The translations under genes were made by a program, and so were the position numbers. A stretch of 64,000 bases of DNA from Aldrovandia affinis (Eukaryota > Chordata > Actinopteri > Notacanthiformes > Halosauridae), in the NCBI GenBank assembly GCA_029706075.1, contig JAINUG010000114.1, forward strand, positions 2,604,001-2,668,000, read 5' to 3'. Shown in pieces: positions 1 to 64,000 of this stretch. Each line of letters begins with the position of its first letter. Position 1 is the first letter of the stretch. The notes beneath the pieces are model-generated. The model was given only the letters and a program-made list of their open reading frames with translations, was not told the DNA's origin and did no database searches.

Positions 1-344
1 GAATAGCATTAATTAACCGTTCCATTAGATCTGTTTTATACCGAGCAGTCCTGTGTTCAGTCAGTTGTCCTTGTCCAGCAGTAGCACAGCCCGGATTCAT
101 CGCTGCCTGGTATTCAGAAATGCCTACCTGAAACCTTGATAAAAATGTTGGCTAGTGAGGTTATATTTACTGTTGTGACATAACTATTTTCGTACATTAT
201 GCTGATATTAGTCACAAACCCATATTATTATAGCACTATGGAACATAAATTAGCCATATTAAAGTATTATCAACAATGACTTGAGCTCCCTATGAATGAT
301 GAGTATTAATAATTGTGCTCGGTATGTTTTGTCTGTTTGTCCAG

Positions 345-2744
345 TGGGACCCCATGATCACCACCCTGCCTGGCCTGTACTTGGTGTCCGTGGGGGTGAT
401 TAAACCTCTTGCCTGGTTGGCTGGGTGGACAGGGAAGGTGGTGTGCTCCACCGGAATGCTGCGTTTCGTCAATTTACTCTTCAATGGCGGAAACCTCTAC
501 CTTCTGTATCTCATCATATATAAACTCCACCTCAAAGACAAGGTCAGTTACAATACAATCTGGATAACTGCATTTTTGGGTGAACGCTGTGATTATATGC
601 ACTTAACTGTACTATGCAAATAACAGGAGTTGTTATGCGTATGCAGTATTACAGTACCTTCCAAAATTATTCACCCCCTTGATAAAGATGACCAAAGAAG
701 GCTTTATAAACGAAATAATACAGGTAATGAGCCATATTGTATGCTCAAAATGGGACAATGATTTTCTTTTATACTAATACAATTGCTCAAAGAAAGAAAA
801 AGTTAATTACAATTACGTAATTCAGCTGATACTCTTATCCAATGCAACAAGTGCATTCCACTGAGTGGGGTGAGACAGCATATCACATACATAGTCGGTA
901 CAACTTCTTTACAAAATATCTGCTAGGAGCACACACAGAGCTACTAGGGAAAAAGGAGGAAATAATTTTGTAAATAATTTGTATTTAAAGGGGATAAGCC
1001 AGGGTTAAGTTCCTGTTTGATCCGTGTTCGAGATATGCTAGGGAGAGGAATGGGAGTGGTGGAGCCATGGTACAGTTTGAAGAGGTGGATTTTCCATCTG
1101 CAAGAGAATATATGCAGCTACTTGCCAGCTGTCCTGGCAGTGGTGGGTAGGTGTTTCCATCACTGGTAAGCCAGAACAGACAGGCCCCAGAGAAGCACCA
1201 CATCATGGGTGGCTGCTGTTTTTTTAGGGATGACTTTAAACTTAATGCAAACTGCTATTGGGAGCCAGTGAAGGGTGCATAGGAGTGGAGTGGCATCTGA
1301 AAGATGAGGCCCATCTTTCAGATGACCAGATGTCTGCCAAACATGCAGATATGCATGTCACCACCTGTGTGTCAGACGGGGGGGGAAAGAAAGAAGTTGG
1401 GGGGTGGTGTATGAATAATTGCGTGTGAATAATTTTGGAGGGTAATGTATGTAGTCATAATAAATTGACGTCCGTGCTTTTTTAAATAGCCTAGCCTTAG
1501 GGCTTCAGTACTTTTTTCTATCAATGGTACAGTATCAAATGTATTAGATTTTTCTCAATTCTAGTGTACAGCCTTGTACAGCTAATATCAAAGAATTGTA
1601 CTTGTGTTTTAACTCCTGATTCATATTTATTAAACCATAATCTGCCACTGTAACAGTAGCTGTTGGACTTATTTTCTCGTTCCAGGCTCGAGCTGCATCG
1701 CGTAGAGTGCTGTCCGCCTTGTGTCTCTCCACTTTCCCTGTGCTCTACTTCTTCACTTTTCTCTACTACACGGATGCCGGCTCCACCTTCTTTGTCCTCT
1801 TTGCATACCTTATGTCCCTCTATGGGAGTCATAAAGCGGCCGCTCTTCTTGGTGGCTGTGCCATCCTTTTCCGCCAGACCAACATCATTTGGGTGGCATT
1901 CTGTGCCGGTACGGTGGTCGCCCAGAAGCTGGACGAGAGTTGGAAAACTGAGCAGTCCAAGAAAAAAGAGGAAAAATGGCCCTCGCAAATTCCACTCTCG
2001 TTGGCCGGGGCTGGGAAGGTGACGCACTTCCTGTTGGAATATATCATGACCCCAAGCAACGTGAAGTCTGTGCTCTTGATTGCTTGGCCTTACGCTGTCG
2101 TTGCGATGGGCTTCCTGGTGTTCGTCCTATTCAATGGCGGGATCGTGGTGGGGGACCGGACCAGCCACGAGGCCTGTTTGAACTTCCCTCAGCTCTTTTA
2201 TTTTTTCTCCTTTACGCTCGTCTTCTCAGTCCCCGCATCGTTCTCCTACCGCAGGGCTGTGAGCTTTTTCCATTCCCTGAAGAAGCAGCCCTCGCTGTAC
2301 CTCCTGCTCACCATTGCCTCCTTCTTCCTGGTGTGGAAATTCACCTTTGTTCACAAGTACCTACTTGCCGACAACAGGCACTATCCTTTCTACGTGTGGA
2401 GGAAGGTCTTCCAGAGGCACGAGCTAGTGCCCTTCCTCTTGGTGCCAGGGTACGTCTTTGCCACGTGGAACTTCCTGGAATCCCTTAAGTCCAAGTCTCT
2501 CTTCTGGAACCTGGCATTTTTGGCCTGTCTCACTGCCGCCACGGTTCCACAGAAGCTTCTGGAATTCCGTTACTTCATCCTGCCCTACCTGCTGTACAGG
2601 GTCCACATCCCCCTGCCCTCCATGCCCCGGCTGCTCCTGGAGCTTGGCCTGTACACCACGGTCAACACTGCCACACTCTACATCTTCATCAACAGAACAT
2701 TTCATTGGCCTGACTCCACCGCTGTGCAGAGGTTTATGTGGTGA
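345..2744 (+). CDS. alg10: ALG10 alpha-1,2-glucosyltransferase, last two coding exons (345-542 and 1686-2744); 5' part outside window
   Basis: DIE2/ALG10 family, ER-membrane glucosyltransferase (GT59) that adds the third and last glucose to the dolichol-linked oligosaccharide used for N-glycosylation. Exon 345-542 follows a pyrimidine-rich acceptor ending CAG and ends AAG before donor GTCAGT; it starts with WDPMITTLPGLYL, the family's conserved N-terminal segment. The terminal exon follows acceptor TTCCAG at 1681-1685, joins in phase 0 and ends with TGA at 2742-2744. Family landmarks include YFFTFLYYTDAGSTFF, YGSHK, FRQTNIIW and LLADNRHYPFY, among about ten hydrophobic segments. The two exons give 418 residues; the family is usually about 470, so roughly 50 N-terminal residues lie on an exon left of the window. 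No disabling lesion is seen. The GTG at 1707 is inside the exon and is not a start. Confidence 0.95.
652..1447. mobile_element. Non-autonomous Tc1/mariner-type element in the alg10 intron
   Basis: The start (CAGTACCTTCCAAAATTATT, preceded by TA at 650-651) is a near-perfect inverted copy of the end (AATAATTTTGGAGGGTAATG, followed by TA at 1448-1449). TA target-site duplication and CAGT termini fit Tc1/mariner. The 796-bp body has no transposase ORF. Confidence 0.8.
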
Positions 2745-2900
2745 ATGGGAACTTGGTGATGGGGGGCTGTACATAGCTGATTTTTTACTGGTTGAATCGT
2801 CTGTTTGGGTGGGGGTTATTACTAAAGATTACTGAAGTCTTAAGAGCTGCAAATGTATTTTCTTATACTGGTCAATAAATGCACAAACCAAAATGAGACA
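2745..2900 (+). terminator. alg10: alg10 3' UTR and polyadenylation signal
   Basis: A canonical AATAAA lies at 2874-2879, 130 bases after the alg10 stop codon. A second AATAAA followed by an A-run at about 3774-3787 could be a distal site. The sequence between is AT-rich with no gene-like ORF. Confidence 0.7.
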
Positions 2901-5900
2901 AAGCCATATGATTAGCAGGTAATGTAAAATTGTATATGGTTGAACTTAATGTGAAATCTCACACTATGGTCATCATCCTTTTTCTGAAGACAATTTCTGA
3001 TACTGCATCTATGTCATCCTTTTTATGTTGTAACAAGTGTTACCGTGGATCGTTGAGATAAAAGTTTTGCACTCTCCGATGAGTAAGGAAGGTCCATGCG
3101 ATTGTATAAAATGTCCTGTTCTATTGCTGATCAAGAAGAATAGGGATTAAACATTATACTCCGGTGGTAAAATAAACAATCCGGTGGTATAATATGTAAA
3201 CTGCAAACACAGTCATCGTTTTTACATCACTATGGACTATGTTTAAGACATCAGCTATAAAGTTTTTTTTAATTATTGATTTGACTGTTCTTACATTAGA
3301 GTTGGTTTTTTTGTCAGATGTTCTTCTGTTTTTTGTTTGTTTTGATTTCTTTTCTGTTTCATTTTGTGTTTCTTTGACACTGATTTAGGACACATCACTC
3401 TCAGTACAGCTCTGTTATGTTATTTCAGCATTGTAAATGCATGAAAAATTGCCAGACATCAATATGTGAAACTGTCCACGTAGTAAAGGTGTGTAGATTA
3501 TGTTCAGTATGAAGTAGTTACAGGAATATTAGTTGTGCTGTTGGACTGATTGTGCTTTTCTTTAAAGTTATGAATTTGATGATTTTGTTTAATTATATTA
3601 TTTGTTGTACGGTACCCTGTATAATTCATTCCAATACTACATTGTTTTATGGTTTAAAGGTTTTTATGTGTTGATGCATTCAAATTATTCCTGTGGTGCC
3701 AACATACTATTGGTAACAATTATTGTGTACTTTGCATTAACATTTTCTTTTGTTTTATTTTCAAGACCATCAAATAAAAAAAAAAAACGGATGATGTTGC
3801 TTTCAAGTGGAATGGTTTATTGGATGTATTAACAATGTTACTTTCAATCTTAAAATCCTGCTATTTTATAAGAGAGACTGCTGAACAGCCTTAGGCAGTT
3901 CTGTGATTGTCCAGTAGATGGCAGTTGTGCACTGTGCTCCACTATACTTTCAGATTGGTTTGATTTGAACTGCACAGGAAAGATTGTATTACTCACAGGG
4001 TCACGGTGTTGCATTTTGTGGTGATGGATTTGGACACCAGGGAAGAAAAAGATTGGAGTATTAAAGAGCTTCTTTTTATGAGTAATGGCAGGTGAATATG
4101 TGCTGTAATACGCAGAGGGAGTCTTTACAGCACTGCATATTAAGAACCTAGCTTTGATGCCAATCTAATCACATCTGAAGAAGGTGTATTTTGGGATTAT
4201 AGTTTTAAGAAAAATAAAGCAATAATAAATGCATGGATTTAGTTACCTGTTGGATAGAAAATTGATCATTTGTTTGAAAAATTATTTGCCTATATATTTA
4301 TGCAATTATGCTTATTTATACTTCGAAGAGTCACGGTACGATTTATTAGTGATGGCAGAGTGAAGCAAAATAGAACTGCAAAATAGGTGAAGCTGCTACC
4401 ACTTGCAGTGTTACGTTATTAATAACATAATTACAGTTGCAATGTGTGCGGTTACTTCAAAGAAGTCAGTGACTGACAGCACATGGTAGCTCCACCCAGT
4501 TTGAGTCCATACTTCACCTTAATCACCTCACCAAAGATTTACTGTATCTCTTTAATCATATTGTTTAATGTGTTGCACTTTAGGAGAATGTCCTTTTTTT
4601 CCCCCTTGAGTGATAATTCACATCACCTCGACTCTGCATTGCTCCATTTGACCAAGTGTTCAAGTCATTAAATATCATTCTGATAACATGGCTGCATGCT
4701 GGCAGCAGAGGAATCCTCTACATCCGGGCTATCGGACTCCTCAGGCTCCTGGAGGGATTGGCTCCAGCCTCTATCATTCAATCTGTTTGACATCACATTT
4801 TAGCAAGTAATGAATCACAGCTGGATATTTAAATTGTGCCCAATACTACTGAAATAATTCACTGCTGTGTGTTTTCTGAAATGCATGGCGGTGAGTGTAC
4901 GGAGCTAATTATGCTAATAATGCATCAATGAGTTTGCAGGAAAAGCTCCCAGTATGCTTCAAGGAAGAAAGTTCATTTGTGGGTGGAATATTTATGGGGC
5001 CAACTGTAGGAGAAAGAAAGAAAATTCGAATGCAACATGAACCGAGCCACCCGCATGGATCATTCAGAGCCCGATGACATTGCTTGTTCAGGTCTGGGCT
5101 ATGTTATTAACTATGAATGGGAGTCTGCAGCAGGCAGAAAGTAGTTGGTTTCATCCCATTGAGGTTGACTGGGCTTAAGTTGACATGGGTTACCGCTGCG
5201 TTACCAGTTGTCAGTGAGAGATGCACTACTCCTTCAACCAGTGCTAGTTCTCCTGTAGTACACTGTGGCTTGTAATATGGAAAAGAGTCGCTGACTTGTA
5301 GTCAGAATTGGAAAAGGGCACATGCCTCGGCTGCAGTGCTCTTTGTGCAAATGTGAGTGGCAAATTGTGAAATAAGACAATAGTACAATTAGTGGGTCCA
5401 AAAAAATGCCCTTATACCAGTATAACAATTATTTCAGGAACTACTGTGTAGTAATACAGTGTTAGATAATAAGCCCATGGTAACATGGAACAGATTTTTT
5501 ACGGTTTGAGTAATTTCTCGGGATATATTAACAAATCCCATCTTCTTCAACCTGACCCTAAATCCAATCTCCACTCATGTCAAACTTAAGTCAGACCCTT
5601 AATCTTATCCCTGCCCCAAACCTAAATCTAACCACAAACATCTTAAATATAACCACCCCAACCTTTGGTATAATTGTACAACTTTTTTACAGTAGTCATA
5701 AAACTATCCAGTGGTAACGTGTTTTTTCCAATAAAAACATATAATATACGTAACTATAGTGTGATCAAAGATAGTAAAATCAGATGTGACCCTGGGTTCC
5801 TATATTGATAGATGTGGTGTTGTTAAACAATGCTTTGTTCATATTGTGATATACAGTATGCTTCATTGTGCATCTGCATACAAAACAACAGGCCACCACA

Positions 5901-7139
5901 GGTCCATTATAAAGATTTTATTTCTCTGCAGAAAAGAATGATGCTCTGTATCACAGGTGCCTTCCTGTTCAGAAGAGGAGCTGCACAATTAGCTAAGATA
6001 ACACTAGAAATGACAGAATTAGTCATACTGCAATGCTTTTGCTAATGAGAAGAGGGCTTGAAAAATGCTTGATTGTGAGGTGGCACGGACTCACAATTAA
6101 ATTTGTATAGAATGCAGTCACTAAAAGATTTACTGCCATTGCATTTACTGACAAAATGTGAACTGTTTATTTGTCTAATTGATTTTAAAGCTATTAGCAG
6201 TGCTCATGCCACCTGACTAGACACTAATTTCTGCTTGTGTTAGACTGTGGAGCGAGGTTTAAATAATGTGAAAGGGACTATCAACACACATTTGACACAG
6301 TTGCCCATCCAGATTGTTTCTATTACCACAGGTTAGATTTAGGAGGTTGGAGAGTTGGAGGTAGGAGATAGATATAGATTTAAGGATTAGGCTTGTTTAG
6401 TCCTATTTTTCTCAGGAAAAGTAGTATGTTGTATGGCAGAGTTGCCTTTGTTTTGCCACAGAATGGCTATGGGGGTCTTTGGAACAGTGGAACTTTCCAG
6501 GGGCAGGTTTGTCACTCTCGTGGGGTGTGAGACTGCAAGAGTGTGAACTGTTACCCAGAAGGTTGTTCCAAAGGCCATAATTGGTCATTATTCAATCAGT
6601 TAATTGGTGTGGATGTCAAGTGATTATTCACTTGACTGATTGTGTTTGTGTGTGAGAATGTGAGTGGGTGTGGTTTGTCCATTTTTTTGGTGTTTTTGTG
6701 ATTAGGTGTGTGAATGATAGACCGGTGATTGCCTCACGCATCCCACCTGAGCCAGGCAGAAAGTAAGCCTATTTAAGAGCAGGTGGGTGTGTGTGTGCGT
6801 GTATTGCTTACTATCTGCTGCTCGGCTCACATCCGGGGATTTGTCACGTAGCGTGTGACATAGTATCAATATCTTAGGAAAATAAACTTCAATCTGATAC
6901 TTTAAGTTGAAGACAAAAGCAATGCAGGATGATTGGCTAGCCCCCTTACATTTTTATCAATTTAATTGAAAAGGGGGACTCAAGAAGAGACCAAAAATGT
7001 ACTTTTGATACTAATCTAAAAGAAAAAAAAACTACTTTATGCTGAGAAGCACTTCTGAGATGTTAGCTACATCATGTAATCAGGCTGTGAGATAGTTGCT
7101 GTGAAAGCGGAACAATATTAGCTGATTATGCGGGTTAGA
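2900..7139. other. AT-rich intergenic region
   Basis: No gene-like ORF is recognised; all ORFs are short and without family features. Around 5550-5660 there is a degenerate CCTAAAC-type low-complexity stretch. At about 6430-6864 there is a partial copy of the LTR-like repeat also seen at 44.6-45.7 and 51.1-52.1 kb, ending GTCACGTAGCGTGTGACA. Confidence 0.6.
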
Positions 7140-7405
7140 ATAAGACTGAAAGTAACTGAGCGACTTTGACAAGGGCCAAATTGTGATGGCTAGACGACTG
7201 GGTCCGAGCATCTCCAAAACGGCAGGTTTTGTGGGGTGTTCCCGATATGCAGTGGTTAGTACTTACCAAAAGTGGTCCAAGGAAGGACAACTGATGAACT
7301 GGCGACAGGGTCATGGGCGCCCATGGCTCATTGATGCACTTGGGGAGCGAAGGCTAGCCCATCTGTTCCGATCCCACAAAATTCAGTGTAGAGTCTGTTC
7401 CCACA
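7140..7405 (+). mobile_element. Tc1-like transposase fragment, N-terminal helix-turn-helix part
   Basis: The plus-strand frame from 7186 reads [20 protein letters not shown], then a KWSKEG motif and a GHGRP hinge, typical of the paired-type DNA-binding half of fish Tc1 transposases. The catalytic half is missing; similarity stops near 7405. Confidence 0.85.
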
Positions 7406-7427
7406 TGACATGATTGTTCCGGATAGA

Positions 7428-7697
7428 TTAGTCAATGCAGGATGTATGTAGACTTTTCAGTTTTCGAATGATCTGGGCCTTCTGTCTCATTATACCTTGT
7501 TCGCGTAGGATGTCTGTTATTTTGTCGTAGCCCACGGCATCTATGACCGTGCCACAGAGCTGTCGGTTAATTTCGTAGTCTGCGTGGATAGGCAAAATTT
7601 CCCTTGTCTCAGAGCCGATGTCCAATTTACTGTAAATATTCACACATCCTTCTGTCATGAATGTGTAATCTCTGCACAGGAATTCTGTCTCATTCAT
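7428..7697 (-). CDS. Unrecognised intact 89-codon ORF
   Basis: ATG at 7697 sits in a favourable context (four A's before it) and the frame stays open to TAA at 7428-7430. The protein is acidic at the start and basic at the end, with no signal peptide or membrane segment; the part with INRQLCGTVIDAVGYDKI and LREQGIMRQKAQIIRKLKSL looks helical and folded. Codon use resembles a real gene more than the surrounding AT-rich repeats. It abuts the Tc1 fragment. I do not recognise the family: it could be a small single-exon gene, one exon of a larger gene, a retrocopy, or a gene fragment carried by an element. Confidence 0.35.
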   Translation of the reverse strand: MNETEFLCRDYTFMTEGCVNIYSKLDIGSETREILPIHADYEINRQLCGTVIDAVGYDKITDILREQGIMRQKAQIIRKLKSLHTSCID

Positions 7698-8036
7698 TTT
7701 TGAAGATGAGAGGGAACCCTGAATGTCATCATTAGAGTTTAATGGTTTGAAAACTCTTTACCCTAGATGGTTGTTTAATACATTTAACCTCAATACAGTT
7801 TAGAAATATATAATACTCTGCCCCCTGGGTTATATACAGTGCAGTTGTGTATTTATAAAGGGTTCTGCAGTTTAATAGTATGGGGTTTTGTAGTTACCGT
7901 TTAGTTTAGTTATAAAGGGTATATAGTGTTGATGGTACTATGGTACAGTGTGCTGATATTGGTCATCTGTGTTATTGGGACACTGTTTCCTTGTGACAAC
8001 GTGGCCTGTATTCTGTGATTTCTGTACTCCTACCCC

Positions 8037-8335
8037 GGTCCAGTCTGACATCCGGATGCAGAAGGTGGGATCGGACGACGACCCGGAGGTGTTTGTGGCT
8101 CTCTTGCCTGCATGTCTGAGTGGGCATTACTGCTCCTCCCGCTTCTCTCGGGAGAGAGCCAGATAGCGGCCCACAGTGTGCTGGCTAGCGCCATGGCTGA
8201 CTACCTGAACCTCTGGGCCACCATCTTGGAGAGAGTGGGGTCGTCTTCCCCAGCCCCTCCCCAATCCAATACCCACTCCCAAACTTGGGCCACACCCCCC
8301 GACTCCTGTCCCGAACCCATTTCCCCCCCGTAGCC
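8037..8335 (+). mobile_element. Gag fragment of a Gypsy-type LTR retrotransposon
   Basis: Two overlapping frames together look like a degraded SCAN-like capsid region: frame one reads MQKVGSDDDPEVFVALL, the next reads SEWALLLLPLLSGESQIAA and then a proline-rich tail. A frameshift near 8110 breaks it. No protease, reverse transcriptase or LTR is seen nearby. Confidence 0.6.
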
Positions 8336-8771
8336 CCCACCATTAATCGCTACTGGCAGATTCCCTTGTCTCTGGTGTCCAGGGAGAAATCGGCATTCTC
8401 TACTCGGTTCGATTCGGTTTACACCAATTCCTGACCTAATGGTTAATGGCGGCTAATGGATAGGCTACTTCAACCGCATGCTGTATATGCTGACGACATT
8501 GCACGTGGGACTTGAAAGTCCTAAGGTAGGTTTTGGATTCTCTAAATATGACCTGTGTTTGCCCTGCATTAGACTTTTCTGATTGTCTTTCCAAAATATT
8601 AAGGTTAGCTGATGAGTGACAGTCCTCAGTTTCCTTGGAGACCACACCATTCTGAGTTTGAGCAAACTTGTCTTTTACTAGAGCAGTTATCTCAGCCGTG
8701 GTTCATTTCAGAAGAGAGTCCATGCAAGAGTCAGCTGCATTTGAAACGTAAACATGCATGCATTTTCTTAC

Positions 8772-8775
<4 letters not shown>

Positions 8776-8813
<38 letters not shown>
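8776..8813. repeat. (AT)n microsatellite
   Basis: Uninterrupted TA dinucleotides, about 19 units. Confidence 0.95.
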
Positions 8814-8817
<4 letters not shown>

Positions 8818-9879
8818 TAATTTTTTACATTAATGTGGTCAGTTAATTGTAATTGTAAAATGTGTTACCGGCACTCCACTTCGTTTGGTGGATGTTTACA
8901 AGCGAACAAATTGCTACCAAAAGGAGACCACTTCTGGTAACAACCAGGGATGCAATTTCAAAATAAAATTAGAATCTGGTTCAAAAATAGTTTTAAAATG
9001 CACCAATCATGTGTTTAAATTAAAATTAAAATTAGGATTAAAATGAACTCTTTAGCAAAAAGATTCACTTCGGATGTCAACTATTGCAGAGCTTGCGGAA
9101 GTAGTTGAACCGCATGGCACATCATGTATAGGAAACATGGGTGGCCACCATGCCAGGTGGTGAGTGGATGAAAGACAAACAAAAATGAGGATTCCAATAG
9201 GCTAATGGCCAGTTTATTCTATTAGTAGTCCTCTCCAGGCTGTGGGAGGGAACAGGAACACCTGACAGCAGTCAAAAGGGAGACGCCACTCCTCCCTCCA
9301 CCAGTGTCACAGGTGCTTACCTATTTAGTTACCAGTGCTTACCTATTTAGTTTGAAAACCGGAACTAGTTAGCACCAGGAAAGAACACAGGGTGCAAGGT
9401 CTCCTTTAGTGATAACTATCTTTACGATAGTTTGTGCTTTGCATAAGTTTAATTATGTATTGTTTGCAGATCTACGAATATGTGGATGTGTCAGTACAAT
9501 TATCGAGGTCCACTATGACTCCAAATAACAACTAATAAAAATATGAACCAGATCTGATCTAATTTGTTCTTTTGTAAATATTACGGTCTGAAGTTGTTGC
9601 ATTGCATTGAAAACTCTTTTGTTTCTGGAGTAAAATGGAGTCCATGGGGGTAATTGGGAGAACATTTGCACAGGGGTAAGATTATCAGATTCATTAACTC
9701 TGTTGTCTTGTTAACTCTGAATATGTTTATAATTAAAAAGCTGTTTCAACACCTCTGTGTCTTCATCGGGGATACTAGTCAGGTAAACATGGCCACAAGG
9801 CAAAGCCAGTATGGAGGCAGGTGAGTGCCTAATAAAGGCCTTGTAGAAAAAATAATAATAATTACTAACCTTTTTCTTC

Positions 9880-10040
9880 CCAGTGTCACAGGTATGGTAC
9901 GCAGCTGCCTGCAACGATGTCTATCGCTGTATTACTGCACTGATCTCTTGCGTGAACTATGATTGTTCCTACCATGTATTAATGCACATCTTGTAAGTCA
10001 CTCTGGATAAGAGCGTCTGCTAAATGCTTAAAATGTAAAA
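9880..10040 (+). repeat. L2-like LINE / V-SINE tail fragment
   Basis: Ends with a GTAAGTCACTCTGGATAAG-type block followed by AGCGTCTGCTAAATG, the tail shared by fish L2-like LINEs and V-SINEs. The same unit, including a GGTATGGTACGCAGCTGCCTG block, recurs at about 34.6-34.75 kb. Confidence 0.75.
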
Positions 10041-10432
10041 AGTAAAATGTAGAGAGTAAATATCAGCCTCTAGAGCAGGGTTCCCCAAATCTTGGTGGTG
10101 TGACCGCTGCTGTTTTCCCCACCCATCCTTTTACCTGGTAGTCAGGTGTGAAGACACTCTGGCCAATCAATTGCATTAATTGTTCAATTAATTACCTGAG
10201 AGAAAGCAAAGCCAGGACCGAATCCGGATTCATGGATTCAGACCATGCAGATGAAAGCTAACATTTCACTTCCTAACTGAGCCAAGCCCAGTGCAATATA
10301 AACCCATGTGCTGTTTACTCCTGTTTAGTCAATTCATGATTGATCCAGAAATATGGTAATGACAGGAGCACTTTTAGAAATTTGGTAGATAAAATAATCA
10401 AGACATCACATGATCCACAGTAGAATGACACA

Positions 10433-10600
10433 CACACACTACCAGTCAAAAGTTTTAGAACACCCCCATTTTCCAGTTTTTACTGAAATTTACGCAGTTA
10501 GTCCAGCGAATAACCTGAAATGGTACAAAGGTAAGCGGTAAACTGCCAGAGGTTAAAAAAAACCATACATACACACACACACACACACACACACATACTG
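10433..10600. repeat. DNA-transposon end fragment and (AC)n microsatellite
   Basis: ACTACCAGTCAAAAGTTTTA at about 10440 resembles a Tc1-type terminal repeat common in fish. It is followed by an (AC)n tract at about 10570-10595. Confidence 0.6.
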
Positions 10601-10617
10601 TATCAGGTCATCTAGAT

Positions 10618-11392
10618 CAGGGTTTCTCAAACTTTTTTACTCCACGACCCCATTTCATGGGTGGGAAAAAATCGCGACCCCATACATAAATGATAGTGCA
10701 ATTACAACGCTGAAAAACTAGTCCAGAAACATATATTGGTGGTCTATTTCCAAAATAGTAGCAAATGCATTCACCGGCTATATCTTTATGAAAAACAAAT
10801 AAAACAGACTTAATAGTAGCAAATACAGTACATTCACAGGCTATATCTTTATGAAAAATAAAACGGACTGCTTAGCCTACTTAATGGGATGGATGTGCTT
10901 GGAGTGTTGAACACAGTTCATCGATGCGTGGCTGCGCTGGGCTGAGAAAGAGGCGGAGATCCCCTTCAACTCTCAGACGCGATCTATATTTATTTGTAAT
11001 TAAAGTCAATGCCGAAAACCCGGATTCACACAGGTAAGTTGACGCGAAGGGGACAAGCTTTCTCAATGCAGCATTAGACAACTCGGGGTATTCACTGCGC
11101 ACCGATATCCAGAAATTTGCGAGGGGTTGCCCCGTGAAACTGGCTTTTAATGATTCGTCGCATGAAAGATCAATCAGCGCCTCCTGCTGGGTAAGTGGTA
11201 GGACTGTTATGTTGTCAGTAACAAATGGATTTCGGATCCAATTGTCTGCGCTCGCTTTTTCGGGGAAGTAGTTCTGAAACTGTCCTATGAGCCCTATGAG
11301 CGCTTATTTAAATGTTTAATTTTTTTGGCGACCCCATCATGACCCTTTGGCGACCCCAAGTGGGCTCGCGACCCATAGTTTGAGAACCGCTG
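10618..11392 (-). mobile_element. hAT element with transposase C-terminal remnant
   Basis: Flanked by a perfect 8-bp duplication ATCTAGAT (10610-10617 and 11393-11400). Ends are inverted (CAGGGTTTCTCAAACT against AGTTTGAGAACCGCTG). The minus-strand ORF at 10881-11102 carries the hAT dimerisation end, with STYLCESGFSALTLI and LSPAQPRIDELCS, as in ZBED-type transposases. At 775 bp the element is internally deleted. The same family recurs at 62.2 and 63.8 kb. Confidence 0.9.
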
Positions 11393-11399
11393 ATCTAGA

Positions 11400-13617
11400 T
11401 AATGTCTCATTTTTATTGTTCATACTCTTAATGCATCATTATAGTACTGTACGCATGCCATTTCTTCTGTGATTTACTGATTGCTATTAGTACTCCTGTC
11501 CTGCAGATGGAGATGAAGTTCCTCTTCACTGTCTCGTCTTCCACATGGCTTCCCCTTTTTCCTCTTGTGCTTTTTCTCTCTCCCTTTCTCCCTCCCCTCC
11601 TTTTCTGTTCCTCTTTCTCTCCCTACCTCCCCCCCTGTCTCTTACTCTTTCCCCCTCCCTCTCTAATTTGCTTTTAAGTACTTCTACTAGTCATTTATCA
11701 TTAAATTGTGGATAACTGACTGCAAATATTCATGACAACAGCACTCTTATTTGTTCAACCTGCACATTATAGGCAGTAAAGAGCTAGGCATGTTAAATTT
11801 TAAAAAAAAATTTAAACATTGACTAATGCTGATGATGGCAACACATGCAGATGAGCAACAAGTAACACTTAATGTAGATCCTCATATTATTAACTTCTAA
11901 AGAAGGGTGGAACACTACTGTACTGCAGTAAGTTACCATGGTAACTGTCGATTAACATTAATGTAAGAAAATGGCTCCAATCTGTTCATACCCCAATTAG
12001 ACTAATATGAAAGGCAATAATCTCTATACAACTATTATTCTGCCTTTTGTTGGCAAGAGTAAATAATAGTCATAAATATGTGATATGGTAGTTATTTTAC
12101 TATAACCCAGCCTCACAAAAAATGTTTCACAGTGGAATTTGGAAATGTTTTGTTTTTGAGAATCAATTCTATCTTGGATCATTGGTGTGTTTATCATGTC
12201 TAACATGCTGTAAATACAATTACTAATTCCTAATAATAATTAGGTTGCCAGCCTATTGTGACATCTATTAAGGTGACAACCCAATCTTTTCAATCCATAA
12301 AATTAATTTAAAATAAAGAGTAAATCTGAGAATACATAGAAAATTGTGATTATGAATGTAAGACTGTAATTTATAACTGAGTTTCCAAGTGCTGTATAGT
12401 TGTGAATTGAAAATGAGCTTTGTTTATTCTATTTAAATAGGACAGTTTTCTGTTCCTATGTGGTTCTGTGTGGCTCAGTAGGTAGAGCATGGCGCTGTCA
12501 ATGCTTAGGTTACTGGTTAAATTCCCATTGGGACCACATACAGTAATGAATGCATACATTTTTCAGTATAAGTCACTTTTGATAAAAGTGTGCTAAATGG
12601 CATATATTAACAGGCACTGTTCACAGACTGCGTTGGTGGATCCCATTATAAGGGGCCTTTTTTGTGGTAGAAGGTTCTGCCATTACATGAATTGTGTACT
12701 TTCAGAGAGATAATGACATTTATATAATTAATAGAAGCTCAAACATATCTGGTGAAATGCATTGACTTTATTAAGTAAAGAGAAGCATAACAAATATATT
12801 TTTAAATCAAATACATTGAAAATGATGTACTCGTGAAAATACACACGGCTAATAGTATAGTAAAATTACATAGATTCTGTTTTGTGTATAAAAAAATGAC
12901 CATGCTAAAAAGGGTACCAAACCATTTTGTAAATCATGGCAGACAGAAAATGAATATAAGACAATGTGTTCAAACACTCAGGCAGTTCTGTTTCCCAGTG
13001 AAACATAAAAATTAGTATTTTCTTTATTAAGGGGAGGTGAGCTAGGTAAATAGGGTAATTTTTTTCCTTTAAAGATATCACCGTAAAACTTTGCCAGTTG
13101 AATATACTCACTTAATGCAATATTTGTTGTATTACACAGAAATAAAAAATAAAAAGCTAATCAGTATATCATATGCAAATTAGGCCTGATCTTATTAAAT
13201 ATGCATAACACTTAAATCCCAAAATCTTGATAATAAAAAGCTATATTCAAATTTTATTTATTTTGACAACATACTAAAGGCCAAACGTTTCACAGAGCAG
13301 TTTTTGGATATATGCATGAAACATTTTTCAGTACAAAGCCCCGTGAATGCACATTTTTTATCAGATTTGAGCAAATTGCATACATAAAATTACATCTAGA
13401 ATCTAAAATTGCTTCTGCAGAATTGAATTGAATTGTTTGCAGAATACACACAGGAATCACTGTGCAACGTTTGGTGACTACATCTGTATTTGTTGTTGAG
13501 ATATTTGGCTTTTTATAATGGAAAAAATTTAGTTTTGAGAAAAACACAAAAAATAAAATAAAAGCACTATACAATTGTAATTAATATAGAAGGATGTTAA
13601 TATTGCAGATATACATC
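11400..13617. other. AT-rich intergenic region with one V-SINE
   Basis: Pyrimidine-rich stretch at 11520-11670, otherwise AT-rich. No gene-like ORF is supported. The V-SINE at 12461-12605 is listed separately. Confidence 0.6.
12461..12605 (+). repeat. tRNA-derived SINE (V-SINE type)
   Basis: A tRNA-like head (GTGGCTCAGTAGGTAGAGCA, then a degraded B box) runs into the tail GTCACTTTTGATAAAAGTG and GCTAAATGG. A closer copy is at 55.7 kb. It is not a functional tRNA gene. Confidence 0.85.
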
Positions 13618-13705
13618 TTTATTTGAATATTTTAAGGTGCAAGACACTTTATAGCAGATAAAAAAACAACCTAATTATTATTTTTGGACAATAGTACTTT
13701 ACATT

Positions 13706-14061
13706 CTAAAACATCTCGAAACAACTGGGACACATAAGTCCCTCAATTAATTGGTTTGCTTGCTTGATGTGCATCAGAAGCCAGTCTTGTATCGCCAGTT
13801 CATTACCATAACAGTTCACGGATCCTTTCGCAAGCTCAAGTTTGCTTCTTGACACACTCGGCTGCTCAGTGGCTGGCATTAGCCCTACATTGGAGTTGGA
13901 GTTTGACTCTTCATTTGGATTAAACGCGATCTCAGGCAGTGATGCTGACAACCTTTTCTCATGGGGACTGGCTGGCTGCAAATGCTTTTTCCGTGATGAT
14001 TTCAGAAGCGAACAAGGATTCGTGGACACCTTGATCTCTGACAATTTTCCTACACCTTCCT
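13706..14061 (-). CDS. Small unrecognised gene-like ORF, probably a terminal exon
   Basis: A minus-strand frame stays open from just after a TAG at 14060-14062 to a stop at 13706, about 118 codons. There is no early ATG: the first in-frame ATG lies after the SNSNVG segment, and the most upstream alternative start is a TTG at 14044. The frame may begin at an acceptor (AATTGTAG or TTGTCAG near 14040-14065). The protein is serine/lysine-rich at first, then has a helical C-terminus (LAIQDWLLMHIKQANQLIEG) ending CPSCFEMF. A minus-strand AATAAA lies at about 13618-13623, some 85 bases past the stop. The family is not recognised. Real gene, short exon or retrocopy are all possible. Confidence 0.45.
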
Positions 14062-14094
14062 ACAATTTTCCAAGTAAGTGGTTGTAGCAATGAG

Positions 14095-14160
14095 ATTACG
14101 GAAGAATGCGGAAACCGCCAAAGACGTCACGTGGTACATTTTAGCCAATCGTGTCGTCAG
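14095..14160 (-). promoter_or_regulatory. Possible compact promoter upstream of the small minus-strand ORF
   Basis: Within about 65 bases there are an ETS-like CGGAAG/CTTCCG core, an overlapping CRE half-site and E-box (GACGTCACGTGG) and a CCAAT box. No TATA is seen. Such clusters are typical of ubiquitous promoters; the assignment is inference. Confidence 0.35.
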
Positions 14161-14630
14161 GAAATGCTTCTTGTCAGCAGTAGCCTGTGATATGCATGGT
14201 TTTCAGCGGCAATAGTGAAGGCAGTTGAGGAAATAACCATACATGGTGGAACTGAAACTAGGCTGTAGAATATAAGCTTTCTATTGACATATGAACCAAA
14301 ATGGTGGGCCGAACGGCCGATGTGGAGTGCTAATTCAAGTCTAATTGAAATGAGATAACTCATTTTCTGTTGATGTAAGTGAAATCAATATTTATTAATA
14401 ATTGGGTCTTTTCATGTTTTCAGTGTTGAAGTACAGATGTTTTAGTAACAAAAGAACAAAAATCCCAAAATTGGATTGACCGAGTGGACCAAAATGTGCA
14501 TTTTAGCCTGCCATGTCAGGCCTTAATACAAAGTGATTTAAATATTTAAAGGATATAACAAATTATCAAATGAAACCTGAAAGAAAAAGTATTTTGTTGT
14601 TTTGTAAACTGTATTCTCTCTGAATCCATA

Positions 14631-14640
14631 TTTATTTATT
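14631..14640 (-). terminator. Candidate polyadenylation signal of the VLIG-type gene
   Basis: TTTATTTATT on plus gives overlapping AATAAA signals on minus, about 560 bases after the stop at 15197-15199. No nearer canonical signal was seen. Confidence 0.4.
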
Positions 14641-14971
14641 GTATTTGAATTGTTTATTTAACAGGGACAGTGGGCAAATACATTAATTGCCCCAGAGTAG
14701 CAAAATGGATACATTTAATCTCTAGTCCCTGGACTGGTGATAAGGACACATCGCAGGTCACAGCAGGTAAGCAGCAATACACAATATATCACATTTAAAA
14801 ACAACTAAATTACAAGAGTAGCATCAAAAAACAAAGCCAAAAAATTGCATTAAAAATAGTATGTGTAACAATACAGTATATCTAATCTGTATATAAGCTA
14901 ATGATTACATGATTTATTTAGTTTAAGCCATGGTTCCAGTTGTCAGTGGCTGCAATAGAGAAAACTGAATT

Positions 14972-15053
14972 CAGTGGATCTATACTGTACTACACAATCA
15001 CCTCTAGTGCCCCCAGTGGATCTATACTGTACTACACAATCACCTCTAGTGCC
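14972..15053. repeat. Two-copy 42-bp tandem duplication
   Basis: CAGTGGATCTATACTGTACT and the following bases to CTAGTGCC occur twice in a row with almost no change, in the presumed 3' UTR of the VLIG-type gene. Confidence 0.9.
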
Positions 15054-15196
15054 AGATTACTGCCCTTGCCCTAATCTGACCGGGCTGGGGCTCTTCTGTG
15101 CTTCACTATTATGAAGTCTATTTGTGAACAGAATATTTCTTATTAACCCACACAGAGGACATTGGACAGTGATACTGAAACAGGGGTTATAACACC

Positions 15197-18100
15197 CTAT
15201 TCCTCTTCTTGGTTCTTCATCTTGAAGGATTCCTCCAAGCTCTCCATTGCTTGTTTTTTAGTGATGCTTTTCCAATTAGAAGGCAGGTCAGCAGGCTTTG
15301 CTTCATACTCCTTGGAAAACTTCTCATTAAACCTGGCAAAGACATACTTCCAGTAGTCTGAAGCCTGGATGCTGGTGTCAGGCTGGATGAGCCAGTCAGG
15401 GTAAATGCTCCGGTAGTCCTTGTAAGGATGGAATTTATCCTCTGTTTCCCTTCCTGAATTTTCTCACTGGCAACACTAGAGGAGCACACATTAGTTACTA
15501 ATTTTTGGGAGTCCAAACCTCTCATCATCCCAATCCCTTCAGGACGGTGAATGGAAGTGAAGTGCTCAGTGTGACTCTTACCACCGGCCTCACAAGGGGC
15601 CTTGCAAAAAGGACACTGCCTTCCACAGCCAAACACCCTGTTGAACAGCTCGTTCTGTGGCTTAAAGGGCAGCTTAATCAACTTGGCTCTCACGTCCCCA
15701 CCTCTGTGAAACTCTGCAGTAAAGGTCTGCTCCATTTCATCCACAAACGACATCAGACACCGAGAAAACTCCTCTGGTTTGGCAGTGTTTAAGGCCAAGA
15801 CCACTTCGAGCGCACCTTTGGGGATGACGAGCTCCTTGCGCAGATTGCTACAGATATCCTGAATGAACAGTTGAATACTCCTGTCCGCCTCCCCTTCTCC
15901 TGCTGCTCGTTCACTGACCTTCGCCTGTGCGTTCACAACAGCTTCCTTTATTCTCTTAATCATCACCTTCAGGTGCTTATTCTCCATGTTCCTGAGGCCG
16001 CCGTCTCCCTTTGAGAACTGCTGTACCATTAGCTTGAATATCCAGTCCTGCACAAAGGCTTCATAATGTCATACGTACTTCACATAGTTCTGAAAGTTAT
16101 CATCTGTAAGCAGCTGCTTGAGGACTGAGAACTGGAAGAAGGAACGAGTGCTGAAATCAATGGCTTTCTTCCCGGTCAACATTTCATCCACAAGGTCAGG
16201 GCCCAGAGATTTGGTGACATATTCCCTGACTGCAGGTGCAAGGCAGTGGAAGGGTGAACTCCTCTGCCTTCTTCTGACACTGGTCTCTGTCAAAGAACAG
16301 GTCCTTGAAGTCGGCACAGTACTGGCCCTTGGACTGCTCCAGACACTGCCGGGGATCATTAGCATGGATAAAATCCAAATGCATTTGACGAAACTCTCGT
16401 GCTGCATGTCCACAGATGTGGATCTTCAGGGAGGCCTCAAAGTGAGCACTGGTTTCCAGGTTCCTGTGCCTGTCCAGGTTCTCATCGACTATGTGAAGCA
16501 AGTCTATCATGTATGTGTTGTGGTAATCAGACCTTGCTCTCACTTTTTCATCCACAAACTGCCTACAATGCTCAATGATGTGGTCGACCATCTCTTGCGT
16601 CTTTATTTTCTGCTCATCTCCAAATAATTTGTTCCAAACCTTCTTATACATTTCCTTGGCTTTACTCTTGACTTTGAACAGCTCTTTTCCGCACTCAACC
16701 AAGTTGCCCACATTGGACACCATTTCATGTACCAGACCACCTTCTCTCCCCAAGTTGGTCCTCAGCTGGAGGTAGATATCTTGTTCAATATCTTGTCTGT
16801 CTAGGCCAGAGAAGCAGAGTTCTTTCACAGTCTCATCCCACATCTTTTCAAATTCATCCTCCAACTGTTGATCTGACAAAGGAATTTTACTTTCCCTGCA
16901 TCTCTCAATCAGCTTCAGCACCTTTTGCTCCATTGTGGCTGTGTGATTTTTCTTGATGCTCTCTAATCTGAACATACCCTTTCTAATTTCCACTGCTGCT
17001 TCAATCTTGTCTTTTACTGAGTTCTCCGTCTCCCTCTTGACACTTTTGGCGCTGTTGACAAAGTCCTCTTTGTACTTCTCCACTAAGTGGACATGTCCCT
17101 CCTGCCTCTCGTAGTATTCAGTGAGGTTGTCCAAAAATAGCTTTTCCCCTTTAGCCAGTTCCAGAGTGGCCTCACTTCTCAGTCTGCTCAGCAAGTCAGC
17201 CGCATTGAAGGATGTCTGTGTCTGCGCTACTACTGTGCCAAAGTTTGACACCTTTGTCTCAGCTTGCATCAACCAGGAGTACATGCTCTTCCTGAAGGCC
17301 CACTCCCACTTGTTGAACTCGGTGCAGAGCTTGGCGTAAGCGTCAGCTACAAGGCTGTTGCGGAAACTGAAGATGAAGTTCTCATACTTGACTGCCACCC
17401 ATAAGCTCCTGGTCCACTCAATGAACTCATTGAATGTGTGTGGTGGGTTCTTCCCCGATTTGTGTTCCTTAAACATCTCGATCATGCTCCTCTTGAACAG
17501 ATTCACAGACTCGCTGTAGCCAGCATTGACTGGTGCCATGGGAGGGGTGCCATGCCAGAGCCCAGGTACATACCAGTTGTTTTTCTCTGGATCGTACGCC
17601 ATGACATCAGTAAATTTTCTGTTGTTTCCCCTCTTTTCCATCTTGGCTGCGGCTTGTGTCATCTCATTCAGCTGCTCCAGAAGAATCTTTCTGTCCCTCA
17701 GGTTCTTGTCATGGGCGGAGATGTCTGGCACATTCTGGTGCACAAACTGACAACAGGGTTTTCTCCCCACTTCTTTCATGCGCAGGAAGGCGTGCACCAC
17801 AATCTGCAGGATGTCCTTCATCTCTGTGGAGTTCTCCATGGCAATGTTGATGACTGTGATGTCACTCAGTCCCACCACCAGAGTGGCTAGTTCGTTATCA
17901 TGCTCATAACTGATGTCCAGCTGGGCCAACTCTGGTGACTTCAACCCTTCTGTGTCAATCACCATGATGCAATCACATCCAAGCTGCCTTTTAAAATCCT
18001 CTTTCACTCTGATGAGCAGCATGAAGGCTCCTCTCGTGCACCTGCCACTGCTGACGGCGAACTGGACCCCGAACATGGTGTTGAGGAGGGTGGACTTCCC

Positions 18101-19929
18101 AGTGCTCTGCACCCCCAGCACTGTGACCACCCGGATCTTATACTGTGTCAGATGATGGAGCTCCTTCAGAACCTGTGTCACCCACTGCAGAGGGATGTTG
18201 GATGCATCTCCATCCACCAGCTCCAGGGGAAAGCCCTCCAGCAGCAGCTCGGCACACAGCTGTGGCAGGCGCTGCATCTGCTGTCGAGAGGCGTGACCTT
18301 CGGGGAGCGTGCAGGCTGACTCGTACAGCTGGCCCATTTCCCGCAGGAAGTGCTCCACCCCCAAGGAGCAGCTGGACATCTGCTGGTCCAACTCTGTGAT
18401 GCATGCCTTATTTTCAGAGGAATTCTGACACTCTTCCTTGTACTTCTCCCGGAGGGATGAAAGTTTTTTGCGTGAAAGGTTGTCCAGGTTGATCCTCATC
18501 CACTTGAGGAAAAAGGCGCGCTCCTCTGTGGAGCCTGACATGGCTGAGATAAAACAAGACATGGGCTCAGAGATATCGTGAGCCCTCTGCTGCTCCCTGA
18601 GCTTCTGCTTCTGCTCTGAAAGCTCGCTCTTATACATTTCTATGTTTTTCTCTCCGGCATTTTTCAGCCTGCACTCTTCCTTCTCCAGTTTAGCCAGCTG
18701 TTTCCATGTAGTCCCTTGCAAGGGCAGCATTTTCTCCTTGTACTCTGGTATTTCAGATATTCTTGCTGTGATTGCATCGGCCATCTGCCTTCCACACTGA
18801 CAGGAGACGTAATCTTCATCCACTGGGATCCCAAACTCATGAGCAACAACGGACATCTGTTCAACACTAATTTTGGACAAGTTTCCTGTTAAAAGGTCAC
18901 TGATAGCCAAGTGAAGTTTGTTGACGAATTCTGAATCATTCATCTGTGGACCCTTCATGATGATGTTACTGGGCTGAAGCTGGGACTCAGAAACACATCT
19001 CCTGAAGTCATCCTTCTTGAAGTTCCTGCTCTGTGAATTACTGACCAGGAACAAATGGGCCTGAGAAGTCTGGGAGTACAGCAAATTGCAGTCGGTCCCA
19101 AAATCATCACAAAACACGAATACAGCAGCAGACGTGTGGTAGAGGAAAGAGTACTGGGTTTGAAAGTCGCTGAGGTCCCCACGAAGGTTAGCTATCGCCA
19201 CTGGTTCGGAGAAGATGTCAATGTTTCTGTTCCCACAGGGCAGATACCAGCTGATTTCTACCAGCCCATTGGAAATCTTCCTTGGGGTGTCACCACACAC
19301 CATATTCCTGTGAACAAAGGTGTCGTGGTACTGTTGAGGATTACTGAGAACTTGGTTCAGAATCTGAGACTTGGACAAGCTGCTGCTGCCAAGTCTGACA
19401 AAAGAGACCAATGGGAGATGAGTGAGAACAATGCTCCCCTCCAGAAACCCCCTTGGGTCTGCTAAAGAATGTGGCCTGAACTTTTTCACAATATCTCGCA
19501 TTGCCCACAGCATCAAAGTGCACTGTTGTGCATCCCCTTTGGGAAGCAGCAGGGGCACAGAGAACTGGCACATGGACATTTTCAGGACCATCTCCTGCTG
19601 AAGGAAACCATCTGAGCACAGAAAAACAGCAGTCAGGAGATCCAGGGGGTTAACCTTGTTGCTGTTACCCTGTGGGCTGTCGAGCATGTCCAGAAAGCTG
19701 TCCATGGACTGGGATGTTGTGTCTGGTTTGGTGGAGCACCTCACACTCCTAGCTGTTACGTTCACCATCATCAGCCTCCTCAGGAAACACCATGGCAGGG
19801 ATTTGAGAGACTGGATGCTTTCATCGGTTAAAGTCTCTCCATCGATCTCCAGCACCGTGCTCAGAGTTAGCTTGTTCTTCAGGTACTGTTCCAGTCCCAG
19901 CTCACACACCAGTTCATCCAGGCTGGTTT
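15197..19929 (-). CDS. Giant terminal exon: VLIG-type GTPase module, C-terminal third disrupted
   Basis: Starts after acceptor CAATAACAG in phase 1. It opens with a SAM-like helical segment ([14 protein letters not shown]), then the conserved VLIG N-terminal block ([19 protein letters not shown]). The G domain has P-loop GVQSTGKST at about 18091-18116, a switch-like CTRGAF and G3 DTEGL at about 17944-17960. A long helical region follows. The first frame break is near 16245: frame one ends at 16196 after KKAEEFTL, while the homologous text continues one frame over as [14 protein letters not shown] at 16069-16071 interrupts that second frame (YVKYV stop HYEAFVQDW). A second shift near 15455-15470 leads to a third frame with DKFHPYKDY and DYWKYVF, ending in TAG at 15197-15199. 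A cysteine pair set ([12 protein letters not shown]) sits before that. Confidence 0.88.
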
Positions 19930-22900
19930 CTGTTATTGGGGATGTAAACTGTATTAGTGACAAACAATGCATTTAAAGTCACAATAAACGAATCCACAGC
20001 TGAAATATCGGCCCTTAAATGTTCCAAAACTGTTTCCAATATTAGAAACAATTTATGAAATCTGTGTTTCTTTTATGAATCTCAATGAAATACTTATCAA
20101 CAAAAATATATCACACAAATTACAATACCAATTATATGGGGTGGCAAGTGCAAAATAAAATGCATTAATTTTAATATTGCATTTAACCCAACCCAGCTTT
20201 AACCCCCAAAATGTCACTTTAACCCCTCACCTTTATGAGGTTTTAAATGATAGGTCCAAATATTAAATATGCATTCCTGAAAGTACACACTCTGGTAATT
20301 CCACTCACTTGTGCACACATGCGCTGTGCTGGCCTTGCTGCAGCTGTTGTTTGGAAGCACTATGGTGATGTTGAAAGTGTACTCTATCCCTGGTCTCAGA
20401 TCAGACAGGACAGCAGTGGCAGTCTCAGGTGATCTTATTTCTAACCTGGGCTCTTCTCCCTCACAGCTGTAGATGATGTGGGTCCTATAAGAAATGCCCT
20501 CCATGCTGACTGGTCTCTCCCAGGACAACATCACCGACCTGCTCCTCACATCTCTGGCCTTCACCCTCCCCGGGCCAGACAGCTCTGTTCAACAGAGTAA
20601 GGAGGGAGGGAGACTCATCAGAAGAATTTACATGTCACTCCTCAGCATAACAAATGAATAGTACAAAAATGTATTGCATGATTAATTTGAGGTAAAAAAA
20701 AGAATACTGTGGACTACTCTAAATGAGTTATGAGACATTGTACAAAATGATACAAGCAAAATCTGACAAAAAAAGTTAAACGAGGGGTTAGGTTCTTGTG
20801 CTTAAAAAATATGTGTTGATAATTTTAAAATGGAAGAGCAGCACATAACATACACTGGCCTTGTGTTTCCCCCAGATAAGGCCACTAGCAAACTCATAGC
20901 TACAATGGCTTTTCAGTTTGTCTGGGGAGCAACATGGAGAGGCCAAGGAGGACAACCCTAATGAAGGAGGACGGGGCAGTCGGGGGTCCCAGACATCACC
21001 AACATCATCTTGGCACCAGGTCAGGCCACACTGGTCCAGAACACCCAGAGGAAGCAGTCGGCCTCTGGTATGCTAGCCAGGTACTATGCCACTCCTTTCC
21101 TCAGGTCTATGGGCCTGTGTGGGCTGGACCTGACTGGGCCATATAGCTGGGATCCCCATATGTCTATAGAGCCCTGAGGGATTTCTCCTTCAGGATGGGA
21201 TTGTCCAGGGCTGGGCTGCCCTCTTTGACATATATAAATATTATGTCCTTTTTAAGATCGGGAGAGACTATGATGCTCCCAACCCTGGACCTGAAAACAT
21301 TTTGGAAAAACGCTAAACATAATGCCTTAAATAACAAACAGAAAGACATTTCATGGATGTCTCCCCACTAGATCATTTATGTTTAGACGGCACCTAGCCC
21401 TTATGGAGAGCTGCCCCCACGGATGCACTGATTCAACACAAACACCATCTGTTCTGGGAGTGCTCTGTGGCCAGACGTGTCTGGGGCCTTGTTGTTTCCT
21501 CTGCCTCCCCTAACAGGCTCTCGCTGAGATCCTCCCTGACGGCTGAAAGGGTCCTGTTCAGCCCCCTGAGCGATGCAGGACCCTGGAGCTCTAGCGCCAG
21601 TGGAGGATCATCAACACCGCAAAGCAGGTCCTGTCAGAGACGAGGAACATCCAGGTCCACCAGAAATAAACTGTGGACCTGGACACTCTCCGGAGGATGA
21701 TTCAAAACCTCCCCCAGGACAGCATTCTGGCGGACCTTTCAAAGAATGAGAGAAAGGCGATAGAGAAATGGGGGGTGAGCCACTGGAAAGGACTAGTCAT
21801 ATAGCTCACCCCCCAGAGGCGGCGCGCTCTGGGTGGTCAAGAGCCCGAGTACTGAACCCATTCTTCTTTTTTTTCTGCCTTTTAAAGTTTTTGATTTTGT
21901 ACCCTTTCGGTATGTTTGTTTTACAAATTTTAAATGAATTCTTTTGGATTTTTTTTTTTGTCTACCAGCTTAGTTTGGATTTATTTCTCTTCTCCTAAAG
22001 ACCTATTTCTACCATTGTACATGACTATGTTGAATGTTTGAATGTATTTGTTTTATACCCGTCTTTGTGAAAATGTATGGTATATACATATATACCCTCT
22101 TGTATATACAAATGTACTTGCTTCTGTCTTTTTTTCTTTCAGAAATGTTTTTTTAAATGGAATGAATTGCAGAAAAAAACTAATAAAGCTATTTCAATAG
22201 AGAATAGGCCCAGCCCTAACCCTGTGCCTAACAATAGTGAATATTGAGGCCGCCCATCACCATGCTGATTAGCGCTTGTGTGCAAAATGTTTCTAAAATT
22301 AATGTTTCTAGGGTAAAAAAATAAAATTAATCCTGAATACTGCCAGTGGTGATTTTCTTGAGCTGGAATTAGCAGAGGCTGAATGATCAGAGATTGTTTA
22401 ATCATAAAAAAAAAGAAACAAATCACCCCAAAACATCATGCTTTGGCCGGGAGTTGAACTACACAAAACTGTGCGTATAGTGGCCCATTTTCATCAGCAA
22501 GGTGAGGAAGAGCGAAGACCAGACGTAAAAAATAGCGGGTCTAATTGGCTACCAAATTGGGAGAAAATGGGATAAAATCAGAAACAAATTAAAAAAAATT
22601 AAAAAAAAGAAACAAATCACCCCAAAACATCATGCTTTAAACTACACAAAAGTGCATTTTTCTGAAAGATGACGCTTCAGTTTTCTTGAGCCGCTTCAGT
22701 AATGCACACGTGATGCCCTACATCCACCTCGGGTGGAGATTTCCCCATCCACTCCTGTTTTAATGTGGTTCGGTGAACTGCATCGATGTTGAGCTGATGC
22801 ACACTTTACGCAGTGTAGATTAGCCTTTGCCCCCACCCATAATTGTGTGCCATCTTACCAGAGGAAAAAAAGAATGAATAGTCCAATGATTGCTGCAAGT

Positions 22901-25900
22901 TTGATTATTGGTTCAGTTAAACAAAGGTTTAAAGCTACAAAATGAGATTAGCCTATTTAAAAAGAAAGTGACGGTAATGTAAAGCAACAATTCCAATCAA
23001 TAAAGTATTCAAATCCCTTTGAGTTGGTGTCTTTTGACATCACTTTCAAAGCTACGAACCTTACAGAGCTCCAAACACACTTCCATTCCCAACGAGTTCA
23101 TATTTCTGAGACTCTTCTGCATTTGTGTTTCCCCCCTCACCTGTGTATGCAGTCACTGAAACGCTTTTGCTTTGGCTGCGGTTGTCTCCGATGGTGGCCA
23201 CACTGAAGCGATACTCTCGTCCTGGCCTGAGTCCCGATACGCACACACTCGTCTGGTTCTTCACCTTGAGGCTTTTCTTGTTACCGCCGACGACAGCCCA
23301 GGAGACATTAAAGCTCTGCGGGTGGTCCTCCATCCCCTCCGGGGGCGCCCAGCTCAGAGACACAGAGTCCAACGTCACCGTGTGGACTGTTATCTCTCCT
23401 GGTGGGGGGAGATCTGGGGAAAGAGATGGGATAGTTTTTATTAAATTTACAGCTGAATAGCTGGACACCAGGTCTGGGTCTTAACGGCTGCTTAGACTGA
23501 TTTACTTTAATGTGTTTGGATATTTGGATAACTCAGCTGCAAAAAAAGTTTGAGTAAACCCCCGTCTTTGAGCCGATGGGCTGTGTACTCACTAGTGCGG
23601 GCAGTGGTGCACACAGGGGCACTCTCCGCCCCATTGCTGTCCAGTACGGTGCACACAGAGAATTTGTAGTCGCTCCCGGGTCTCAGGTTGGACAGGACAG
23701 CCAGGTTCTCTTCAGCGGTGATGGACTGACTGGGCCTGCCAGCGTGGTACAATGTTACCCGAAATGTATGCGGGACACTCTGCATGCCAGAGGGTCTTCC
23801 CCAGGTCAGTGTGACTGAAGTGACCTCCAAACAGGTGATGCTTATCCTCTCTGGGGGGCAGGGATCTGGAGGGATGGAGGAGGTGAGACTGGTGTCCGTG
23901 TTGTAAGGAAAAACATCTCGACTCGCACCTGGACAAGCCAGAATTTTGTTTAATTGTGGAGCGCTCCTCCCTGATTTTCAATGGAACCTGACACACATGA
24001 GCTACGGACTGGGAGGTGTATATTGTTTACTGGTATTGATAATACTCTTATTCTACTATTATTATATTATACTTATTCTGTTATTTTCCTATGTGCACAT
24101 TAGAAATGTCCACCCATGGTTGACAGGATTAGAGCACTAGAAGAGTGCACATAAATGCTAAATTCATATTCAATGTGTGTGTACAATATAATTTTACATT
24201 ATACACACACATTATAAATTATATTATATACACACACACTATCAACCCTCAATTCAACTAAAGAAAAAAATATTCCACAAGAAATGTGGATTGATTCAAT
24301 GTTCATTCTATGTCCTCATGTTATTTTCCTGACGTTGATTCAACATCGGTTCAGTGAGTAAATGCTGATGCAGACTGTAGCATTGTCTCTTCTGACGTTC
24401 GTTCAACTTTTGAGTCAATGTCCACTTGCTATCTGCACCCTGGGACACGCATATGAGACACTGAAAATTGGACCCCCTCAAAATCTGCTTTGATATAGAA
24501 ACAATCTGCAACTCTTTCTACAACAACGCTGCCATGCTGTGATGACAGTAATGAAAAGTTCCCCGTTCATAGTTGTTCCCTGTCAGAGTATGTTAGTGGT
24601 GCGGAGTTGTGTGATTTTGCCTGGAGCGGGGAGCGGCTTTTTAGAAAGTCGGAGCGTAGGTGTTCTCTCTCGCTCCAAGATTACTCCATACCGCTTCATC
24701 CCATGAGCATAACACATGCTAACGGCCCATAATGCAATTGTATTTCAACAGCATTCACCACATTGTTAAACAGTGTTAATGGCAACGGCAGTCAGACATG
24801 GATTTCGTCAGATATCATCAGAAAGACAAAGACAACGATCAAAACTACAAATGTTGGTGAGGATTAATGACAGAGAGGGTGAACGTGAGTGTGGGGAGGT
24901 GATTCACACATCGAAAGATTCATTGTGGAATTTAAAAATACGTGTTGAGAAAACATGATGGAGTTTTCCATGCACAAATGGGAAAAAAGTCTAAAGGTGG
25001 GTAATGTAACGTCCCTCTCTCCTGTCCCAAATAAGAATTCAACATTTTGAATCACACTAATGCAGCCCTCGCAATTGTATGGAAATGCGAACATGATTTC
25101 ACATCGTGAATTGAATTTAACTTTTAACGACCAAAAAACACCAACTGAAATTAGATACCTCATCAATTCGCTCTGGCAAAACAGGCTGACGTCGACCACA
25201 GAGGATGGGAAACTCACTCGCAATGATGTTCTCATGCTTCAAGCTTTAGTGACTGTACTCACACCATTGGCCAAACTGACAGATAGTTTACAGAAGGAGC
25301 TAAGAAACCTGGGAATGATTGTACCGGCAGTGGCAGAAATATACGCAGAATGATGTCTGATGTCTCCCATCCACTAGAAACAGCTGCATTCGCAGAAACT
25401 ATAGTCGACAATGTTTCGAGCCGTTATAACAGATTATATGACGACAAGCACATCCTTCTGGCTGCAGTGTTAGACCTACGCTTTAAGGCTGAGTGGATCA
25501 CAAGAGATGAACAGGTTAGTAAGTCTACCCAGTCACCATTTATTATGCTACATTTATTCATCATAAACATATCAACATTTATTGCTATACATCGGCTACT
25601 GTCAAATGTGTCTCGTCATGTAATAGCCTAGGCCAAGTATGATAATGATTAGGAAAAATAAATAAATTGTGTTGTTCTTGTAGGTTTGGGCCAAACAATA
25701 TGAGATCCGGGACCTGTTAGTTAATCAAACAGAACTTTTCAGCAGCACGAATGAACCAGTGACACCACCTGTCCCCGCCACTGCCCATGGGCCAGACAAG
25801 AGCAGTGCATTGAGGGCAAAGAAAGCCAAGTCAATGTTTTGGTCATACGTGATGTCGACAGAGTCTTCAACGCTTGACGTAAAGGGAGAAGTTGAACAAT

Positions 25901-28900
25901 ACCTAATAATGGTGAGAATGAACCCAAACTCAGCAATAGGCCTATAGCCAGTCTAGGTACAAAATATGTTTAGAATAGATTATTCAGTTTTTTCGTTTAT
26001 TAACGTTTTAATTGATTTAATTCGGGGTATATTTCCTGCATGGTGCAAACTGTAGGCTAAACAATAATATACAGTGGGGAAAATAAGTATTTCACCCCCT
26101 GCTGATTTTGTGAGTTTGCCCCCTTACAAAGAAAGGAACGGTCTATAATTTTCATGGTAGGTTCATCTTAACAGTGAGAGACAGAATATTTTTAAAAATC
26201 CCAGAAAATTACATTATATGAATTTTAAACATTTATTTGTGTTTTATTGAGGAAAATAAGTATTTCACCCCCTAGCAAAACATGACTCAGTACTTGGTGG
26301 AGAAACCCTTGTTGGCAAGCACAGCGGTCAGACGTTTCTTGTAGTTGGTCACCAAGTTTGCGCAGATCCCAGGAGGGATTTTGGCCCACTCCTCTTTGCA
26401 GATCCTCTCCAAATCCTTAGAAATCCATTTTCAGTGTCCTGGCTGAGGGAAGGAGGTTCTCACCCAAGATTTCCCGGTACATGGCCCCATTCATCCTCCT
26501 CTCGATCCGGTGAAGTCATCCTGTGCCCTTAGCAGAGAAACAGCCCCAAAGCATAATGTTTCCACCGCCATGCTTGACGGTAGGGATGGTGTTCTTGGGG
26601 TCCAAGGCAGCTTTTTTCTTCCTCCAAACACGGCGAGTCGAGTTGATGCCAAAGAGCTCGATTTTAGTCTCATCTGACCACAGCACTTTCTCCCAAGCCT
26701 CCTCTGAATCATCCATGTGCTCATTGGCAAACTTCAGACGGGCCTGTACATGTGCCTTCTTGAGCAGGGGGACCTTGCGGGCACTACAGGATTTCAATCC
26801 ATTACGGCGTAGTGTGTTACCAATGGTCATCTTGGTGACTGTGGTCCCAGCTGCCTTGAGATCATCAACAAGCTCCAGCCGTGTAGTTCTGGGTTGTTCC
26901 CTCACCTTTCTCATGATCAGGTTCACTCCACGAGGTGAGATCTTGCGTGGAGCCCCAGACCGAGGGAGATTGATGGTCAATTGGAGTTTCTTCCATTTTC
27001 TAATTATCGCACCAACAGTTGACTCCTTCTCACCAAGCTGCTTGCCAATGGTCTTGTAGCCCATTCCAGTCTTGTGCAGGTCTACAATTTTGTCCCTGAT
27101 GTCCTTAGACAATTCTTTGGTCTTGCCCATTGTGGAGAGGTTGGAATCTGATTCATTGATTGATTCTGTGGACAGTTGTCTTTTATACAGGTAACGAGTA
27201 CTTAATTAGGAGTACTAATTAAGTAAGAGGACTAATCTGTGTGCCTCCTGGTCACATAACCGGTCTGTGGGAGCCAGAATTCTTGCTGTTTTGCTAGGGG
27301 GTGAAATACTTATTTTCCTCAATAAAACACAAATAAATGTTTAAAATTCATATAATGTGATTTTCTGGGATTTTTTTAAAATATTCTGTCTCTCACTGTT
27401 AAGATGAACCTACCATGAAATGTATAGACCGACCGTTCCGTTCCTTTCTTTGTAAGGGGGCAAACTCACAAAATCAGCAGGGGGTGAAATACTTATTTTC
27501 CCCACTGTATATAGGCGACTGTTGGTGTTTCAATAAAGCCCCGCACTTTTCTTAAAGTATTATTGTCTATTGTTATTCTTCTCTCATACATCTTCTTAAC
27601 TTAAGTGCCCAGACGTTCAAGATATTAAACAAAAAAAAAAACATGTAAGAATTTTACAACGGAGCCGAAAAGGAGCGCACATTTTGCTATGGAGCGAACA
27701 TGGAGCAGGTCTTCTCTCACAGGGAGCAGGGAGCGAGCGGGGAGCGGGAAATAGAAAACCCGGAGCAGAGTGGGAACGGAGCAATTACAGAATGCTTTGA
27801 GCGGGGAGCGGAAATTCCTGGCGCTCCACTCCGCTCATATACTCTGTTCCCTGTTACAGTGGAAACACAGCCTGGGTGTCCTATACCACAACAGAAATAC
27901 GACACTGGACAAGGGCCTCTTACTCGTGCAGAAGGTTCTGGAGATGGCGCCACTCAGCGTCCCGCATTCCATCGCCGTGGAGACTGTGGCAGTGTATTCA
28001 GTGCCCGGCCGCAGGTTTGACAGGACAGCCTTGCAGCTGGCGGTTGAGATGCGCTGTGGTTCCGATCCAGAGCTGTGGAAGGACACCAGGAAGCGGTGCC
28101 GAATCCGATCCATGCCATGTGGCCCGCCCCAGCTCAGGGTAGCAGACGTCACATCCGTGGAATCCACTGTCAACTTCCCAGGTACAGAGAGTTCTACGTG
28201 CAAAAGGTAGAGGTGTTAGCAGTGGCAGATACATTAGGAAGTAGCATAACCCTGATTACTTGCCTTTTTGTGTATGGGGCTCCCACTCTTACCTGTGCCA
28301 TAAATACCTTACTGCGTGCACACAGTCAACCTTAACGTTATCTCAGAAACATTTCCCTCTACTGCACAATTGTCATCATTAACGTTATCTCAGACACGTT
28401 TCCCTCTACTGTATTACCAGTGCGGGCAGTGATGGAGACAGCACACACTTGATGTCCCTTGTCGTCATGGCTCTTGACAGTGAAACTGTACAGTGCTGCG
28501 GGCTTCAAGTTTGAGATCACGGCCGAGGTGGAGGTGGTTGAGGTGTGTCTCTTCTGGTCCCCTGAGTTGTGGTACGACACCACGTAGGTGAGCACCTCCT
28601 TCACGCCAGTTGGCTTTCTCCAGCTGAGTGAGATGGAGTGGGAAGTGACCGCTTCTACAGTCAAGCCCTCCATCGGCACCGGCTCTAAGAGAACGGAGGG
28701 AATGGTTTTTATTCACTTTTTTTTACCAAGGAACCATAACTGAAGAAATACATGAGATTCTAAAAACAGCCTGGGGACAAAAAAACACAGAAAGTTTTTT
28801 GTTGTTGAGTTTGGCCATTTGTACATCTGTGCCTTTATACAGAGTTAACTATGTGGGCTCTCCAGCTTACTCATTTGATGAGCCGACCCAATAGCACATT

Positions 28901-31900
28901 CCCACTCACTGATTCCCAAACCCAACCCACAATTACAACACGTTTTTCCCTCTCACCTCCCGTCTGCACAAAGAAAAATCCTACCACTTTTACTTCATTT
29001 ATTAAACAATCAGTCAAACTGTGTGCTGTATTGAGTTCCAATTCAATGCAGATGCAATTTTTTCTCACTAAAATGATTAATGCAAGTCACTGCAACACTT
29101 TCATGAATGATTGGGTTGGAAATGTAGTTGCTCAATATGATGCCAATTAATTATTTCACTGCACTTATCTTTCTCAATTTGTGACCTGCCAGTGCGCTAA
29201 ACCTAAAACACTCCTGGGGTTCGTTTTAATTTCAGTGGATTTCAAACTAAACCCAGTTAGCCAGGGTGATACCTCTGTGTTCCTCCGGTACGGTCTCTTC
29301 TGGAGTGTCTTCACCTTTACTGATGTCTTTAGACAAAGTCACGCTCTCTTCTGAGTCCTTGGTTTCCTTCAGTGAAAAGAACACAAGTAGTCTTGTGTTG
29401 GTATATGTTATGATAACAGATGATTAAATATCATTAAATTAAATATTAACTTAAAAAAGCTAGCTGTCAGCAAGAGGAAGTTGGATGTTATTTATTCAAA
29501 TTTGTTTAGGATTTTTCCCCCTTTTCTCACAATTTAGTAGCCAATTGTACCCAATTTTTACCTAACTACTCCCCCGCCCCCTTACTACAAGTGACAAAGA
29601 CGTTGAAACATGTCTGTAACTCCGGTAAACACAGAGCCACTCTTATACGCAGTGAGCTTATGCTGGAGCTTCCCTCCCACCTCCGACTGGAGCAGAGAGC
29701 TAATCGTCGCCCCAGAATGGGACTCCCAGAGGATGAAGCAGAAGTAAGAGGAACTTCAGGGGCCCCCGGATGGCGCAACGGTAAAGGCACTTGCCCGGAG
29801 TCTAGGTTGCCCGGTGCAGCCGGGGTTCAATCCCCTGAAGTTGGATGTTATTTTAGAAATTAGTTGAGAAACTAAGCCCCATGGTAACAGATGATCCCCC
29901 TGGGGTGGACAGCCAATCGCCGTCCCCGAATGGGACTCCCGGCCAGAGGCGGGCCGGCGTAGGGTAGAGGCTACATGCTCCCCCTCCAGAGGATGGTATG
30001 CGATTCGAGATATCATTGGCCTGTTGTTGTTTTTTTCGATTTTACAGTGCGTGTGACCGAACCGTAGCCCTAAACCTAAACCTAATCGTAGCCCTAACCG
30101 TAACACAAACCCTAACCCTAAACCTAACCCCTGAACCTAACAATTACCCGAACTGTCAGTTAAATGTTGAATTTCATGCAAATTTTCATTGAATTTGAAG
30201 TCACGCGTACTTCGCATCTCTGTACTCTGGGGGGCAGCATTTAGCTTCTATCCTAGCGTAGCCAGGGATCTAACCCCGGCTGCAGTGGACAACCTGCACT
30301 CCGGGCGAGTGCCTTTACCATTGTGCCATCCGGGGGCCCCTGAAGTTGGATGTTATTTGAGAAATCTCTTCTTACTTCTGCTTCATCCTCGAGATGCTTA
30401 GAAGCATCTTCAAATCCCTGCAACAAAGCCACACCCCAAAGAGCATCAGCACAAACCCAAAATCCCACCGAGACCCTTTTCAGCCAGATCCAAGCTACAA
30501 GCACGTGCATCACGTCACACTGGAGCTGACAGTAATAAGTGTTAAGAGCGGGAGGCCATAACAAAAGGACTGGAGATGGTCCTGACTATAATCAACTGGC
30601 ATATTGGGTGGAATTTTAGCACTTTTTAAACTTGTAGCTTTGGCTTCCACCTGTGCATTTATGGTGGGTAAATGTTTACTTTAAATTCAGAATTTAATAT
30701 CCTTCATAAATGATCTTGTGAAAACGTAACTAGCTGAATGATGTAGCTGAGACCTGTCAATCAACCAAATGGACCAATCACATACCTCTGAGACAGAACT
30801 CTGGGCGTGTCTGAATGTGAATGTAGGAATGGTTAGGGTTAGTGGTTCTAGGGTTAGTGTAGTGACTCTCACCTCCTCCTCCTCCTCATCTTCCTGTGTT
30901 GTGGACACAGTGTCTTTGCTGTTCTTACTCAAAGCCCGTTCCACATCATCAGAATCCACCAAACCACTCTTTGTGTCTGGCTTGTCTGGGCACGCAGTGA
31001 CGGGTTCTGACTGGGCCAGGCTTGGGGATGTGGTCTCTGGTGTTGCTGCATGGTCCAGACAGGATATGCTGGGTGTTGTCTCTCTCTGATGCTCACGATC
31101 TGCTCCAGGGGCGTTAGGAGATGGACCACGGTTACGTTCACTGATATTACATTCACCTGTGGTTCCTAACCCTTATCATCCACCTGCTTTCATCATCAAG
31201 CCACACCATCACCAGTTCCTTTTTACCTGTGGAAGGTTTGTCACATGTCACATGTTCAGCTGGAGTTGTGTCTCTCTGTTGGTTCTCCGATTCCACACCA
31301 CTCTTCTGTGTTCCGTCCTTCACTGTTTCCTGAAAGCAAGACTGGCTCATTTTACATCTTTTAATCTACCCATTTTATTTTATTCCCAATTTGGAATGTC
31401 TGTGATGCTATGGCCACTTGTGTGCCATGCTGTAATTATGTGCTGCACATAAGCATTTGCATGGCCAGGTTACACTGTGTTTTGTTTTTTATGTCATGAT
31501 GTATAACTAAGCTGCATAAGATCATTAATTACCTGACATGGACAGTAATGAGTTATTGAATTGACATGATGGACCGCCCACCCAATGTCCATCATGAAGC
31601 ATTGGGTGACAACTTATTTTAAATGATGCTATACAGAAATAAAGTTTGATTGACACCTCAAAGCCATCCACAGGTGTCCCAGTGTCGGAGTGGGCGTGGC
31701 TCTTGCTGGCTGCTGTGGGTCCGCTAGACTCGGCGGTCAGGACTGCACAATCACCCCTTCCACACAGTTCAGATCTAATGTGTGCGAAACAAAAACAAAC
31801 AAAGCACTCACAATGTAGGAAGAATCATCTACACAAGATAAACCACTGGCTGTAAGTGTCTTTCCAAAGGCCAGCATGCTGTAGCAGGAGACATGTTAAA

Positions 31901-33593
31901 GTAATGTGTTTGTCAAACCTGCCAGTGTATTTGTTTTTTGAACTGATAAGCATGCATTAAAACCACAAACCAAACAAATAAAAACAATCTTGAAAAACTG
32001 GAAACTGAGTCCTGTGTCCTTTTTAAAAAAAATTTTTCTATTTGTTTCAGATTGTTTCCCATTTTCCTCCACATTTAGTAGCTAATTATACCCTCTATTT
32101 CTTTCGATTCACCCTCTTTCCCACGAACTCGCCACTCGTCACTACGGTGCAAGCTAATTCAGAGGCCGGCAATGATCCGCCTCCTCCGAGACGGAACTCG
32201 CCCACCTACCATCTAGAGACACCCTTCACGGTTCTCGGCGCGCTCTTGCTAGCTCTCCCTCCCCCTTCTCTCTGGGGCAGACAGCCAATTGCTGCCCCCT
32301 AGTGGCACTCCTGGTCAGGGCTAGACTGATGTAGCCAGCGGCACCACTTGGGAGGCCCTAGTCCCTAGCTATGTCATCTTTGACACAGCATCACTAACTC
32401 CAATGTTCAATGCAAACCAAGACAATATTTTGGTAACTGCCAAACACTTGAGTAAATTAGGTTACAAATTTCTAAGTATATTGAAAGCAGGTGCTTCCAC
32501 ATAGGTGTGGTTCCTGAGTTAATTTAGCAATTAACATCTCATCATGCTCAGGGTCAGGGTCATGTATAAAAATGCTGGGCAGGCCCAGATGCCCATCCTT
32601 TTAGCTACCATGGCTAGAAGAGATCTCAGTGACAATGAAAAAGAGGTGATTGTTGCGGGAAGTTTGGCAGGAACTTCAGTGATGATGACTCAGCTTGATG
32701 ATATTTCACGAGGACCAGCATCTAAGGTGATGGAAGTCTGAGGGAAAGACATCAGAAACTAGGGGCAACTGTGGTAGAAAGGGCATACTTCTGGACCGTG
32801 ATGTCCCTGCATTGGTTCGAGATGCAAGGCAAAATAGACAAGCAGCTATGAATCAGTTGACTGCAAATATTAATCCAGGGCAGTGGTTCATACCCTGGTC
32901 CTGGAGGGCCGCAGGGTGTGCAGGTTTTTGTTGTTACTCAGAACTTAATTTGATGAGAATGAAAACGTTCAAATGATGGAACAAATGATGGAATTTCTCA
33001 TGGAAGAATGGTGTAGCGTCACTCCAATAGTGGTCCAGATACTTGTAGAATCTATGCCAAGGCGCACTGAAGCTGTTCTGGTGGCCCAATGTCCTATGAA
33101 GACACTATGTTGGCGTTTCCTATGTTTTGGTAGTTACCTGCATATGATATTTGAGATGTGGCTTGCCTGTTTGAGCTGTGTATAGGACATGTGAGACGTG
33201 GTTTACCTGTGATACGTAGCTGTATTTGAGATGTGCTTTACCTGTGAGAGCTGTATGTGAGATGTGATTTACCTGAAAGAGCTGTATGTGAGATGTGGTT
33301 TACCTGAGACAGCCATATGTGAGATGTGGTTTACCTGAGAGAGATGTATGAGCTGTATGTGAGATGTGGTTTACCTGAAAGAGCTGTATGTGAGATGTGG
33401 TTTACCTGAAAGAGCCATATGTGAGATGTGGTTAACCTGAGAGCTGTATGTGAGATGTGGTTTACCTGTGAGAGCTGTATGTGAGATGTACTTTACCTGT
33501 TTGAGCTGTCCTTGCAGATTGCAGGTTGTAGCCACATTCACTGCAGAACTTGTAATTCTCCTGACATGCCTTTCCACACTCAGGGCACTCCAT
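15197..33593 (-). CDS. Zinc ribbon-FN3x5-VLIG GTPase (interferon-induced very large GTPase-like), 12 coding exons
   Basis: Coding exons, 5' to 3' on minus: 33593-33497, 31742-31657, 31329-31227, 31156-30873, 30417-30376, 29366-29273, 28684-28418, 28193-27924, 23865-23593, 23413-23141, 20584-20309 and 19929-15197. Every junction has GT/AG and the phases agree (1,0,1,0,0,1, then all 1). Predicted order: zinc ribbon (residues 1-30), acidic linker (about 33-235), five FN3 domains (about 236-688), VLIG GTPase module (from about 689; P-loop near 1293, DTEG near 1345). Very large inducible GTPases are cytosolic or nuclear interferon-responsive proteins, related to GVIN1 and URGCP, of unsettled biochemical role. 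Two frameshifts and a TGA interrupt the C-terminal third, so the reading frame as given ends at 16196 (about 1930 residues). Exon choice is my inference from splice sites and phases; RNA was not available. Confidence 0.85.
20309..20584 (-). CDS. FN3 domain exon 5 of the VLIG-type gene
   Basis: 276 nt, phase 1-1, acceptor TTGAACAG, donor GTGAGT. Landmarks: [28 protein letters not shown] and a VCTS end matching the other FN3 exons. It is followed directly by the giant GTPase exon. Confidence 0.85.
20860..21790 (+). mobile_element. L1/Tx1-like LINE ORF2 C-terminal fragment
   Basis: Lies in the intron between FN3 exons 4 and 5, antisense to the gene. A plus-strand frame reads [14 protein letters not shown], the cysteine-containing C-terminal motif of L1/Tx1-type ORF2 proteins. 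Frameshifts separate it from the further part ([14 protein letters not shown] near 21740). No reverse transcriptase remains. Confidence 0.7.
21800..23060. other. Intron of VLIG-type gene with one SINE
   Basis: AT-rich, no exon-like ORF. Contains the SINE at 22443-22605 listed separately. Confidence 0.6.
22443..22605 (+). repeat. Truncated SINE with long flanking duplication
   Basis: Ends in CTAATTGGCTACCAAATTGG, then a GAGAAAATGGGATAAAATC tail, the 3' end of the local tRNA-derived SINE family. About 33 bases (GAAACAAATCACCCCAAAAC and onward to CATGCTTT) occur on both sides, at about 22412 and 22608. Confidence 0.75.
23141..23413 (-). CDS. FN3 domain exon 4 of the VLIG-type gene
   Basis: 273 nt, phase 1-1, acceptor TCCCCAG, donor GTGAGG. 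Landmarks: [20 protein letters not shown], and [18 protein letters not shown]. Confidence 0.87.
23593..23865 (-). CDS. FN3 domain exon 3 of the VLIG-type gene
   Basis: 273 nt, phase 1-1, acceptor CTCCAG, donor GTGAGT. Landmarks: [18 protein letters not shown], and [16 protein letters not shown]. Also reads [13 protein letters not shown] at its start. Confidence 0.87.
24584..27846 (+). mobile_element. hAT element with degraded transposase, carrying a nested Tc1
   Basis: Perfect 8-bp duplication TTCCCTGT flanks it (24576-24583 and 27847-27854). Ends are inverted: CAGAGTATGTTAGTGGTGCG against CGCTCATATACTCTG. Both ends carry clusters of GGAGCGG/CGCTCC subterminal motifs. Plus-strand pieces at 25060-25350, 25350-25530 and 25690-25920 carry hAT signatures ([15 protein letters not shown], then [19 protein letters not shown]), broken by a stop and probably by introns. 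The element sits in the intron between FN3 exons 2 and 3. Confidence 0.93.
26072..27507 (-). mobile_element. Tc1-like transposon nested in the hAT element
   Basis: TA target sites at 26070-26071 and 27508-27509. Terminal repeats of about 205 bp each contain two copies of AAAATAAGTATTTCACCCCC, an IR/DR layout like Sleeping Beauty-type elements. The minus-strand transposase ORF (26516-27130, 204 aa) has the [19 protein letters not shown] start, HTH, GAPRK hinge, [11 protein letters not shown] (first catalytic aspartate) and the [15 protein letters not shown] box. It is then out of frame and internally deleted, and the third catalytic region is lost. Dead copy. Confidence 0.96.
27924..28193 (-). 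CDS. FN3 domain exon 2 of the VLIG-type gene
   Basis: 270 nt, phase 1-1, donor GTAAGA. Landmarks: [17 protein letters not shown], and [16 protein letters not shown]. The right end of an hAT insertion (27846) lies only 77 bases past the donor. Confidence 0.85.
28418..28684 (-). CDS. FN3 domain exon 1 of the VLIG-type gene
   Basis: 267 nt, phase 1-1. FN3 landmarks: SISLSWRKP (strand B tryptophan), [17 protein letters not shown] (the L-x-P-x-x-x-Y turn before strand F) and a C-terminal VSITART strand. Confidence 0.85.
29273..29366 (-). CDS. VLIG-type gene linker exon 6, acidic
   Basis: 94 nt, phase 0 to 1, acceptor CACTGAAG, donor GTATCA. Encodes an acidic stretch ([20 protein letters not shown], then [10 protein letters not shown]). 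It enters the first FN3 exon in phase 1. Confidence 0.65.
29495..30350. repeat. SINE cluster with inverted duplication in a VLIG-type gene intron
   Basis: A minus-oriented SINE tail occupies about 29495-29730. At 29757-29836 and 30255-30340 lie opposed tRNA-like heads (GGGGCCCCCGGATGGC). The phrase GAAGTTGGATGTTATTT occurs three times, at about 29480, 29837 and 30345. A stretch at 30060-30130 is rich in CCCTAAC-type units. Confidence 0.7.
30376..30417 (-). CDS. VLIG-type gene micro-exon 5
   Basis: 42 nt, phase 0 to 0, acceptor TTGTTGCAG, donor GTAAGA; encodes [14 protein letters not shown]. Because it is symmetrical, skipping would keep the frame. Its last bases and donor are copied in inverted orientation at about 29731-29751. 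Confidence 0.65.
30873..31156 (-). CDS. VLIG-type gene linker exon 4, acidic C-terminus
   Basis: 284 nt, phase 1 to 0, acceptor AACCACAG, donor GTGAGA. The frame is fully open. It encodes a polar linker with [16 protein letters not shown] and ends in a run of acidic residues (QEDEEEEE). No folded domain is seen. Confidence 0.7.
31227..31329 (-). CDS. VLIG-type gene linker exon 3
   Basis: 103 nt, phase 0 to 1, acceptor CTTTCAG, donor GTAAAA. Encodes a polar, disordered-looking stretch starting [20 protein letters not shown]. The following intron would be only 70 nt, near the lower limit for fish. Confidence 0.65.
31657..31742 (-). CDS. VLIG-type gene linker exon 2
   Basis: 86 nt, phase 1 to 0, between acceptor TTGTGCAG and donor GTGTCA (a weak donor). 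It encodes a low-complexity stretch rich in S, T, A and H ([18 protein letters not shown]). No domain is recognised. It is placed mainly on phase continuity. Confidence 0.55.
32040..32360 (-). repeat. Full-length tRNA-derived SINE, local family
   Basis: On minus it starts GGCCTCCCAAGTGG (tRNA-like head) and ends in the TTAGTAGC/GCTACTAAAT-type tail. A GGGGCAGACAGCCAATTGC block in the middle is diagnostic, and is also found at 52.9 and 61.3 kb. Confidence 0.85.
32545..33135 (+). mobile_element. Decayed Tc1-like element remnant
   Basis: A plus-strand frame at 32613-32740 ([21 protein letters not shown]) resembles a Tc1 N-terminus before stops. The 3' part at about 33000-33130 (GTAGAATCTATGCCAAGGCG) resembles the Tc1 transposase end. 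The centre is interrupted near 32880-32950 by another repeat (CAGTGGTTCATACCCTGGTC). Confidence 0.7.
33134..33500 (-). repeat. Minisatellite built from the exon 1 splice donor of the VLIG-type gene
   Basis: About eleven units of 28-40 bases, mostly around 30. On minus each reads (C)AG|GTAAAC followed by CACATCTCACATACAGCTC, so each unit contains a donor-like CAG|GTAAAC. The unit nearest the gene is the real exon 1 donor. At the far end (about 33161-33180) a unit is again preceded by GCTCAAACAG, the last ten bases of exon 1. Confidence 0.9.
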
Positions 33594-33603
33594 TTTCCTG
33601 CAT
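33497..33603 (-). CDS. VLIG-type gene exon with start codon: zinc ribbon
   Basis: The acceptor TTTTTGCTCAG precedes 33603 and the main ATG is at 33593. The first 21 residues contain CPEC and CSECG (CxxC-x12-CxxC), a treble-clef or zinc-ribbon signature. The exon ends ...CTCAAACAG before donor GTAAAG at 33496, in phase 1. An earlier out-of-frame ATG at 33603 opens a 7-codon reading frame that overlaps the main start. The donor is the first unit of a minisatellite array (33134-33500). Confidence 0.8.
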
Positions 33604-34019
33604 CTGAGCAAAAATCAAATTGTTTAATTCAGCTGGGGCCAGTTGTTTTATTGACTTATATTCATTTCCGTCATGTAAACATATTGGCCAAAGTACTTTG
33701 GGGAAAAACACAAACAAACAAACAAAATACACAAAAATAAGAAACAGAAACCTAAATTATAAATACAAAGGTTGTACCAGCTGCGCGTGAGATACCTCCG
33801 ACGTAGAACAGATATTTAAACCAGACGTGACTGTTATTACCTGATGCAACCACCTGGGTAAGATGGAGATCAGCCATTTTCATTTGCTTTCCTGCTGAGA
33901 ACAGCGCATAGGCAGCAGTACACCCTACACATGGTCTCTACCAGGCTCTAATTTGGCTTTGGCTAGACAGTAACCCTGTTTTCCCCAGATCTCGAGCATG
34001 CGCATTTGTCGCTCTCTGT

Positions 34020-34056
34020 GTTAGGGGTAGGGTTAGGGTTAGGGTTAGGGTACTAT
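34020..34056. repeat. Short interstitial TTAGGG-like tract
   Basis: Three to four GTTAGGG units in a row; too short to indicate a chromosome end. Confidence 0.8.
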
Positions 34057-34294
34057 CTAGCCAGAGTTGGACAAAATAGGGAAAAATAGGGTTACTATCT
34101 AGCAATAACAGTATAAGTTAAGCTCAAACGTAACTGAAAGAAGGCATACGCCTTCTACCCTGTAGTTTACTTCATCCTCCAGAAAAGCTCCCCTGGGGCC
34201 TTATTTATAAAACGTACTTATGCACAGATAAGTTCAGATTTATAAAAACGGTCTTTGACGTGGAAAAGTACTTAGCTCCACGTCAGGTTTCAAC

Positions 34295-34750
34295 TTGGCG
34301 TACGCACGTTTCCTTGTGGCAATGTTGGAGTACTTCAGGTGTTCGCGGTCTCGTCTCTTCTCTGTCCTGACCCCTCGCTGGTGGAACTACCTTCCGCAAT
34401 CGGTCAGGACCACGGAATCACTTGCGATTTCCGCAAGAGACTCAAAACCCACCTTTTCAGATTCCACTACCACTGAATTCTGTACATCTAGCTAATTGTC
34501 ATCACCATTGCCTACTTGCTCAACACTATATAGGCTACCCCTGCTTACTCCATTAAAACAAAACAAAAATGTACTAACCTTTTCCTTCCCAGTGTTACAG
34601 GTATGGTACGCAGCTGCCTGTAATGATGTCTATTGCTTTATTACTGCACTGGTCTCTTGCACGTACTACCATGTTCCTACCATGTATTAATGTAGCCTAT
34701 ACATTGTAAGTTGCTCTGGATAAGAGCGTCTGCTAAATGCTTAAAATGTA
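34295..34750 (+). mobile_element. L2-like LINE 3' end
   Basis: A plus-strand frame ends with a LTPRWWNYLPQSVRTTES-type segment and KPTFSDSTTTEF, like L2/Maui-type ORF2 ends. It is followed by a GTAAGTTGCTCTGGATAAG tail with AGCGTCTGCTAAATG. A second piece of the same 3' region lies at 44295-44370. Confidence 0.75.
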
Positions 34751-34815
34751 AATGTAATATAAAATGTATTCGTAAATCTAAGAGCGCCAACACATCGTCT
34801 GCTGCCTAATTGTTT

Positions 34816-34816
34816 C

Positions 34817-34910
<94 letters not shown>

Positions 34911-34916
34911 TTACCA
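34816..34916. repeat. (ATT)n / (AGT)n compound microsatellite
   Basis: About 12 ATT units run directly into about 14 AGT-type units with late interruptions. Confidence 0.95.
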
Positions 34917-36160
34917 GATTCAACACATTGCTTAGGCTATACGTAATGGTTTGTACAATAGTTATTAATAAATTAAAACAACATAAGCTAGGCTACTTGT
35001 GGAAAACAAAACAAAAACACACATTGGTTTTCCAAAACTACCCCTATTAGCATAATTGACACATCCTTGACATTTATTTAATACATATTATAGAACACAC
35101 GTGTAAAACATTTCGGTCAATCTATAGGCTATAAAATGTCCAATAATGCAGTGGTTTGCAAGAGGAAGAATGGCAGCATTGTCACTTCTCGAAGATATCG
35201 CTAACCGCGCAATAAGACGGAACGAGTTATTAGAGATTTTGACCTCGCTAAAATTATTTTTGCTGTTCTCGATAAAAAAAATATTTTTCTTGCAGCTCGC
35301 CATTATCAAGTAGCGGATTTGTGTTTTGATTCGAGTTCCTTTATATGCTAATTATATTAATTAGGGGGCGTTTACAAGGTGGAGATCTAAAACCATTCAG
35401 GCACAATTTCAAGATCATTGTGATTTAGAGATTTTCTTGGCGTAGTTCAGTTTTTTGGTACGTTCAGTTTCTCTGGATCACACTTACGCACATTTCAGAA
35501 ATGATCTTAGATCAAATGTAGGATGGTTTCTACGCAACTTTTTATAAATGAGGCCCCTGGTCTTCACCTGTGTGCCAAACTGTCTCCGTGGCAGTTCCCT
35601 TTCAATGCCTTACAACACTGACACCAATCAGTCGAATCAAAATGATGGCAATAATGGGTTTAAATAAAACTGAGGAAAAAACGCCGGCTTCACGTTGCGA
35701 CAACGTAATATTATTAGCTAGAAGGTTGTTTCAAGTGTTATGGACTGGAACATACGATTGACTACAGTCCACTAGACGACAGGACCATTCACGCTAAAGT
35801 ATGCATAAAACAAAGCTACTCTTCTAGACTAACGAACGGCAGAACATGCTCCAGTAGGCTATTTATCAAAACGCATACAGTACAAAGTATTCACAGGAAT
35901 AGGCTACCTATTTTCATTGAGAGGCAGATCCTGTCTTAGTTTAGTGTGGTGCGCTGTTCTTATTGTCAATAATGCACTTTTCCGGTCAAAAATATTTATA
36001 GAATTGTATGTGAAAACGTTATTTAATATTGTAATGGATAATACATTACATATAGATGTACCTTGTACCCTCTTTGTTATGGAATATTAGTTTTGTATCA
36101 TTGTTGTCTACAAGCCTATAAACTAATGCTACCGTTCGATGTCAATTTACCACCACTTAC

Positions 36161-36200
36161 CTGAGAAATGAATCCACGCACTCAACGTTTTTTTCCCGCA
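36161..36200 (-). promoter_or_regulatory. Candidate non-coding first exon and promoter of the VLIG-type gene
   Basis: On minus, TTTCTCAG is followed by a consensus donor GTAAGTGG at 36160. Just upstream are a TATTTAAC TATA-like box near 36225 and a GCTTTC/GAAAGC element (36205-36214) one base off the ISRE core TTTCNNTTTC. Spliced to 33603 it would give a short 5' UTR. All of this is inference. Confidence 0.35.
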
Positions 36201-36418
36201 AAAGAAGAAAGCGAATTGTGAATAGTTAAATACAGTATAGGAAAAATCTGTTTTCACTGACTACAACCCGCGCCCGTTCTGCCTTGTAGGTGAACTTCTG
36301 TCTGTTTTAGGCAGCTCTTGTGCAAATGCCTAACAGGAATAGTAAACCGAAAGTATTAATGTTGGTTTCGTTTCACCGAAATAAGACGGGGGCAGAGGGG
36401 AACGCGGATACAATTTAT

Positions 36419-36660
36419 ACACTCAGTGGCCACTTTATTAGGTACAACGTTCCTGGAAACATTCCTCAGAGATTCTGGTCCGTGTTGACATGATAGCATC
36501 ACGCGGTTGCTGCAGATTTGTCCGCTGTACATTAATGTTGCGAATCTCCCGTTCCACCACATCCCAAAGGTGCTCTATTGAACTGAGATCTGGTGACTGT
36601 GGAGGCCATTGGAGTACACAGAACTAATTGTCATGTTCGTGGAACCAGCTTGAGATGACG
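36419..36660 (-). mobile_element. Tc1-like element 3' fragment
   Basis: CACTCAGTGGCCACTTTATT is a well-known fish Tc1-type end. On minus the text encodes SPDLSSIEHLWDVVE, the third acidic region of a Tc1 transposase, and RISEECF near the C-terminus. Confidence 0.85.
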
Positions 36661-37150
36661 TGTGCTTTGTGACATGCTGCATTATCCTCAGAGCCGGCCC
36701 TGACCAATTTGGTGCCCTAGGCAAGATTTTAGCTGGTGCCCCTTGCATCGCAGCCAAACTACTGCATAGCTTTATGTCTGAGACTTTCTTTTTATTTTAG
36801 AAACAAAAAAATCACAGAATTACAACAATATTAAAGATACCAGTGCTAAAAGCACTAAACATAACAATAATTATAAATTTAAATAAGGGTATTGCACTAA
36901 ACTGAAAATATTTATGGTTTGTGCAGCACACTTACAAGAAAATGTTTATTTCTCAAAATGATGTCGGTTATTCCCCAAACACCTGACTAGTCTTTCCCAC
37001 TTTCCCTACGAAAATTTAAGTAAGTAAGTAAGTAACTGGCGTTAACTCTAGCTATTTATTAAATTAGCCAACGTTATTATCGTCCAAAGTAAGCTAGCTA
37101 ACAATGGAGGACAGCTTGGCTCTGTCCAACAGTAACTACTATGCAATAAA

Positions 37151-38871
37151 TGTTACGTTCTGAGTGTCTGTTCTGTTTGTTTTTGTACTTTGTTTATTTA
37201 TCATTCTTCGAGTACTGTTATGTTCTGAGTGTCTGTTCTGTTTGTTTTTGTACTTTGTTTATTTATCTTTATTCGAGTCATGTTTCTTTCACGTTCTGTT
37301 CCCCGTCTGTTATTGTTCCTGTTCCTGATCCACTCCTTGTCTTTGTCTTTTGCACTTCGGGAGTTTATACATTTCGGGTTTCCTCCGTCTTTGCTTATTA
37401 TCTCGTTTTCTTCCTTCTTACTTTCTAGATTGCACTTTGTATATATTAGTTAGATGTGTACAGTACTAACCAACTAATCTACTAACATTAGGGATTTAGA
37501 TTAGGTTACTAACACTACTAATCACTAATTATCTCACGCTTCTGACTATCGCTGTCTTTCTCGCTCATTATCCTATCTCTGTTAGCTTTTCACTTTCCTT
37601 TCATTCGCACGCTGATTCTCTCTATGCATTCCTCCCCTTCTAACTATGCACGTGTCTGCCTGTTCTTCCAGGTCGTTTATTGTCTATGTGTCTGTCATTC
37701 CCAGTCCGTGTCTTTCGTTTCCCCTCGTTATTCTATTAGCGAATTCCCTCGTTATTAGATTAACGATTCCCATTGTTTTCACCTGTGTTCCTTCCCTCTC
37801 TCCTCCCAGTCACACCTGAGTCCTATTGTGTTTTCCTTCCCTGCCTGTATATTAGTTCAGTGTTCATGTTCGTTCCTGGTATATCTGTTCTGTGTTCTTG
37901 TTCTTTCCTGGGTCAGTACGTCCTGTGACGACCGCGGTAAGGACCCAGACGCAGATCAGGGATTAGGCAAAAGAGTTGTTTATTAACAGGCAGGGGTCAA
38001 AACCAAGAATCAGGGAATCAGAGGTACAAAATCGCGAGGCAGAGAGAAGTAGTAATAGGGCAGTCAAAAGGTCGATACTCAGAAATCAGAAGGGCAAAAG
38101 GACAAAATCGCTGGGCAGGCTCGGGGTCGTAATCAAAGGGTAGTCTCGGGAAATGCTAATAACTCTGGCTTCGGAAAGGTAGGCTCAGGGAAATAGAATC
38201 AGCGTACTGACCCAGGAAAGAACAATGGGAACACAGGTGAAAACAATGGGAATCGTTAATCTAATAACGAGGGAATTCGCTAATAGAATAACGAGGGGAA
38301 ACGAAAGACACGGACTGGGAATGACAGACACATAGACAATAAACGACCTGGAAGAACAGGCAGACACGTGCATAGTTAGAAGGGGAGGAATGCATAGAGA
38401 GAATCAGCGCGTGCGAATGAAAGGGAAAGTGAAAAGCTAACAGAGATAGGATAATGAGCGAGAAAGACAGCGATAGTCAGAAGCGTGAGATAATTAGTGA
38501 TTAGTAGTGTTAGTAACCTAATCTAAATCCCTAATGTTAGTAGATTAGTTGGTTAGTACTGTACACATCTAACTAATATATACAAAGTGCAATCTAGAAA
38601 GTAAGAAGGAAGAAAACGAGATAATAAGCAAAGACGGAGGAAACCCGAAATGTATAAACTCCCGAAGTGCAAAAGACAAAGACAAGGAGTGGATCAGGAA
38701 CAGGAACAATAACAGACGGGGAACAGAACGTGAAAGAAACATGACTCGAATAAAGATAAATAAACAAAGTACAAAAACAAACAGAACAGACACTCAGAAC
38801 ATAACAGTACTCGAAGAATGATAAATAAACAAAGTACAAAAACAAACAGAACAGACACTCAGAACGTAACA
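37151..38871. mobile_element. 1.72-kb element with TG...CA ends, 5-bp duplication and large inverted arms
   Basis: Flanked by ATAAA (37146-37150 and 38872-38876). It starts TGTTACGTTCTGAG and ends CTCAGAACGTAACA. The left arm (about 37151-37800, with a further match at 37905-37927) is nearly identical to the reverse complement of the right arm (about 38205-38871); the right arm lacks roughly 110 bases. The outer end of each arm holds a tandem pair of about 66-bp units. The middle (37930-38200) contains TGTGACGACCGCGG and low-complexity sequence. There is no transposase or polymerase ORF; the mirrored ORFs (37150-37428 and 38594-38872) are products of the inverted arms. Confidence 0.9.
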
Positions 38872-38889
38872 ATAAACTGTTAATTTCAT

Positions 38890-40130
38890 CACATTACCTG
38901 TCTTTTCCCCCTTTTTCCTCCTCTTCTCCTTCTTCTTTTTCTTCCCTGGGTATCAGAGGGCTTTGGTCTTTTGACATGATATTAAATCTGATAGTTTATT
39001 AGTGATTAAATGTTCATTCATATAGTGACTGTCAGTTTCAGTAGTTAAGATAACTTGCCCATCCCCCCAGAAGTGGCGTTTCCAGGATCTTACACATGGG
39101 GTGGCAGAGAGGGCAAGGTCACATTAAGGGATGGCACATGCTGAATGGACCAATTAGTTCTTAATATTCAATACTACTTATTAGTACTTGTGTGACTTTC
39201 TTCATAATGCTGCTCAGAGGTTTATTTACAGTATTGTATGCAAGTTACTCTGGAACAGAGCATCCATGATGTCTTAATGTAAAGTACAGCCTATTAACCT
39301 AAATAGTCTATAGCCTAAAACACAGGAGGCTCTCTGATTTTGCATGTACACTGATTTTAGTGTACCCGCTTATGGAAGTGAACACACTCTTAGGGGAGTT
39401 TGGAAGAGCAAAGTGTCTGCAAGGAAAGCAGTATGCTGCATCCTTGGACTGCAAATAGCAATGGGTGGGCCTTATACCGCTCACTGTGGAAAATTCTCTT
39501 TGCACCCCCCTGAAAGGTTTTAGGGAATGCTTTAAGTGTGGCTCCATCAGTGTCTCATTTCTGAATTTGGATATATAAACAATTTAAATTTTTGTAAAAA
39601 ATGTAAATGAAAAAAGTGAAACTTCACACTAACATAGTAGGCTATAGCCTATACTCTACTCCATACCTATTTAGTGCTGTATCAAGACTGCAACAACTGA
39701 CCTAACACTAACCATCCTAACCCAAACCTGATATTTAAGCCTGGTGATTAGGCCTTACTCTTACCATGGCTCCTGACCTGATTGCACCATCAGTGTAGGC
39801 TGCTACTGGTAAAGAAACTGCTCTTAGGCTGGAAGTAAAATTAGCCACTATAGCAGATAGTCCATAGCTAGATAGCTAAATCCGCTATAACAGGTCCTTT
39901 TACATTTATCTTTTTCATAGTGCTGATTGTACAGGCATGTTGCTGTGTTGGAATTGGTAAAAACAGAGAATTGACATACCATGAGGTCTAACTGGACCTG
40001 TGACAGGTCTCTCCTTGCCAGCAATACCCTCCTCCTCACTAACCTCCTCCTCCTCTTGCTCTTTCCAGCTCCATCTCGGTCTCTTTCTCTCACTCTTGCT
40101 TTCCTTCCAGCTCCTCAATCTCACTCTCTT
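38890..40130 (-). mobile_element. hAT-type (TTF zinc finger, ZMYM1-like) transposase remnants
   Basis: Minus-strand text at 39308-39547 reads KDAAYCFPCRHFALP with FTSISGY, the TTF-type zinc-finger region that precedes the hAT catalytic core. Further upstream on minus (40124-39935) an acidic/basic N-terminal-like piece ends ERPVTGPVRPHG. A minus-strand ATG piece at about 38976-38895 (MSKDQSPLIPREEKEEGEEE) with a donor GTAATG may be unrelated. No catalytic core is left. Confidence 0.5.
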
Positions 40131-41159
40131 GCTTGCTCTCTTGCTCTGTCTCTACATCTTTCTTACTCCAACTCTCCACCTTTGGCTTTTTTTGCATAAA
40201 AATCCATGATCAATGTAACATCATAAAAAAAATAAAGAAATGTCAACAATATAACTCAAATTATCAACTAGAATGATATCTGGAATTTTAGCTTTGAAAG
40301 AGACCAATGCTAAACATGGTATAAGTACTTGTTAGGCTTTTAGACTGATAGCTAGCCATTTTCTGACCGTTTCGTGGAATAAATCAATTAGCCATTGAAA
40401 TTCATTGTACACTGCTCTTTTTTACAAATACACTGATACATTCATGTTCATGAACATTAACGTTCTCCATAATTTAATGGAGTCTCAGTAGAGATCAGTC
40501 TCAGTAGAAAATGCAACATAATGTCGTTAACGTTATATTATGGGCAACAAAACGGATTCCGAAAAGAGATGAATTGATACGGGCTCTATGATTTTCCCAA
40601 ACCAAAACAATCCCATTGTGAAACGTTGTCAGCTTATTATTCATACCTCAGTGACTGCAACGTAGTCACTAGCTAGAATAATGTTATATTTTCCCTGCCG
40701 AGATATGATTGAAGAATTGTGCGCTAAACCAGAAATAGTCTGCCTTAACACATTTAGAAGAATAATCTGCCTGCTTAGCTAGCTAGCTAACATTAGTATC
40801 TTGCTAGTCTCTGGTGTGGAAGGAAACATTTGGATTAAGTTGGAATGCTGGAGAAAGACCCACAGGGGGACACTCACACTAATTAACTCAGTGTGACACT
40901 GCAGTTCTGAGTGGCCAGGCAAACAAAGGCTTTTCGCACCACAACCTCAAAGGAACATCTGTTCTTTTGTGACGGTTTCCCCCATTGCAGGAAACCTCCT
41001 TCCCATTGGTTTATGACGTTTTCTAAATTGGCAGCAACTTCCTCGTTTTGCCTCCATGTGGCCCCATAGCTCCTATTACCTGTTAATGCCCCGTTACCTC
41101 CCTCTTGTCGCTGTTCGCTCCTTTTCCGTTGTGTTTATTATAAATATCGCATTTAAAGT

Positions 41160-41255
41160 CTACGGACCGGATCTTTAATTTTTTCTGTCTCTCCCCCCAG
41201 ACACGGGAGAGAGAGTGGGAGAGCAGATTAAAATAAAAACAAACATGGGTCTCCG
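41160..41255 (-). repeat. Fragment of the LTR-like repeat family R1
   Basis: ACGGACCGGATCTTTAATTT and the following bases to AAAACAAAC are shared almost exactly with 44641-44725. Confidence 0.8.
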
Positions 41256-41269
41256 TGCAGCTGTTCGTA

Positions 41270-42680
41270 ATAAAGCTTTAATACTGTTTAAATAAATTCT
41301 CTCTGATCCTACTGAGTTTTAATTTCCATGACACTGGCCACACACATTTGTAGTAATGTTAGCTTGCTAACCGGCCAATATTACTGTTTGCAATAAGCTG
41401 TTATGAACTTAAAGCTAGCTAACGTTAACGTCTTTGCCCTGTAATGATACTAAAGTTATCAAACTAACTATACTGTAGCCTACATTAATAACAACTTAGA
41501 TGGTTGTGGTGAAAATTGCCACAATGTTTACCCATCTTCACCTCTCAGTTCAGGTTCAAAGTCACGAGGGCTTGCTCGGGAGAACCTCGCGCCAGCGAAA
41601 CACCAGGTCGCAGAATGGGTGTAGCCTATTTGTGTGGAGGGGACGAGGGGAGTGTGGTCAACTGTGTCAAAAGCTGCCGAGAGGTCCAGTAGAATTAGCA
41701 CTGAAGAAAGACAGAGGAGAGGAGGGTAGTCTCAGTGGAGTGTCCAGCCCTGAAGCCAGAATAGAAAGGGCCAAGAAGGTTATTCTGTGATAGAAAGTGA
41801 GTGAGTATGGGTCGGAAATTGTAACCACCCCCTGCAGTGGTGATAAATATGAGGAATCCACAATGTCGGAACTTGAGTGGTGTGTCAGCCCTAACTCCAA
41901 CAATTCCCCTGAAAGAGATCTTAGCCAGCTGATAGAGCATAACAGGTACACTTGCTGAATTGAACTGTGTGTTTTAGGCCTGCTGTACAAACACTGTGGG
42001 ATGACAGTAAATCAAAACTGGCATGGGAGGGATATGTGCATCTCTTGTGCGTATGGCCAAATGTCTGTCTGATCTTGAGTGGGATATGCCTCCTGGCATT
42101 CTCTAGAAATATATTTGATTAGTGTGCTTCGTGCGTTTTTCTCATGTGCCACTTTGCCAGAGGCACATCCATTCAAAACCACAAGCGACAATTGATATAT
42201 TCACACTACACATCCCAGCAGTGTGAATGTACCCTTCAGGCTCGCCTGACATGACGTGCTGCATGTGTGCCTGTTGTCAGGGTTCGTGAAGTGCAAGCAC
42301 ACAATGCTTAGCAAGAGGAGTGGTCAATTTGTGTATGCAGGCAGGCCGGGTGCGTGACGCATCTTTCCAGAGTTCGGGGAGTGACAGGCAGGGGTCCAGG
42401 CGATGCTGGCTATGCTGTTTGGCAGAGGGAAGTTCCATGAAAAACACTGACTCTATTACGTGCAGGCTGTGACATCTGTGGAACATGTCAGAGGCTGTGT
42501 GATTACTTCTCCCCCCACCTCAACCCACCTCACTTCCATGCCCCCATGCATTAAGAGACTGTCACTGTGAATCCATCAGTGGCTCGAGTAGCCTGGCCCC
42601 CTCCACCTCCTCCTTTACACATGGCTACTGCTACACTTTCATCTGAATGTACATCTTTTCAAATATTTCACTATGAATAT
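41270..42680. other. Repeat-rich intergenic region
   Basis: A multicopy-type fish repeat is likely at 41560-41810 (GTCAACTGTGTCAAAAGCTG). No gene is recognised. Confidence 0.5.
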
Positions 42681-42689
42681 ATACAGTGG

Positions 42690-43600
42690 GTATAAAAAGT
42701 ATTGTCTTCCTTTGGCATTTTTCTAATTTTATTTTCTTACTTCATGGAATCAAAATGGATTTAAATGTCAAAAAAAAAAAAGTAAAAATATATTTAAAAC
42801 TTTTTCTTAATTAATTACAAATAAAAAACATAAAGGCGACCTGGTAAATATAGTTGGGCAAGTCCAGTCTTGAAGGAGGCGGATCATTGCTTCGAGGTAT
42901 TAGCTTGTCCCGTGGGGGCGGGCGGCAGGTTGGTGGGGGAGAGTAAATCGACAGAAATAGAGGGTATAATTGGCCACTAAATTGGGAGAAAAAACTAGGA
43001 AAAAATCTGAAACAAATTTTAAGAAGAAGCTCTTTTAGCTGCAATTACAGCTGTGAGTCTATTTGAGTAAGTCTCTACCAGCTTTGCACATCTAGACTGC
43101 AATTTTTGCCCATTCTTCTTTGCAACATTGCTCAATCTCCACCAGGTTGGATGGGATCTTTCAAATCTTTCCACAGATTCTCAATGGGATTCTCAATGGG
43201 AGGTCTGGGCTTTGACTAGGTCACTCCAGGACATTGATTGTTTTTAAACCACTCCAATGTGGCTTTTGCTGTATGCTTTGGGTCATTGTCCTGCTGGAAT
43301 ATAAATCTTCTCCTAAGTCTCACGTCTCTTGCAGACTGCAGCAAGTTTTCCTCCAAGATATATTTCTCAATCCATTTTGCCCACTATTTTCACATGCTTT
43401 CCAGTCCCTCAAGCAGAGAAGCATCTCCATATCATTAGGCTCCTGCTACCATGTTTCACAGTAGGGATAGTGTTCTTGGGATGATGTGCAGTTTTAGGCT
43501 TGCGCCAACCACAGCGGCTATGGTGTAAAATATTGTCAATTATGAGATAAACCTAGCAAGTGTACTCAGCAAGTGTACTCAAACTTTTGGCTGGTACTGT
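42690..43600 (-). mobile_element. Tc1-like element fragment interrupted by a SINE tail
   Basis: Text at 43100-43500 matches the antisense of a fish Tc1 transposase (GGTCATTGTCCTGCTGGAA; CACAGTAGGGATAGTGTTC). At 42841-43025 the 3' half of the local SINE (ATTGGCCACTAAATTGGGAG) is inserted. An ACAGTGGGTATAAAAAGTAT end lies at about 42684. Confidence 0.8.
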
Positions 43601-44559
43601 ACACATGCACATTTTATACTTCAAAAGAATTGGTTAAACACAGAATTGGACATAACCTAATAACAATGTTTGACTAATGCTTTGCGCTCACGCTGTGATA
43701 TAAATGGCTCCTATAAATGTCTGTTCCCAGTACAGATGCAGTTCACAAGAGCTGAGCGTTTCTGTTTGTAATTGGTTCTGGTCTCTGAAATGAGTCTGCA
43801 GGAGTGTGAGGGGGGAAAGATGGCTTCCAGCTTATCGTCACAAAGCACACGTGTGTCAGAGATGAGCTCTCGCTGATAATCGTAGAGCGCACGTGCATAA
43901 GATGGAGTAAGGAGAAGAGAGGAAGTTCTTCATAAATAGGCCAACTGGGAGAGGTGGCAGCCCCACAGTGGCATGCCTGCAGCTGGCTTCCTCCGCATGC
44001 TTGCCTGCTCTCCTGATTCCGGCTGGACGGACACGCTATGAGCAGATTTTTACTGTGGTGTGCTGGTTACTGGCAGTCACGTGAAAGCCACAGGCTTAAA
44101 GTTGCAGGATCTGCACCTTGTCTCCCAGTAAGAAGGTTGTGAGGATAGATGGGCGAAAGCATGCAGGTTTGACATCCCTGTCATTCAATCCATTCCTCAC
44201 ACAAGCTTTTCTCCCAGTTTATTTTCTTCCCCAACTCAGAATGGCCAAATGTTGTATGGCCATCCCATCACTACAATGTCATCCATTAATTCAACTTAAA
44301 ACCCACCTTTTCAGATTCCACTACCACTGAATTCTGTACATCTAGCCAAATATCATCACCACTGCCTACATGTCTAATACTACTTTTTGTATATGTATAC
44401 TTGTTTAAAACTTTTTAAATAATAATGACCCAGAGGGATGGGACAGTCAGTTTGCCAGAGGAGGCAGACCGGAGGGGTCTGGCTGGGGTGTGAGGTGTGA
44501 TGAGTGTCTGGAGGTAGGAGGGAGCAGTTCTTCTAGCAGCTTGATAAGCCAGTCCCAGT

Positions 44560-45730
44560 GTCACATGCCACGTGACAATCTCTGGACTGGGGCAGAGCAG
44601 CTGATGGTAATAACTGGCAGGAGTGGGGTTCTGCCGGTCTATGGACCGGATCTTTAATTTTTTCTGTCTCTCCCCCCAGACACGGGAGAGAGAGTGGGAG
44701 AGCAGATTAAAATAAAAACAAACAAAATCTTCACCCTACTTGCCACGAAGCTTTCAGGCAAAAACAATGAACTAAAACAACAAACTAAAATAATCACACC
44801 ATAAATGAAAGCCCCGCCTCCTCCGAGGGGGGAAATCCCCTTTCGGGGAACACACACCACAAAAACAGACAATCAGCGGCTTTCCACATCCACATTTAAC
44901 ACATCAACACTTACAGGACAGGGTAGAACTCTACGCACTGTCCTGACACACATCTCAACAAGACACAGCGCCTCAGTGCGGAGTTCCCCTAGAACCTCCC
45001 CAGGCACACACATATCCAGTGACCTTTCAAGTGCTTCCCAAACCCATGCACACAGAGACACTCAAACTTTTCAGTCCGAGTTCTCCAATCACCCCGAGGG
45101 CGAAAGGCGGACCCTCTTTCAGGGTTCCCTCTCACCCTCTTTCACAATCACACCGAGGGAGAGAGGCGGACACTAAGTGCGCCCTCTCTCCCCCTTTCCC
45201 CCACACACACACAGGAAGCACTCTACTCAGTCACTTTTGACAAACGCACACATGAATGACACAACCAACCACTCAATACACACATAAATGATAAATGATA
45301 ACTAACAACCTCTCAAGATGGACACATGAATAACAAAACAAAGACTAACTCTCAAATACGCACACATAATGACATGACAAGACTAACTGATTCCCCACTC
45401 GCCCCACCTGCTCTTAAATAGGCTTACTTTCTGCTTGGCTCAGGTGGGACTCGTGAGGCAATCACCCGTCTATCATTCACTCACCCAATCACAATCACTC
45501 AACACCAAACAATTCACATTCTCACACACAACCAGGTAAGTGAATAATCACTTACCAATTACCACCAATTAAATAATAATTCAATCAATTATGGCCTTTG
45601 GAGCAACCTTCCAGGCACCAGTTCACATTCTCACACCCTGAGAGTGCCAAACCTGCCCCCAGAAAGTCTCACTGCTCCAAAGGCCTATACAACATGGAAC
45701 AACCAAGGCAACTCTGCCACTGTCATTGAA
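44560..45730 (-). repeat. LTR-like repeat R1, minus orientation
   Basis: Shares with 51.1-52.1 kb (opposite orientation) the blocks CGTGACA at the end, GAAGCTTTC, CCTCTTTCAGGGTTCCC-type tandem motifs, GGAAAGTCTCACTG-type text and a TTTAAGAGCAGGTGGG TATA-like region. The terminal motif is GTCACGTGGC(G/A)TGTGACA. A short open frame (44805-45176) has repeated Pro/Arg-rich motifs and is not a recognised protein. Outer boundaries are not certain. Confidence 0.65.
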
Positions 45731-46323
45731 CTTGGGTTGGTTGAACACCAGAATTCTGCACCAGTTGCAGTGGCTTGGTGGCACAGGCTGGTAAGCCTGC
45801 CAGCATGGAGGCTTAATTTTAGGGGCAGGCAGAATTTGGGGGTTATTTATTATTAATGAGAACTGGGCTCATTCTGCCCTATGTGTGAGTTTTCCTATAT
45901 ATATACAGTAGAGTTTCTGTTGAATGTGTGTCCTATTTAGTGTAGCTGCACTGAGTCTCTGGACCCCCACCGTTGCTTCCCCACAGCGTAATGAGTGTGT
46001 ACTTTTATTTGTATATTTATGTTGAAGAGTCATCTTTCTATTATATACAAGGTTCTGCAAGGTTTTTCCTTTAAAGCATTCACTGTAATTTTATGGCTTC
46101 ATTCCAAACAAGTTGATTGTTGAGACATTGAAGTGGCTGTGAAGCTTGAAATCTCTTGAAGAGTGAATGAGCCCTATGTAAGGTTAGCTATTGAAAATAA
46201 TCCTATTTAAGCCTTTCATGTTTGTGGAAGTCAGCTTTAGGGGATTAAAGCTTCTTGATGCATTGATGGTCAGACCTAGGTAAATGTAATTTAGGGTGTA
46301 TTATAGTTCAGTGTTGACTAGAA

Positions 46324-46896
46324 CAGTGGTTCTCAATCTCAGTCCTGGAGCACCACTGTTTATGCTGGGGTTTTTTCCAACCGATCTCACAGTCTATAAT
46401 TAAGGTTGTTGAAAACGTGTTTAGGTTCCATACTTTTGTGCTGTAACAGATTTTAACATAATGCAGGTTTGGCTCATTACTATTTGCTTTGTCTTTGTTA
46501 TTATCCACAAATATTTCAGTTTCAGTGACAGGTGTACGCACTTTCAGCATTTCATTTGATTTTAGCTGTAGGCCTATGAATTAATCAATTACAAATGATT
46601 TCAACTCTTTCAAAAGAATTTCAGTAGCTGCAGCACATTACAGAAAATTAAAGCATTAGTTATCTGATAACTGATTTGACTGGTAAAGAGTCCTTAAATT
46701 ATATAGAATAACAATTATTTTAACATGTTAAAACATCTGTTTCTGACATTAATTATTCTGATGTTAAATCATCCCTAATTAGACATCAAAAGTGTCTAAT
46801 TATAAACAGCTCATTACACCTCAGAAATTGCAATTATGGTTGGAACGAAAATCAGCATACACGGTGATACTTCAGGACCAATTTTGAGAACCACTG
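46324..46896. mobile_element. hAT-type MITE
   Basis: Starts CAGTGGTTCTCAATCTCAGT and ends inverted as ATTTTGAGAACCACTG. Flanks GACTAGAA and GTCTAGAG match at 6 of 8 positions. No ORF of note in its 573 bp. Confidence 0.75.
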
Positions 46897-47845
46897 GTCT
46901 AGAGTTTAATGGGATCAGTTTTTCTGACATCTGGCTTGTTGTCAGTGCCAGAGCCAGAAATTAAATTAGTGCACTAGCACAGCTAGTTTCTGCTGTAGCC
47001 TACACACACACACACACATATGCACACATACATACTCACACACATGTATGTACACCAGTGGCAGCTGGTGAGCTGGGAATGGAGGAGGTTGAAACCTTAC
47101 CTTTAAGCCAATCTTTGGTCTCAACCTGTTTTCATTTATTTTGCTTCATTAACAAGAATGCCCAATAATTGAATAATTGATTTGCATGGAATCACAAAGT
47201 CTCATCTTAATTGTGTCTCATGGTGTAACTTTCGTATTCCTCACATCACCTTAGAGATTGAGTAAAATCAGTTGAACCCTTTTAGAGAATACATGACATG
47301 CTTTTCATTGAAATCCCTCCATTACTGTATCCCTCCATCCAGTGCACTAGCTTTGAGAATAAAGCAATAAAGCTTAGCAAACAACTGTCAGTTTGATGAA
47401 AACTGCAGTGCTTTTTCATTAACATTAAAATGTCTGATCCGCACAGATCAGCTTAACATTAACAGATAATTACAAAGTAAATAATCATTGAATTTGGGTA
47501 CAGAGAGCAGCCTACATTCATCACAAAATAAAGTCACAAAATTAAATAGGTAATTATTAGCTTTTGGTATTGATTATTCAGCTAGTTAATTGCCTGATTG
47601 ATAATTAACTAATGTAAACAGAAACATGTTGAGAATAATCTTAGGTATCTAAAAAGGTATGGGGTTCAGCCTCCTTTATTTCAATGTGACAATTCGCTTC
47701 TGATGTACACTCACACAAACAGACATACTGCACACACACATGTGATGTGGGTCAGAATTCACCTTATGTCCAGTTGGGTCTGGCAGGAGTAAAATACACA
47801 GCTCCTCCCTGCATTGTTTTTTGTTTGTCTCTACTAAACTACTTG

Positions 47846-48087
47846 CAGTGGCGATTTTAGGGTTTTAAAACAGGGGGTGCAATGGGCAGAGGAGCAAGAG
47901 AGAGAGAGAAGTGAAGTAGCCTATAGCAAAATTTGAAATGAATGATTAGAGTACAACAAAACATGATAGAATATACAAATCTGACCACTTCAAAATGTTC
48001 AAAAACCTTTTTCTTTTAAATGTTTTTTGACATTGATTTGAAAATTGTAATATTTTCATCCCATTACCCGCGGTAAAATCGCCACTG
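47846..48087. mobile_element. Short MITE with CAGTGGCGATTTTA termini
   Basis: CAGTGGCGATTTTA at 47846 is inverted as TAAAATCGCCACTG at about 48074-48087. The flanking duplication is not clear. A related end appears near 39073. Confidence 0.7.
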
Positions 48088-48239
48088 TGCACTAGGTAGG
48101 GTCCACTGTGAGCAGCGGGAAGGCAGTCAAAGGCACAGTGACATGAGTGGGCCCACGGCCCGGTAACACAGGGACCCCACTGATACGTGTCGGAGAGATG
48201 CAGGAGAAGCGCAGCTGTGAAAACAAGCATGGGGCTGAC

Positions 48240-48835
48240 AGACAAGGAGCATGTGCTCAGCCTATGTACACCTCCTTTTAGGGTGGCAGCGTGGAGTGGT
48301 GCTGTAGGTTTGCAGGTTTAAGTCCCACATTGGATGCTGTTTTTGAAGCCCTGGGTATCAGCAAATCTTAAACTGCATTATTTACAGTAAGCCAGCCAGA
48401 TAAGAGCGTCCGCTCTATATATATGTATATCAATATAAGGCAATAGGTGTGCTATAGGCTCAGGGAGTTTCTCCAGTCCCTCATGCAGTCTCACATCCAG
48501 CAGTGACCCTCTTAGATAATGGATGGAAGGAATATACATATAAGTTTCTCCAGTCCATCATAAGGTCACTAAAGTAGTCTAATATAGTTCCTGACACGCT
48601 CCATCATACGGTCACTGAAATAGTCTCAAACAGTCTCTTACATAACCCATTGAATAGTCACTCATATTCTCGAAGGAAGCGGAGTTCGCTGCCCTCAGAG
48701 AATTAGCTTGCCTCCTAGAGATGGGAAGTGAGTTTGTGTGGGGAGGGCAAATCAAAAGAAATAGAGGGTATAATTGTCTACTACATTGGGAGAAAAGACA
48801 GGAAAAAATCAGAAACACATTTTGTTGGAAGAAAA
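48240..48835 (+). repeat. Two SINE remnants
   Basis: 48276-48420 has a tRNA-like head (GGTTTAAGTCCCACAT B box) and a degraded AGATAAGAGCGTCCGC tail. 48655-48835 is the 3' half of the local SINE family (TAATTGTCTACTACATTGGG). Confidence 0.65.
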
Positions 48836-48839
48836 TTTA

Positions 48840-50250
48840 TAATAATATGGATATTGCTCAAAAAGCACCCAGGGCTCAATAGAGCTCTTTCTTTTCACTA
48901 AACATTGAAGAGTAAACATTTTCACCCATATATTCTAACCCACTTTGTTTCTGTGGGCATGGGTCTGGGCTGTGTATTTTCCACAGAATATTGGACCTGT
49001 ATCAAAGCAGGACAGCTGTCTTGTGCAGGTGTTGCAGGGTTCCAATACTTGTCTGCATGAATGTTGCCCCACTGTGTTTTGTGGACACTAATGCTTGACC
49101 AACTAATGTTATAGCCTAGTGGTCAGCATACATACTAAACAACCAAAGTTGCAGGTTTCAATCCAGAGTGGATCACTGTATCCAAGTGCAAGCTAAATAA
49201 TTTGTTTCAGTGAAATATCCAGTCACATTGTAAATGTGCCACATGGAGGTTGAATAAACTGCTAAGCTGATGATGTCATATAACACTCTGTGTCCAGAAT
49301 GCTTTATGAATAAAGGCCAGATGTGCTGGCTGTGTGAGATGAGTGTCTCCCCACTGTCCTCCACTGATACAGACCAGTAGATGAACAGTGGCTATACAGG
49401 CTGGAAGAGCCTCAGTAGTTCAAATTAAATACACTTGCAGATGGAATCACTGTTGCATTATGCTAAACATTACACTATGATTTGTCTTAGTTGTGTGCTT
49501 TTCACACTGAATAGGTTTGTGTTTGATAATTTGTCAATCTTTCACATTTCCATGTATACACTCAACAGTGGGGGGAAAAATAATTAGAAAGAAGTATGCA
49601 TTCTTTAACAATAAATGTGTTCACAAATCCCAGTTGGGCACCAATTATCATAACAGATGATCCAATTAATAATGCTGCCGCTCTGTGTGGTGCCCACAGT
49701 GTGTGCTTGCTTCCTGATGTGTCTGAAGATCTCATCTGTAGCTATAATTTAAAATGTTTTTCCTATTATTTCACACTTATATATAACACATTTTAACATC
49801 AAGTTAAAAACAAAGAGCACAAGAAATATGTTGTTGTCATTTTGTAGTACAAAAACTTTCGTAACCTCTGCAGTTGAAAGAATATTTTAATTAAAATATG
49901 GTTACATGAAAGAAACAGAGACAAGTTACTTAATGTGATATGATAACAATCCATCAAATGTTTAAAAATATACAATAATTACCTCTGAAATTTTAGCAGT
50001 GAGTACAATACTGGATGGCCTGCACTATGAGCAAGCCATCAAAATGATAGCAGGACCTCCTGAAATCAAATCCTGTCAATGGTGACGGTGGCCAGGAATC
50101 CCACGGGGTGTCACATAATTGACCATAGAATCGCCCAGGGTGAGAGGGTTTCAGTTGACATGATTTTCCCAGGCTCATTGTACAAGGGCACTCCTTTGGT
50201 AATTCAAACACCTGCAGTCTGTCACCTGAAGTGTAGCCATCCAAATTTAT
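48840..50250. other. Intergenic region without recognised features
   Basis: AT-rich; only short ORFs without family signatures. Nothing supportable beyond common background. Confidence 0.5.
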
Positions 50251-50254
50251 TTAA

Positions 50255-50522
50255 GGTTTTTTCTACTATTTTCTACCAATTTGGTGGCCAACTGTATCCT
50301 CTATTTATTCGAGTGTGATTTTCTGATACACAGAGATGCTTTCTGTGCATGAGGCAAGCTCATGGTAGCTTCCCTCCGCCCTCCCCCTGAGAGCGGCCAG
50401 CCAATCACCTCCCGTGAACCAGGCTCCTGCTCAGAGCTGGACTGGCACAGCCGGGGATCAACCCCAGGCTGCAAACTACACTTAGAGCAAGTGCTTTTAC
50501 TGGTTGTGCCATCCGGTAGCCC
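50255..50522 (-). repeat. tRNA-derived SINE, local family
   Basis: On minus it starts GGCTACCGGATGGCACAACC, has a GGGTTGATCCCC B box and ends in the CCAATTTGGTGGCC/GGCCACCAAATTGG tail. Confidence 0.8.
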
Positions 50523-51119
50523 AAGTGTAGTCCAATCCAATGCAATGATGGTGCAGCCCTGCTGGTGGTCTGCAGAAAGAAAAGTAGGACATGCTTTGGG
50601 GGACCAACTGTACTGTATGACTGTACAAGAGTGCGTGCAGGTTTTCCATATTGACAGAGGATGTTGCAGGGATGGACCAAGCCTTCACAATTGGTAATTC
50701 CATATATGGGAAAAAGTGAAATAAGGGGAAAAAAATTGGTTCACAAAAAAATCAAAAAAATCAGTGCGTGCATGCAGATGTATAAAGAGTGTGTGTGTAT
50801 GAGAAAGTGTATGAGAGATTGAGTGTGGGTTAGTTCTTGTTAGGTCTGTGTGTGTGTGTGTGTGTATGTGTATTTGCCCTCAGTGTCCTGAGATAGCGAG
50901 AGCTAGTGTGAGAGTTTCCTTGGGGCTGCATGTGCTGCTGCGTGTGGTGATGCAGGCACGATGCCGGTGTGATGCAAGTGATACACTCATGGTGAGTGTA
51001 CAGGTGTGTACAAGTATGATACAGGTGTGGTGAAACAGGTGTGATGGTGATATGGCAATTCAGGTATGATACAGGTGTGGTATTCCAAGCGTGATACAGG
51101 TTTGTGGAGGACGTCAGTC

Positions 51120-52121
51120 TCAGCCACGTGGGAGTGGCAGGGTTGCCTGTGTTGCATGTGGTAGAGGCCTTTGGAGCAGTGAGACTTTCCGGGGGCAGGT
51201 TTGGCACTCTCACAGGGTGTGAGAGTGAACTGTCGCCCGGAAGGGAGCTCCAAAGGCCATAATTGGTTTAATTCTTATTCTAATTATTTAACTGGTGTCA
51301 ATCAGTCAATTGATATGGAAGTCAATTGGCTGATTGGGTGTCTGTGTGAGAATGTGAGTTGAATGATTGTGATTGGGTGATTGCCTCACGAGTCCCACCT
51401 GAGCCAGGCAGAAACTAAGCCTATTTAAGAGCAGGTGGGGCGAGTGGGGAATTAGTCAGTCTTGTCTTGATGTGTGTGTGAGTGCGCGCACGTATGTTGT
51501 GGAATGTTTGCTGTTTAATGTTTGTGGAGTTTTGTGTGCGTTTGTCGAAGGTGACTGAGTAGAGTGCTTCCTGTGTGATTGTGGAGGAGCGAGAGGGTGC
51601 CCTGGAAGAGGGTCCGCCTCTCGCCCTCGGTTTTAGTGAAAGAGCTCGCACTCGACAGTGGAGAGTGTTTCTGAGCAACAGCCCAAGAACTCACTGAAAG
51701 AGTGGTGTCTTGGGGCTAGTTGCCAGAACTCTCACTGTGGGGAGTGGCGAGAGTGTCTCTGTATGCATGGGTAGGAGAACTCGAACTGAAAAGTTCAAGT
51801 ATCTCAGTATGAATGGGTGGGAAGCACTTGAAAGGTCACTGGATATGTGTGTGCTTGGGGAGGTTCCAAGGGAACTCCGGAGGAGGAGGCGTGGTGTCCC
51901 GTAAGTTAATTATTTTAGCTTGTTATTTTTGTTCATTGTTTTTACCCGAAAGCTTCGCGGCGAGTAGGGTGAAGATTTTGTCTGTTTGTTGGTCTTTGTT
52001 ATATGTTAACCTGCTACTCCCACTGTCTCTCTCCCATATCGGTCCGTAGACTGACAAACTCCACTCCGTGTCTCCTGGCTGCTCTGTTCCCGTTCAGGGT
52101 TTGTCACGTGGCGTGTGACAA
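51120..52121 (+). repeat. LTR-like repeat R1, plus orientation
   Basis: Contains a TATTTAAGAGCAGGTGGG TATA-like region near 51420 and ends GTCACGTGGCGTGTGACA at 52121. TG/CA-like ends, a TATA region and no coding capacity suggest a solo LTR, but I could not find an exact flanking duplication. It is an inverted counterpart of 44.56-45.73 kb. Confidence 0.65.
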
Positions 52122-52439
52122 GGTTATACAGTGAACCCAAGGCAAGTTTTTGACGAGAATCTGTATTTGCATATTGCTAGTAGGATGCAACACTAATTTC
52201 TGTTCCTGAGCATTCAGAATGTCTGAGGTGGTTAATTACCCACAACCTACCACTAAAAGGCACTGTGGCAATGAGCTTCATGCTGTTAACTGCACTCTTT
52301 CACTTACAGGCCTGCTGCTCATCCTTGGCCTCAGGGTCAATACGAGCCACCAATTGACCAATATTGGTCAATGCTGATCAACAGATGGGTCTTAGTTCTA
52401 TATGCAGGAGGCATAATCAATAGATCAGAAATTATAATG

Positions 52440-53170
52440 TATTATCCCAGAAAAATCCAGAATCACAAATATTCACACCCCTGTTATCAGTACTTTGTGG
52501 TTCCTCCCTTGGCTATTATAACAGCAAGTAGTCGCCTTCTATAGTGTCATACGAGGTTATGGAACTTCTTGGGGGAGATCCTCAACCATTCCTCCATGCA
52601 GAATTGTTCTAGTTCCTTCAGATTACTGGGTTGACATTTCTGGGGTTTTTTAAGAATTTGTTTCAGATTTTATCCCATTTTCTCCCAATTTAGTAGCCAA
52701 TTATATACACCCTCTATTTTTCATGTCATTCCCCCCCTCATATTGTGAGTTCGTTGCCGTAGCCCTGTGACCTGTGATTGTCTCCTCCGAGACAGGACTC
52801 GCTAAGCCTGTCGACTGTAACTCCGGTACTCCAGAGCCACTCCTATATGCAGCGGACTCATGTCAGCTTCCCTCCCTGGGGCGGACAGCCAATTGCTGCC
52901 CCCTAGTGGCACTCCCGGCCATATCCGACTGTGGTGCGGCCGGTGGAATTCAACCACAGCGCTGAACGTTGTAACCGCTAGACCAACTGGGAGGCCCGTG
53001 AACTGTTCAATTGAACTGAAATGTTCATTGGATTCAGGTCTGGAGGTGGATGCAAAACAACCCCAAAGCATTAAAGATCCACCACCATGTTTCACCGTAG
53101 GCTGAGGTGCTTTTCAACATTACTTGCATTCTTTGGATGCCAAACATAACGCTGATGTGCATGTCCAAAA
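52440..53170 (-). mobile_element. Tc1-like fragment split by a full SINE
   Basis: Tc1-type antisense text occurs on both sides. On minus, 53095 and on reads MKHGGGSLMLWGCFAS, the conserved Tc1 glycine box. The inserted SINE (about 52655-53000, minus) has head GGCCTCCCAGTTGGTCTAGC and tail GCTACTAAATTGGGAG. Confidence 0.85.
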
Positions 53171-53927
53171 AGATCGATTCAGCCACAAGACACGGTTCCA
53201 ATTGTAGTTCAGATGTAGTTTCTGAACTACGAGTGTTGAGAACATTGAGGTCATATGACCTCAGCCACCTCTTATACTCTTTGTTGTTTTCACCTCCCAC
53301 CCACTGCATTTTTCCCCTCCTGGACTCTCATGCCTCTAATTCTTGTGCCTCTAACGGAAACACAGCCAATGTCAGGTAGCCAGGCGGACATCTGCTGTAG
53401 AAGCTGACATTACCAGCTTAAAGCTAAAATAAATTAAAGTAGGACTGCAATTAGTTCCCTTAGCTGGGGACCTTGGTCTTGATCTCGTGAGCTAATCATA
53501 TCTCCTGTGCCGTGCAGATGGCAAGGGCCACACTTTGAATCCTGCAGCAGACTTCTCTCATTACACACAGAATGCAGATACTGGAGCTAATGTCAAATGT
53601 GTGCAAATCTGCTTTCCCTTTCCCACAGAAGTAGAGATTCATTGTGTAAAAATATCATTCTGGGCAGGAAGTACTATAGTGTGCCATCCCCAGAAGAGAT
53701 TCTCAAATTTGAGATTTTATTTTCAACTGAATGCAAAAAAAGAATGTTCTTTCTTCACAAACAGTTTTGCAAGCTCAGGAATCACTTCAATTAAATTAGA
53801 CTGTTTCTGAAGAAAAAAGTCATTTGAATTTATTTGCAAGTCAAAGGAAGAAATTCAATTTTTGGAGGGCAGAGAAGACAACTTAACTCACTGGCATAAT
53901 CATAATGTTGACAATTTCCCAAGTATT

Positions 53928-54622
53928 TGTAGTGTGGATTGAGGGTGGAAGAGCCACACGCAGATTTCACAAATATCTAAAAGCTGACCAAAGCTGATCT
54001 AAAAGTCTGCGAGCAGATAAGGGAGCGGGGAAAAACTGGAAGGACAAAGAAAAGAAAACTCCGGGCACAAAACATGCACAGAAAATAAATCAACAGAAAA
54101 CAACCCAATAAGGGCGAGAACTCTTCACCAAAGAGGAAAGCAAATTAAATGGCTTTAGAGACTTTTGCTCTGGGGAACTTTAGCCCAATAAACAAAGAAT
54201 AATCTTGAAAGGAAAAACCACCAAACTGGTTAGCTTTAAAACCTTTAGGTAGGATAAGATAATTCTTCCTAAAAGGTTACCACAGAGTGGTGACGCTAAA
54301 CCTTTAAGTTGAGATAACTAGAAGTACCTTCTCTCTTTAACTGAGAGAACCACAGAGTGGCGAAACTAAACCTTCGTTCAGAGTACCGGCTAGAGCGTAA
54401 CAATAGTTTACACAGAAGCGTTTGTATGAGGGAAGCAGACCGCTTAAATAAGAGGCGAAATTAACACTGATAACCCTCAGCTGAAAGTGATCGGAAAACT
54501 CACCGACAAAAGACCATATAAGGATGGCGGAAATGACAATGATTCCTCACGCAAAACAAGAGAAAACAGACCATCACATGATCAAGCGCCCTCCAGAGGC
54601 CGAACAAGGTAAAACCGTGACA
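53928..54622. mobile_element. Solo LTR
   Basis: Begins TGTAGTGTGG, ends AAAACCGTGACA, and is flanked by GTATT on both sides (53923-53927 and 54623-54627). A 695-bp body with TATA-like and AATAAA motifs and no ORF fits a solo LTR. The superfamily cannot be told. Confidence 0.85.
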
Positions 54623-54629
54623 GTATTAT

Positions 54630-55690
54630 TGTATTATAATATTACTTTCTCCAATCTATATGTTCATTAATGTGTTTTTCCAGGAACAACCCCAGTGTTA
54701 AACCAGTAAAACATCTCTCTGCAGAACATAGAAACATTGGCATTCCCACACTGTATCCATATAAATCTCTACTCATTTAGGAGACGGAAATACCACTTTG
54801 TCACTTATCAACATAGGGACTCATGGTGTGTGTTGGGTGGGGTTACACAAAACAAAATAAATGGTGTATAAATACAGTAACATCTTGGTTACCTGCAGTT
54901 CTCTCAATAAAATCTACAGCATATTGTATGTAGATGATTCAATCACACAGGCTAAATAACACACTGAGCTGTATGTTGAATCTATTATACTTGAAACAAT
55001 TACAAAAATTAACGCCAACGCAACACATCCTGTTTTTTTAGATTATTAAAAGGAGAACAGAATCGAGGGCCACTGGTGAACAGTCGGCATCATGTCAGTT
55101 AACACCAAATTTAACTGTCACACAGTTGCTGGGGCAGAGGTCCTGAAAGTGTGAAATAGCTGCATGTTTGAAGCGTGATCAACAGCGGCACCAGACAGAT
55201 CATTCACACATTTTACAATCCTCCATTTCCAGCCACAGATGGCATCTTTCATAGCAATTACTGACTGACATAGAGGCTATTTGTCAAGGGGCCTCAATGT
55301 AATATTTCATCAGAAGTTGCCATTTGTTTCCCAAAAGCAGCCCTACTCTCTGGGTTTCATTTCTAATTGAGTCTTTTATTCATCTTTTCTTTTTCATGCT
55401 GTACCGATGTTGGCGCTTTGCCATTTCTCCAGAGGATGGCAAGAATAATCACCCGATCTCATTTTACCAACCTTGTGTTGACCTTGTCTCCTCGACCTTG
55501 AGGCATCACTGTGCCCTCCTCTCCAGCTCCAGATTCTCACTGCTCTGATGAATTGGGCCTTCTCAGGCAGGCAATGCTCTCCTGCTGCAATTACCATGTC
55601 ACATCACAATGCAAAACGCTCATTATTTCTAATGGGCTTAAAATGAAAATGACTTAATTATATTCCCCTAGCATATTGTGGTGGTTCATA
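54630..55690. other. Intergenic region without recognised features
   Basis: Single-copy-looking AT-rich DNA. No ORF or repeat is recognised with confidence. Confidence 0.5.
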
Positions 55691-55850
55691 TAGTGGTTCT
55701 GTGTGGCTCAGTAGGTAGAGCATGGTGCTGGCAATGCTTAGGTTGTGGGTTCAATTCCCATTGGGACCACATATACTGAAATTGTATACATTCACTACTG
55801 TAAGTCGCTTTGGATAAAAGTGTGTGCTAAATGGCATATATTATATATTA
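55691..55850 (+). repeat. tRNA-derived V-SINE
   Basis: A box GTGGCTCAGTAGGTAGAGCA, B box GGGTTCAATTCC, and tail GTAAGTCGCTTTGGATAAAA then GCTAAATGG. It is a better preserved relative of the copy at 12.46 kb and not a tRNA gene. Confidence 0.9.
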
Positions 55851-55859
55851 TATTGTTCT

Positions 55860-58660
55860 CACATGTAATAAATACATTCTTCTACCAATGCTCAGCCTTT
55901 TTACATTGACTTTCAAAAAATAAAAATAGAGGTAAACAGAGGTAAATGTGTGTTTATTAAGAACGTTTATTGAAAAATTGATATTTTGTTACATAAATAG
56001 TCATTTTTAAAATGGATCACAATCAGCCATTTTCTTTTGGTCACACTTTACAAAAAGTATATACATTCCTAAACCCCTTATGAAGCATATATAATGCCTT
56101 CCTTGCCAGAATATTACAGCTTTATAAATCATTAATAATCATTTGTACAGGACTTTGGGAATGTGGGTTGACCACAGGTAAAGTGATATTATATGTCACA
56201 TTGGAAAATAGAACTTTTCATAATATGTGTAACGGCATACTTCATAGAGAGCTGCATTTGCCTACGTATGATATTTAGAGTTAGTATGACACATCAATGA
56301 AGCCATTATATATGCTTCATGGATGCTTTAGGAGAATATACTTTGTGTGTGACTTTTTTCTTCCAAATTCCAGTTATGCTTTCTCTGATTAACCACCATT
56401 TCCTAAAGTACAACAGATTGTTTTTCCATACATGAGGTTATGCAAGAAGAAAGTATACCTTACAAAGCAATTGAACACTGACACAAAATATTTAACAATT
56501 CATTAAACAACTCAAGGCATTCCACAAGTCTAAGAAATCAGTGAAAATTTAAGGCCATTTTGTACTTCTTCTGTTTGTATTTTCAAAACACGCTACTCAC
56601 AAAAAATGGTGCATCTCTTGTAAAACTATACATGCAAACATAGTGCACGTTATAATAAGATATGACAAGCATACAATAGATTATTTGGATATTTTCAGTA
56701 AACAACGTTCATGTGTGCAAGGTCACATGGGCTGTTGGAATCCCCTGATTGGCTGTGTGCTCACAGGTCACAGGTCTTGGCAAACTCTGTGGCACCAAGG
56801 AAGCAGTTAGGAATATAAATAAATGTCTCCTCCAAAGAATCACCTGGCTTTTCAGTGCTTACAGATAAACACACTGCTGTCCTCTACCCAACCTCACATC
56901 TTCACACGACAGAAACAAAAAAGTGATGGCTAATGTTATAGCCAAAGACTGTGGTGCTTGACCATTTGGTGCCAAAGCACTTGGCAAAGCCTGTCTCTGG
57001 TTCACTTTCATTCATAAAATAAAGATGCTTAAATGCTACTTAAATCTTAAGTTTTTATTACACTGCAAAGACTGCATTGATGTGATTAAGACTGACGGTG
57101 AATGAGAACTCAAATGAGTGAATTCATTGACTGATGCACACTGGAGTAGCTGGCACATCAATGAGCACTGCACTGTACTGTACGTTATGAGGAAGAACTC
57201 ATTTTTGGAGCCTTGCTTACTCCGTATAGCTTCATACATGTATTGGACATGTTAAATATGTATAAATATAAATATGTATGTATGTACATGGTTTTAAGTT
57301 CACACTCTGCCAAGTTAAATAACATAAGTGCCTTGCTTCATGTCTTCAGAGAAGTTATTTTTAACCAAAGCTCAGCAGAGTTAAGAGCACTCTATGTGTC
57401 TGAGTGTATTAATGTTGCCTCATTGCAGGAACCATTTTCTGGTCTCCAGCCACCTTCCATTCTCCCTGCGTAGATATACAAAACTCAGGCAAAAAAAAAT
57501 ATTCTGGGAGATGTAATGCACATTCTGCTAATTATGCAGGCGAGGGTGAATCCTACTGCTTCAGGTGAGAGTGGATCCTAAAGATGGAGGTGTATTGTAA
57601 TATTGTACAGTCTATTTGATATGTGCTGGAGGCAGCATTACTCTAATGTTACATTGATAGGGGCTTACAAACAGAAAACACTACTGTATGTATGGAACAT
57701 TCAATCAAGCCACATGAGTTTATGTGAAGAAACCCACTGTGTTTATATCAACTTCCCATTGTGTTATATATTTATTGAGTGTTATTTTCATCCAATGGTT
57801 ATTTATGAAGATGCACTGTAACTCTGCCAGTCATCAGGCAGGATGCCAACATTAAATAATACATGATCATGTACTAATGTGTCATTTAGGCTTGTACTGT
57901 ATATGTATGGGTTTCCTAAACTAAAACACGGCCTGGTATTTTTTTTTGCAAGCACATTATTCCTAGAATATTATGTCAGGGAAACTTTGACCTCAGGGAT
58001 TTGATCAGATTATTCTGTAAATGCATAGTTACGTGGGGGACAGCCACATCTGCTAAATTACGGTTCAACAAAGCATGCCACCAGACACATGCTAAAGAAC
58101 TGAACAAATCATTTTTGGCAACTTCCAGACACTCAGGCCTTTGTATTAGCAAAATAAGAAATCAATACATCTGATCACCTGTCTAATATACCATTTAAAC
58201 CTATTTTATATTATGGTTTGCAACGGCATGAAAAACACAAACTTGGATAAAAATTAATACAAGTTTTTATATTTTTGACAATTGGGCCCTTTGCTTCACA
58301 AAACTATTTGACAGCAGCTACTGTTTTTAAATACAATGGATTATAAGGCTGGTTGAATCACTGTTTGTCTGTTTGTAGTAGGAGAAAAATGTTGTGAGAG
58401 CAAGTGACCTTCATGTCAAGGCAGTGAAATAGTAAAGAGTTTTTTTTTACGTGGTAAAACAACACACCGCAAGGCTGAATACACAACGATCTGTGAGTGC
58501 AGTAAAACAGCACATGCTCTGTTTAAACACTACAGTACTATTTACTGCCAGAATCACTGCTACCAGTTACCTGATGCAAAAAACAACACACCAGGAAAGT
58601 CAATATTGCAAAATTCATATTTAAAGTAGGCTTATAAAAGTATCCAACGGTAAAAATCAC
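55860..58660. other. AT-rich region, possibly containing the cpne8 3' UTR end
   Basis: TTTATT (minus AATAAA) occurs at about 57769, 57053 and 55966, any of which could end a long copine 3' UTR. No ORF is supportable. Confidence 0.4.
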
Positions 58661-58677
58661 CATCAACATGTAAACAT

Positions 58678-58945
58678 TGAGAGAGAGTGTGGGGGGGAAG
58701 AGAGAGGGGGTGGGAGCACGAGACTTGTTGAGAACCAAAAAGAAGGGTGTGAGAACAAGAGAAAGAGGGAGAGAAATTGAAAGAGAGTGAAAGAGAGATG
58801 GAACAAGAGAGAAGATTCGAGATAGATTCGAGAATAGTGTGAGAGCAAGAGAAAGAGGAAGCGGGAGAGAGCAGACACGCACAAGAGAGGGAGCAAGAGA
58901 CCAGGAGAGAAAAAAAACAAAAGTGTGAGAACAATAGAAAGAGGT

Positions 58946-58976
<31 letters not shown>

Positions 58977-58990
58977 GGCAGGGAGGGTGG
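58678..58990. repeat. Polypurine tract with (AG)n microsatellite
   Basis: About 310 bases almost entirely A and G on plus, including (GA)n at about 58948-58972. The complementary pyrimidine strand lacks stop codons by composition and so gives three overlapping false ORFs. Confidence 0.9.
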
Positions 58991-59360
58991 GAAGGAAGAA
59001 ACACATTTCTGAAGTTATTTACAACAGACAAAGGATTGTGGATCCGGTGGTGACCAGAGGCTGGGCCTTTTTGTTCCAGTGCTCCTGTAAAGGCCCGGGC
59101 CTGCAGAGCGGCTCTGAAACATCCTTCACCTTGCTGGACAGCTGAGATCGCCGGCTGCCCTTGGTTCCAAAGGCCTTTCAGGGGAACCGGCCCAGTTCTG
59201 AGAGTCCTGACAGAAGAATGCTCAAAATGAAAGTAAACCTGCCTATTCTGAGAGCCTTTCCTGTCTCCATAGTGCAACGACAGAGAGAGAGATAGAGAAA
59301 GAGGGGGATGTATTCCCCCGATACGACTCAGCCACTCCTAAGGTATGAGGGGGGTGTTTG

Positions 59361-59549
59361 TCAGATCTGTGTCTGCAGGGGGTGTCCCGGGGGGGTGTAG
59401 GGAGGGGGCGCAGGTGATGGCTTGATGCCTCTGGTCCTCATGTAGGACAGAAACTGGTCGGGGATTTCAGCCAGGACATCCTTGGCCAGCCGGGCCATGC
59501 TGAGGATGTGGTTCCCTGTCCTGTCGATGTAGTCTCGGAATGGGACAAA
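59361..59549 (-). CDS. cpne8: Copine terminal coding exon, most likely cpne8
   Basis: Acceptor CCCCTTCCAG precedes 59549; the frame enters in phase 0 and ends with TGA at 59361-59363, giving 62 residues. The text [20 protein letters not shown] and [20 protein letters not shown], then a proline-rich tail ending QTQI, is the end of the copine VWA-like domain plus the C-terminal tail. Copines are calcium-dependent phospholipid-binding proteins with two C2 domains and a VWA-like domain at membranes. The [18 protein letters not shown] form fits the CPNE5/CPNE8 group; proximity to alg10 favours cpne8. Upstream exons must lie beyond 64 kb, as none is visible in 59.55-64 kb. Confidence 0.85.
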
Positions 59550-60355
59550 CTGGAAGGGGAAAGTGGAGAATAAATATTGTTAAATATAGACATTGCTGAC
59601 TAACTCCTGCTCAATAAGAATCCTTGCTTGCAGCACTATGGTAAAATAATCTAAAACCCAAAATAGCCAATGGACTATGGCCAGCAGTAGGTAAGACGAT
59701 GCATCATGACTCACTGCTTGAAGGGCCCCAGGCCTTTCTTGTAGCATTGTGGGGAATTTTAGTCCTACAACCTCCAGTAGTATTAGCTTGTGCCAACTGA
59801 ATCTCTTTAATCTATCATGAATCTTCTGAGATCTCTATTCAATAAATGTGAACTTTTATCAGGATTCAGAGGTACCGGCATGATGGTAAAACTTCATTAA
59901 AAAGTAGCTGAAAATCCCACAGAAAACCTTTCTGCTTGTGGGCCTACGTGGTGTCTAGTCGGTGACTACAGCGTCACAGTGAGCTCAGTACAAACTCCTG
60001 ACACACAGACAGGATATTCTTGTGTTAACAGGGCTGGCTCCTAATGAGGGAGAAGCTCATTGGATAATGATCTGCCTCTGGCCCAGGCTGACAGGATAAT
60101 GACCCATCTCTGTTCTAGACAGCAGGGGGGGAAGGGGGCAAATACGAATGGGAATCTCTCTGAATTGCAAAAAGGGGACTGGTCCCAGTCCATATGGTCT
60201 AATGAGGCCACAGGTGACTCAGTGCATGTGTGTACAGGTGTTGGGAATTGTAAAAAAAATGGGAACTGAAAGCTGCCAGTGTGTCGATTCACACAATGCA
60301 GCTGTACTGTTGTGTTTTAGAAGGGCATTTTATCCTGCACTAAATACATTTTTAT
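59550..60355. other. Copine intron sequence
   Basis: No further exon, RNA gene or known repeat is recognised here. Confidence 0.5.
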
Positions 60356-60573
60356 TTATTTTTCCCCCCGTTTTTCTCCCAATTTGGTAGCCAATTACTC
60401 CCGCTGTGCTTAGTTCAACCCCCTCCCTCGTTTGCTGCCGTAGCCCTGTGACCGGCAGTGACAATGGCGAAGCGCTGCCTCCTCCGAGACAGCACTCGTC
60501 GTGCTGTCGACTGTAATTCCGGCACGCCAGAACCACTCCTGTGCGCAGCGAACTGTGTCGGCTTCCCTCCCCC

Positions 60574-61321
60574 TGTGAGGGCTTGTAGGGGTGCGACCAA
60601 TGGGGAATAAGGATCAGGAACACTCCTGAACAATCAGGATGTCACTAAAACACAATAGGAAGCAAGGGGCGTTAACCCGCGAGAATCGCTACAGAAAATA
60701 AAACAAAACTCCCAGCATAATATGAAATAATAACTACCCCTAAAAAGGGCGAAATAGAAGCGGTCCGCGAACGGTACCGAACGATAGTAAAACCAAACAG
60801 AAATTTCTGACGTGTAGCCCAACACCACACGCGGAGGAAAAAGGAAATAAAATAACTTGAGTCGCAACACAAGCAAAAAGAAAACAAAGCTGGAATAGAA
60901 CCCAGACGCCTAAGACACAGCTTAGGAAAACAAACAGCGAAAATAAGTGCCCTGGGTCTGTCGGTAAGTAACCCCGAAACACAGACTAAACAAAATAAGA
61001 AAAGCTAGACTTCCGTAGAAGTGGCGAGAAAGCTAAAGTGAAATGCTTTTCTAAATGCTTTTCTAAATGCTTTTCTAAATGCTTTTCTAAATGCTTTTCT
61101 AAATGCTTTTCTAAATGCTTTTCTAAGACTGATACCGTACCGGCTTCAACGTCAAATGAATAGACACTGAAGCACGGAGTAGTGAAAGCAGCGAGCTGAA
61201 GTAGGCAGTGAACACCTGAAAACAATCCGCTGATTAGATATGGAGATCAGCAGGAACGTACTCACGAGGATAGAAAAGGAGTACGCCCACACAGGGCTAA
61301 ACAGGCACTCAAACCATGACA
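60574..61321. mobile_element. Solo LTR inserted in a SINE
   Basis: Starts TGTGAGGGCTTG, ends AAACCATGACA, flanked by CCCCC on both sides (60569-60573 and 61322-61326). Length 748 bp. It contains a 12-bp tandem repeat at 61041-61124 and no polymerase ORF. Its inverse, TGTCATGGTTTGAG...CCTCACA, is the more usual LTR orientation. Confidence 0.85.
61041..61124. repeat. Seven perfect 12-bp tandem units
   Basis: AAATGCTTTTCT repeated seven times without a mismatch. It lies inside the solo LTR. Confidence 0.97.
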
Positions 61322-61732
61322 CCCCCCTCCCTGGGGCGGACAGCCAATTGCCGCCCGGTGGCAATCCCGGCCAGAGCCGACTCAGGCGCGACGGGGAATC
61401 AGACCTCGGTCGCCGTGGCCAGCGTCGGACATTGAAACCACTAGACCGCGTGGGAGGCCATAAAAAATATCTTTACAGGTCTTTCATCTACCAAGCCCTA
61501 ATACAATTAACTACCACAAATGTCTTAAATCTCTGATATTAGTTTTTAGTATAATACAATACAATACAATAGTTTAGCAAACCTTTATCCAAAGCGACTT
61601 ACAAAAAGTTCATTCAGCTCGAGTAAATGAATAACCACTTGATGCTATAATGTCTACGCACATCATTCATCAAGTATGCCACATAAACAACGCAAATGCT
61701 AATTACAAATGTTGACAAATGTTACAAAACAT

Positions 61733-62373
61733 GACCCCAGAGACTCTTTAACGACAGGTGCTTAATTGCTGATTGAGGCTATGCTGCCGATGTGTGGTCG
61801 CTCTAGTGGTGATTGCACTCTCCTCGACCTCGTCTGGCCACGCCCCTGTCTGGAGTTTATAAGGGGTGGAGCGTCATTTTTTTGGAGAAGAGGCTTTTTT
61901 CTTTATTTGACTTTATGCCATTCAGCTGTGCCTTTTTGGAAAACACGTTTGCAAAGATTTTTTACCCTACTTGCTTGTCCATTTTCCCTGGGTATATTTT
62001 TCTTATGTACCTTTTGATAGCTAGGCAAGCGTAGAGTAGGGGAAGCAGTCTACGGAACAGAACCTCCATTTTGATTTGTACGGGAGTGAGTTTAGAATCT
62101 ATTCTCTCTGGTGCTAGGGCTTAGTCAGACTGTTTTATTGATTTTGCATTATATCCCTTCGTTGTCATGTGAGTATGTCCGTTATCTGTCGTATGTCATA
62201 AATCAGCGGTTCTCAAACTATGGGTCGCGACCCCACTTGGGGTCGCCAAAAAATAAATGTAAAAAAAAATTAACCATAGGAGAACAGTTTTTCCTTCCCT
62301 GTGCCAAGCAGAGGCGCAGCGTGCGCTGTGGAACCGGGCGCAAAAATTCGAGGGGCGCAAATCATTTTTCCTC
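61733..62373. repeat. Direct duplication, copy 1
   Basis: Nearly identical to 63381-64000 apart from a net loss of about 20 bases in copy 2 (near 61940-61975) and a few substitutions. It contains a 5'-truncated hAT copy at the same position as in copy 2. Confidence 0.93.
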
Positions 62374-62610
62374 TTGCTTTTTTTTTCGCGTGTACCCCCC
62401 CCGCCCCCGTCCCCCGTCCACAGAAAATGGTCTTGCATAAAACCGGTCCGTGGTTGGGCACCGTTACGTGGGACAACTTCATGCCATTGCCATTCAACTT
62501 GATGGGGTCGCGATTTATGTATGGGGTCGCGAATTTTCATTTATGTATGGGGTCGCGATTTTTCCGACCCATGAAATGGGGTCGTGGAGTAAAAAGTTTG
62601 AGAAACCCTG
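62204..62610. mobile_element. hAT-type non-autonomous element
   Basis: Flanked by TCATAAAT (62196-62203 and 62611-62618). Ends CAGCGGTTCTCAAACT and AGTTTGAGAAACCCTG match the element at 10618-11392. The body repeats TGGGGTCGCGA several times. No intact transposase. Confidence 0.92.
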
Positions 62611-62639
62611 TCATAAATAAATCCTGTATTTTTTTATGA

Positions 62640-63380
62640 CTCATTGACTTCGAGGTGAAGTCAAAAGAGGTGAGTTTTCAGCCTGCGGCGGAAGATGGGC
62701 AGTGATTCGGCTTTCCTGACGTCAGTTGGGAGTTCATTCTACAATAGTGGTGCCAGGGCAGGAAAGAGTCATGCCCGGGATGAGCGGGCATTGGTCACTC
62801 AAAATGAGGGAGTAACCAATCGCCCACAGGCAGCAAAGCACAGTGGTCAGGCTGGGGTGTAGGGTTTGACCATGGCCGAGAGGTAGGAAGGGGCTGTTTC
62901 CGGGCTGTGAATGGAATAGTAGTAAATAATTAAATAATCCACCAACATCCTTCTATTTAAAAATAATAATCTAAAGTGTTACAATGACTCAGCATTATAG
63001 GGGGTGGCACTAAATAAAGCATACCTGTAATCACATGGACTATATTTAAATGGAATGGTGGTTTGGTAAACATGCACTGGAAAGTAGGAAGAAAGAATTT
63101 GCACCTTGCTGTTAACATCAAAATCCAAAGAAAGCTGTGAATATTTAGATGCAAACATGACCTGACCATGTCAACCTGCAATGCTCTGGAATTGAATCTA
63201 GAACACAAACTGCAATGTGCTAGGATATAACCTTAACACAATCAGATTAGCTGGTACTGAATCTAGACACAGCCATTTAAAGACACATTGATTCCTCTGC
63301 AGGTTGGAGGGGGAAGTCTGTTTGTGATTCTTGTTCATGAAGCACATGAGAAGACCGCATTGCCTCTTCCTACAGCAGAA
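62640..63380. other. Repeat-derived and unrecognised sequence between the duplicated blocks
   Basis: 62650-62900 has phrases (GCGGAAGATGGGCAGTGATT, GGTCAGGCTGGGGTGTAGGG) that look like a multicopy fish repeat, also echoed near 44440-44540. The remainder is AT-rich with no ORF of note. Confidence 0.5.
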
Positions 63381-64000
63381 GACCCCAGAGACTCTTTAAC
63401 GACAGGTGCTTAATTGCTGATTGAGGCTATGCTGCCGATGTGTGGTCGCTCTAGTGGTGATTGCACTCTCCTCGACCTCGTCTGGCCACGCCCCTGTCTG
63501 GAGTTTATAAGGGGTGGAGCGTCATTTTTTTGGAGAAGAGGCTTTTTTCTTTATTTGACTTTATGCCATTCAGCTGTACCTTTTTGGAAAACCCAACTTG
63601 CTTGTCCGTTTTTCCCTGGGTATATTTTTCTTATGTACCTTTTGATAGCTAGGCAAGCGTAGAGTAGGGGAAGCAGTCTACGGAACAGAACCTCCATTTT
63701 GATTTGTACGGGAGTGAGTTTAGAATCTATTCTCTCTGGTGCTAGGGCTTAGTCAGACTGTTTTATTGATTTTGCATTATATCCCTTCGTTGTCATGTGA
63801 GTATGTCCGTTATCTGTCGTATGTCATAAATCAGCGGTTCTCAAACTATGGGTCGCGACCCCACTTGGGGTCGCCAAAAAATAAATGTAAAAAAAAATTA
63901 ACCATAGGAGAACAGTTTTTCCTTCCCTGTGCCAAGCAGAGGCGCAGCGTGCGCTGTGGAACCGGGCGCAAAATTCCGAGGGGCGCAAATCATTTTTCCT
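63381..64000. repeat. Direct duplication, copy 2, cut by the window end
   Basis: Offset about 1648 bases from copy 1. Includes the start of the same hAT insertion at 63832 with the same preceding TCATAAAT. Confidence 0.93.

Follow-up and report, generated by a model that had tools for sequence, protein, structure and literature searches.

The window analysed here is a stretch of 64,000 nucleotides from the fish Aldrovandia affinis (contig JAINUG010000114.1, positions 2,604,001 to 2,668,000). Its minus strand carries a chain of 11 exons: one for a zinc ribbon, four for an acidic linker, five for FN3 domains and a single 4.7 kb VLIG exon. AG/GT borders and matching phases are found at all ten junctions. 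The order zinc ribbon, linker, five FN3 and VLIG had been proposed in a sequence-only reading of the same DNA, and it is borne out by these borders and phases and by the Pfam scores given below; the proposed span, 15197 to 33603, matches the first coding exon and the final stop codon of the family.

A probable 5' non-coding exon with its flanking sequence lies at 36161..36400, with a donor that begins at 36160 (CAG/GTAAGT). This stretch is 86% identical to the paralogous copy B (L031), in which the donor is kept. Positions 35900 to 37000 were scanned for an interferon element ahead of the first exon: neither strand has a GAAANNGAAA core, and AANNGAAA sites occur twice per strand.

The first coding exon, Zn (33497..33603), has its ATG at 33593 and encodes a C4 zinc ribbon of the CxxC/CxxC type (Pfam Zn_Ribbon_1, 1.9e-6, 27.9 bits against a cut-off of 25). 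A 31-bp tandem repeat (33189..33509) with ten donor-like CAGGTAA/CAGGTTA motifs covers its 3' border. The linker is encoded by L1 (31227..31322, phase 1-1), by the acidic L2 (30873..31156), which ends in a run of glutamates, by the 42-nt L3 (30376..30417), which is the least certain exon, and by L4 (29273..29366). In the paralogous copies A, B and C1930-1, L3 is present, and the residues of L1, L2 and L4 are kept to 94–97%, 86–87% and 90–94%, respectively.

The five FN3 exons are all of phase 1-1 and all pass the fn3 cut-off of 25 bits. They are located at 28418..28684 (1.3e-13, 51.4 bits), 27924..28193 (3.2e-9, 37.3 bits), 23593..23865 (1.1e-10, 41.9 bits), 23141..23413 (2.8e-13, 50.3 bits) and 20309..20584 (5.2e-9, 36.6 bits), the last of which, FN5, adjoins the VLIG exon. 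The intron between the second and third FN3 exons holds a fragment of a Tc1/Sleeping Beauty-type transposase, also on the minus strand and not part of the gene (26519..27205; HTH_SB 2.4e-27, HTH_Tnp_Tc3_2 8.5e-24). UnaL2 elements were found as well, and both kinds of element fit a fish origin of the DNA.

The giant exon (15197..19929, 4,733 nt) begins with about 100 residues that have no Pfam match, followed by the URGCP domain (5.6e-114, 380.9 bits, cut-off 27), the URGCP_GTPase domain (2.7e-202, 672.2 bits, cut-off 55) and a C-terminal region. It contains both GVQSTGKS and DTEG. The Pfam check that the sequence-only reading had suggested for the exons thus placed Zn_Ribbon_1, the five fn3 domains, URGCP and URGCP_GTPase above their cut-offs, and the FN3-bearing VLIG identity and composite architecture of the locus can be accepted with high confidence.

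The subfamily in the same genome

The genome contains 35 matches to the GTPase domain, fragments included; the giant exons of 11 copies were examined, as were short upstream stretches of five more. The Zn exon occurs six times (in the window and five times elsewhere), on every occasion on a contig that bears VLIG domains. Close exons of the FN5 type number at least 13 including that of the window, a lower bound because scoring was limited to the best candidates, and each of the 13 found is followed by a VLIG GTPase domain at a distance of 1,561–1,629 bp. In the eight paralogues first fetched, such an exon always directly precedes the giant exon. Copy A, on another contig, has Zn, L1–L4 and FN1–FN5 in the identical order with AG/GT borders. 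A chance match of phases was rejected on the recurrence of this order in copy A, on the position of the 13 FN5-type exons near the GTPase domain, and on the splice acceptor AG of the giant exon, which is kept in all 11 copies.

The number of FN3 exons varies between copies from 1 to 9; these counts are lower bounds that include damaged exons. They draw on about 11 to 22 kb of upstream sequence where this was retrieved, and on less for C1952c and the C1930 copies, which have a close neighbouring gene. The paralogue loci yield 43 FN3 profile matches, of which 28 are complete, and all 28 are class 1-1 exons. More distant VLIG copies (three, with 3.2–3.4 kb of upstream sequence viewed) and classic copies (two, with about 2 kb) show a partial FN3 in one case out of five, which marks the FN3 row as a subfamily trait. 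Searches of the viral_contigs and genome_contigs collections returned no stretch encoding a relative.

Of the 11 giant exons examined, two can be read through to their end and nine are broken somewhere. The giant exon of paralogue L012 has 1,578 open codons, and that of C1930-2 is fully open. The chain from zinc ribbon to giant exon was followed in four copies, none of which is intact throughout: the window copy is broken at its 3' end, copy A loses its frame at least twice within the giant exon, copy B lacks one base at each of two places and its FN1 is damaged, and C1930-1 has at least one break, inside a coding minisatellite. From these sequences, birth-and-death evolution appears to be the best reading of how the FN3-bearing VLIG subfamily was shaped. 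The claim of one composite gene is supported by the recurrence of the modules throughout a subfamily with many copies in this genome; that the window copy itself codes for the whole protein is not supported, as its C-terminal part is broken.

The same modules could also belong to two neighbouring genes, a zinc/FN3 gene and a VLIG gene with its own start, which duplicated together, as co-duplication by itself would hold them adjacent. An in-frame ATG does lie at 19972, in the intron 43 bases before the giant exon, and is kept in six of 11 copies. It is lost from the other five, among them C1930-2 with its fully open giant exon, whereas the acceptor is never lost. Moreover, no stop closes FN5, whose phase-1 end is matched by the phase-1 acceptor of the giant exon 379 bases further on, while C1930-1 has a single FN3 exon between linker and giant exon, so that a separate upstream gene would be very small there. 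Two genes are thus a very improbable arrangement, and a separate start for the GTPase exon, which the sequence-only reading had named as grounds for abandoning the single gene, is disfavoured.

Lesions and selection in the window copy

Alignment with eight paralogues places three lesions in the giant exon, at 15452..16254 on the minus strand. The first is a frame break near 16254, a one-base difference within a run of C. The second is a substitution stop in the family frame, TGA at 16071–16069, and the third is a frame break at 15464–15452, where several bases that are not part of a run have changed. The open frame of the window copy consequently stops at TGA 16198–16196, with a predicted product of about 1,901 residues. 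About 350 family residues are lost through the lesions, and the missing C-terminal region includes, around CPFC, a motif rich in cysteine and histidine. In the giant exon the reading frame stays open for the first 1,224 codons, and the frames of the ten upstream exons are open as well. The exon chain had been described as uninterrupted and phase-compatible; the phases do fit at all junctions, but the last 1.06 kb of the giant exon is broken in frame, and the window copy does not code for the entire protein. Judged from its sequence, the window copy belongs to the subfamily but is disabled at its C-terminus, and is predicted to yield at most a 1,901-residue product that retains the zinc ribbon, the FN3 domains and the GTPase.

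Multi-copy genes are hard to polish, and some or all of the lesions might be sequence or assembly errors in an intact gene. The first break, in a run of C, is of a kind that would agree with this, and several lesions in other copies also fall within short runs. However, a substitution stop and a multi-base change outside a run are not of that kind, and the same assembly contains an open VLIG exon of 2,326 residues and two fully open giant exons of the FN3-bearing subfamily, which makes an intact gene improbable.

Between the window copy and copy A, exons diverge by 5.5% and non-coding sequence by 8.7%, with 4.6% for the zinc and linker exons. In this pair, the pooled zinc, linker and FN3 exons are less divergent than the introns, a comparison that excludes gaps and the tandem repeat at 33189–33496. 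Relative to copy B, the divergence of all exons together is not clearly lower than that of the introns (p 0.056), and L3 diverges by 12–14% between copies, above the introns. The dN/dS ratios of 0.60 for the FN3 exons and 0.66 for the zinc and linker exons, both against copy A, suggest weak constraint.

Substitutions private to the window copy were counted in codons that passed the filter, 830 of 1,235 before the lesions and 223 of 333 after them. Up to codon 1,235 of the giant exon, 26 of these substitutions are non-synonymous and 27 synonymous, which is 0.32 of the neutral ratio (binomial p 5e-5) and the lowest value among the nine copies scored. Behind the lesions, 15 non-synonymous and 9 synonymous changes plus the stop give 0.53 of neutral, which is indistinguishable from neutral; no significant difference separates the two parts (Fisher p 0.33).

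With its last 1.06 kb interrupted by a stop and two frame breaks, and with post-lesion change that is indistinguishable from neutral, the window copy has a slightly better than even chance of being a plain decaying pseudogene, which inherited its architecture from intact relatives and makes nothing functional. Decay is common in the family, since nine of 11 giant exons are broken. Such a pseudogene is harder to reconcile with ten upstream exons that keep their AG/GT borders and open frames, with the long open part of the giant exon, and with the low pre-lesion ratio, though that ratio is not significantly different from the one behind the lesions. Transcripts with a stop in the last exon escape nonsense-mediated decay; the stop of the window copy sits in the last exon, and its transcript would therefore escape as well.

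Proposed origin and working

The preferred reading, which we consider probable, is that the locus belongs to an FN3-bearing VLIG/GVIN subfamily that arose by exon shuffling and duplication, drifted in FN3 number and works in a GVIN1-like way. Exon shuffling would have set the zinc-ribbon start, the acidic linker and the class 1-1 FN3 exons ahead of a VLIG exon, and the composite unit would then have multiplied through duplication. The FN3 number could have drifted between copies because class 1-1 exons can be gained, lost or skipped without a change of frame.

The zinc-ribbon start, together with a model protein of the window copy in which no strongly hydrophobic 19-residue stretch is found, indicates that the protein is probably cytosolic and GVIN1-like. 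Human GVIN1 is reported to coat cytosolic bacteria and has been modelled as a dimer formed via its LG domains (PMC11974893). By analogy, the GTPase may self-associate once GTP is bound, with the FN3 row and zinc ribbon extending on the flexible acidic linker towards a target or cofactor that they would bind. Most probably, intracellular microbes would thereby be coated or marked, as reported for human GVIN1. This working is put forward tentatively, as a possibility somewhat short of an even chance.

More speculatively, and on balance unlikely, these proteins could form a diversifying family of giant immune GTPases in the cytosol, with an arm for recognition made of a freely skippable FN3 row that varies in length from one to nine exons per copy and ends in an RNF213-like zinc cap. 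The genome would then contain a repertoire of GTPase coats differing in reach or target, and truncated copies such as the one in the window would regulate full-length ones. A many-copy subfamily with added zinc and FN3 modules, the latter in variable number, offers natural variants in which an N-terminal arm may set the target choice of VLIG/GVIN proteins.

Comparison with known systems

The locus shares with VLIG/GVIN proteins (human GVIN1, mouse VLIG-1) the URGCP and URGCP_GTPase domains, the P-loop, the DxxG motif and the giant coding exon, in which the GTPase domain lies (19929–15197). In mammalian VLIG the whole coding region is in one exon. This earlier description of the mammalian gene as one giant coding unit fits the cloning of GVIN1 from genomic DNA (PMC11974893). 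The window copy has ten further exons upstream, which are present in paralogues, and is therefore a variant of VLIG/GVIN and not the classic form. In the classic copy L030 of the same genome, with an open frame of 2,326 residues, about 950 residues precede the URGCP domain, whereas the window copy has about 100 giant-exon residues there, with the zinc ribbon, acidic linker and FN3 row upstream. A combination of zinc ribbon, FN3 and VLIG was not found described in the open-licence PMC literature, and the word "fibronectin" is absent from the main text of the GVIN1 paper (PMC11974893).

URGCP, the up-regulator of cell proliferation, has the same domain order, URGCP followed by URGCP_GTPase. At this domain-level comparison, the FN3 domains and zinc ribbon lie outside the two Pfam models.

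Class 1-1 FN3 arrays, such as those of fibronectin, tenascin, receptor phosphatases and titin, have in common with the locus the FN3 sequence and symmetrical exons, and the best PDB matches of the FN3 domains are fibronectin and titin. In contrast to these arrays, the protein model of the window copy begins with a zinc ribbon and is free of strongly hydrophobic stretches.

The giant E3 ligase RNF213 has at residue 1 a C4 zinc ribbon whose pattern, MECPxCG...KFCSECGxxLxSA, resembles that of exon Zn. The exon is identical to residues 1–30 of the solved RNF213 chain at 18 of 29 positions (E 0.0037); the motif is short, and the 29-residue match may reflect chance or convergence. Pfam scans, which covered the zinc exon, the FN3 exons and the VLIG exon, gave no match to the AAA+ motor or RING of RNF213, and no RNF213 start was among the results when the genome was searched with exon Zn. 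A weak seventh zinc match in that genome, on C1800 (E 0.022), was rejected as a Zn-exon copy and belongs to a different gene, which we take to be VRK3-like. The first exon of the FN3-bearing subfamily thus has a pattern similar to that of RNF213, another giant protein, which marks intracellular pathogens.

The exon chain and its broken end

The composite gene architecture is real and conserved, and the window copy is a disabled example of it. Its eleven minus-strand exons comprise the zinc-ribbon exon (33603–33497, ATG at 33593), the linker exons L1 (31322–31227), L2 (31156–30873), L3 (30417–30376) and L4 (29366–29273), five class 1-1 FN3 exons (FN1 to FN5: 28684–28418, 28193–27924, 23865–23593, 23413–23141 and 20584–20309) and the giant VLIG exon (19929–15197). 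A scripted check of borders and phases found AG at all acceptors, GT at all internal donors and compatible phases at 10 of 10 junctions. A Pfam run on the exons, suggested by the sequence-only reading, matched Zn_Ribbon_1, five fn3 domains (one per FN3 exon), and URGCP and URGCP_GTPase in the giant exon, which bears out the zinc-ribbon, FN3 and VLIG modules of the claimed composite. The linker contains 172 residues, 45 acidic and 18 basic.

The chain had also been described as uninterrupted, which holds for the phases but not for the giant exon, whose frame is broken before its end. The first frame break lies near 16254, a TGA in the family frame at 16071–16069 and a second break at 15464–15452; the continuous reading frame comprises 1,901 residues and stops at a TGA at 16198–16196. 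Up to this stop the most hydrophobic 19-residue segment has a Kyte-Doolittle mean of 1.57, that is, there is no strongly hydrophobic stretch. The P-loop and DTEG motifs precede the lesions, while a cysteine/histidine-rich motif around CPFC falls in the lost part. In the open paralogue L012 (contig C1952) the giant exon runs to 1,578 codons, of which 354 lie past the site of the first break.

A 31-bp tandem repeat (33189–33509) begins where the zinc exon ends, and its units hold ten donor-like CAGGTAA/CAGGTTA motifs; it is possible that this repeat affects splicing. The unit count is 10 in the window copy, 24 in copy A (a paralogue on C1952), about 36 in copy B (paralogue L031), and 11 and 4 after the two zinc exons of contig C1930. 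A Sleeping Beauty-type transposase fragment sits in the FN2–FN3 intron. Just past the 3′ end lies a 42-bp tandem repeat of two perfect copies (14972–15053), and upstream of the gene an inverted repeat whose two arms (37151–37791 and 38228–38871) are each about 640 bp long and 99.5% identical. Two UnaL2 LINE 3′ elements are located at 55787–55840, adjoined by a tRNA-like match (55704–55761), and at 34693–34746, and an ALG10 gene occupies 1641–2741 on the plus strand, close to the window's low-coordinate end.

One gene or two: paralogues in the same genome

In the 1.22-Gb genome (2,576 contigs; window at C158:2604001–2668000) the URGCP_GTPase domain is matched 35 times if fragments are counted. 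An FN5-type exon stands directly before the giant exon in all of the eight other copies retrieved with upstream sequence, which is partly bounded by contig ends or neighbours. A genome-wide FN5 search gave at least 36 matches, 13 of them 81–100% identical; among the matches listed, each of the 13 close ones is followed 1,561–1,629 bp downstream, on its own strand, by a GTPase domain, and 22 of the 23 weaker ones are on contigs also holding VLIG domains, the exception being C520. A search with the zinc exon gave seven matches. Six lie on VLIG-domain contigs (C158, where the window is, C1952 with three, one short of a few residues, and C1930 with two); the seventh belongs to a different gene.

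Copy A retains all ten upstream exons in unchanged order with AG/GT borders, its L2 end being six bases longer inside a glutamate run. Copy B contains the zinc exon, L1–L4, FN5, a damaged FN1 and two more damaged or divergent FN3 exons. On C1930, copy C1930-1 has the zinc exon, L1–L4, one FN3 exon and the giant exon; in C1930-2, L1 and part of L2 are present together with one FN3 exon and a giant exon whose frame is open. FN3 profile matches in the paralogue loci number 43, and all 28 complete ones are class 1-1 exons bordered by AG and GT.

The sequence-only reading had named a separate promoter and start codon for the GTPase exon as evidence against a single chain. An intronic in-frame ATG 43 bases before the giant exon is kept in six of 11 copies, so a second start may exist in some of them; the giant-exon acceptor is conserved in 11 of 11.

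At C1952:327229–348978 (plus strand) a further zinc exon, with a few residues missing, is accompanied by nine FN3 matches heading towards the contig end, and the genome search found no URGCP_GTPase match beyond them. Near-identical CDICTERKxRAVKFCVTCAASYCETHI open frames, which we take to be TRIM B-box-like, lie upstream of VLIG copies at three loci (L010, L017 and L022), and TRIM-type and VLIG genes may therefore be interleaved in these clusters.

Constraint, variable FN3 arrays and decay

Judging from exon divergence and private substitutions, the gene was under clear constraint during much of its life, and its 5′ part may have stayed so after truncation. Compared with copy A, 108 of 1,972 exon sites differ (5.5%), as do 527 of 6,058 non-coding sites (8.7%; Fisher 2e-6); in the zinc and linker exons alone the figure is 28 of 613 (4.6%, p 2e-4). 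The corresponding values for copy B, damaged FN1 included, are 75/1,043 against 367/4,052 (p 0.056) and 31/613 (p 6e-4), and for C1930-1 54/886 against 359/3,756 (p 8e-4) and 31/610 (p 2e-4). L3 shows the opposite trend, with 12–14% divergence. Relative to copy A, dN/dS is 0.60 for the FN3 exons and 0.66 for the zinc and linker exons. Among giant-exon substitutions private to the window copy, 26 non-synonymous changes stand against 27 synonymous ones before the first lesion (0.32 of neutral, binomial p 5e-5); after it there are 15 non-synonymous, nine synonymous and one stop (0.53 of neutral, p 0.15), and the difference between the two parts is not significant (Fisher p 0.33).

Counted as lower bounds with damaged exons included, FN3 exons number at least five in the window copy, five, four and one in C1952a, C1952b and C1952c, three in C1850, seven and three in C2032a and C2032b, three and nine in C1865a and C1865b, and one in each C1930 copy. 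Only two of 11 giant exons examined (C1952c and C1930-2) are open from acceptor to family stop, and the lesions are not the same from one copy to another. The varying FN3 number and the copy-specific lesions therefore read as birth-and-death evolution, although for some copies an indel in a short run may be an assembly error. At L009, L014, L015, L018 and L027 the giant exon carries a G-rich coding minisatellite of variable length (GEGEVKVGEGAA-like units) in its C-terminal part; this minisatellite is nearly absent from the window copy.

Probable mode of action and known relatives

Human GVIN1 is described in one study (PMC11974893) as interferon-gamma inducible, as coating cytosolic bacteria and, in a model, as a dimer formed via LG domains. 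The VLIG part of the fish protein would assemble on GTP, and the FN3 row and zinc ribbon would bind a target or cofactor. The best full-length match of the zinc ribbon among solved proteins is RNF213 residues 1–30 (18/29 identical, E 0.0037); the zinc-finger proteins 2i13 and 1mey have better total E-values, summed from repeated 9- to 12-residue matches. RNF213 acts on intracellular pathogens. No published description of the zinc-FN3-VLIG architecture was found in a search of open-licence papers.

Five further VLIGs were checked over a short upstream reach: one on C1759 (3.2 kb), two on C2144 (3.4 and 3.3 kb) and two classic VLIGs, with 1.8 kb covered for the one on C1952 and 2.2 kb for the one on C1930. 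A partial FN3 match lies upstream of one C2144 copy, and none was found for the other four within the 1.8–3.4 kb reach. Giant-exon identity to the window copy is about 89–92% across most of the FN3-bearing subfamily; it falls to 61–63% in the main C2144 pieces, to 49% in C1759 and to 28–29% in the classic VLIGs. The classic VLIG L030 (C1952:169000–178999) shares its contig with FN3-bearing copies. Its 2,326-residue open frame places the URGCP domain at 955–1237, whereas in the window copy this domain lies at 107–402 of the giant exon's open frame. Because URGCP begins so much earlier here, the FN3 row occupies the place of the long N-terminal part of the classic VLIG, and the architecture is a variant of the known VLIG kind.
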